Positions 1 through 64,000 of a stretch of DNA of 64,000 bases are shown in pieces; within the stretch, counting starts at the first letter, position 1; each line of letters begins with the position of its first letter. The DNA comes from Thuidium tamariscinum (lineage: Eukaryota; Streptophyta; Bryopsida; Hypnales; Thuidiaceae), in contig OZ019759.1 in the NCBI GenBank assembly GCA_947034885.2, positions 1,676,501 through 1,740,500 on the forward strand, in the 5' to 3' direction. The notes below the pieces were generated by a model that was not told the DNA's origin, ran no database searches, and worked only from the letters and a program-made list of their open reading frames with translations. The position numbers and the translations under genes were made by a program.

Positions 1-626
1 AATTGGAACTTAAGACATAATCTTACAACCGACACCGACGCCAGTCCATCAAGGCCAACTGGAAAAATGACTAGGACTGTTAAAGTCCGAAAATATCAAG
101 AATATAAAATAGGAACCTATTTAGTAGATTAGTTCAATTTAAAAAAAATTAGGTTTAAGTGTAGGAATAAAAGACGTTTAGAGTCTTTTATAGCCTAAAG
201 ACTTCTACATTCAGAAAGACTTAGGAGTTTCCGAATCAGATCCCTCAATTTCTGGATCGAATTCTCCAAAGTTTTCGGAATGGACTCTAACAATGAGTGG
301 ATCGGTTACAATCCGGATTGGATCTAGATGAGTTTCGGATGGATGGCACCTATGAGTCTACATCGCCGACCTACAAAAACTAGCGTAACGATTCAAGAGC
401 GTTGCAACTTTTCGTTGGAGTCTGAGAACGGCGGGTACCGACGGGTATTTATACCCCTCCGTCCCACCTCATTTCCCACTTCTATTTGGCAAAACATTGT
501 GTGTTGTATGCAAATTGTGGAGTGCGCGTATAGTTGAGTGAAAGAGTGGTGAGGGTAAAGATCGGTTCCAGATATAGTTTAGGGTCGTTGCCGACCGCAC
601 CGACAGAGAGAGGGTCAGACGAAGAG

Positions 627-2640
627 ATGGCCAGCTCCTCCCAGCCAAAAAAGGTGGTTGTGCCTGCCAAGCTCATATCGCCGATCATGCCTTCCGATGT
701 GCAACATTGGAAGGAATTAGAGGATGATCTAGTGTTTTTAGGGTGTGAGGGTCTGATCCAACGCCTTCGAAGTGTGAAGAGTGAGGAGATGATTCAGGAT
801 CTCCTCACGGGAGTTCCGAATCAGTACCAATTGACAGTGAGAGGGAGACCAACCACCTAGTCAGTGGAAGTCTAGGCGGAAGTTTACGGTTTTGAGAAAA
901 CCAGATTAGGGTTGGCCACCCGGAACGATAAGTATGCCACAGGGAAGTTCTAGAATCCGCCAAATCTGAAGGACGGATACGCCATTACAGATTGCAAGAA
1001 CAACCGCATAAGAGGATGCTGGAATTCTTGATTCCCATTGTCTATCTGCAAAAGCCTATCTGAGTGGCCGTCACGATAGCGAACACCATTTTTGGGTGTT
1101 TCGAGAAACGGATTGTGAATTGGTCCACGGTCATCTTCCAATTAGTTTCTAAACTAGCTGACCATGTTCAGAGGGACAAGTACAGTACGATCAATAATAC
1201 TTGTTCCATCTGTATTACCAAAAGGACGTACTGAACGCCGCGGAACAACTAGTGTACGAGATCGGGCTTCAAATCTTGAAGTATGATCTCACCGCAGAGT
1301 TGGAGGTGGATCAGGAGGAGACGGATGACGATCCAGACACCATGGAGGAAGACCACCGAGACCAAGAGGGTGCAGTTGTTTCGAATCAGAAGCAAGAACG
1401 GCTAAAAATCACTACCCCGGACAAGAGGGGAGTACTAGCAAAGGATCGACCCGAATCATCTCAAGAGAGGCTAAAGAAGGTGGATCACTTTGACCTCATC
1501 ACCAAGCACGCAATCCTGGGTCACACGGAGTTCCGTAATCTTGAAGGGCTGCTCCAGCAAATCTCTGCGAAGCTGGGCGGAATCGAGCCGGAAGCGGTAG
1601 TGGAGACTCTAGACCGCATCCCAACTCCTGAAGTACTGAGACGGAAGGATGACGAGATCCGGAAGTGGGAGCAGGAGTTCCGGATCTAGGAGGAACGGAT
1701 CCGAAAAGAGGAAGAGCGGATCCAGGTAGTAGAAGTGGATTGCAAGAAAGCTAAGACAGAACGAGACGGACTCCAAAACAAAGTCCATTGGTTGGAAAGT
1801 GAGCTCAACATTGCCAAGGGCAAGGTGGCTAAGACCACCGCGTTGGTTCACAGCTTACAAGGGCTCATGGCTCAACTGCCTGATGCGGTGGTAAGAGCCC
1901 AACTCTTTATCGCCCGCTTGATGAAGGAGGGGCACATCACGGGGACCAAAGTCCTCACCATCCTAGTGGACTACCAGGCCAAAATGGAGGTGGTGTGGAA
2001 GGAGATAAGGGCTTTGATAGGAGCGTTAAATTTGGAAATGGGTGAAGGCCTTCCGGATTTGCTGAACCTTCAAGTCTTCACCGAGCTCAGTCCCAATCAG
2101 GCGGCGCGGATGTCAATGGATAGGAGGTTGCTGGGGGACACGCCAATCTTGAAGAAAGTGTTTGACCTCAGACCAGATCCAACTACAACCGGACCGTCAA
2201 CAGCTTAGCCCGTTTCGCCCATCACAAAATCAACAATGCCCCGAATCGATCTGGAAATCTGGATGAAGGCACTCCAGAATCTGGCCAAGGACCATCCGAA
2301 ATAGTTCGCCCATATGGTAGAATCCGTTTCGGTGCCTCACAACACCTTGGTTGTCCACCACCTGGATGATTCCGACAAGGAAGAGGAACATGCCATGGTC
2401 ATTCGCAACCAAGAGGAAGGGTAGAGCGGACTCTAGGGAGGAATCGAGGAGTCGGATGAAGAAAGGCCGACTTGGATGAGACGACAGAGGAGGAGGAGAG
2501 TGCAACTCCACCCACTCTACCCAAGTCGGTGATCAAGAGGCAGACCCAATCCACCACCAAGAACACCCCTCCCACCAAGATAGCAACTCGAAGGCTCTTA
2601 GTTCCATCGGGGGCTACGTTGTCAAAGAGGCCCCACAAGT
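627..2640 (+). pseudogene. Gag-like protein relic of the left LTR element
   Basis: The clearest pieces are 627-860 (starting at ATG 627), 1201-1689 and 1735-2208. They align in order with the single frame of the element at 43.7-45.6 kb. Examples are the short motif LGCEG against MGCEG, the run TIANTIFG shared at about 1070-1100, and the FHLY motif at the start of the 1201 piece. The 1201 piece continues into an acidic stretch (EETDDDPD) and a Glu/Lys-rich, coiled-coil-like segment (about 1630-1860). Stops and frame changes separate the pieces, so no intact protein is made. The family resembles the uncharacterised gag-like proteins of plant non-autonomous LTR elements. This is a family guess from composition and position, not from a recognised domain. 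Confidence 0.55.
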
Positions 2641-3345
2641 AGAGTAGTAGTTTGAGTTTTTGAAATTTTGGACGGATGTTTCTGGAACGGATTTTCCACA
2701 TGTGGATCTCGATCCGGAATTTTAGGAACAATTAGCTAGGACCTTTCCAGATATCTCGGTTGGACTCTGATTAGTAGTTTCGGATTTTTCTTTGCCTTGT
2801 TGGCATTCCGTTTTTTGTTTTTAGGCTTTGACTTTGGTTTTGATTTGGGTTTTTAAGGGGTAGGCAAGTTAGTTGGCTTGGCATTCCCTCTTAGCACATA
2901 TTCAAATATATTTTCATTCTTTTCTCTAATCTGAGCCATGAGGCAAACTTTTTGGCTCTCACTTGGTGTCTTGAGTATGTTGGTGCGTTTGCTTGAAGTT
3001 TAAGAGTTGAGAAGGACGAGTGAGGAGGAATCCAAATGCTTAGACAATTGAGTTCTGAACTGAGTGACTAACTTTCTAAAACTTGAGTTTGGAATCATGA
3101 GTTTGCACGTAGAGCCTTTAAATTGCTGGAACGGCAATCCGGTAGGAGCCTAGGAGTGGCGTGGAGGAGGTTCCTGAACCATAGGGGTGGATCCATGCGG
3201 AGTTAAGCGGTCGCCAGAGGAAAGTTTCTGTCCACCGGAAGGTCTGCTAACCACTAAGTCCATCCGCGAAACTAGGAAAGTACATCCTTTTGGATTTAGG
3301 GGTCTGTGAATCTATCGTTGTAGCAAGGGTAAGTAAACGTAGTCC

Positions 3346-3857
3346 TGAGTGACCTACTATCCGAATTGGCCAAGATTTATCCGGACAGTTGTGAGGATCC
3401 AAATCTACCTCTACTGCAACATCTAATATATTTAGGTGCCTTTGTGTGTTTTGTTTGAGAGGAGAGAAAGTGAGGTTTATAAGTGGTAAGTCCCTACCCT
3501 CTAAAGATCAAGAGAGGACCCCCTGAGGGCAAAATAGGGGCATCTAAAACCGTTAGTTGAGTGACTAAAACCGAGAATCCGGATTGAGACGGATCTGAGA
3601 AGCGTATAATCTGGATTCGAAAAGGAAATCTGGAACAGGTTAAGAGATGGATCCGGAAAGAGGATCCAGAACGGAATTCGGAAACCAAGTGGTATTCCAG
3701 AAGAAAGTAGTAACTTGGGTGTTTTGGGGATGATAAACCTAGAAATCGCAAACTGCAACTAATAGTAACGTCTAGAGTCTCCTGGGACGATATTCCGTAT
3801 CATGTTATCACATTTGGGTGTGATGAAGGTGCTTTCTACTAGACTGCGTGTACGATA
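3346..3857 (+). repeat. LTR (3' LTR of left element)
   Basis: This segment begins TGAGTGACC and ends TACGATA. The copy at 32513-33033 is its reverse complement along the full length and has canonical TG...CA ends (TGAGTGACTT...GTACGACA on the minus strand). Shared landmarks include the block near 3489-3530 containing CTCTAAAGATCAAGAGAGG and the block near 3715-3760 containing CTTGGGTGTTTTG. A TTTATAAG motif at about 3477 could be its TATA box. Many substitutions separate the two copies, so both are old. Confidence 0.65.
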
Positions 3858-5440
3858 GGGACTCCTTCACCATTTGCGGTCACAACTACCATGTCCTTGA
3901 AATATAAGAGGATTTCTGGCCTCTAACAAGACTGTTTCAAGGGTGTTCCCAGAAACTGTTCCCACTGCTGCAGTCCAACCTCCTACTGGTCTGAATTTTC
4001 GAATTTTGAAATTTTTTTTTTTTTTTTAAATTTCAAAATTTTTTAGAATGTTTTAAGAAGAAAGAAAATGATTTAAAAAAATATTTTTAAATATTAAATA
4101 ATTAATTAAAATAATTAATTAATTAGTATTTTCTGACATGGCAGTCGCTCGACCACATCAGCACTGCGTTCCCAGCATTCCCAATGCGTTCCCAACGTTT
4201 GGGAACTCACAGTCTTGTACAGCAGCTGAAAATCCTCTTCTATCCGCCATACAAATGAGAGAGCCTAAGAGCACAAGCACAAGATAATGTGGGACCTAGG
4301 AATCATGAAGGACCAGTAAAATGAAGCAATTAAAGGGCTTGCAATAGGCTATGCCTTAGGGACAGTCAAAGACTCTCTCATACATAACTCAAACACCGTA
4401 GAAATGGGGAATATGTAAGGAACTGTGTGGAAGACAAATTAATAGAAGAACCAATGTGAATCAAGAAGTCATGTACCGTGGTAACATATCTGCAAGGAAG
4501 CAAACGCTCGAGAGTTATACAAAGGAAAGAAGAGATCAACAGACATTCAAAAACTAAGCTTAATGTTAATTGAAAGGTCAACGTAGTACAACGTTATCGG
4601 CGCTTCAGTGAAGGACTCCAATAATAACTACAAAATTATAAAATGAGCTTGTAAGTATTATCCGACAAGATAAGACAGCAAAATCGGCTATAGTGTCAGA
4701 AAAATAAATAAAAACTATCCGATCCATAGAGCCCACATATCAGGTAGACCTATTTAGAATGTGTACTTCAAATATCACTTTTAATAAAAAATAAAAGAAT
4801 TTATAACTAACACACATTCTTGACAAACGCATGAGTTAGACAATACTTAGATCCAATCAACACATTCAATATTCTCATCCACAAGACCGTACAAGAATAG
4901 AGAAAGAACTGTGAACATACACTATTGTGAATTGAGAACATATTCCTGAACGGAAATTAAAAACGGACTTCACAATTATGCAAATCCCAATTGAATCACT
5001 GACTTCTTTTCAAAGCCTCATGAACTCATGACATTATAAAAATTCTAGACAGGTATTCAATCATTCCCAAGGACATAAATTGATATCCATATTATGAAGA
5101 AATCGACAAGTGAAAAAGAATACTTCAAAACGGAATCGAAAATTTAGCAAGTCCAACCGTAGAAACTAACCACCATGCCTTAGCATTGACCCACACCATC
5201 GGGCCACGCAACCGGGCGCCACTACAGACCCTCCATGCCACGCCTCGCCACCAAGCCTCGACCATTATGTCTCATCCGCCATCATTCATCCCCCTACCTC
5301 GTGGCAAATCGAGTAGGGATCATATCCTTGCAATATCGGTGGCCACTCCAGAGGCCTTTTTCACTGAATCCTACTCCCAGCTCTCACTCCCACCGACTAG
5401 ATGCAAGAGTTTAGAGTCCAGATTTCCATCATGATCGTTT
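3858..5440. other. Intergenic, no gene recognised
   Basis: Mostly AT-rich sequence. Around 4000-4050 a T-run is flanked by complementary short arms (TTTTGAAATTT and AAATTTCAAAA), which can fold into a weak hairpin. At 4155-4205 the word GTTCCCA recurs several times. A less AT-rich patch at 5180-5430 is open in one plus-strand frame for 82 codons, but its composition (Pro/Ser/Thr/His-rich, no motif) does not support a gene. Confidence 0.4.
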
Positions 5441-7440
5441 AAACTCAAGAGATTAGGAAGTGCATGCGCAGCTATGAGTGCCCATTTGGTCACTCATAAC
5501 TCAAAAATTGTTTTTTTTGGATTTTATTAGTTTTGAGTGTAGTTTTAAATACAAAAAGATCAAAAAAGAGTGAATAACCACAATATAGATGTCACATACC
5601 AATATAGCAAAAGGTCCTAATATGACATCTTCCTTCAAATGTAACCAAATCCTGCATGTAGATAGGGTAAAAATCCAGAAATTGTACAAAATAAACATAT
5701 ATAGTAGAAAATGCCCAATTCTTTACACCTATTGTGCAATGAGACGCAAAAGGACTAACTTGGTCCAAGGGAATCATGTGAGAGACCTAAGATTGATTTC
5801 CAAAGATAGGTTTTAGTTTCCCCATTCCATCGATGAAATAGTAGAAACCCCAAATGTTAGCCTGCAGGTGAAAGAAATTCAAATGGAGCGACGAAGGGCA
5901 TCTACGACCTAAGTATGGTGATTTGAGGTGGAAATCATTCTAGGAGCCCAATGGCACAATCGGTTTGCCCAGATTCCCTTTTGGTTGAAAGATTCCCTAA
6001 TTACTGAAAGTTAAAGGAGATAGCAGGATTTGATTCTCAAAAAGTCTCGGTTTTTTCTGATCATCCAAAGATTTTTTTCCGAGCAGTCAACCGCCAAAAT
6101 CCAGTATGGTAAATTCATAAAAATTACCTTGGATGCGGTAAAAATCTCACAAAAAATTAGTATAGTTTTTTTTTATGTTCATAAAGCACCCCAACAAGTT
6201 TGGTGACTTTTTGATCACGGGAGATGCCAAAATTAGCAACATCCTCTAAAACTGGCAATTTTAAAGTTAATTGTCGAGTTGACCGGCGTATCAGGAGCAC
6301 ACAACTTTGGAATAAAATAAAATTAGGGTCTTTTCTTACTCCCTTGAATCTACTTAGGAGCCTAGGCTAGTTACTTTTTACAAAAAAGTTAAACTCCAAA
6401 ACTTGGGTTTTTATTCCATTTTGAGTTTCTAGTCGCTACTAGGATTCTTTGAGTTTTTGAGGTAGAAAAAGGGGGTAGAGGGTCTTTTGGACTAAAAATG
6501 GCCTTCTGAAGCCAATGGTGCAATCCGTTTGTGATTTGGAGTTAATTTCCAAAAGTTAGAAGTTAGAATCAGCGTAGAAGTGAAAAATGGGAAAAAACTA
6601 GTTTTTACTAGTTTAAACTAGTTTTCCATTAGATAATTAGGGGGGGTGACCCTTGGCTTTGAGTATAAAAGGGCACTCATTTCCCTCTCTTCTCACCCCT
6701 TAAGTTCATTTTGAACCACCTTGTTTTCATTTGGGTTCATTTAGTTGGATTTTGGCCATTGAGGTCAAGTTGCCAAATTTCTTTGTTTTAGGAGCAATTC
6801 AAGCTCCTCTTGTTGCTACTTTGTGAAGCTTTGAAGGACATTGGGGTCCCTTCAAACCTTCCTTGTTATATTTTGCACTTGTTAGTAAATTTTTGTCAAG
6901 TTTTTGTCAAGTTTCTTTCACTAAAATTGTTGTTTAATTAACTTGCCTTGTTGTTGTTGTTGTTTAAAATTTAAAGTTTTTGTATTAATCCTAGAGGTTC
7001 TTCCCTTGTGATTTGCGATGCCGCTTAGGGAAGTCCTTTAGCTTGTTATTCCTCTAACTTGTACTAATTGTAGTAGTGTTTTGTACCATTAACACTCATT
7101 TGTTGTCCTAGCTAGTAGTTTTTTCTGTTGTTATTTGACTTCTAATTGTCTCTAGGCAATGGAGCTCTTGAAGAATTTGGTTAGAATTTCCTCCGTATTT
7201 AAAAATACGGCGAAGCTTTGACTTCGTGTGTTTTTGGGTCTTAGAGTTTTTTGAGAATTTTGCAAACTACGGCGAAGCTTTGGCTTTGCTACTCCCCAAA
7301 AGAAAACACTAATATTCTCACAAAAACTTCCTTTAGAATTAGAACAAATCTCCAACCCATGTGTTTTTTAACACATCAAGTTTAGTCTCCAAACATTTGT
7401 TTGGAAAAGTTGAGCTTAGCTTGAACCTGGGCATCGACAG
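5441..7440. other. Intergenic with LTR/promoter-like segment
   Basis: No coding region is seen. A clear TATA-type motif (GAGTATAAAAGGG at about 6660-6672) is followed by a pyrimidine-rich CTCTCTTCTCACC stretch, as in an RNA polymerase II core promoter or LTR U3/R junction. Downstream are a (GTT)n run near 6950 and two copies of TACGGCGAAGCTTTG (about 7207 and 7267). A phrase near 5950 (AATGGCACAATCGGTTTG) recurs in altered form near 6515 (AATGGTGCAATCCGTTTG), suggesting internal duplication. This could be a decayed LTR, but I could not find matching ends. Confidence 0.3.
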
Positions 7441-7540
7441 CAAGACCTGAACTTGAGCAAGACCTGAACTTGAAAAGGACTTGAATTGGATTGGGAAGCT
7501 CGACCTCACTGGTTTGGGTTGACCAAACTACTTGACTGAA

Positions 7541-7640
7541 CTGCTGCTCTGTTACTCTGTGCTCTGTGAACGAACTGGCTGGCTCTATGCTCTGTGCTCA
7601 GTGAACAAATTGGTTGGCTCTGTCTGGCTCTGTCTGGACT
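7541..7640. repeat. Short imperfect tandem repeat, CTCTGTG/GGCTCTGTCT type
   Basis: Two adjacent units of roughly 40 bp each contain TGCTCTGTGCTC, then GTGAACGAACTGGCTGGCTC or GTGAACAAATTGGTTGGCTC. They are followed by a short GGCTCTGTCT doublet. This is low-complexity sequence with no coding support. Confidence 0.5.
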
Positions 7641-10297
7641 TGTGCTGGACCGGTTTCTTGTTTTTTTTAATTTCTTGAACTTTTGAAAACATAGACTAGG
7701 AATTAGAATAGTTCAAACGAAAATAATAAATTAAAAAGAGAGAAGGTAGATAGAAGAATGAAGAGACAAGTTGTAGGAGAGAAGTTAAGAAGGTAGAAAG
7801 TTAAGGAATCTCAATTTGCAACGTTTCCATTATAAAAAGAGGCTCAAAAACCATAGGAAGTAGAACACTTGGAACTTTCAAAACCACTTTGAAAATAGAG
7901 AGAGATGAAGTGACAATTTAGGAGGTTGAAGAGAATTTAGGAAGAGATAAGATTAGGTGGAAATCTTAAAGAGTCCATTTAAACCACTAAGACCTTTGAA
8001 TAGAATAATAATTGACCAAGATAGGATAGGAGGCGGAAGGTCAATTATTGTTTAGGGATTTGAAATCAATTATTATTCCGAAAACAAGTCAACTCTTGGA
8101 ATAGCCAAATAATTGAATTAGAATAATGTTGAAGAGAAAGAAGGAGAATAGATAGAAAAAAAAAAGAATAGTTAGAAGTTTAAAATTTAAAATTTGTATT
8201 AAAAAGGTACTTTCAAACCGTGGGAAAAAATACCAAGAGTGTGCGAAAGATGGCGAATGATGGGGAATTTGAAGGATTGTACAACAATCTTCCTAACAAT
8301 GTGAATCCCGAGGTATAAAATCAAATTCTCCTATTTCTTTTTGATGTCCTAAGTTTAGCATTTATACCATTAAACCGAACTTCAAACATGATTCAGAGGG
8401 TCTAGAGTAGGTTTTAGTCAAAGTTTATCATTTTATAATTATAGATTAGGTCTAGAGGATTCCAAAAACATATAACACTTAGAAAACCGAGTTAAAACAA
8501 CCAAGATATGGAAGAATGAAGTTTAGGGGTCAAAATGGATGAAAGTTAGATAAATCATCCAAAGTCAACCATATTAGAAAGTCAAATAGTAAATAGAGTT
8601 CAGAGCCCAAAAGTCAAATCTCAAGTCAAATTATAAGGTAGATTAGTAGAAATCAATGGATGGAGTTTGATGAACCGATTAAGCGGTCAAACTTCATCCA
8701 TCCATAACTATTGTTAGAAAGCTCGGATGAGGTCGAGTTTTATATTTTTAGAAATGGAAAAACATGTTCTATCACTTAAAAATGATAAATCAAGACTGAA
8801 TTCATTTTGAATAAAAACCCACAATGGCTTAGTTAATTGAGATAAAAGGATAAAACTTATAGTTATTTAGAATTTCTTGTTGTTTTATATATATTTTACA
8901 CGTAGGAGTTAGAAAAGATCCATTTCTTGGAAGGCACAATGGTCAACCACTACAACACCCATAGATTAAAAACCATACAAAGTTAAAAGAACCTGGTTGT
9001 GTTTCCTTTTTTACCAAGGGTGGGTAAAAAAGCGCTCACAGCAGCGTCTTGCTATTCGTCATTCGGGGATCTGCATTTATCACAAGGATGAGCTTCGACA
9101 TAGAGCACAACTTACATCCGCGACAGGGACAAGCTGGAGATGCGGTTTGTCAAGCTGGGGTCCGACTGCACGCCATCGTGACACCACAGGTGCGTCACAA
9201 ACTGATTCCTTCCTTCAAAACTGTATTGAATTGCTAAGTTTTTGGAATACCATGAACCTTGGAAATTTTGTATACATTGGAATTCCATAGTTGAGAAACA
9301 TCCATCATGAAGCACTCAAGAACTTTCAAGATGAATGAAGTAGTGTAGTAATAGAAGTGAAAATTAACTATGGTTAATTTTTACATATTTCTCGTCTTCT
9401 ATAAATAGAGGATTCTCATGTCTCTACAAGGTCTAAGGTCTTCACATATATATGGATATAGTTTTTTTTAAAGTTTCTTAACTTCAAATCTTTTGAAAAA
9501 TTATTGTAAATTCTACACTCTATATTATACACTCATATGGCAACATTCTTCAAGACCTAGACAACCAGTGCTTAGAAAATGATTGGAATGTATACTAGAG
9601 AGAAAACATTGTTTGATTAGGTGCATTTTGGGCCTTGTAGTTGTTGGCATTCAAATGTACTCGAATGCAAAGTAAAAACTAACTTGCCTTCAAAGAATAT
9701 TGAAGTAATAAGTGTAAAAGGATTTATCGAAGTATTAATATAGTATAAAGTGATATAACAAATATTCACCTGACAATATCTCATACAAAGAATAAATGAT
9801 GTATTTGATATCCTCCCCTTCTAACTTGAAGTTGTCTATTTTAGGTGGTGTATAGGCAAAGTGCAATGCTTCTTCTCCTATTGCAATAATGCCTACTTTT
9901 ATATTATTTGCATGTAATTTTTTTCAAAAGTCCTTCTACTATCTAATTTTTTTTATATGTTGTAATATTTCAAACATATTGGTTATTTTGAGGTGATGCC
10001 ATAGACATGCCATATATGCATCCTAATATCAACCACTCAACAATTATCAATTGAAGATTAATGCCTTAGTTATTCTAGAAAGTTCTTAGAAAGTTCTAAA
10101 AAAACTATTAGATATTATAATGGTGCCTTGAGTAACAAGGTACCACCTTTAAATTGCTTGGAATGTAAGTAAAGTACTTTATTGACTAAGGCAAGTGCCA
10201 TTAGATTACTTGGAGTCCAAAAAGTAACTTATTGGTCGAACTAATTGCTTTTGAGTGGCTTAGAGTGAAAACAAAAAGGCTTTACTTGCTTGGGGTG
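7641..10297. other. Intergenic, AT-rich, no gene recognised
   Basis: No reading frame here has gene-like content. The stretch 8997-9240 is less AT-rich than its surroundings and open in two plus-strand frames (97 and 62 codons), but neither product has a recognisable motif. From 10100 to 10297 several spaced copies of a CTTGGAGTG-like word occur and may be an outer subterminal array of the CACTA-like element that follows. Confidence 0.4.
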
Positions 10298-12790
10298 CAC
10301 TAGAAGAAAAAAGTGTCCACTAAAACTAATTGCAATGTAACTACATGTCCTATACAACTACCTTGCAAATGCAATCCTTTATATTTTTACCAAATTTGAC
10401 ATCTACGTTGTTGTAGTCACAAAGTAGTTGCAAAATGAAGTTTAGGGTTACAAGAATGAAAAAAAAAAAAATTGGAAAGTATTCTACATCTAATATACAT
10501 AACAGTTGTTGACTAGTTTATGTGCAATTACTATGTGACTATTGTGCAACTATACAATTACTATGCAACTAGTTTTCAACTACTGTGCAACTAGTTTTCA
10601 ACAACCGTGCAACTAAATTCAACTAGTAAGCAACTACATTACAACTAAAAAATTTGTATACAAATAGGAAACAACTTGGATTAACCCTTCACTACCTAAG
10701 CTTAGCCTAGCTACAAAACTAGTTTTTTGGGACCCTAACGGAAATTGTCTTGAAACTGTGACTATGAGTAGAATTAGGAAGTGAGGTTTGAGAGATTGGT
10801 GGATGCCTTCTGGTTGGGGTTAGAGACTAATTTCCCTTCACCTTACACGGCACGTATTTTGAAAAAATGATATAGATCTCAATGCTTTTACCACAAATTT
10901 TCAAACTTTTCGTACTCTTGGAGGAAGGTCGTCGTCTCTCACAATTGCTATCATTGATGGTAGGGCCCCAAAGTTTATAAGTATCTTTGTAGAGGTGTAA
11001 TTTGCATATATACAAAATTTTGCTACAAGTGGACAAGTAAATTTGCTAATTCTAGCTTGTTATGTAGGAGGTGTGAGGCTCATTTGGCAAAGCTACTGGC
11101 TTCACCTTGTGCCTCTCACCGGTAGTTCCCATTCACGGCAACGACTCAAATGCACAACAAAACTATTAGTACAAACCTGAGGTCTGCGATTTGGGAGTAA
11201 CAATGAAATGAAAACAACGATTTAGCGATTTAGTTTGTATGCCAATGCACACCGCACTTTAAACACCAACGCCACAATTCAATCAAAATTCCAATCAAAG
11301 TTCAATTTATCAAAATCGAGCTATAGGGGTTACAACTCTTACAAAACTAATGGCTGGCTAATCACTGCATATCCAGACTCTAAAACATGCGCTCACGATT
11401 CACCCGTACTCCCTCTCATATTCCTAAATTTGCCAAAATTGCTCTAACAAGAAATCATACCAAGAAAAACGCAGAGACTTTGAAAACTAGCTACATGAAC
11501 TTCCTCGACCTTCATGACCAGAACCTAACAATCCTAAATACGAGAAGGCATCCTGTAATTGATGTTCCCCAATCCGTGAAACTATATACCCTATCTTCGC
11601 AACAACTGCTAGTGAAAGAAGGATTCACTACTCCAGAGCCCCAACAGTGTCACCCGCCAGTGTTGCGTTTGTTCATGCTAGCAAATCCAGGAGACAGAGG
11701 CCTCATATAAAGCCAATTGCGCCCACTCGATGGTGCCACTCAAATTGCAGCAATATTTCTACATCTCCTTCGTTGAGTACAGAACTCCCTCCTCTCTGAA
11801 CGCATCCTAGGTGCAATGGTCGAAGACCTCCTACTGCCGGTGAGAAATCGGAAACCAAAGACAAACGATCGTGGCCAATGTTTACCTTCTTTCGAATCAG
11901 AGCACTCCCTCTCACGAGTTTTACATCATTCGTACGTTGTAGCCAATTGCACTAGCCTATCCCTAACACCCATTGTGATGTGAATCATATTCACGCCTGC
12001 AAAATTTGTCCCCACCTGTTGCACGGGGGACCTTTTTTAAATTTGTTGTATCCACTTTTGGGCTGCCTGGGTGGTGAGGGGTTAAGTCTTATATCAATTA
12101 TCCCATATCAGTTGTTAGGAATATGATTAGATTAAACATATAAGAATTATAAGTTATAGCATTCTTATGTAATGAATTTTGATAATGAAAATTTAATATT
12201 TCTATATTTTTTAGATTTTTACAATTTGTAGATTTCTATAGTCTATAAAAATCTACAAATTGTAAAAATCTAAAAAATTGTAAAATTTTCTAATGAAGTG
12301 AAATCTATAAATATCAATATTTGGATTGCTAATCTAAAAAAAAGATAGATATAAAATTCTAAAATCTACCAATCGTTGAGATTAAACTTCAAAATTTACA
12401 AATAAGCTAGTTGTAAGCTAGTTGCAGACAAGTTGCAAATAAGTTCTAGACCAATTGCACACTAGTTGCATACCAAATTGCAATCTAGTTGCACACCAAT
12501 TGCAATCTAGTTGCAAATCAATTACAAGTCAGTTGTAAGTCAATTGCAAATTAGTTGCAACAAGTAAGTTCCATATCAACAACCATCAGGAAGAAGAGTT
12601 CATTGACAAAGTTCTATAGACTATTGGATGAGAAACAACCTTGCGACCTTTTGCAAGTAGCTTGCAACTAATGTGACTTGTCTACTGCAATTATATTTTC
12701 CAAATTGTCACCTAGTTGCAAACGTCCAATGCAACTACAAAATTGGTTGCAAATTGTCATTGCAAAATCCTTTGTTTTCCTCTAGTAGTG
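10298..12790. mobile_element. Candidate CACTA (En/Spm)-type element, about 2.5 kb, non-autonomous
   Basis: The left end begins CACTAGAAGAAAAAAG. The right end reads TCCTCTAGTAGTG, so both ends point inward with CACTA. Inside the ends are two subterminal arrays of a short word: about ten copies of (T)GCAACTA at 10320-10650 and a similar number of its complement, TAGTTGC(A), at 12405-12730. Opposed subterminal repeats of this sort are the transposase-binding layout of En/Spm elements. No transposase ORF is visible between them. The 3-bp flanks (GTG and CAA) do not match, and weak inverted similarity continues outside the ends, so the true termini may lie further out. Confidence 0.5.
12207..12277. 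repeat. Perfect 29-bp inverted repeat (hairpin)
   Basis: Arms at 12207-12235 and 12249-12277 are exact reverse complements, separated by 13 bp. They are AT-rich (core TTTACAATTTGTAGA). The hairpin lies just inside the right subterminal array of the candidate CACTA element. Confidence 0.85.
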
Positions 12791-13483
12791 CAAGCCAAGT
12801 AACTTGGAGCTTGAGCCACTACATTAGAGATGCTTTGAGGTCAAAGCAAGTTATGGTAGGAAGCTTGAAATCCAACTGTTCTCTCTAAACCACCCATATA
12901 GGGAGCCCTAAAATCACACACGGGGGTTGTAAAACTATTAGAAGTGTATTCATTGTAAAATTTAGTTGGGAAGTCCATGGTTTTTGGATGTTCATTACAT
13001 GAATCAAGTTGTTGTTGCAACTTCTTTTTTTTAATAAAGTGTACCACAACGCAACTAACATTAAAATACAATTAGAAGTGAACGTGGAGGATAGTAAGTG
13101 CTTTTGAATTGGTTTCTAAGCCAATTAAAAATGACAACATCTTCACTATTTTTTGGAATATTAAGTGCATACATTAAGGATTGCTATAACTCTTGTTTAC
13201 ATCTACTTTCATTACTTCTTGGATTCATCTAGCTATGTCTATAGTGATTTTGGAATCAATTATGTGGTACTCTGTAAACACTTGTAGATATATAGTACTT
13301 GCTACTTCCATAAATCCTCAATAATTCATATTGACTTTTAAAAATATGATGAAAATTGATGTAACACTATGCTTCATTCTTCTCTTCAACAAAAGTCTAG
13401 AAAAAAAAATTTAGCCCTCACATTTCTCTACAAACCTCCTCTTCTATTTATATGCACTCTTTAACAACCTTCTACCATAGTAG
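12791..13483. other. Intergenic, no gene recognised
   Basis: AT-rich sequence between the candidate CACTA element and the TA-flanked MITE. The short frames present are not supported by composition or motifs. Confidence 0.5.
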
Positions 13484-13760
13484 TAAGGTAGGTACACCCA
13501 AAATGGCACCTGACCTTAAAGCGCTCTGTACAACGTGCATAGATTTTCAAAATCAGTCATGTACCCAGACTGTAGATGGCGCTTTCAGAAACACACTTTG
13601 ATTGTTAATAACTTTTGCATATGGTATCCAAATCCACTGTTCTTTGGTGTGTTGGAACATGCTTTCACTCACCAACAAGACTGTAAAAAAAATTTGAACA
13701 ACATAAAAACAAGAACTAGGCACAGTAGAAAAACTGGTGCTTTTGGGTGTACCTACCTTA
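13484..13760. mobile_element. MITE with 25-bp terminal inverted repeats, TA-flanked (Tc1/mariner-like)
   Basis: The left end reads TAAGGTAGGTACACCC then AAAATGGCACC. The right end is its complement with minor changes (GGTGC then TTTTGGGTGTACCTACCTTA). TA occurs at both outer edges, fitting a TA target duplication of the Stowaway/mariner type. The element is about 277 bp and encodes nothing recognisable; open frames of about 80 codons on both strands inside it are incidental. Confidence 0.65.
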
Positions 13761-14880
13761 TAAATAGAGTGTGAAGGGATATTATTCTTCACTCTTGTCA
13801 ATGCTTGTTGTACTTACTCTTGTTCCTATTATCAATTTAGTCTTATTTTTAAGTCACTTGCTTTGAATTCATGTCATGATCATCCTTATTTGAAGAATCC
13901 TTTCAATTTTGATCTTGATTTTTTCCAAAATTTGTGTCTACAATAGGTTGTAAGAAGTCTATAGGAGAGTATAAATTTCAAGTATTACCACCAAGTCCAT
14001 GAGTTTTTAGATAATTCCTATATGAAGTGCAACCATTTGGAATTTTACATTAAAAATAAATGCTTTCTAACTTTGAAGCTTATAATCTCATTAACCATAC
14101 TGACTTTGGAATTGAAGTATTTCATGGTAGTCTAGAATAGTTAGGTGTGAAATTACATAGCTACAATGTCAAAAAGTTTATTATATATTGCCACCATGTT
14201 AATTTTGGTATGTGTCTTCCTTTTGAGCAATTTCACAAAATCAATTTTCAAATCTTTTGGGATTCAATTATGCTAAAGTCACAAATGACCTTATAGTCAA
14301 ATGATTAGATAAAATGACAAATATGACTAGGAAATAAGAAAAGTATTCTTAAAAAATAATTTAGCCTACCTTGTTTCTAAAACTTGACAATGTATCGAAA
14401 AATGGCGGTTACTTGTGGTCAAATGATTAGCCCCCCCCCCCCCATCCCTCCAAATCAGTAGCCATTGATCTTTTTTGAAAAAAATCCTCCAAAACACCTT
14501 CCTTTCCATTGATCTTGGATATGGATATTGGGATACAAATATTGGGGTACAATATGTATATAAATACAGAAGATAGATACAAAAATCAATTAATTCATAT
14601 CCATTGTCAAACAAGTTCATTTTGAAAAATATAAGATTGAAGGGTGGGCAAGGTTACTGAAATTTTCAAATTATTTTTAGATCAAATTATTTTTTAGACC
14701 CCCCCAAATAAATCAACAAGGGGTCTAAAAAATAATTTGATCTAAAAACAATGTATTGTATTACAATGCACTGTAAAGTGGCAATAATTGCCAAACACTA
14801 TGACAATGTTGACAAAGTAAGAAGGCCTAAAACATCAAGTGTGTGTTAATTGCATTGAAGTCAATTAAAAAAATTTCCAA
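13761..14880. other. Intergenic with poly-C tract and 29-bp hairpin
   Basis: No gene is recognised. A run of 13 C residues is at 14431-14443. The perfect inverted repeat at 14674-14748 is listed separately. Confidence 0.5.
14674..14748. repeat. Perfect 29-bp inverted repeat (hairpin)
   Basis: Arms at 14674-14702 and 14720-14748 are exact complements around a 17-bp loop (arm core ATCAAATTATTTTTTAGACC). The perfect pairing suggests a recent origin, or a MITE whose internal part has been lost. It lies about 1.0 kb upstream of the kinase start codon. Confidence 0.85.
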
Positions 14881-15082
14881 CACTACAAGAAAAGGGGGTG
14901 TTTTAAGTATAATCCTAGTAGTAAAGTCTTTTAAGTAATGACCTCTAAGTACGGTTTTTAGTAAAATTTTACTAAAAAGATTGTCCTTTAAGAATTTTTT
15001 TACTAAAAACCTTACTTAAAGGTCATTACTTAAAAGACTATATTATTGAGACTATATTTAAAACACCCCTTTCTCTTGTAGT
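14881..15082. mobile_element. CACTA-type MITE, nearly fully palindromic, with CAA target duplication
   Basis: The element starts CACTACAAGAAAAGGGG and ends with the complementary CCCCTTTCTCTTGTAGTG. It is flanked by the 3-bp direct repeat CAA (14878-14880 and 15083-15085), the duplication size expected of CACTA transposons. The complementarity extends through most of its 202 bp (for example GGTCATTACTTAAAAGAC against GTCTTTTAAGTAATGACC), so a transcript would form a long hairpin. It sits about 0.7 kb upstream of the ANR/ARK-like start codon. Confidence 0.85.
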
Positions 15083-15085
15083 GCA

Positions 15086-15791
15086 ATGCTAAATCTGTAA
15101 TAGGACCAAATACAAGTCACTTCCTAGTATATATATTAGTACATATGTTGCCCTTTCAATAAAAACTTGTAAAAGAGAGAGCCTTTAACCCTTACGTTGT
15201 TTACTTCTTTTCAAAGAGTCATTTAAGTAATTGACTTGTGAACGGCAAAAGTTTATGTGGGTGATGGTGCTAATATAAAAAATTGAAGCCATTTGATAGT
15301 CATTGTTTAGTGGTTATAAAAAACATGTTTTTCTACTAGTTTTTGCAACTAATGTATTGGGATATATTTGACTTTGTTTCTCATGCAACTTCTAAAGTTT
15401 GATAAAATCATCATCAATTTCAATTCTCAAAAATACAAAACAGTCGGGCAGATTCTTAAAATTATCCGTGGGCAAGTTCCAAGGACGGCATATTTCCTCC
15501 TTTCAAGACGCAATTCAATCTTGACCGTCCTTCCTCGTGAAGGACATCTTGCGGCTGGTGCTCCACGAGGCTTTGAAACTGCGGAGAGTTGTGACAGCGA
15601 GACAGTGGCACAGTGAAAGCTCCGCTAGGGCTGTGTCTCAGCAATCCTCTGAGATTATTGTGGATGCGAGAAGCTTGCAGGGATCGTTGTCTAATGCTGG
15701 CAGAGGGACTGTGCGAGGGGAAACGGCGGTATCGTTCATTCAAGGAGCCTTGGGATCGTGGCACAGCGAGGGAGGAGTTAGGGTGCACCGG
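15086..15791 (+). promoter_or_regulatory. Promoter and 5' leader region of the PAS-EDR1-kinase gene
   Basis: The sequence changes from AT-rich to distinctly more GC-rich at about 15470-15530 and stays so through exon 1, which suggests transcription starts near there. No convincing TATA box was seen at that distance. The only in-frame ATG before PAS-domain sequence is at 15792; the same frame is open back to about 15537 but has no earlier ATG. An upstream ORF at 15664-15795 overlaps the start. Confidence 0.5.

Positions 15792-15795
<4 letters not shown>
15664..15795 (+). CDS. Upstream ORF (43 codons) ending on the main start codon
   Basis: ATG at 15664 opens a 43-codon frame whose TGA stop (15793-15795) overlaps the main ATG (15792-15794) as ATGA. 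The peptide is rich in Arg, Cys and Glu and has no recognised domain. Such an overlap could allow termination-reinitiation or reduce translation of the kinase. If the transcription start lies downstream of 15664, or an intron removes the ATG, the uORF does not exist. No experimental support is available from the sequence. Confidence 0.4.
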
Positions 15796-24097
<8,302 letters not shown>

Positions 24098-24430
24098 TCA
24101 CCGCGAGGCTTGCTGGGTTCCAAAGATGAGTTATGGTGAACGATGTTGCTGAGTAGAGATTAAAGCTCTCTACATCGCATGATTCCGTGTATGATGTGAG
24201 TAAAGTTATATAGAGATCGTTATTGGATCTTTTTCTGGTCTGAGTTTTAGATAAAGGCAACCATGATGCTGATTCCTGGATGTTTTATTATATATTACTG
24301 ATTTGGTGATTGTCATCGTATAGAGCAACCAGAATCTTCTGGCTTCGGTTGTATGACCTCTTGTCACAAATGGAGGCAGCTCACAAGTTATCCCAAGTTC
24401 CAACTGTTCCAGTTTTCAAATGAAAAGTTC
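24098..24430 (+). other. 3' UTR region of the kinase gene
   Basis: After the TAA at 24095-24097 the sequence loses coding character and becomes AT-rich. Weak polyadenylation-type words (TATTTATGAAATTTAATATG) occur at about 24430-24450. The exact end cannot be set. Confidence 0.35.
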
Positions 24431-27400
24431 TATTTATGAAATTTAATATGATTGCGTGATTAATCTTATGACTTGAAGTTCTGTAATGATGAATCAAGAA
24501 CAGTTTTTAAAAATAATTTTTTACTGATTTTCTCAAAGAACGTCCCAAACTTGAATCACAAACTAGATCTGAATAAGGGCAAAACAATGTGCACCCCTGC
24601 TACATATGGACGGGAATGGGTGTTCCCACCTTAGTGAGATTTACAGTACCTTTACTTGTTTAGTACTTAAAATATCTAATACTTGATTTGGAAACTTACT
24701 CTTAAATGTTGACAAGGATGTTCTGTGGCAACTATTCATTGTGAAGGGTAGAAAGTGGAAAGGGTGGATCTTTTTTTCTACTTTGATTTCTAATGAGTAT
24801 ATTTGCCTTATTTAAAGGAGATGATGTCCCATAGTATCAAAATGCATTATTTTCATGGCCATGAGCCCATCATTCAAGGGTTATTCTTTTAAGGTTTTGC
24901 AAGATTTGATGACTTGTAAGGTAGAAACTTCCATTTTTATACTTGTTTTTAATCTAGGATCTTAGATTCATCCAATTATGTCCCAATTATAACCCTAGAC
25001 TTTAATTAATGTGTTTTCCAAATCCTTAATGTTGATTCTTTGATGCATTTGAAGGATGCATATTTTACTTTCAATTGTTGACAACTAATGTTTGTATTGA
25101 TGTATGTAGAGTTCAAGATTAGGTGCATCTTTGTTACACTTTAAGTGGTTTAGGGATCCAATACTTTGAAAAATCATAGAAATTATAAATGACATTGGAA
25201 AATTTTAATTTTTCTTTAGTATTCATAATTTTCACTCATTGATACTACAAAATTATTATTTTTTAGAAAAGTTGCTTCCAACTATGTTGCATTGCTTATA
25301 TTGATAGTTTTGGATGCTCCTATTTTAAAGAACAATTGTAAGGTCTTTGGAAGATATATTGATTAAATTACTTGTGCCAATATTATTTCTATTAATTTTA
25401 TGTTATAGAGTTGCATAGCATTTGGACTCTCTTTTAAGTTTTATCCTACATTATTGTGGATTCAAATTATTATTTTTTAAGTGAATAAATTTGATTACTT
25501 TATTTTAGAATGGCAACAAGATGAAATTTCAACCAAAAAAGTGGGCTGCTTAATTAATGTGAAATTCTCATAATAAGTGATGAACTTGATTTATTGAAAA
25601 ATGAATGTCTGAAAGGGTACCCAAAAAAGTGTTGAAAATTTTCTTGAAATTTGAGACTTTTGAGGATTGCATGCTTTCCTACAAGTCATGAGGGTTTAAA
25701 TCACCTACCACTAGAGAATTTCTACATGCATACAAGAGAATTTTTCTCAGTAAGGTAGAAGGCTTAGAAATGGACCATCTAAGGGCTGGTCCCCCTTTTC
25801 CATGTATTTACTTGGATGGAAATATTTTAAACCCATTTTTCAGAGAAAGAAAAACTGATGTAGAATGTAACAAAAGTGGTTTCATATTTTTTGAAGCATT
25901 TTTGAATTAGTTATGAATTTTTAAACAAGATGTGTCATAGGTCCCTATTTATGTCCTTAGGTCTTTCATGAATGGTTCACTTGCAACTTCTAAAGAAAGA
26001 TAGAAAAGCAAAGATAATCATTGGCTCCCCAAATTAATAATGACTTTCTCCTTGACTCATTCAATGACTACGAAGGTCTATTTGAAAACCACCTATTGCC
26101 TATTTTCTAGCCTTTCATAGGGGCCATTCTTAATGCCCACTCTATTTCAGAGCCTCCTACCTTATAGGAAAGGTAAGAAGAAAGAATCATCCTTTTTGAG
26201 GTTCTAAGCCTTTCAAGCCTTCTTTTAATAAATTTTCCTAGAAATTCAAGAAGTCAAATCTAATTTAAGGGATTTCATATTATTTGATCTTTTGAAGGAT
26301 TAGATATGAATTTTAAAGGATAATTATATATTGTTGACAATTAAATGTCTATTGACCTTCTTTGGACAGATCGAGAGAAAGATAGAAAGATAGATAAGCA
26401 AATAAATAGATAGATAGAAGTAGCACTAGTTGTGCCAAATAATATTGATGATTAATTTTTTTTTAATTTCCAAAAAATATTAATTAAACAAAATGATTTT
26501 CTTTGCATTTGCAATGTGGTCAAAATTCAAATAGCTCTTTGCAAAGCCCAAATTTTTTGTAATGCCATTTATTATCAGTATCTAGAATAGATAAGACAAT
26601 CTTTATACAAATGGGGTACAAAGAGATAAAACAATCCATATGGTATATAAAAATTAGGATTAGTTGGAGTTCAACTTTTCATAGTTAAGTCAAAAGCAAG
26701 ACTTGTATTAAAAAAAAGCTTCAAACATCATTTATGCATAGTAAAAGGACTTTTTATAAAAAGACTTTACACTATTAAAAGTTGAAAAATGAGCTAAATT
26801 TCCTTTTGATAAACTTGTTTGAGATTTCAAGCTTGTAATTAAAGTTTATGGATGAAGTTCAAAAAAGGGGTGGAAGGGATATTTTCTTTGACATTTTCAC
26901 ATGTCTTCTATAAATTTTATCTATAATTATTTTTTGAAGGCTCAAAATCACCAACAAGTTTTTGGAAATGAAAGTTAGCTTGATCTTCTAACTATGTCCA
27001 AATGAGATTTAAAGTTCTACTTTGAACACAATTCCTAAAATTTTGATAATGAGCAAACAAACTTTTATCATTAGAGGAGAATTGGGGTCTAAAGATGCCT
27101 AACTTGGACTTAACATCTTAAATAATCCTCCAAAATTAGCAAATAATGCCAATATGGTTATGTACAAGATATAGCTTTAGGCAATGACATTAGATTTTTA
27201 AAGGCATTGCCACCAATAGTAATGAGTCATTGAAAAACAATATTCAATCATAGCATTAATTTCTGTTCCTCAAGTTAATAAAATTAAAATTATTGCCAAT
27301 AGTTGTATTGTGTGTCAATGTTGTCAGCATCAAAAATATACTATTCAACTTGACATCTTCATTGCTTGAAGTGGGAAGGTGCCAAAAGAGACCTTGTTTG

Positions 27401-28049
27401 TACATGACAGGACTTATGGATGTTGCCATATAGGCTAAGTACAAGTAAATTGTTGTTAATTTGGCTTGCATCCTTGAGAGATACATTCTATGAAGATTTG
27501 ATGCACTATGTAAGGCAATAGAGTATTTAAAGAGGGTTATTTACATCCAAGGCAAAAATAAAATCCTCTTTATAATTATATAATTTTAACCCCTAAAGGT
27601 TTTTGACTATGTTTTTACCAAAACTGCTCTAAAACTATCATTTCTAGGACAACTACCAAATTTTAGAAATAAAACATTTTTGAAATAATGTAACAGTAGG
27701 GTCTTTTAGTGCATTAGTTCAAGAAGATGTAGAAAATTTTTTAGAAAGTTTCGCCATATAGCATCATAGAAGATTTGGATTTTTAGGAGACTATGAGTTC
27801 CTACAGCCCGAAATTGCATAATCTGCCGCGGGAATGCAATTTTGTAGGAATCCTATGTGGTTGAGAGGGTGCTACATCATTAAAAAAATTGAATTTTTTT
27901 GGAGGGGGCTTTTTTCATATTTCAGGACCCCCCCCCTCCATTTTATTTTATTTTTAAAATGCTAGCCTAACAGCGGCCAGCAATTCCCAGACCAATTTTG
28001 GGACCAATTCTGAAATGGCCCTTTTGACCCCTCAAATCCCCTCTAATGG

Positions 28050-28690
28050 ATTGCAAGGTATTAGTGTTTGAAGTTGCAAAAGTCATTTTTTTACCACTAT
28101 GAAAATCTAAGCAGCTGCAATTCACAAAGCCACATTTGTATGAAATTTTTTTCAAAATGGTTGTTACTCTTTGGATATATTTTTCAATTCAAGTTGGCTA
28201 CATGCTTGAAAATTTTCAAATCATTTGTAATTGTACAACATGTACAAGAAAATAGTAAATAGAAAGAAGTAGAGAATGATCCAAAATACTAAAATGTTAA
28301 CAATTTATTTGTTGAATTGAAAAATGCCAATTCCAACGGTTCAAATGTTGTAATAAACAATGTATACTTAATTTTTTTAATTTTTTTCAAAAATATTGAG
28401 AATTGAGTAAAATAAAGGGCTTCAAATTTTTTTTAGAGTAGAGAATCCATAACTACTTGGAAATTAAAATTCTTCATAACTTTTGACTCATTAATCCAAA
28501 TGAATGATTCAAAGCTTTCCACATATATATAAATCTATAAAACCAATTTCAAATTTTTATTTCCAAAAAAAGTGATTTTTTTCTATCTACCCGAATTGTT
28601 GGAGTTGAGAAACAAACAACATATCATGTGATAACTTTTCAACCATGTAGTCAGAAGTCACAAAAATTATTGGGCTTTGAATATAGCCTA
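28050..28690 (+). repeat. Dispersed repeat, copy 1
   Basis: This stretch aligns, with many substitutions and small gaps, to 61273-61915 in the same orientation. Shared landmarks in order are TCAAGTTGGCTAC, a TTTCAAATCATTTG block, GAGAATNCATAACT-like text, CAAAGCTTTCCA and ACCAATTTCAAAT. It has no coding potential. The family is unknown. Confidence 0.6.
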
Positions 28691-28989
28691 TAAAAAAATG
28701 CATTCATATGGACATAATAAGTAATCATAGTGCCATGAAATATGCTTTTTTTAACCCCTAAAGGACCAAAATACATTTTTGGCAACATAGCGATTTTAGG
28801 CAAGTATTTGTGACTAGAAATTTTCATATTTTAGAACCAAAATTTAATAGGTGTGGATGAGGAGTTATACTATTTATAAGGAAAACGAGTCACAAAGCAA
28901 ATTGAAAGCAAGTGTTAGGAAAGCAAAGTTTCTAGCATGCCTCAGGTGGGTCATTCTTTGTATGTTTCATACCCACCCCACCCCCATGC

Positions 28990-29035
28990 GGCAAGGGGGT
29001 ATTTTTTGGGGGGGTATTTTTTGGGGGGGTATTTA
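28990..29035 (+). repeat. Short tandem repeat with G-runs
   Basis: Three consecutive runs of 5-7 G, separated by TATTTTTT, occur after a CCCACCCCACCCCC stretch on the same strand. The two 15-bp units GGGGGGGTATTTTTT are near identical. A G-quadruplex or a hairpin with the upstream C-runs is possible. Confidence 0.6.
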
Positions 29036-32000
29036 CCTCGAAGACTCAAATAAATGGTCCCCTATAGTTACATAATTTGTGAAAATGTCCTATATTATGG
29101 CACCCTTTACTTACTTCTATTATGTAGGTGAAAGTATTTTTTTGTAGGGTATTTTCTTTATAAGGAGAAAAAGTGAATTGAAGAGAAAGTTAAAAACAAG
29201 AAGATTAGAGAGAAGATAAAGGAAATTTGCATGAAAAGTTGAGATGTTTACTTTGCTCAATATTCTTTTCCATTGTCACACCCTTTTATATATAGAATTT
29301 TAGTCAAGTGAACTAGTATGACAATTTTACCACTTGCAATACACAAAAATTCAAAAATTGAATGTACAAGAACTTTTGCAATGTACAAAAAACACAGTTT
29401 GACAATGCATGATAGGAAAACAATAGAATCACAGTTTATAGAAATTATAGTGCTTTGAAAAGTGAGACATAGATTGCAATGAAAAGTTCACATAACCCTA
29501 ACTTGAAGCTCAAAGTCCATCCACATAGCTTCAACTACATCTCTATCACCTCTATTTTCATCCATCCAAGGTCTATTACTCAGTACAATACAACAACTAG
29601 CTATGCAAACATCATGTAACACCTTTATACTTTGACTCCTTTATACAACCATCTCTAGATAAAATTGAACCTACTGAATACAATTTCTAAGATCCTAATC
29701 TCTAGTCCTTAAATTATATGTAAAATTTTTAATACTTGAGATTTTTTAGCTACCTATTTTACTTATAATGAATCTTTGACTTTGAAAGTCCCCTACTTTA
29801 TTTTTAAATCCTTTATAAATTTTACCTTGAAACAATAAAACCCATGCTATATTATGTCGCATGTGGTTCTTAAAATGTGGGAAGTGACCCATCCAAGTAG
29901 CATGCGAACTTGTAAACCTATGAGCATGTAAGAGAAAAAAAAATTTATAAAAAAAGGGATGAAGGACTTATAACTATGGATTTAGATAAATTTAATTTTC
30001 TTTAAATGTCACTTCATTTTTCCAAAGTTTAGTTGATTTGCAACCATTTAAAAAAATGGTACTCGCATTTATATTCAATTTGAGGGTTGCTTTTATATGA
30101 GCCTAAGAGTGTGAGTCCATAAGCCTAGAAGATTACATAACTATGGTATAGGTGTTTATAATATAGAAACAAACAATACTAGTGTGTGAACTTGAAGTTG
30201 TGAGCTTGCGAGCTACAAGCGTGGAGCTTGTGAACTTAGAGCCCCCAAAGCAAATATTTTTTAATTTTTTGCCCTCCAATTTTTTTTTTAATTTCCAAAA
30301 AATAGAAAAAAAATTATTATATTTAGTAAAATTTTGAGACCCTTGACCGTGTCTTCTATAACTGTGGATGATGACGAATTTCATACTTCAGTGTCATGAT
30401 TTTTTTTTGGCCAAGTATTTAGGGTTCCAAACATTTGTACTAAATTTTAGTAGTTTGGATATATACTACAACAAAAAAGAGGTCAAATGTTTTAAGTATA
30501 GTAGAACCATGTCATTTTGGCACAATTCTATTGTAGTTTTTTTATTGTCTATATTGAATTTAGAGAAGCATGACTTCTATATATCCCATAACAATTGGAA
30601 TTTCTAACATGTGGTAGTATCAGAGGACATGTACAAAATGAATAGACAACTTGAAGGTTAGGATGAGATGCCTACTTCAAATCGTAGTGGTAGACATTTT
30701 ACTCAAATCTTCAAGTTTATTTCATTTTTAATTCATATAAAGAACTATATTTAGGATATAGTAATGTTTTTCCACGTCTTGACATGATCAAAAACATTGT
30801 AAAAAATATAAAAAATAAAACTATAAGAGATGGCTTAGGCCCTAGTAGGAAATGATGAGAAATTTAAAAAAATGAGGTCTATAATGGAGAGAAAGAGTGC
30901 CCAAAAAAATAGGGAGTATTGAGAAGACAAGGGAAAAAATGAAAAATAGAATGGAAATAGAAATGGAAATTCTATGAAAAAAATTTGGGAAAAAAAGTGA
31001 TAAACAAAGTAGAAGAAAAATTAAAAGAAAGGAAAATAGGTAGGGAAGAGAATGGAAAAAATAGGAAAGGAAATGGGGAAAAAGGAAATTGAAAAGAAAA
31101 TGAAATACACAAAAAGAAGTAAAATTTTAGTATTAAAAAAATTCATATTCGTATATGCAAATCATTAAAAATAAGAATTAGGATTCTAGGTCATTCACAT
31201 GAAAACATTACTTGAATACATTTGACAAATGAGACATAATCTCATACTCTATGAATATAGTCTAAGTATAGAATTTCAATCCCTTATGGATCAAATCATT
31301 TCAATTGTAATATATAAAAATGAATACATTACAATTGAAGTACATTAGAAAATGTAACCATGCCTACTATGGAACTGCGATGATTCTTGCTCAAACTAAA
31401 AGTTACTTCAATTCACTGAAATTTTAACTTGATTCATGGATGAATTTCTCTTTGTAGACATCCATTTTGCAAAAATATCTATACAAGTAGCACAAGTGTT
31501 TACAATTCACATATTGTTGTTGACCTTCAATAGCGGACACAACCATATTCACAAAGATTGGGCATGTGTATGTAGGAAATAAACCCATTGTCACTTAATA
31601 TATATATTTCTTTTCAAGTCTATCCCTATCTCTAACACTACAATTTCACCAAGGTGCAAAAAAGGGAGTATGGTCACTCCCACAATTTTCCTTGTAACAA
31701 TTTTGGCACTCTCCTACTTATTTCATTGCTTTGTAATTGGTGCATTTTCAATACTTCAAATGGTTATGTTGTTTTTAACCATTAGATCCCGGGGGGTGCA
31801 CTATTTAGGAAGTTTGTTGATCACCTACGAATAAATTCCTATTATTTAGGGACTATGTAGGTGATTTTTTTGGATTTTTAGGGGGCTTATTTTACCTAAA
31901 ATTCTAAAGGGTGATTATTTCATGTACCCTATCTTTTAGTTAAAAAAATTTTGAGTGCCAATTTTTATATCCTATGTTCATTATAAATATAACATAGTAG

Positions 32001-32512
32001 AAAGTCATACAAACAATTGACATACAAACAGTTACAATAAGCATCCAAATTTTTTTTTTGATCCTTGCAAACCCTAAACCAAATACGAACACAAATTTGA
32101 AATCTTTCAAGCAAATTCAAAAAGACTTTGCCACTATAAATAAAAACCTTAACGTTCAAAAACTTTACTAAATCCTAGTTGCCCACTCACCCCACCACTT
32201 AGTCACTGATTGAAATGATGGAAGTGCCTAGCCAGTGAGAATATCATTCATTTATGGGTTCATTCATCTACATTTAAATGTCTATACAACAAGCATATGG
32301 GATTTTAGTTGACCCTTAGTAAACTATAAATTCTTACACCTCTATAAATTCAATGTATAGCTCATGGATTTATACTATACTAAGTATACTATAAAAAGTT
32401 CAAGTTTTTGGAGGGGAATTTCAGTGGGGCTACTTTAGAAAAAAGAAATTGATAAATTTTTTAATTTTTGTATATCCTTAATTATTTTTAAAGTTTAAAA
32501 GCCCATTATATA

Positions 32513-33033
32513 TGTCGTACGCACAGTCTAGCAGAAAACACCTTTATCACACCCAAACGTGATAACGTGACATGGAATATTGTCCCAGGAGACTCCAAAC
32601 GTTACTATTAGTTGCGTTTTCTAGTTTCTAGGTTTTCCAGCCTCAAAACACCCAAGTTACTACTTTCTTCTAGAATACCACTTGGTTTCCAGATTCCGTT
32701 CCGGATCCGTTAGTGTCCGGATCTCTTCCTTCTGTTCTGGATTACACCGCTATCCGGATCTGTCTTTCAACTCTTTCTGGATTTCCTATTCGGATCCGGT
32801 TTAGTTACTCAATTGTCGGTTTTAGATACCCCTATTTTACCCTCAGGGGGTCCTCTCTTGATCTTTAGAGGGGTAGGGACTTACCACTCATAAACCTCAC
32901 ACTTTCTCCCCTCAAACAAAATACACAAAACACATAAAGACACTCAAATATATCAGATGTTGCAATGTAGGCAGATCCGGATCCTCACAATTTTCCGGAT
33001 GGATCTTGGCTGATCCGGATAGCAAGTCACTCA
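32513..33033 (-). repeat. Solo-like LTR, inverted copy of the 3.3-3.9 kb LTR
   Basis: On the plus strand this begins TGTCGTACGCAC and ends AAGTCACTCA. Its complement therefore has canonical TG...CA ends and matches 3346-3857 throughout. No gag-like sequence adjoins it, so it is either a solo LTR left by recombination or one end of a rearranged element. The 5-bp flanks (ATATA and CACTA) do not match. Confidence 0.7.
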
Positions 33034-35820
33034 CACTAGTAGAAAAGAAGTGACCACCACAACAAAGAAAGAGCAAAAAACTACCCTGCTTGTTAACTCT
33101 TGGTTGTTGATTTGGTCACGTTGAGGCGGACATGTATTAACAAAAAACTGCTGAGTTATTGTTAAATTGAACAAAACTGAACAAATAAATGCTCATTGAT
33201 GCTTGCAAATTAATTGGGCACTTACATGAAGGTATTCAGTGCTATCTTTGGAAACTCAAATGAGATGCTCGACATGACATATAGTAATTTTAATATTTCA
33301 TGAAAAAATGTAATTTACATAACCTCATGCAGAAGTGAATGCCTTGTATGCTTCAATTGAAAATGACATTGGAAACAATTCTTTCTGTGGCAATGTGTTT
33401 CACGGACCTCAAATTCATTTTCCAATTCCCCATTGGAATATTAGTTCTTACAACAAATAGTGATAGATAGGTCTCTACTCTCCCGACAACTACATTGAAG
33501 ACAGAATATATATTACTTGTTTCTATTGACCTCTCAACTTCCAGAAAGATTTCTACCCAGTATTCGGAACTCAAAATACTATCTGCATCTACTACTTGCA
33601 TTTCTGATTCTGATTATAAGATCATCTAACATCGTTCACGGAGCTCACTTCATGACCTACAAGTACAGTGCATACTAAATTTGTCAACACTCAGTACTCA
33701 TGATTGCACAATTTTCCTTCACATACAAAACAGAATAACTTGCCATTGCATCTATATAAGTTCATGTCCGTTATAGTCAACTTGAACTTGGAGGAACGAG
33801 AGTCACTTCTATTTCTGTTCTCTCACGCTTCATTCAACTTTTACCTCAAGAAGCTTCCTATACTCCAAAATAAGTGTTCACCTGACTACCTTACTTTCAT
33901 CAAAATAGGAACACTGCAACCATCTCATCACAGCAATGGCAATCGCTACGGCTATGATTTCCCAAACATTGAAAGGACATATTCAAGTCACCTTTTTGCA
34001 TGAAGCATTCCTCCAACTTCAATAAGCAGACACTCTTGCAGAAACTCAAGTATAGCTATTTGCTGCACATCACATTCATTTCTTAAGACCTCTAATTACT
34101 AATTTGATCCTCACATTATTATTTCTTACCTTCTCTATGTCCTCAACATGCTAAACTCTGCCCCCGCATACCCTGTTGAAGATGAAATTTATTATCCTGC
34201 GCATCAAGGATGGACACTGTGAATTTCCTTCCGACAAAATACGTCCACCACTCAAGAACATGGCTTGGTTTACTAGAAACAATAAAAGCAATTGTCAATT
34301 GCAACTCCCACAAATTTTTACCCTTCACGAGGCTCAGAATACTAAGTCCACAAGTCCTGCGTGATTACAAAATCTTACCTCCACATTGCTTAATGATGAA
34401 AAAACATAAATTGTCCGCTACTGTCTACTAAGATATTGTGCGCCCTAATTTTTTTTCCAACAAGTCTTCGCTTTCACTTCTCACAACAATTTCTACTACC
34501 TCACAAAAAGCTCAAGATTTGCATTCATCGTGTTCCCCCCTTAATGGCCTCACTGTCTCTCCAATCATTTATGTTCATTCACTAAGTGAAATGATGCCCA
34601 CTTCCAATTGAGACTGACTTCACTCATTCTTCTAAATGCATCACCACTCACATTCTTCGAAACAGTTCTCTTGCATACTATTGAACAATAAAATTGCAAT
34701 AATTGAATTTGATTTCGATTTTCATTATTGACGTCAAGATAGGCCAGAAAAAACTACCTAAGTCGAATAACCATTTCTCACTCACGGAACACACTTGTCT
34801 GACATTATAGAATTCTTCAACTTTCACTCAATGAAGTCAAACATCACATTTCCATCATACCTTGACCTCTGAATAAAAAGCTTACCACCGAAAATCCTGG
34901 TCACCACGACAAATCGACCACCGAAGCCCTCGTTCGCAAACGCTATGATCATGCCTAGGTTGTAGTCTTCAACAACATCCTCCACTAACACCAAAGCACA
35001 AACTCAATTTCTAGCACTAGGACTGACAAATATTTCTAATCCCATGCAAGCATGCACTGATACACATACACTTCTGCTATGTGTTTACAATTCCAACAAC
35101 AGAATACCGATGTATAGAACCTTGTAAAACCACTCCCGCTACACCTCGCACTTTCTTTCATGAAAGCAAACTCCGTAAACACTAAAAACTAAGATTAAGC
35201 TATGTATCCAATCATTGATCACCTACTTCCTGTGGGACCCAAAACGGACTACTGTTTATAACTTACCTCTATGCATCCCAAACACATTCCCATCGTTATC
35301 AGCAAATGTCGCTATCACATACCTAGTTCGGAAAATCGGAAGCAGTGAATCCATCTACTGACAGGCGCTGCCCCTACCATCTTACAAAAACATTGCCACT
35401 GAACATGGCCCTCCTTCACACAGGATGACTCATTTTTTCCATCAAAAATGAGAACGCATTATATCAGCGGATAATTGCATGACCTCTGCTGATATGACTC
35501 GATACTAGAAGCAATATTTGTCAAGCTCAACTTATTCTCTTTTACTACCGCTCATACACCAACAGTATAACACAAGAAAAAACTATACTACGGAACTGGA
35601 AAATAAATTCACCAACAAATTTTGCAAACACTCAAAGACCTCTGACGAGACACTATTCAAATCATGTCTCATGCATACTCTTCACACGTCAGAAACCTTT
35701 TATAACAGCCTTCAAACAATTTGTGGTCAAATAGCCTTATACTTCCCTCTGACGTTTCAATACCTACCTTGACAAGCACATGGCATATATATGGTACCAA
35801 ATTCCACATGCTAACATAAA
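33034..35820. other. Less AT-rich region with unassigned gene-like fragments
   Basis: Composition differs from the gene-free AT-rich DNA to the left. Minus-strand open stretches such as 33353-33601 and one near 34880-34980 look protein-like but I could not assign them. They may be parts of the P5CS pseudogene's 3' flank, or other decayed insertions. Confidence 0.3.
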
Positions 35821-35829
35821 TTTTTTTGG

Positions 35830-38800
35830 GGGTACCCCAACAAGTATGTCTAACCTCTTTAGTCCGCACTAGTGGACCACGCAAAACAGCATGCGCATGA
35901 CCCATTCCCATTGCAGTCCAACTCTTGGGCATCTAAAAACTCATGATGCTATTGATCAGAATATAGACATGCACTTTGGATATTTGAAGCATGATCTAAG
36001 CGAACTTAGTTTGTTACGAACAAGTTCACTATTTCTTACAACATGGAATTACATTGACGGTTAAGTTCTTTCAAACTATTCCTAACGTCTCTAATAATTA
36101 AAAGTACCACTTTTCCTTGCAGAAAGCTTTAAGCTCCTTTAAAACATATTCTGTGTACAACTGAATTGCTTTCATGACTAGACAAACACACGATAATACT
36201 TACAATAGTCACCAACATCTCCTTCCAGAAATGAGTGCATCGCTTTTGATGGCGGCTGCAAGGTGTTGCTTCATGTATACCTAGACTAATGGTGCATGGT
36301 GGATTAAGTTCATGACTGAGCATTCCAAGATTAGGGACAATGAATAACCTCATTCCACGTCCACGGATTTCACTTCCATACTTCGATCCCCACGTTCACT
36401 TGTCCCGGAAGTTACAAACCTTCACTTCTAGTGTTACTGTAATAAATAGTGAAATAAAAGCTGGCGGTAAACATATATCATCCACGAAGTCGTCTACAAA
36501 ATTATCCTAACCTCCATCAATGTATGGTGAACAGCTTTGGAACTTAGACTGAACTGTTGCTCGCAGGAGTAACTCTGTAAGGGCCATTCATAATGCCAAA
36601 TGGAAGAGCCCTCACATTGTCTTCTCTAATGGGCAGATTTCTATGAGTACATTTCAGTGCAGCCTCCATTCACGGTAAGCCAAGAATGACATCAGCCAAT
36701 CATAGTTCAAGATGTTTGTGATGATTATGAGAAATTACCTATCCACATGATGAAGAAAGATATCCAGAGTTCATTGATCTCCCGCCACTATGGAATGTGT
36801 TTGGGTGCTGTAACAACCACATCATCACAAGAATTTTAGAACCTCTACATATTTTCCATAACCATGAAATCAGGGAAACTAATGGGATACTATTGTTACA
36901 GATACCTGTTTCGTAATATCCTGCGTCCCATTCTCATGCATGTGATCAATAGCTGCATGGACAGACTTCACAACCTCGACAGTGCAAGACAAAGCGCTGT
37001 ATTCATTGTGGAAGCTGATAGCTCTTGGGAGTTTCAACAATTTTGACGCTCTTGCCCCTCCGTACAGGGTCACATTTGCAATGCAACCAAGAAGGTAATG
37101 TGAAGATACAAGTGAAGCACTCTTGTGAACTAACATCTAAACTAAAGTGAGTCATTGAGATGAACGCAGTTCAATAGGAGTAATGGATTCAAAAGATTCT
37201 ACAATCCTGGGACTTAAATATGGTTGCGACAACTAACAAAGCTATTTGGTCATGACTTAAAAAAATGTGGTTACAAACCAGCACTTTGTGAAGCACAATT
37301 CAGAATCTCCAAACCAGTAGTTCCAACCAAATCTTCGTGAACAAGTAATGTTTATTGCAATATACAACAACACACAGCACTATCCGTTCAATCGCAAAAT
37401 CTCTCAAATCAAAATTGGTATACCGCCCACAATAGTAATCATGTTAAAGAATCTCCACCATGTGGTAGTCGACAAGTCTAATGACATCCAATTCAAGCTT
37501 ACCAAGGCATTGCACGATGTAGGGTTGTCTACTTTTGAGTCCAGCACAATCCTTTCAACTCTGCCTACATCAGCAGCCTTGGCAACAAAGACATGGCACA
37601 CTGCATTGGCATAGTAAGGATTGGTTAGGGCCAATCAAAACTTAGACATAGAACACTACACCTGTACCTTTTAGAAGCCATGTTGGTCTATAGAAGAGAA
37701 CAAATGAGACAATACAAAAAGGTACTGTAATACAGGGTCCACAAGGATATAGAACCTACACCTTCTCCATCACTGGTTTACATAAACTAGAAATATCAAA
37801 ATACTAATGTGCCTAGTGAAGAGCAACACAGCTCTGCATGAAGGAGAACAAATTTACAGAACTTACAATCTACCCATATAAACCGTAATGCCTTATGTAC
37901 GTCGGCATTCAATCGTACTGCTTCCTTTCCACCCTTCAACAACAGTCCATTTCCATTGCAAATTGATGGAAATGCTACCTGATCACAAGCAACACCTTTG
38001 TCATGTACACTAGTCATGATAGGAGTCCAAGTAGAGCATAATATACACATCAGGATACTTGATAAAAATACAAATCAACACTAAATGTAACCCTCAAAGT
38101 ACAGAGAACAGCATGTACGGTTCAGACATATTTGGACTTGAGCATCAGGGAGAGACTCAAACACAACCAAGACAACTCCCGTAGGACAAGAATTCCTCTC
38201 TGGTATCAAAGCCTTCACCAACCTCAATTTCTGGACATTCAAGATGAGGGGTAAGTATTGAAAAATTCTATTATCCTTAACATGCACACAATTGTCATAG
38301 TCGAAAATCTACTTCTCAATTTTCAATATTTCGGGCTCTCATCAATCAAGTTTTTTTCTATAAAAAGTTTAAAAATGATGAGATAACAATTTCATTTCCT
38401 ACAAAAATAACCCCCAGTGGAAATGTACCACTTCAGTTAAGACCTCCAGTTACATCTCAGTGTTCTTGAGTGGCAAATGACTAACAGGCCTTAAGAAATT
38501 GAGTTCATTCCAGACGTTTTGATATACTTTACTAAAGGTGTTACCACAACAATTATTCTTGAGGCACACTTTTGCTCAATGCGCTTCAAAACTTCATCCA
38601 TAGGCTCCTTCATGTTTGCCAAAAAACCGAGAGCTCGCCAGTCATGCAATTTCTGAAATAGGAGTAAATTGAGGTACAAGTAATCATAGATATTACATTA
38701 CCTACAATCCATTCTTCGACGTCACAGCAAAGCGTCGTGAAGTAGAGAGTGTCCACTTGCAATGGAGATAGAAAAAGCATTCCGGAAACCCGATAGTAAA

Positions 38801-39960
38801 AAACTGCAGAAACCGGTAAAACCAATTGCACCTAAACAACAAAATCTCACCTTCGTAGGCTTAATAGTGAACCGATCAATCAAAGATCTAGAGATCCCAC
38901 TCGACTGTGTAAGTTCCACGTCTACATTGTTCTCAATCTTTATCTTAGCTTCATTCGCGAGCAAGGCACTTGCTATCATGTGCATTATTGAATATCTCTC
39001 CTCAGATGTGGGACTCTGTTCACTCCATCCACTAAAGCAACAAATAAATTACATTCGAAACTCGGTATTGTAACCTTCAAATACTAGAATATCCTTTCAT
39101 GTGTTTCACTAAGAACCTAATAAACTCCATCCATAGTGAGAATGATGATGAGTACTATGCATGTATATCATCAAAGGATTATTGGAAGGAGGGTTTCCAT
39201 CACAAATTGAGAAATAGAAGACTGCGCAAACATGGCATATATGCTCTCTCTCATTGATACAGGTCAATCTCATGATTTCTCTAAGGAAGAAAATGGAATA
39301 TAGGCAAGCCTTATCTGAATTCGAAACATTGTTAATGGCTTGCACACGGAGAGCTAAAAAGAGATGGTCAAACCTGGAAGCAGCGGCCTCCATCCCTACA
39401 AGCAACAACCATATCACTAGAAGTAGTTATTTTCTGATCAACCTAAAGATGAGCATCCTTGTGGAAGAGACTTTAGAGAGTCCCAATGTGATCTCCCATA
39501 ACCCGCTGTAAGCCATCTGTGCCACATCTACTTCTTCCCTAAAGGCCAACAAAGATCAATAGCGAGTTGGCAATATCTGGAAGAAAATAATAAGAATTAC
39601 TTACATCGCTTGAGGTAAAAGGAATAGAGAAAAACAGACTTGGAGATAACAACAGGAATTTCGACTAAAGCATCTTGCCAGGCAGCATACACCTGGGCAG
39701 TCATGCCTCCTATACCCACTCTCGATTTTGTACCACAAGTGACCACATCGTTGTGCCTTTCCTTCAAGTATGTATGAATCAATCGCCACTTCGGTTCACT
39801 TTGAGGACCCGTCCACAGCCCTTCCACATCACTCATAAGAACCAGGAGGTCTGCTTGATTCTCAGGCGCTAAAATTGAAGCCAAGCTATCGTTGTTACAA
39901 AAAATTCTAGTTGCATTCTCTTCGTAAGACAATTCCCGCATGAACAGAAAATGAACTAAT
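35830..39960 (-). pseudogene. P5CS: P5CS (delta-1-pyrroline-5-carboxylate synthase) pseudogene
   Basis: P5CS makes glutamate semialdehyde from glutamate, the first step of proline synthesis. It fuses a glutamate 5-kinase (GK) to a gamma-glutamyl-phosphate reductase (GPR). Minus-strand exons in order: about 39960-39640 (GK: NNDSLASILAPE, LMSDVEGLW, SRVGIGGMTA), 39520-39374, 39015-38851 (LANEAKIKIENNVDVE), 38652-38570, 38230 to about 38136 (VVLVVFESLPDA), 37978 to about 37884 (GNGLLLKGGKEA), 37600-37503 (with the CNA catalytic-Cys motif), 37136-36906 (VTLYGGARAS), and about 35920-35830 (HAHAVLRGP-like). Splice signals often match P5CS exon borders. Damage: a 9-bp insertion with TAA at 39473-39475 inside GTL-FHKDAHL, Trp to TAG at 39443-39445, loss of conserved residues (FWDND is FCNND), and no recognisable GK N-terminus. 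I therefore call it dead. Confidence 0.82.
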
Positions 39961-42460
39961 GCTAAAGGAAGATGTAGACTCCTACAGTCGCCATGCTTTC
40001 TGTACATTTGACAATCAATCCTCAACTTCCTCTGTCATTGCAAGGTAATCATTGAATGGGCTAGTGGAATTCCGATTCTGAATCACCGACTTCACACAAC
40101 GAAAATCAACGCAACAAACAATGTCTTGGACGATACATGAAATAAGTACTTTCAATTTATCTAGTAAATGAAATCCAAAAATGAACACTCACTTGCACCC
40201 TAAACTACACCTTCTACCTAGACCATGCATTCCTCTGCTTAAATGATCAGTTTGCCACCTCTTCACATAGACACAATGGCCGACAATCCAAAACAGGGCT
40301 GCACAACATAACTATTAATGAGAAATTGAAGCCAAAGAAAACAGGGACACTCTGAAATATTTCACTACGATGTAGGCTTTGGTACATATTAAAACAAAAC
40401 CATCTTTCCCTCTAGACGTATTCACTGTCCTAAACCAATACGGAAGACCAACAGAATTCCAGCAGTCACGTATTGTATACAGAAGGTACACAACAAACTC
40501 TTTATAAAGTATATCTAGGATATGCAGTACGATTTACAAACAAAGAGCACTGACCACCTTTACCTTTGTTAATGCCAACTTATTCTGTCACCGATGTAGT
40601 CTACTACACTATTTCGGCAACACAACAACAAACACTTTCAACAACAAACATTAACAGCTTCATTACTTTACTTCTATATGTATGAAAACTGATCAGGTCC
40701 CTGCACTTTGAGTACTCTCATTACACTCTACAGCTTTGTGTACTGTTGAGACTTCATTGTCCTCTCCCCCTAGCCTTCTTGGAATTAAGGTAGCACTTCT
40801 ACTCCCGGAACTGTTCTTCACGTTTTTCCTTTCCCCAGTCATCACTGCCATTGTTTTCTTTGCTGGAATAGCACTCTACAAGAACACAATTTGTCATTCA
40901 CTGAGCTATATTATGAGTGCTTACTATGCATACAAGAATAATACACCACAGACTATAATTAACAATGACAAAGTTCCAACTTCCACAGATACTTCAAATT
41001 CACAGGACTGAAAATCCTTACTTCAAATCCAGCATTGCCGTCAACTGCTACTACGTGAATTCCACATCTCTATGCTCTTCGAGAAGAAGATCCCTTTTCA
41101 CTGCCACCTCATAGACTTTCCAGTTTCGCTTCTAGTCTTGCGATGTAATCATCCCTAGACAACTGCTTCTTCACAACAAGTTCTTTTCCAGTGTGCATAG
41201 AAGATGGAATTGGAACACTCTCCGCGTGGACGATAGGCATCCGAACACCTCGCTCTTCCATCTTCAAAGTACAAATACAACGCAACATCTGTTTCTTTCA
41301 GATATCAAACTTCTCTAAAATGATTAACAACGGACACCAAAAGCATGACCATGATTACTGTCCACATTTGTGCTACTATGTCTACACATATTATTATCAC
41401 TTTTGTAGACATCCTTTGAGGTCAATGGGTTTTTGACTCCATACCACCACATGTGGACAAATATCCATGACTACAAAAAAAAGGCAAGTTCATTGCCAAG
41501 TGTTCTTCTGTGAATTCCCTATAATCCCTAATTTACATCGTATCATATCTATACTTCCCAACATGCATTCAAACTATTCGTAAAGAAAATTCTGCAATCA
41601 CACTTTGACATAAACAAGAACTTGCGTAATAGAATTCCTAAAATACAACATCAATTAACTTAATGTTCCACTTCTTAATCAATATGTGACTTGTACAGAC
41701 ATCGCTATCTTCTTTGTTCAAGTTGTCCGTTGTTAACATCTTCCGACTTATAAAATCGTTTCAACTTTCACAATAAATTCATCAAAGACTTGAGGTCTTT
41801 GAATAAGCCCTATTCGGCCGTTGACTTCAGCACTTCCATGCTCATTCGCAATTATTTCCAACTACGGACCATTCATGCAAACTTTAGTAGCACTTATCGT
41901 GACCTTGAAAATCAAGGACTTCGAAGAGAAGTATTTCTATAACAACCACACATGTTCTTCTTATGTCAAACTACAATGTCTTTGATTAATTAATATCAAA
42001 ACACATAACAAACTCATCTAGCAACACAAATCTTCAATGCACGAAAATAGAGACATGCTTAGATGTGTACTTCCATATGTCCTCGTCGTTGCCACTTGCG
42101 TCTGCCGTCATAAGAGAAGTCGCTACTATATTCTTCGGACCCATTACAGTGTTTTCTCACTTCCACCAAGTCTTCCTCCGAAACTTGATGAACATGTCTC
42201 TTTCCGTGTAATTGTATACTTCTATTTCTTTCCTTTTTTTTTCCGTAACCTTTCGGTCTTTCCATTTCTTCTCTAACTTCGTCAAAGTCTGGTGACCTTT
42301 CATAAAGTTCCCTCAGTCGTTTTCGTATTCCAATAATACCAATTGAACCCGTCTTGCCCAATGTCTTCCGACATGAATTTGCATAACGTGCATGTATTGT
42401 TTTGTCCTCCCGTTGCCTACTTGTCGTAGCACAAGAAAGCACAATTCCTTCTTTAAGGTG
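39961..42460. other. Region upstream of the P5CS pseudogene, unassigned
   Basis: The missing GK N-terminal exons should lie here, but I could not find them. A minus-strand stretch ending near 41118 (containing SRDDYIARLEAKLES then stop, from about 41265) and one at 42059-42442 (127 codons, Arg/Lys/Glu-rich) look like coding remnants of unknown origin. No complete gene is supported. Confidence 0.35.
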
Positions 42461-42469
42461 TTAGAATGT

Positions 42470-45400
42470 ACTAAGTTAACCTTAAAGTGACTCGTGTATC
42501 GTTCCCAAAGGATTTGGTCGGAAGTTTACGAAAGACCGGAATACGTTAGTGGTTACCACAACAAAACCCAAACAAAGAATGATCCGGTCTCGGTCTAAGA
42601 TTTTCCTAGAATTTACTTTGGACCGTACATGAGATCAATCCTCTGACTGCAGAGAGTTTCTTCTCCACTTATACTATCATATTTAGAGTTTTCTTACTTA
42701 CTCACTCTGAAGATGGGAATGGAGATCGGAAACTAAGATTCTGGTCTGGTCCCTAAATAAATAACCAAGTGTAGGTTTAACCTCTGTAACAAGAGGGGTC
42801 TGCTCTTTTGGGCGTTTTAGGAAGGAAGCTTATTCCTACCCTTCAAGTTTTAAAGTGTCAGAAGTTCCACTGTAAAGAAAAATGAACTAATCCTAATCAG
42901 ACCGGAATACTTCACAACTAGACCGGAACTGATCCGGTCCAGCAGGTCACGCAAGCACTCTTGCCTATTCCTGACAAATACTACAATGACAGATTACTAA
43001 GTTAGTCTAAGTCCTGGCAGAACAAGGGCGGTAGCTTGCGTACGAGAGCTAGATTCCTCACTAGTCCTTCTTTCCTCTAAAGAGACCGGATCACCTTTCA
43101 GTTGGCATTTGGCCGGACACTCCCGATCTCAAACCCAGACTTTATGAGTATCTATCTCTACTGAGTACTCCCCAGACCTGTTCCGGAACACACTATGAGA
43201 TCCCACGCAAATTCCCTATCAAAACCGAGTTCACTTTAAGTCCAGAGACCGGATAAACTAGGCATCCGGGCACACACTCATCCACACAAGGCTGCAATCT
43301 TAACTGTCGCGACAAGACTTTGACAAGGTCCAACGTACATAGTCCACTTCAGAGTGAATCAGAAGGGTTCTGACTTGTATTTGCAACACAAAAACTTGTG
43401 AAAGTAAGATAACATAATGCGTGCCCGGATTCAATTACAAACCGGGTTTAAATACTAAACTACGAGTATAACCTAAAAGTGCAGGTGGAATCAATACCAA
43501 CCCCAGAGAATGCCACGTGACATTCCTTCACAACTTGGGCGGGTTGACTTCCACAAAACTCCAAACATACCAACAAAATAGGATCTCAGATCCTACAAAT
43601 CCGGATCCGGTCTAAGTTCAAAACTTCTACTCTAAATATAACCTGCTTTGGCTAAAGGTTAGCCGCCTTTCCTATCTACCTGATATCAATGCCCCCTACT
43701 TCCTCGGCCGCTTGATAGGCGAGGCACCTTTCCGGGCTGGTTGTTTCTTTCCGGCCGAAGACCGGTACATCTTGACTGGCTTGGGTCTTGGCTTGGCCTT
43801 ACCCCGCGCCTTGGCCCGACTCTTCTTTGTCTCTGCCAGTGCCTGGTCCGCGTTAGAGTACTGGTCCGACTCATCACCGGAGTCGGTCTCCTCCTCCGAG
43901 TCCTCATCTTCCTCTTCTGACTCATCGTCCTCCTCTTCTACCCGGGCCTTCCGCTTTACCGTCGGTGTCTCCGTGTTCTTCCTCTTGAGCAATCCGGTGA
44001 TGGGCGGATGGTGGATTGCCTTGCTTTGTGGAGTCAGCTCCTCCACTCTCTCAACAATCCGGACTGGGCCCTTGCTTGGCGATCCGGATCTAGATCTGGT
44101 CTTCACTATCGGGCGGACCTGAACCACCGTCTTCACCACCTCCCCGGTCTTTTGTTGCACAATCACCGTTGGTGACGATTTGCTTGGGGACTCGCCGACC
44201 AAGTCTATGAACTTGGTCTCCCTCCGTGGCGGCGAAGTCCCTCTGGCAACCTCCTGTAGCACACATGGCTCCGGTTCCGGTCCCTTAGACCTCTCAGGCT
44301 CCGATGCTTTAGGTTCTTCAATCCCGGTCCGTTGAATGAGTTCCTCCATCACTATCTCGGACTTCCTTTCTTCCTCCCTCGCAGGCTCGGTCACTACAGC
44401 TTCCTCCGCAACTGTAGCTGGTGGAGGCTGCGTCTTCGGCTGCTCCTCCTCCATCTTCTGCTTTTCCGGTCTCAAGATCGGAATGGAGCTCACCTGGACC
44501 TTGGTGACGACCGCTCGCCACTTCTCCAGTGCCGCCTGAGTGGAAAGTCGCTTCTCCTCGTCCAACTCCTCTTGCTTTTGGTGAAGCTCCTTCTTCAGGG
44601 CTGAGACCTGATTAGTTAGCCGGGTCACTTCTCCCTTGTCCCAACCCTCATGCACCTCCCGGATCAACTCCCCCAAGTTCTCCATGACTTTGGAGGGCGG
44701 AACATTGCCCAAGGCTCTGCACAACCCTTGCAATACCTTCCTCTCTTCTAGGTGGTGCCTCTTGAAGTCATCTAGGTTCTGAATGATCCTCATCAAGGGG
44801 GCCTGGTCCCAAACCAGATCTGCTCCTTGGGTCCCCACTGTAACTACAGGGTTCTTCAGTGGTAGGCTATCTCCCCCTACCTCTGGTTCCTCCTTTCTCT
44901 CCTGGAGTTCCCCCTGTTGCTCATCCTGACCCTCTCCCTCTAAGATATCATCATCCTGGTCCTTATCCGCCTCCGGGTTCTCTATGTTGTATTCAATCAT
45001 GGCCGCCCCCACCTCGTAGGCCTCTCTCTCATTCTCCTTTAAGAGGTCTAACAAGTGGTACAAGTGAAACAAGAATGGTGAAATGGGGGAGGGTTTTGAC
45101 TTCCCAATCCCATTCACCATCTTAAACATCTGGTCCCGCATCACTCACCCCCAATCTATCTTCCGGTCTCCCAAAAGCGCACCAAAAATGGTGTTGGCTA
45201 TGGTGACCGTGATCCTACTCGGCCTATCCAAGTTGAAGATTGCCATCATAAATTGAAGCAACCTCCGGTGTCTAAGCGAGATGCACTCCGTCACCGTGAA
45301 GCCATCCTTCAGGTTCGTGGGTCTCCGAAACTTACCCAGGTGGAATTTGTCCGTCCGAAAGGCCACCGCATCTCCGCCTTACTCGAACGCGTACACCTTG

Positions 45401-46110
45401 CGCCACATTGCCGCGTTCCACTCTCTAGGTAGCGCCTGGACCGTCCCCTTCCACTCGTTGGTCTGGTCGTCCAGCAACTCCACCACCATCTCCTCGTCCT
45501 TGAGGTTCCACGGACAAGCTAGAAATCCCTCGCACCCCATTTGCTTGAGGTCTTCCTCCAGCTCCAGCTTATCTTGTGCATTCGAGGGCATGACCGGATT
45601 GACATTCCGGAAGGCTAGAATCACATCCTCCTACACCTCACTCGCCATCGCTCGCTCCTTGCTTGCGCTAACTAGACGAGGTCCAACTTGATTGACCTAA
45701 CCGCGCTCAATAATCTCACCACAATTCTAAGGATGGTCACTCAAATCTGCACCAGACCGGATTGACAGACCGTCTCCCTCTTTCCTCTCTCTACAGACCG
45801 GATACGTTCTCTCTCTTTGCTAGAAGACCCTTTCTCGATTTGTGTGTAAGAAAGTGGCAGGACCTGGCCCTACTCTTTGGTCTTATACTTTCCCCCCAAC
45901 GTTAATTACTGACCGTTAGGTTTAAATGTTCCTGGTCACATGGGAGAGTTCCCGACGATCCCTAGACTCGGTAGCCACTCATTGCCTATCCGGTCTCGGT
46001 CGCTAGGTTGGTCGTGTCCGAATTCTTACTCTGTCCCTTAACGCATTTTTTCTATTTCCGATCTATGGTTTTCCGGTTTCCGGTCTTAGACCTAATTGTA
46101 TGTTAGACTA
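42470..46110 (-). mobile_element. Second non-autonomous LTR-type element relic (minus strand)
   Basis: A minus-strand copy related to the left element. It has a leader with a TATA-like AGTATAAGA motif near 45880, one long gag-like frame (45648-43696), and a tail down to about 42470 rich in the words GGTCT, CCGGT and GATCCGG. No pol motifs were seen. The element ends are not defined because I could not identify matching LTRs. Borders are set from the change in composition and the start of the neighbouring exon at 46363. Confidence 0.5.
43696..45648 (-). pseudogene. Gag-like protein, one 651-codon frame with three in-frame stops
   Basis: From ATG at 45648 one frame runs 651 codons to the stop at 43696. 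It is broken only by TAG (45631-45633), TAA (45379-45381) and TGA (45145-45147); the last 482 codons from 45144 are uninterrupted. The product has an N-terminal globular region (motifs MGCEG, TIANTIFG, FHLY), an acidic stretch, a Glu/Lys/Gln coiled-coil-like segment, then a Pro/Ser/Glu-rich and very acidic region (EEEDDESEEEDEDSEEETD), and a basic tail (KARGKAKPRPKP...). A basic, disordered C-terminus would fit nucleic-acid binding. It is a relative of the 627-2640 relic; no known domain was recognised. Confidence 0.6.
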
Positions 46111-46186
46111 CTAAAACAAAAAAAAAATGGGGATTGAATAGATCCCTTTTTCCCGTATTTTGTTTAGAAACCTACTTAGGTGATTT

Positions 46187-48008
46187 CTAGATTGCCACAC
46201 TACTTCTGGCAATCTTCTCCAATCGCTTCCACACTTCTTCGTCAATGGTCACTGGACAACTTTTGCCTTCGTTGATGAGTGATATCAACTTTGTTCTCTT
46301 CCTCGTTACTGCTTTGCCTACCAAGGCTCTCAAGTAGTCTTCGTTCAAATCTCCTGAATACTCGAAATAACATCATATTCAATAATTTGGGAGTTTTCCA
46401 ATGAAATGAGAGCTTTGTAAAGTACTATAATTTATAAATGTAAGAATAATTGTTTGTTCATGATTTAAAAAATAAAAGACATTAATATACAATGGTAAAA
46501 ATAAATGGAGAATTACAAAATATCATGTATTAATTGCGAAGTTTAATATTGATGCAGTATATGTATTCACTATAAACAAACTTTTGTATCCCCGATGCCC
46601 ATCATTACACTCCTAGTAGCAAAGTCCCTCATCTCCACCAATTGTGTTAGACCTCCAAGTAGATTGCTTGAGAAAACAAAACCATTGTGATTGAAGAAAT
46701 CTAGTGGATGATGACCTTTGACATAGATGTAAGTACAAAAATTATAGAAACAAAAACATCTAAGCGCCACTGAGCATTAGCACAAACCACATTCCAAATG
46801 TTGACATTGAAAATGTCGTTTATGAAAATGCTTACAGCGGCGTCTAGATGTTTTTTTTTCTATAACTTTTGTTCTCACAGTTACATCAAAGATCATCATC
46901 CACTGCCTTTTTCAAACACCATGATCTTGTATCCCCAAGCTTCTAAATGAAAGACTAAGACAATCAATGAACATAAGGAACTTTAACTACCCAGCTTGTA
47001 ATAACTAAAGGCTTATATGCAATAGTGTAGATGTCCATTTTACAATTTATGAACACCAAGTACTTTGCTGGGGTAGTTATAGTGCTTTACAATAGAATTA
47101 TCATATACACTGTAAAAAGAGTCTTAGCTCTACATGAGCCTAATATGAAAACAGCTCAATATAACTACATGCCTAGGAAAACTAGTCCTACTCCAAAGGA
47201 CTATTGCGAGTATGACCTATTCTTCAATTTTTCCATTGCCTTCAATATCTCAGGACCTCGACTATATCCGATATGGCTTCTTATTTTTTCGCACACACTT
47301 TCACGCACTTGCTTCTTCAAAGACCTTTGCTCCCATGCATTCCATAGATGTTGAATGGAGTGAAGACAAAGTTCTCTATTATGTGTTTTACATTTTCGCT
47401 GTCCAACTGGCGCTGAAGGAGTGCACCTAGGTGGAAGAGGAGGAAAGCCACTTGAAGTAGTCCTCCATTGTTCATCACAACATTTGTTAGGCACCAATTT
47501 ACTGAATTCAGTGATAGGAATGGGTACGGACATGGCAAATCCATCAAGAACTTGCTAATAGAAGATACAAGGGGATGTCAGAATCTTAAAATGAAACAAA
47601 CAATTCTTCAAAACAAATGTTGTTTTCAAATAAAAGAATTCTAAATTAAAAAGGTCCATACCTTCATCACAGGCTCCACAAGAACTTCATCAACGTACAA
47701 CTTTCTTTGAGTCATGCCATTCAATGTAGAGCGTTCAAAAGGCAAGGTTGACCGTTGACGACATTTCAAAGGGGAAGGGGAGCTCATAGAACTTGGGCGC
47801 TTCCCACTATTAGCAGGACTATCTACAACACCATCGTCTACAAACATAATGGAGAAATCCATTGTGGATTGCGCTGTGGCTGCCGAATACATGATATGCC
47901 CCAATCCACTTTGTAAAATGGCAAACTGTCCATAGTTAGAGAATGAATCAGCAGAGGCAGTGCACTTGTTCTCACACTCATTTCCAAGAATTGAATTAGC
48001 ACGCACAC
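46187..48008 (-). pseudogene. Segments 6-8: C-terminal exons of the broken gene
   Basis: Exon 48008-47662 starts after a GTTTCCAAG acceptor and ends at AAG|GTATGG. Exon 47554-47201 contains PIPITEFSKLVPNKCC and a basic tail (KKQVRESVCEKIRSHIGYSRG). Exon 46363-46187 reads GDLNEDYLRALVGKAVTRK, then EEVWKRLEKIARSSVAI and stop. The last exon has a clear GTATTCAG acceptor. The inverted duplication at 46672-46934 lies between the last two exons. Confidence 0.45.
46672..46934. repeat. Inverted duplication (arms about 107 bp) of a coding-like segment
   Basis: The left arm (46672-46779, containing GTGGATGATGACC and AACATCTAAGCGCC) and the right arm (46828-46934, containing GGCGTCTAGATG and GATCATCATCCAC) are diverged reverse complements around a loop of about 48 bp. 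Both arms encode similar peptides on opposite strands: FYNFCTYIYVKGHHPLDFF (minus, left) and FYNFCSHSYIKDHHPLPF (plus, right). A transcript would fold into a long hairpin. Confidence 0.7.
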
Positions 48009-48180
48009 CTTGGAAACCAATAAAGATTGTCAAAAACATCAAACGTCTAAATTGATATATTACAAATTGGCATAGTCTAATGCTCACAAGGTACTTTGAC
48101 ATTACGCACAGTGCATGCATGTGCATGCAAATGGATATAGAATATGAAAATGAAACACATACAAGAGGGAATGGAAGACC

Positions 48181-49083
48181 CTAGGGCCCTATTAAATCAG
48201 CCGTTCTAGTATCCTTTGGCTTTTGACGGAAGAGCATAAAGACGCTTTCAACTTTGTCCATAGCATGGATTTCTCTATGCAAGTCCTTAAAAAAAATTTG
48301 TTTCTCTAAACCGCTTTCTTTCCACTCATCATAAATTCTATTGCTCCTTTCAATTACCTCTGCTATATCGTTGTACTCTCTTCTGTCAGTTTCCTCGATA
48401 AGAGACCAGCGACCAAATATGTTGTCTAGGCGGTAAGCATATAGTGAATGTGGCCTTGCAACGTGCAGACGTTGAATCCATGGAAGAAGGTGATCAATAA
48501 GGATTCCATCTGTGTTCTTGTCTCCTTCATGTGACCAAGGTTCAAACAAAACGACATTACTTGGATAGTTGGTAACGTGCCTTGATGGATTGACGTCAAC
48601 GATTATTGTATTGTGAAAAGAAAAATTGGATTTCTCCAACTCCACTAACTTGTCCAAAGGTTTGAAGAGCAAGTCTACATCTGTTCCATTCACCTTGTAG
48701 TTGAAAAAATGACCGCGTCCATCTCAACACTTGACCACATTGCATTGTTCTTCTCCGAAAATATTGAGAGGAGGCTCTATGCCTCTAAACAAGTTTTTCG
48801 TGATAACTAATGCATGCTTCCTTTTCATAGAAGACCACACTGATACATTCACGATTGTGGACAACCCTCTCAACACTTCTTGAAGGTGGGGCCTAATAGT
48901 GACCCGCTTGAAGCCAATAGAATGGGGTTCTATGTTTGAAGGAACATTGTAGGTAGCACTGTATCGTCTTTCTCGAATAAGATACCTCTTATCCTCACAT
49001 ATGCATAGTAGCCCATGCAAACCTAGAATGACATTAAACCATTTTTTAGTCACCCCAGATGTGCATGGGAAGAAGACACTCCC
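48181..49083 (-). pseudogene. Segment 5: FCP1/NIF-like phosphatase-type region, catalytic Asp replaced
   Basis: FCP1-homology (HAD) phosphatases use a DxDGT/DxNGLL motif near their start. Here the equivalent is ILGLHGLLC, so both Asp positions are lost. Other FCP1-like features follow in order: RPHLQEVLRGL, VWSSMKRKH, FFNYKVNG, FKPLDKL, IIVDVNPSRH, VLFEPWSHEGD and LLPWIQRL. A TGA (48724-48726), probably from a Trp or Arg codon, separates the halves in the same frame. If expressed it would most likely be a non-catalytic scaffold, but the stop and the lost Asp residues also fit simple decay. Confidence 0.6.
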
Positions 49084-49270
49084 CTTTGCCTCTCTTCTAT
49101 TCTGCTCAGAATTTACACCAAAATGGCTAGACAGTTAATTTGTTGCACTACCCACGTCATTTTGAGTATTAAAGGACTACCTACCCCATTGAAAAGAGTA
49201 GATAAAAATAAAAGATAAAAACATGAAAACGAGACTGATACAATGCATAGAGGGTAAAGAAGAAACTCAC

Positions 49271-49578
49271 AACATTGGCCACCTCATGTGAGGGAGATGG
49301 TACACATGCTTGAACGGGAACCTCAAAAGGTGGAATATTAAATTCCACAAGAGCATCGTCCACTAGATCGTTAACAACCTCAACCTCCTTTAAACTATGA
49401 ATAAGGCTTTCAACCTTATTCATCTTAGGTGAAGGAAGAGAGGTGACATTGATGACTACCACTGATGCATTCCGAAGAGAAACTTCTTCTGTGTCATTAC
49501 CATGATCAATATATGGAAGTGGACACTGAATTGGAGTTAACGACACTCGTAGAACATCGGTTTCAAGACAAAGTGTAC
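49271..49578 (-). pseudogene. Segment 4: linker exon before the FCP1-like region
   Basis: This exon is bounded by GCCGCAG and TT|GTGAGT. It is an open frame of about 100 codons beginning GTLCLETDVLRVSL, rich in Val and Ser/Pro, with no recognised motif. Confidence 0.4.
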
Positions 49579-49731
49579 CTGCGGCTGATGCAATTAAACA
49601 CACAATTCTGTTTGTAAGAAAAAAAGTATATTACATATTCTCAAGAGGAGAAATTTGATACAAAATTTATAGCGATAAGCTCCGATCTACCAACCTATAC
49701 TAACTATTAGATAGTCAAAACAACGGAAGGG

Positions 49732-49754
49732 TTTCAACTCGATTCGAGTTGAAA
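49732..49754. repeat. Palindrome TTTCAACTCGATTCGAGTTGAAA (intron copy)
   Basis: A perfect 23-bp palindrome around a central T, located in the intron between segments 3 and 4 of the broken gene. It is the best copy of a motif repeated through this locus. Confidence 0.9.
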
Positions 49755-49768
49755 TGAGGCTAAGAGAG

Positions 49769-50872
49769 TCACGGGGAACAACCTGGAGATTTATCAATCA
49801 CAGGGTCCTGTGATTGCTCGGTCTCATTCCCTTCCGCTGGGGTTGCAACATCTATCTTCTCATCCTCTACAACCAAGTTGTCACCTTGGACTTCAAGGGA
49901 ATTACCATTAGGAGTCGGAGCAGACTCTTCTTCCTTTACTGCAGATACTGAAGAAGGCTGAGTACATGTAGGCGGCGGTGGTTGCAGACTAGACGTTGGC
50001 GAAGGCTTCAGTATCTGCTTCTCTGAAGGATTCGAACCTCCAGACTTTTGCCGCTTCGAGCTGTCCGCTGATGTATATGCCTGATTGGCAATCATCAGTG
50101 GGGCTGAGTAACTGGCGGGATCAATTGCTTGAAGGGGCCTACCTCCAAGAAAGCTTTCTATCATCCCTGGCATGTCACGCATAAGATCCTTGATGAGCTG
50201 GCTATTCTGAGCTCTTGCCCGCTCATTCTCTTCTCTCATCTCTGCCTGAGATCGTGCATTCTCCTCCTTGTTGGCCTTGATCAACTCCATCACCCACTCC
50301 TTGTCCGGATTTGTCGATTGCTTCGCTTGCCTCTTTCGCTTCTTCGTTGGATGAGCAGCGAAACTTGGTGTCTGCTCTGCCAGAGCTGACATTGGTGTGA
50401 CAACTGGATGGGATGATGTGTCCATTGAATCCCGCACCTCGGCGGTTTCCACAATGACAGATGATGTACCTGCTTCATGTGCAACATCATTCCCTACGGT
50501 GTTTTCCGCAACATCTGTTGGAGGGTCTGTTAGCGGCTCGGGATCATGTGTACTCTCCTCAACATGCGTGCCCTCATCAGCTCCCTCTTTGTCTTCCTCG
50601 TCTTCCTCGTCATCCTCATCCGCTGCAAGGTTTATTGGAGTCTGATTCTAAGAAATAGTATGTCTAGCTTCCTCTTCTGGTGTCATCGGTTGCTTCCCCT
50701 TTCCAAAGCTTGAGGCATCCTTGGATGCTTTCTTCGGAAACTTTCCTGAATCCACACGGTAACTGGTATCCAAGAAGTCATCCTTGTCTAAATTCTCAGA
50801 TATAAGCGCAAGGGATGTGAAATTTTCTTTGTATTTAGAGTTCCCCAATACAAAGTGCTTGAGGGAGACCAT
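49769..50872 (-). pseudogene. Segment 3: acidic region, NLS-like cluster and coiled coil
   Basis: This starts after ATTGCAG with MVSLKHFVLGNSKYKENF. A single in-frame TAG (50648-50650) is followed by an acidic run (DEDDEEDEEDKEG), then a basic nuclear-localisation-like cluster (TKKRKRQAK) and an Asn/Glu/Arg-rich coiled-coil-like stretch (KANKEENARSQAEMREENER). The tail is Pro/Ser-rich. A nuclear, oligomerising protein is implied if it was ever expressed. Confidence 0.45.
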
Positions 50873-50977
50873 CTGCAATAAAATTTGAAGCATTGCATTC
50901 AGTCTTCACATTTCTATTCAGCATACATCAAGTTTGAATTCAACATTCATGTGTATGCCAACATTGGACAAATGTAC

Positions 50978-50999
50978 TTTCAACTCGTGTCGAGTTAAA
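50978..50999. repeat. Palindrome copy, AACTCG-TG-TCGAGTT core (intron copy)
   Basis: Reads TTTCAACTCGTGTCGAGTTA then AA. It is the same motif as at 49732 with one arm slightly altered, in the intron between segments 2 and 3. Confidence 0.8.
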
Positions 51000-51059
51000 C
51001 CAACAATTGAGCGCAAAGGAAACGTAAATGGGGGGAAATAGTGACACAGATGAACATAC

Positions 51060-52411
51060 CCAGGCAGCACAAATTATTTTCCCACCACCAAATATTGAAA
51101 GAACCGGATCGCTCCAAGCAGCAAACAATCCGAGAACTTCCAAGTAGAAATCCATCCTGAGTTCCGTATTATAAAGTCTGTATTCAACATCGTTGCTAGA
51201 CTTTGACTTCGAATATCTGCCATCCATAGACGCCTCAAACCTCCTCGGCAATTTTTTTACTGCTATCTTGGCCCCCTTCTTGATCAAGAAGATTTGCTTG
51301 ATAGACTTTTTAGCCTTTGATGTTCGCTCAGGTAGGTCTCCAATTCTCTCGAAGAGGGAAGGGATGTAATGGGCATAGTGAAGAAGATAAGATTCACCGT
51401 AGTCCAATGTGCGAATGTATTGGCGAATATCAAGCTCCATATCAGCATCCCCACAAATCCACAACCACACTTGTGGAACCACGTCTAGAAACCCTTCAGC
51501 TTCTTCAAACCATCTAAGAAGCCCTCAAAATAGGACTCGCCTTCCTTTAAAGAGCCTTTGTTGATGACCCCTGGAACATGACGGAAATCCATAACTGCAA
51601 GCTTCAATGTTGAGGACGTTGAATCCTCCCAAACACCACCATCCCATTCTCCGAAGTCATCTATCTCCAAATCATACGGCCTGTAGGACCCTGTTGCTTC
51701 GGACTTGCAGAACTTCCCTTTGCTGCCCAGGAAGATGTAGAAGAATTCAGCAGCATTTGGAGAGAGCTCGCTGATGCTTTTGTTCTTGTTGGAGGGCATT
51801 TTGGCTAGAGAGAAGAACTCCTCGGGTGGGCCAGACAAAAGAGTGTTCTTTGTAGCTTTTGTGACATTGTAGGCCTTCTTGAACTGCTTCCACTTGTCCT
51901 TTCGATAGTTGCCTTCATTGCTGAACAAGTTGAGGTTTTTCTTGAGGAAATGGAGTTGCCTCCTAATTATCTACTTCCTCTTGCACTTCTCTAGCCATTC
52001 TTTGGCTGTGTAGCAATCTGCAAGAACCCCTGAAACCTTCTTCATGGTCACCTTTGGATGCGATAGCTTTTGATTGGGTGTTCTACTAAGAAGATGCAAA
52101 GCTAACCTCTTCAAATCACCCTCGGAACAGTTCCCTAGCCATTTAAAGAACTCACAGGGTATGACCCCATCTTTCTCTTGATCCCAATTAGAAAGTTGTC
52201 TGTACTTTAGAAGAGAATCTGGGTCAACAAGCTTGCCTTGGGATTGGCAGGAGATCAATTCACTCCACAAATCATAAACAGGCTTCGACGCCATGATAAT
52301 CTTCAACTCGTTGTGGATGTCCACCTCTTTCTCTTTATTTTTGCTAATCTTACCTTGGTTTTTCTTTACATCAATCATGGAAAACCGAAGTTTGACAGCA
52401 GCAACAAAATC
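51060..52411 (-). pseudogene. Segment 2: Lys/Arg-rich region of unknown function
   Basis: This starts after CTCTTTGCAG with DFVAAVKLRFSMIDVKK and ends at a GG|GTATGT donor. TAG at 51971-51973 splits it in frame after WLEKCKRK. A frameshift near 51485-51500 shifts it once more, into the frame containing DIRQYIRTLDYGESYLL. The sequence is rich in Lys and aromatic residues, with no recognised domain. Confidence 0.45.
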
Positions 52412-52511
52412 CTGCAAAGAGTGTTCTTAAATCAGTTGGATATTTTGTTGGTACGAATCATAGAACATACTACTTCTACTCAAGTATATCATGGAGAATG
52501 GAAACATGCAT

Positions 52512-52532
52512 TTTAACTCGCATTGAGTTGAA
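52512..52532. repeat. Palindrome copy, AACTCG-CAT-TGAGTT core (intron copy)
   Basis: Reads TTTAACTCGCATTGAGTTG then AA. A degenerate copy in the intron between segments 1 and 2. Confidence 0.75.
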
Positions 52533-52585
52533 CTATAACACTTACATGAAATTTCTTCTTGTTTTGGGCTTCTGCTATTGTTCAC

Positions 52586-53986
52586 CTTGGCTTTTCTAAA
52601 ACTTTGCCCAACTCTGTTGCTTCTTTATCCGGTGGAGGACACCCCATCTTCTCCCACACATAGCGAGCACCAATGATATTGGTGGACCAGGTAGGCATGA
52701 AATTTTGGAAGTGGTTCACCCGATTGTAATAGGCTGAGATCTTACAAATGATATGGTCGTCTTTGTTCCAGACGATGAAGCACTCCCACTGTGCAAATTT
52801 CTCTGCTTTCAATTTGATTCGCGGCATCGTCTGCATCCTCTGTGATGCCTCAACTATGTGCTGACCATTCACCATATAGAATTTTCCCTTGCTCACCTCC
52901 TCGAAGGACTCAGGCTTACTCTCCAATCCAACTGGCATGACACATAATGTCATTTTCTTGTCGGGGTCTGGCATATTTAGGAAGAAGTTCAAACATTTCT
53001 TCACGCCAATCTCTTCTAGACCGCGAATATTCAAGTTGTCCGGTGGAGTCTCTAACTGGGCTATAGGGATGGTATATTTGTGCCCAATCCCAGGGACATA
53101 CGAATTGGTGCACTCCGCCCAGTACTCCTTATACGTTCTACACGATTCCTCATAGTCGATTTCCTTAACATCCCCATCGAAGTCCTTGGGTATATTAGTA
53201 ACCTCTGACACCATGCTCTTGTCAAGGATGTTTGATTTCTCCATGGATGCTGCGGCTTTTTTTGCTCCCTTCTTCACGAGGGGACCTGGTGTTCCTGAGG
53301 GATCACCCCTATTGAACTTGTCAGTTTTCTTTTTTTTCGTCTGGCTCTTCCCAGTCTCCAGAGTCCCCATTGCTAAAGAGCCCTGACTTGCACCCTGACT
53401 CATGTAGTCTCTTCTAATGGATAGAGGCTTCATCTCCTTGTTCTTTTGTATAAGCTTGAAGTGCAGCCTCTCGAACCCAAGTTTGATCTGATTGAGCCTT
53501 GATAGAAGTGCTTGTGGCGAAAGTAGCTTCCCATCCTTTCCTTCCCACTGCTCCTCATCAATGTGGATCTGTATATTCTTGTTCAGAGTCTTGTAGTCTG
53601 TGTTCACAAGGCTCCGACAGTACTCGGCTATGTTGAAGATTGTTTTCTTCGCCTCCACGACATACGAGAATAAGTATGGCTGAGACTAGTTAGGATCGAG
53701 AGTCTCACATGAGACAAAGATGGAGCCGTCCATTGAAATACTGAACTCAGTGATGGATTTAGTGAGGGAGACAGGAAGAGTTGTTGGGGAGCCTTGAATT
53801 TTGTTCGAAATGCCAGATGGTTTGTCATTGGCACAAGAACTATTGTCCAATATTCCACTTTCTCTGGTTCCAGCCACGCCCAACATTCCCCTAGCGTTTC
53901 TTCATCACCTAGTTCTTCCTTCTCATCCTCAGGAATTGTGTATCTTTGGTAAAGCACTTGGAGTTTCTTCACTTGTTCCTCCATTC
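52586..53986 (-). pseudogene. Segment 1 of the broken gene: GQH-motif protein
   Basis: This begins MEEQVKKLQVLY after an AG acceptor. A frameshift (about 53810-53880) and one TAG (53686-53688) break the first part. From 53658 the frame is open for 358 codons. It contains a Lys-rich linker (KKKKTD, KKGAKKAAA) and, near 52850-52885, the motif KFYMVNGQHIVEASQRM. A GQH/GxHR core after a short beta strand is reminiscent of the ParB/sulfiredoxin-like fold, but that is a guess from one motif. The end at 52586 is set by the donor G|GTGAAC; an alternative donor slightly upstream would fit the next exon's phase better. Confidence 0.45.
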
Positions 53987-54032
53987 CTGGAAAACAAATG
54001 TTAGAAATTTCTTGATTCCAGTGTCTCCTACA

Positions 54033-54540
54033 ATTTAACTCGATTGGAGTTGAATGCACATTTTTCGGTTTAATTGATTTCTTCGTTTCGATTTTTGTGT
54101 TCTCTTGTGGAAGAGTTAGCTTTGTTTGTGGTCATTTAACTCGATTCGAGTTGAATTGACCGATAAGATTAGTATTGGTCTGGATTTTTATTTTATTTCG
54201 AATTTTTGGAGTTTAGTTCCTTGAATTCGGACAATGATCGACTGTCCAACTAGAATCTATGTGAACCTCATACACTTTCTATATTATCAGCAGTTTTTTC
54301 TTTACTGTATTATCTCTCTTTAACTCGAATCAAGTTGAAGTGCTCTATGTGTAAGTTGTTTAAGAGTTTCTGCCTGTTTGGGATTGGCAGTATTTACAGA
54401 TTTTGTTATGCAGTGGCCACATTTCAACTCGAATCAAGTTGAAGTGTAGCAACTGCTTATGATGTACAGGATCATAGTTTCTAAAAAAACATGTTTAAGG
54501 GACTACGATCGAGTTGAATGTACATTGCTCGAGTTGAACT
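54033..54540. repeat. Cluster of palindrome copies upstream of the broken gene
   Basis: Full palindromes are at 54033-54055, 54134-54156, 54318-54340 and 54422-54443. Two half-sites (TCGAGTTGAA) are at about 54509-54518 and 54529-54539. The copy at 54134 is nearly perfect: its central AACTCGATTCGAGTT is intact and only the outer arms mismatch slightly. Spacing is roughly 80-185 bp. The cluster lies just 5' of the first confident exon, where a promoter or first intron is expected. Confidence 0.85.
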
Positions 54541-56138
54541 GACCTTTGGCATTGAAATTCACAATTATGCATGTCGGGAACCTAAAGTGGCTACTTACAA
54601 GAAGACAAGATAAGAAATTGTTTGGATTCCTGAAATCTCACACCGAGCGAACACCTGAATTACGAAGCTCCTAAATTTCTGTAACAAGCTGCCAGTAACT
54701 CAGTAAGTGACCAGGTAACAAGTGTCTTGGAATTGAGATCAGGACATGTTGTCAAGAGTATCATATCAAAGTTCAAAATTCGTTCTTAGACTAAAGTAGA
54801 TGAAATGTAAAAAAACAGCGCAAACGGGGAAAGAGGATGAAACATACGTGGTACGGGGAAACATACCTGCTAAAATCAAAATTGTGGACAAAAGAGGATG
54901 ACCACCGCAGTAAATTGCCTGGGCTCCAAAAAAAAAGCCAAATGCAGTGCACCACCAAGCTTCCCTTGTGCTTGTGCCTACATGAGCAACAATTGAATGA
55001 GAAAGGCTATTTCTAACAGCAAAAAAAGTTGTAACAGTGCTGATGTACTATCCGATAATCCCAAGCCGTAACCTGTATTAAAGTTTCCAGAACCTCACCC
55101 TTAACCTAGGAATCTATACACTCGTTGCTTCGAAGTGCTCCATATTGGGAGCCTCCGCATACAAGCACCTCCACCACCGTGAAATTACGGGTATGCTCCA
55201 ATGACAACATCACTGAGGATCCTACTGAAGGGTAATTTCACAGTCTAGCGAACCTTCACAAATTCAGGTGTCCCTAAGCACCCCCTAAAACCCTATACCT
55301 TGGAAATCCAGCCTTGGAAACTGGCGGAACTCATAGAATCTAAGTGCCACATGAGCCACAAAAAACCAGCCCTGCACTCTAAAATCCGGCAAAGCAAGTT
55401 TGGCCAAACTGAGCCTGCACCCTAGAATCTGGCCTCGCAAGTGTGGCCGAACTCACAAGTGTAAGCGGCGAATGAAAAGCAAAAAGAAAACCCTGCACCC
55501 TAGATCTAAGCGTCGAATGAGGAAAATGAAAATCCCCGAACCCTCAAATGCGGCCTCGCTATGCAAGTTTGGCCAGACTCCATGCATTGAATGACCAACC
55601 AAAAACCCTAACCACTAAAATATGCAAGAACAAACAACACCAATGAATTATGGAATTGAATGCACAAATCAACAGGGATGGGGAGAATACCTGTTGAATG
55701 AGAGGGAACGGAGAAGCTTCAAATCGCCCCATGGTAATGTCGTGCGTGAAGAAGAAACAGTTGCCAACCACCCAAAACCGGAAAAAAGGAAACCAAAGTT
55801 GGAACGCTCCTGAAATCACCTTGGCAGCCCGAACCGCAAGCACCAACGACGTAAACACAAAGCCCATAGATAAAGCTCTGAGATCCTAAACACTCTCTCA
55901 CTCACCGTTGAAGGAGACAAAGGGTTTCAGAATGCAGAGCCCCAAACGATTGGGGGAAAACTTCTTTTTTTAAAACTAACCCTCTCAACAAACAAAAAAC
56001 TTCAAGACCTGTGAAATGCGCGGCGAGAGAAAGCATCAAAGGCGGCATCAGAAAACACTACAGACGGCGCTCGCGACAGAAAGCGGCGAGGACGATGGCG
56101 GCGTAGTTTCTCAGCGAGAGAGAAGACCCTACACCCGT
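54541..56138 (-). other. Possible 5' exons and leader of a minus-strand gene
   Basis: The stretch 55900-56110 is GC-rich with gene-leader character (repeated GGCG and GAGAGA words). A minus-strand frame begins ATGGGCTTTGTG at 55867 (MGFVFTSLVLAVRAAK, hydrophobic) and is followed by AAG|GTGATT, a possible donor. A second candidate exon lies at about 54985-54880 after CATGTAG, encoding REAWWCTAFGFFFGAQAIYC and more hydrophobic residues before a GTATGT donor. The two do not join in phase with the simplest choice of sites. They may be the 5' part of the broken gene, a host membrane-protein gene cut by it, or chance frames. Not recognised. Confidence 0.35.
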
Positions 56139-56350
56139 GTTGACAAGGAGCCTACAACCATGGAAAGAGGGACCTAAAGCCATCAAGTACTTTTAAAAAG
56201 GTACATTGAAATAGGTGTATAAGGGGACCCATACTTATAAATTGTTGACGAGGAGCCTACAACCGTGGAAAGAGACACGTGAAGCCTTGAACTACTTTAA
56301 AAAAAGGTACATTGAAATAGGTGTGTAAGGGGACCCATACTTATAAATCA
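56139..56350. repeat. Tandem duplication, two units of about 105 bp
   Basis: Units 56139-56243 and 56244-56350 are near-identical. Both contain GGAGCCTACAACC, GGTACATTGAAATAGGTGT and GGGGACCCATACTTATAAAT. They lie immediately upstream of the putative minus-strand leader, so a promoter duplication is possible. Confidence 0.85.
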
Positions 56351-57990
56351 AAATTTCACTATATTGTAATTCATTCCGTGCAAGATAGAAGGTCCCTAAA
56401 CCAACTATATAATGGTGGATACTAAATGGTAGAGAAGTAAAAGATCTTGAAATATTTTTCAGTAAATTTTTTTTCAAATACAAATGAAGTAGGCATGTAA
56501 TCCACTGTTGTTGGAGCTTTTAGGAATTAGTGATGAATTATTCAAGTTAAAAAGAAATAGTCATTTAGAATCATCAGAAGTACCCACCTCTTCAATGTGC
56601 AGAGTTGATATATTTAAGTAAGAAAAATTTACCTCACATACATATGTATTTGTAATGCCCAATTGGAATTCACGCCTCCTATCTTACATGAATAGTTGTA
56701 CATCAATATTTATGGAAATATGTAGGGGTTTAGGATTTTGAGTTTAAACATTTGTGATTTGGGGAATGAGTTTCTTTAATTATTTGGTTGATGGTGTTGT
56801 TTAGTCTCCTTCATACGCCTATTCAATACAGTGAAGTAGAGAACGCTATTTTCTTCCGAAATTGCAATCTCATTCTTTTTTGTTGAATTCTAGAAAAATT
56901 ACTTCATCTTTGATAGGGCTATGTTTCTTAAATTAATAAAGTGTAAGAAGAAGAATCAAACTCCTATCAACATTATATTTAGGGTTGTCATTTCTAAAGT
57001 ACTGTCTTTTAAAAAAAACCTAGGTAAGCCAAACTTATTTGTAGTGGGGGTTGAACCTATAAAGAAGCAAGGCCTTTTGGGTGCCTAATAAAATATTGAA
57101 AATGCCAATTGTATAACAAACAAAAAAATTTATTGTATTTGAAGATACAATTATTAGACTTTCAACCTTTTTGACTTGAATTTTTAAGAGTTTAAAGTTT
57201 AAAGCTTTAAACTTGTATAAAAAAAGGAATTGCACCTAACAGACTTTTTTAAAAAAGTTTTAAGAACTTTAACTTTAAGTCTACGAAGAATTTCTTGAAA
57301 TAAATGCATTTAAGAGAGCACAAAAATTATTAACATCTATAGGGTAGAAAACAATGAAATTTTTACATTGAATTCTTCTTTCTAGAAAGAATAGTAAAGT
57401 TGGAGGAGTAATTTGTTAAGAACAAATTGGAAGGAATATATTGAAGAAAAAAAATTTAGGTGAATTTGTGACCCTTGAATGCCTAAGGTTTTAAAACTGT
57501 TTTTTATTTATGAAAATAAAACATTTGGTTTTAGTCATTCGTGATTAAGGAAATGAAATTTTATTCAAAAATGACAATTTCTAGATTTTTAAAGAGTTCA
57601 TTTTTTAATAATCACTTAGATATTGTACGGTTTAGGTGCATAAGAGTTGTGAGATTACAACAAGAGAAAGGTACATTTTCTATATTTAAACTGCTACTTG
57701 CTATCACCGTGTTTCCCAATTTTGCAAATAATTTTGGGTCGACAGTGGGATGTCACGTGTATCATTACAAACAATGATAGTACATTAACATGTATATTAA
57801 AAACTTACACTTCATTTCATTTGAAAAGCTAGTTAACCTATTCCAACCTAACTCTTGCAATTGTTGAAAGGCAATAAATTTTATGAGTACGGAGATATTG
57901 CAAATATGTTGAAGTCATGAATTGCATGTTTGAATTTTCAAAGGTGAAAAACTTGAACATATTTTTTTCTTTGATGTATAGACCATTTTC

Positions 57991-57995
57991 AAAGG

Positions 57996-58025
<30 letters not shown>
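57991..58025. repeat. (AT)n microsatellite
   Basis: About 35 bp of alternating A and T. Confidence 0.9.
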
Positions 58026-58030
<5 letters not shown>

Positions 58031-60840
58031 AAATTTGGCAAACTTCCATCTTTGCTTAAGGTATGAGGGTGTTGTCAAAGACCTATCAATAATTAATTAG
58101 GAATATCCTTTTTTCATTGAAAAATGATAGTTCAATATAGTAAACTGTTAAAGTTCCTTGAGAATAAATTTAGGAAGGTCAAAGCAATTTGATTGTCCAT
58201 ATGCAAATGGGCCTAAATTTCTAAGTTCTTTATGATATATGGTCAACTAGACAATGAAGGGTTAAAATGAAATGCATCATATTAATTTTTTGGTAAACAC
58301 AAATGCAATGTGCAAGGATTTCTTTAAGGAACTCAATTACATTCCTTGATAAAATATAATTCTATAATTATTTTATTTTATTTTTTGTAGAAGAAAATCC
58401 TTCTTGTATGTGAGATTTTAATATAACTTCAAATAGTTAATTGGTACATTAAAAACTTTAAGGCATGTGAAATTGTAAATATAGTGCCATCATGGTGCAT
58501 GACAATGGCATGAAGTTCATTCCGTGCCAACCTTTATACTATTCATACTAGTATAGATGAAATGACACTATCATGACCTATACTATGAAGAATTAGGCCT
58601 TCAATATGAAAATAACACCAAAACAATCTAAACAAATTTTTCTATAGTAATCATATTCTATACAATTTGTCATTTTTTCTGAGCTGCAATTCTAGATCCA
58701 TATTGTATGATTGATTGATTTTCATTTGTACTCTTCGGATTGGAGCTTGAAATTTAGTTGTAATGTGAATGTAAATATCTTTAATCCTAAAAATGGATTT
58801 AGAGAAATAAAATAACTATACAACATTTGAAGTGTCTCTAGGAAACAATTGTTCCTAAATCCAAAATGTAAATAGCCCTTAGGAGAAGTGCATGAGTTGA
58901 GAAAAGGTAAAATAAAAAGTTCAATATGTAGTGTTTAATTTGAAAATCCAGGGTTTTTTGCCAATAAAGATATTCTTAGCAATTGTAGTGGGTTTTCAGC
59001 TAAAATTTTATCTTCTTTCATGTTTTAAGACCTCAAAAAATGACACATGTCCAAGTACTAATTTGTCCCTAATGATTGCTCCTGTAATAGTGTCAGAAAA
59101 ATAATGGTGCCAAAGTAGTATCCTAAGTTTTTTCTCTTTGTCCTACAAATCATGATTACTACTTCATTTACAAAGGAGTACAATCATTCCAAGAGGTATT
59201 TGAAGGACATCAGTTCCTGTACTAGGTAGTTTTAGCCTTAAGCATTATTATAGCCTATGAAATTCAAATACATAGTGCCAACATTGCAAATATTTAAATA
59301 ATAAACACCCAACTTTGGTTTTAAGGGTTTGTATACCTCGTTTTTTTGAACTTTATATATTGAATAGGAAGTTGAAGGTTTAGGTAACCCTACATTCTTC
59401 ATTGTCATTTTTTGTACAAGTGCTTCAAGAAGCCTAAGCCATTTCCATTTATTTGTATTCGGGTTTTATATTTCATTACTTTTGGATTGAAGTTATCATT
59501 AATTTGAATTATTCCCATGTTTTTCTATTCATTATAGAGTTTGGCTTTAACTATTCTATAGTTTGAAAATATACCTTACAATAAATAGAATTCAAATGGC
59601 TCCAGTATTAACAAGATGTAATGTAGTGCATTACAATAACCTTGAACAGTAGTGAAAACAAAAACATCATAACATTCTTAATTAAGCGCACTTCGAAATT
59701 CATATGGTAGAGTAAGTGAACTACATGTATAATGAAGACATGTGGGAGTTCCCAGTCTTTGAATAAAACAAAGATATACGTGTATACACCGCCTATTTTT
59801 TGAGGGGGGAATTTTTTTGGTCAGTCAATTATTCAATACTTCATCATTACGTAATTTTTAATTTGAATTACTATAGAGGAGTCATTTATTACTTCAATTT
59901 TCCTAAACCCTAAATATATCATATACTTTTATAGAATAAAATTATAATTCTATTGCATTTTTGGTTTGCATTCCAGATTTTTACGAGTTACTGTACACTT
60001 TCCATTTCTGTTGCACTACTGTTGATTACACTTCTAATTTTCTGTCGAAGTACCATTGTTTTTCACTTCCTATTGTTTAGTGCACTCACATTCTGCAGGC
60101 ACTACCTATTTTTTCCCCCACTACCATTGTTTTTTGTTCCATATTTATTTTTACAATGACAATTTGTTAAAATATGTACTTCTTTTTATCCTTTTAATAT
60201 GGAGTCTAAGATTGTCAAAGAAATTGTTTTTTGAATTGAGACTTCGTATTTTTTTTATCCCTGTTGGAATGGTAGAAAGTGTGTACAAGAGGAACATGGT
60301 GTTCAACAAATTTATACTTCAAATTGACTTTCATCCTCTTTGTATTTTGTTTATAGTTTTAAAAATGTAGTATTGAAATTGGGCCTCCCCCTTTTTTTTT
60401 TAATACCTGCATGAAAAGGATATTTTGTGAACACTGTAGACCCTCAAATTTTATTTCCAACTTTGTTTCATCCTTCTAGTATGAAGTTAATGGGGAGGTT
60501 ATAGCGTAAGTCATAGTTTTACAAAAAGATTGTGTTCAAACCTACCTAAACTTGTAAATCCTTCGACCTTCTACTAGCCCAATCGGAATAGGTTGTAAAT
60601 GTGAAGTGAAGAAGCTCTAAACTTCTAAAATTGATGGTTAGATTCATAAAGCAGCTTTGAGATTTTAAAGCCAGTAGCACTAATTGAGAACCTTGAATCC
60701 AAAAATTCATGTAGGGGGGTTATTTTAGATTTTAGCTAAAGCAACCCATTATTCAATACCCTATAATTACAGTTTAAAGACATCAGAAGCCTTTTTAATA
60801 TACTAAATTACATCAAATTTAAACTTAATCTTTTGACCAA

Positions 60841-60860
60841 AACCCTAAACCCTAAACCTA
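60841..60860. repeat. Interstitial plant-telomere-like repeat
   Basis: AACCCTAAACCCTAAACCTA. It is too short to be a telomere. Similar two-unit runs, such as that near 63508-63520, are common in plant intergenic DNA and can act as telo-box motifs near promoters, but no gene adjoins this one. Confidence 0.7.
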
Positions 60861-61272
60861 TATTTGTTCATATGTATATAAATTTCACGTACTCTAAACC
60901 TAAATACATAACTCAATTTATTTACTCATTCAAGTCCTTTTTCTAAAATCTTTAATTTTTCAAAGGATGTGTACTTCAAAAGTGCTTTCATAATATCTTG
61001 TATTGCACGTGCTTGATAGGGTTAACACTTAGAACCTCAAAACATTTCATAAACTAAATATCCTTTTACATTTTTCTGGAATGTTCTATTCCTAATTTCC
61101 TCTAAAGTGATTAAACCCTACATGTGTTTCACCATGTTTTGCCAAGAACACTCTAGAACTACCAGATCCAACCCTCTAAACAAAATTCATTTTTAGACAG
61201 ATCTAACCATATGACCCTATAGTAAGGTACTTTGAAAATATGTAGAAATAATTTCTTAAATTTCCACCTTGT

Positions 61273-61915
61273 AGATTGCAAAACAACAGATTTTGAATCA
61301 TGAAGAACCCATTTCTTGTCCTTACAAAAATGTAGATAGCTAGGCTTCAATGGTAGCTCACTTTTGTACGAAAAGAAGTCCAAAATGGTTGTCAATAAAT
61401 TTTTTATTCATTCTTTTTGTCAAGTTGGCTACGTGCTTAAAAATTTCAAATCATTTGGAGTTGTACAAAGTATAGCAAAAACTAGTAAGTACAAAGACTG
61501 AGGTAGAAAATGATTTAAAATTTAAAAAAATAGTAATAGTTAATTAGTGAAATAGAGAATTCTCAATTCCAATGTTAGTAATGTTGTAATTGACAATCTT
61601 CACGTAATTAATGTTTTGGTGATTTTTCAAAAAAAATTAAAAATAGAATGAAATCATGGAATCTAAAGTTTATTCTGGATTAGAGATTCCATAACTTTCG
61701 ACAAACTACCCTCAAATTAAAACTCTAATAACTTTCATCTCATACATGAAAATGGAATGACTCAAAGCTTTCCAAGTATATAAAAATCTAATTAAAGAAC
61801 CAATTTCAAATTAAAAAAAAATTTTAAATGATTTTTGAAGAAGTTGAGGTATCTAGCACAAAAATTCTATCCACATTGTTAGAAGTTATGTAAATTGTTG
61901 GCCCTGCAAACTAGT
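61273..61915 (+). repeat. Dispersed repeat, copy 2
   Basis: Diverged direct copy of 28050-28690 (see that entry). The matching text starts at GTAGATTGCAAAAC and ends near GTTGGCCCTGCAAACTAG. Confidence 0.6.
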
Positions 61916-62147
61916 CCTTGAAGACATATTGTGTTTAGGGTTGAAGAAAAATAAATAAAACTCCATTTGTAGTGAGCTGCCTTAAATTGTTATGTTGTTA
62001 CAAAACATAGTATGAACATTGAAGGGCTAAGGGTTTAGGAAAAAAATACCCTTAAATCACTCAAAGAAATTAATTGTATAATTGTAGTTCTTTCCTTTTG
62101 TAATGTATTTTATAACTTGTTTTTGAAAATGTGCAAGTTTACAAGAC

Positions 62148-62151
62148 TTGC

Positions 62152-62223
<72 letters not shown>
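62148..62223. repeat. (TA)n microsatellite
   Basis: About 75 bp of almost uninterrupted TA repeats. Its length may be unreliable in the assembly. Confidence 0.9.
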
Positions 62224-62228
<5 letters not shown>

Positions 62229-63552
62229 ATTTTTAGTATATAAAGCATAGACATAAAATTCTAGTACAATCATTTGGAAATAATGATGTTGGCCTTAACC
62301 CTTGGCAAAATTGAAAGGAAAATGTAAACTCATTATTTATACCAAACTAATTTTTTTGCTAGATGTGAAGCTTTCATTTCTTCTATAATTCTATTCATGC
62401 ACACCCTTCAATAATAATTCAAAATGAATAAAATATATTATCTCTTGTATAAAAAATTGAACATTATTTAGAAGATAAAAGTGTTTGCCTAAGTTTGCAT
62501 ACTCATATGTTTTCATCATTGAGGTGAATGAAATTTCCAATGGAATCATTTTCAAACACTATTTTTATTCATTTTTTGAGTGAACAAAGTATAAGTGCCT
62601 TTACAAGGGTTTATCTTAGACACAAAGATTTATGGGTTCAAGCTTCAATTTCATTGATTTCTTTTATTCATCTTTTATTGAGTCCTATTTAAGGGTAGAA
62701 AAAATTCTTGTACTTCTTATAATAGAGTAGCAAAGTTCTTAAAGTTTAAGTGGTCTTTGCATACTATACCATATAACAATGCACTACACTAGTATAAAAA
62801 AGTGATGTATAAATTTCAAAATCTTTTACAACGTATATTGACAAATTATTGCATTGAAACTTACAACTTGAAGTTCTTGTGTTCAAAATCCTATTGAATT
62901 TTTCAAAAAAAATCCTACAATTTATTTCTTAACATACCCTAAACATTAGTATGTCCAAATAGGTATAACATTGAACCACACACCAAATGAGTATAACCTT
63001 AATGGAAAACTTCAAAAACTAAAATCATATATAGATTTGTTTATACATGCAAATACATTTAACCCTAACAAGCAATTCTGTTAGAGAAATCATTAAAGTC
63101 GCATTCAAATTTGAATTGTAATATTAATTTTTTTTTAAATGCTATAGTTTTCATAAAAACAAATTCATCTATAACTTTCTCAATATGTGTCCAACTTCAA
63201 TAAGAGAAGGCCTCAATTTAGAACCCTACATATAAAGTTACAAGAAAAAAATAAGGAACCATTACATTTTTTAATGCTTTTTACGCAATACTTTAACTTC
63301 TCTTGGCATTTTCTTGCTCGTGAACAAAAAATGAAGTAAAACTTAAACTTTTAGGAAGTCTATATCATTCTCAAATTTCAAAGAGGTTCAATAAATTCAT
63401 ATCGAAATTGGATAACAATCTAAATGTGCCTAAAATACCTAAGGCTCTTGTAGTGACTTTGGAACTTCAACGGCCAAAGTCCACAATCCAAGCCTACATC
63501 CTAGACAAACCCTAAACCCTGAACCGTTAAATTCATCATCCCTGCTGGACGT

Positions 63553-63769
63553 TAAATGATACCATTGAAAGTGGGCCCAACGAGGTACATTTCATTTTAC
63601 TAGGGGTTGACAAGGATTTGGGGTTTATATTTGTCTTGGGTTTTTTGGTATGTTTGAGGTCTCCTAAGGTATATGGGGGTCTTTGATTTTGAATCTTAAT
63701 TCAGAATTGGAAAGAAAAAAAAAGAATGCGAAAAAAAAAATTTCAACGGGGGTTTGATGGTATCATTTA
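63553..63769. mobile_element. Candidate MITE with short inverted ends TAAATGATACCAT
   Basis: TAAATGATACCATT at 63553-63566 is mirrored by GATGGTATCATTTA at 63756-63769. Weaker complementarity is seen just inside (ACTTTC/GGGCCC against GGGGGTTTG) and outside (CATCATCCC against GGGATGATG on the complement). No target duplication is obvious. Confidence 0.35.
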
Positions 63770-64000
63770 GCGCGCTCCCATCATCCCCATGAGAATTATT
63801 CCTGTAGAGCACTAAGCAAGTGATGTCAGTGAATTCTAATAAGGTTCAGTACATCTCCAAATTTCTGTCTAAAGAAAAAGGAAAACAAATCCAAAATTAA
63901 AACTTCGGAAGATGCCGTCTTCCTTAAATATATTAATGCGTTGCCAAACCTGAAAAGCCTGTTTATATGAGCCAATTCTCTAGTCACTGTTATTTACTAG

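Follow-up and report, generated by a model that had tools for sequence, protein, structure and literature searches.

The 21-bp palindromes that recur around a broken gene in the 64-kb window (the whole stretch of DNA that we analysed) are probably operators, that is, sites for a self-targeting, dimeric DNA-binding protein that the surrounding transposon would encode and that would diversify together with its sites. The broken gene, on the minus strand, is gene B of a two-gene DNA transposon of about 21 kb.

Palindromes in the window

The window contains seven palindromes of the TTCAACTCGANTCGAGTTGAA type, each with zero to three mismatches to TTCAACTCGANTCGAGTTGAA, as well as two half-sites, all of which a preliminary description had reported around the broken gene (Table 1). 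With up to three mismatches allowed to the 15-bp core, all seven matches in the window fall within 49.7-54.5 kb. (In 100 shuffles of the window, the same search averaged 2.26 matches and reached seven once.) The GCAACTAGTTGC palindrome has no match elsewhere in the window. The palindromes are spaced by 101-1533 bp from start to start, and in the copy on C1 that is described below by 36 bp or more. Two other repeats in the window also carry private repeated motifs, so such motifs are not unusual here.

Our gene model, whose splice sites in the window were read by eye from sequence signals, agrees with the original placement of three palindromes in three introns and four upstream. The four upstream palindromes may sit in a 5'-UTR intron of gene B, because its ATG lies 2 nt past a splice acceptor. 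The motif had also not been seen in any exon. This holds for the full palindrome, but a 9-bp half-site (CGAGTTGAA) is found in an exon at 52302.

Table 1. Transposon features in the window, with C1 counterparts of the palindromes
Feature	Positions	Strand	Basis or counterpart
Decayed transposon copy, continues past window end	46369..64000	-	Identity to C1 copy, TIRs/TSDs of other copies, site list
3' TIR, AACATCATATTCAATAATTTGGGA, 1 mismatch to TIR common to other copies	46369..46392	-	
Gene B exons 4-5 (about 49273-49580, 48181-49101), NIF-phosphatase-like end; one internal TGA	48181..49580	-	Pfam PF03031
Palindrome TTCAACTCGATTCGAGTTGAA, intron 3 (about 49581-49783)	49733..49753	.	C1:2921860
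Gene B exon 3; low complexity, acidic, with a basic KKRKR stretch; one internal stop	49784..50873	-	ORFs, splice signals, homologues
Palindrome, intron 2 (about 50874-51059)	50979..50999	.	C1:2920587
Gene B exon 2; stop and frameshift	51060..52415	-	ORFs, splice signals, homologue comparison
Palindrome, intron 1 (about 52416-52546), about 14 nt from donor	52512..52532	.	C1:2919050
Gene B exon 1, ParB/DGQHR-like N-G-Q-H motif; stop and frameshift; ends approximate	52547..53985	-	ORFs, splice signals, homologues
Palindrome, probable 5'-UTR intron / 5' flank of gene B	54034..54054	.	C1:2917527
Palindrome, gene B 5' region	54135..54155	.	C1:2917408
Palindrome, gene B 5' region	54319..54339	.	C1:2917219
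Palindrome, gene B 5' region	54423..54443	.	C1:2917138
Two half-sites CGAGTTGAA at 54510 and 54530, direct orientation, 20 bp apart	54510..54538	+	

The transposon and its copies

The element has the hallmarks of a DNA transposon: all four full copies that were read at both ends have terminal inverted repeats, and three of them have an exact 4-bp target site duplication (the remaining copy has 3 of 4 bases). The window copy is 88.5% identical over 7.26 kb to a copy at C1:2904330-2925250, and it also matches that copy up to 57444 and over 63647-63999; window positions 57445-63646 have no match to the C1 copy. Another palindrome lies at C11:1741481, just past the end of the window (C11:1740500).

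Contrary to the first impression that the sites are confined to the broken gene, other copies have six more 5' of a transposase-like gene A. Five long copies carry 14 palindromes each, of which six are beside gene A and eight are in gene B. Gene A is an 861-aa open reading frame (start missing), and its sole Pfam match at E ≤ 1 is PF25273 (DUF7869). Two gene-A sites of the C1 copy (2908783 and 2908923) have long identical flanks and therefore look duplicated.

Between the window and C1 copies, the three intronic palindromes are identical at 19, 19, and 20 of 21 positions, which is hardly above their introns (background mean 17.0). The 5'-flank sites are moderately conserved in a test by circular shifts (7 of 539 are equally good), and one of the five C1 sites there lacks a counterpart in the window.

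Genome-wide, a slightly degenerate pattern (TTNAACTCGAMTCNAGTTNAA) has 94 matches in 363 Mb, and the reversed control has none. Ninety of these sites are near gene-B copies or clustered and four are isolated, so they are almost absent elsewhere. At four gene-B loci, every site is non-coding (41/41, within introns 1-3 or in 5' regions). Homologues with open exons (C1, L028, L029, and L030) also have palindromes in their introns. At these loci and at L041 and L042, the first site in intron 1 begins about 0-20 nt past the end of the exon, as placed by homology.

Each lineage has its own palindrome

Relatives of gene B in other clades (labelled from percent identity and match ends) have different 21-bp palindromes, namely TTCAAGTAGATACTACTTGAA, TTTAGGTCGANTCGACCTAAA, TTTAGCTCGANTCGAGCTAAA, and TTATCNTCGANTCGANGATAA, in an unchanged layout. 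Between element lineages, the letters differ at all or nearly all sites together, as if tag and protein had changed together. Clades I, V, and VI share the core CGANTCG, which contains GANTC. In a clade-V element, two palindromes also lie past gene A on its 3' side (655531 and 655654), and among the 100 clade-V sites listed, 24 are more than 25 kb from any NIF match. Such a palindrome was not found in two of ten further gene-B 5' regions (L034 and L040), whose places were guessed from other members.

A separate palindrome for each clade in the same layout strongly favours a reader that is encoded by the element. With this, and with half-sites that vary independently in clade VI (see below), the early proposal of dimeric sites for the element's own protein appears largely right.

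Predicted domains of gene B

Against Pfam, the exons of gene B match nothing above cutoff except the NIF profile (PF03031), at 37.2 and 37.0 bits with a cutoff of 21.8. (For exons 4-5 of the window copy, with the TGA read through, the match is 37.2 bits with E=3e-9.) The catalytic motif of NIF/FCP1-type phosphatases, DxDx(T/V), is absent: its place, found by eye, reads GLHG in C1 and DLNG in L029 and L030.

The C-terminal half of exon 2 is predicted, from a model of the L029 sequence, to have the fold of a circularly permuted beta-class DNA methyltransferase (mean pLDDT 56.9; best Foldseek E 7e-3). The modelled domain is also structurally similar to CcrM. The catalytic motif IV of beta-class N6/N4 methyltransferases, (D/N/S)PP(Y/W/F), is absent, and the aligned strand end reads DFR, DFC, DLR, or DVR (position placed by eye and covered by 9 of 10 alignment rows). 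Sequence searches of solved structures gave weak rows only; among them, those to TIM50 (E=0.03, NIF part) and to arginine methyltransferases (E=0.13-0.15, exon 2) agree with the NIF and methyltransferase assignments.

For the ParB-CTPase fold, one of five gene-B members has a weak match to phrog_723 (E=0.074), and there is no match in Pfam or NCBIfam. The single-sequence structure model of exon 1 was too poor to use (pLDDT 33.4). Overall, gene B resembles a DNA-reading protein of prokaryotic type that has been put to a new use.

Neither protein scans of viral contigs nor tblastn of phage records found viral or phage relatives; a pattern scan of viral contigs gave two single matches. Rfam has no match at gathering scores. 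Among the papers listed by our literature search, which covered mostly open-access journal articles, none is on the transposon, DUF7869, or the palindromes.

Proposed function and alternatives

We propose that a protein of the element, most likely that of gene B, would bind the palindromes as a dimer, although gene A could equally well be the binder. Because the sites cluster 5' of both genes and in gene B's first introns, binding would most likely bring in chromatin factors or keep them away, and so hold the element's promoters and gene bodies in an active state. The outcome would be self-targeted activation or anti-silencing. Given the lineage-wide difference in palindromes, the binding protein would find its targets within its own lineage and almost nowhere else in the genome.

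In bacteria, ParB reads palindromic sites (parS), and the site of the CcrM methyltransferase is GANTC. A more specific and quite tentative scenario is that gene B is a captured phage-type ParB/DNA-methyltransferase fusion that has lost catalysis and now serves the transposon for self-recognition. It would load at parS-like palindromes beside both genes, spread, and hold off silencing, and lineages would rewrite protein and palindromes jointly and so avoid activating rivals. As GANTC lies within the shared core, the dead methyltransferase domain would be the part that reads CGANTCG.

A second possibility is autorepression, in which an element protein at the 5' and intronic sites limits its own expression and that of the transposase and so keeps copy number low. 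The anatomy would be identical, with sites at both genes, and operators in the 5' region and first introns would suit a block to transcription. Still, this seems unlikely; the lineage-wide replacement of sites is easier to explain by escape from cross-regulation or from silencing.

Third, a host transcription factor or silencing protein could read the palindromes; in animals, host zinc-finger silencers track transposons, and the binder in the element is only predicted. We consider this distinctly unlikely because only 4 of the 94 sites stand apart from gene-B copies and from clusters, and because one palindrome per clade would need as many host factors.

Fourth, internal sites for the gene A or gene B protein could assemble a transposition complex, as the subterminal repeats of En/Spm do. 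The two clade-V palindromes past the 3' side of gene A would fit. However, the palindromes of the C1 copy leave 4.0 kb free at one end and 3.4 kb at the other, so they are not subterminal, and some sites are intronic, which makes this role very unlikely.

Fifth, as inverted repeats, the palindromes could form RNA folds that act close to 5' splice sites, where the first intron-1 site lies at six loci, or as DNA cruciforms. Position 6 covaries in clade V (21/27 paired versus 14.1 expected), but this is explained by the pooling of GGT and GCT members. The variable position in clade VI does not covary (11/39 versus 14.0 expected), so the half-sites vary independently, which is the pattern of a dimer and not of a hairpin. 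Also, pairing of the flanks past 10 bp is not above control (52 versus 43.6, sd 5.8), and an asymmetric site (CTCCA..TCGAG) is kept between the C1 and window copies. Hairpins are thus highly improbable.

Finally, the duplicated look of the two C1 gene-A sites notwithstanding, the palindromes can hardly be functionless leftovers, whether from small insertions or from duplication of a single sequence, given that the layout is constant while the letters differ in four clades and that exonic copies are absent at four loci.

Comparison with known systems

Like the protein we propose, TnpA of En/Spm is a DNA-binding regulator that a transposon encodes and that has repeated sites within that transposon. 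However, its sites are 12-bp subterminal repeats of CACTA elements rather than intronic palindromes, and the protein is unrelated.

Proteins with a ParB-CTPase fold fused to N6_N4 methyltransferases are frequent in phages (PMC12704722). They have the domain order suggested here, with a ParB/DGQHR-like motif before the beta-class methyltransferase fold, and a mobile-element setting, which is also found here. Gene B differs from them in its eukaryotic transposon, its altered motif IV, and its extra NIF-like end. Also, the ParB assignment here is one motif plus a weak profile match (E=0.074).

Our best reading is that gene B would work like VANC of the Arabidopsis VANDAL (MULE) transposons, with unrelated proteins and palindromic sites. 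Unlike in VANDAL, no MULE transposase model in Pfam matches gene A, which instead matches DUF7869, and gene B matches only NIF above cutoff. (For this mismatch we relied on the Pfam models that we take to mark VANA and VANC.) The preliminary description knew of no family with such intronic operators, but VANC21 binds a motif that is described as tandemly repeated upstream of VANA21 and within introns of both VANC21 and VANB21 (PMC5735166). In VANDAL, each family has a short motif of its own that is repeated in non-coding parts of the transposon, including 5' regions and introns of the element's genes; the motifs differ between related families, as they do between the gene-B clades; and the motif is rare in other transposons, as it is here (PMC5735166, PMC10398659). 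In contrast to the dispersed 21-bp palindromes and well-kept terminal inverted repeats of our element, VANDAL motifs form dense arrays in the same orientation, and VANDAL terminal inverted repeats are described as degenerated (PMC5735166, PMC10398659). VANC proteins bind their motifs and remove DNA methylation.

A single genome here holds four lineages, each with a different palindrome and a readable partner gene. They form a natural panel for how a DNA-binding protein and its operator change specificity jointly, and could test whether lineages diverge as an escape from host silencing or from one another. If our reading is true, the element would be a second case, independent of VANDAL/VANC and with other proteins and another transposase, in which transposons address themselves by private intron and promoter motifs.

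A DNA transposon carries the palindromes

We searched the genome (363 Mb in 19 contigs; the window is C11:1676501-1740500), located further copies of the element via the palindrome, and compared five of them by blast. The copies share a unit of about 21 kb, mostly at 98-99% identity, with terminal inverted repeats AACATCATATTCATTAATTTGG (TIRs). The 4-bp target duplications are exact in three copies (CAAT, ACCC, and TTGG), and the fourth has TTTT/ATTT. The palindrome-bearing element is a DNA transposon, and its two genes are divergent. Gene A has a DUF7869 domain (E = 1.3e-44) and looks like a transposase. The broken gene in the window is a homologue of the other gene, gene B. Relative to the reference copy on C1, the window copy is 88.5% identical across 7.26 kb, and it has several stops and frameshifts, which make it a dead copy.

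The copies have other repeats (see Table). Between genes A and B there are tandem repeats of about 177 bp, and the length of the array varies among copies. About 250 bp from the element's 3' end, the window copy has an extensive, imperfect fold-back with an inverted self-match of 74% over 368 columns. It also matches the C1 copy in both orientations and is a possible source of hairpin RNA. A gag-like repeat element adjoins the window copy and contains all 16 occurrences of GACCGGA in the window, partly in coding sequence, which makes this a further repeated motif private to one element; the flank of the C2 copy's 5' TIR resembles this element. Elsewhere in the window, 14 of the 16 occurrences of TAGTTGCA are clustered, some of them tandemly arrayed at 10.55 and 12.4 kb.

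Table. Locations of features of the element, its relatives, and its surroundings (numbers without a contig or locus are window positions)
Feature	Location	Sequence or remark
Reference copy	C1:2904330-2925250
3' end of window copy	46369
Exonic 9-bp half-site, window gene B	52302	
Tandem repeats between genes A and B	C1:2912698-2914438
Fold-back	46621-46984
Fold-back counterpart	C1:2924617-2924998
Clade-I copy on C3	C3:4428211-4454927
Flank of C2 copy's 5' TIR	C2:6927200
gag-like element	42534-46085
gag-like ORFs	~45148-45666 minus	related to 534-1123 plus
Repeat cluster	10425-15344	TAGTTGCA
Upstream repeats	L040 (C10:3093901-3095200)	TAATGGTGTACCT
Borderline non-coding sites	L029 4771; L030 5737
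Clade IV palindrome	L028	TTCAAGTAGATACTACTTGAA
Clade V palindrome	L029	TTTAGGTCGANTCGACCTAAA
Clade VI palindrome	L030	TTATCNTCGANTCGANGATAA

Sites lie in non-coding DNA at both genes

A search of the window recovered every one of the seven palindromes and two half-sites in the preliminary description, where that description had put them, and all seven core matches in the whole window (up to 3 mismatches) are within 49.7-54.5 kb. Gene B is on the minus strand, and with splice signals placed by eye, its introns 1, 2, and 3 have one palindrome each and introns 4 to 6 have none. The other four are 5' of the start codon; as this codon is 2 nt past a splice acceptor, they are perhaps within a 5'-UTR intron.

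The palindromes had been described as confined to the broken gene, which does not hold: each of five long copies has 14 sites in corresponding places (up to 5 mismatches): six at the 5' side of gene A, five at that of gene B, and a single site in every one of gene-B introns 1 to 3. (At up to 3 mismatches, there are 13 sites in each of the four copies counted.) Nor is the palindrome equally frequent elsewhere in the genome. The pattern TTNAACTCGAMTCNAGTTNAA has 94 matches, versus 0 for the reversed control, and 76 of these are within 25 kb of a match to the NIF exon of gene B with at least 72% identity. Another 7 are in a truncated C2 copy, 6 are in two C5 clusters, 1 is at 25.7 kb, and 4 are isolated.

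In the 5' flank, the window and C1 copies are only about half identical, yet at four of the five sites 19-20 of the 21 bases are conserved, against a background mean of 12.8 (equalled in 7 of 539 circular shifts). The fifth C1 site has no counterpart in the window copy. The intronic sites are scarcely better conserved than the surrounding introns.

Four gene-B loci with open exons (C1, L028, L029, and L030) have the palindrome or their clade's version of it in introns. Exons are 68% of the bases of these loci, and all 41 sites (up to 3 mismatches) are non-coding (P = 9e-21 assuming independent sites, although sites within one locus are not quite independent). Two of these are borderline because the exon ends are uncertain (Table).

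Each clade has its own palindrome

The NIF exon has at least 126 matches in the genome, which group at about 95-100, 86-91, 72-79, 52-53, 31-41, and 32-37% identity. Clades (I-VI, with the window palindrome being that of clade I) were assigned by percent identity and match ends, with a few matches unplaced. For four of the groups, we read a single stretch each, located 5' of the NIF exon. Three of these contain gene-B exons 1-3, and each abounds in a 21-bp palindrome of its own (Table); in the 7.5 kb of the fourth (L027, 79% identity), the NIF exon is the only one present and there is no palindrome. Eight of ten further 5' regions have their own clade's palindrome or a near variant; L033 has the variant TTTAGCTCGANTCGAGCTAAA and L032 has a mixture. 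No such palindrome is seen in the other two, L034 and L040. (In L040, a stretch upstream of a distant relative, other repeats recur every ~50-70 bp in place of palindromes.) Six of these members were also read partly through exons 1-2. Counting sites with at least 8 of 10 paired positions, four of the six (L041, L042, L043, and L045) have clade palindromes in the stretch separating exons 1 and 2, and four (L041, L043, L044, and L046) have them past exon 2; the L041 intron-1 palindrome begins right at the exon end.

The clade-by-motif matrix is nearly diagonal (up to 3 mismatches). The exceptions are two clade-V variants, which are similar to each other; the GCT variant, which matches once in each of the rows for C3, C6, and the window; a C2 clade-V member with 3 clade-I matches; and the C3 clade-I copy, which is flanked by 14 clade-VI sites (13 + 1), apparently because it was inserted within a clade-VI element.

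One clade-V element has a gene-A homologue (65% identity over 864 columns) whose 5' side holds six clade-V palindromes, with two more past its 3' side. Thus, the layout has been kept while the letters were replaced at both genes. Genome-wide, the clade-V palindrome has 156 matches (control, 0). Among the 100 listed, the nearest NIF match within 25 kb is clade V for 73 and clade IV for 3, and 24 have none; for no listed site does the nearest such match belong to clades I-III or VI.

Do the palindromes act as hairpins or as paired binding sites? At variable position 6 of the clade-VI palindrome, 11 of 39 sites are paired (14.0 expected), so the halves vary independently. This favors a dimer reading two half-sites over a hairpin. 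Position 6 does covary in clade V (21 of 27 paired, 14.1 expected), a pattern that the pooling of GGT and GCT members would be expected to give.

The cores of clades I, V, and VI are CGANTCG and contain GANTC, the site that CcrM recognizes; clade IV does not have this core. The fold of gene-B exon 2 resembles CcrM.

Proposed role and comparison to VANDAL elements

We propose that a protein encoded by the element, most likely gene B's, would bind the palindromes in dimeric form and act on the element's own genes. The idea that the element's own protein is the binder, which was raised in the preliminary description, is supported by our analysis. We favor activation or anti-silencing as the effect because the closest known system, VANC21 of VANDAL21, does so. 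According to two reports (PMC5735166, PMC10398659), VANC21 recognizes a motif specific to its family in the non-coding DNA of VANDAL21, and silencing is lost; this motif is repeated in introns of the VANC21 and VANB21 genes as well as upstream of VANA21; and VANC6 has different motifs. So, a family with such intronic operators was already known, contrary to what had been stated. The moss element differs from VANDAL/VANC in its proteins and in the form of its motif, and hence is not a member of that group; the resemblance lies in the proposed mode of working.
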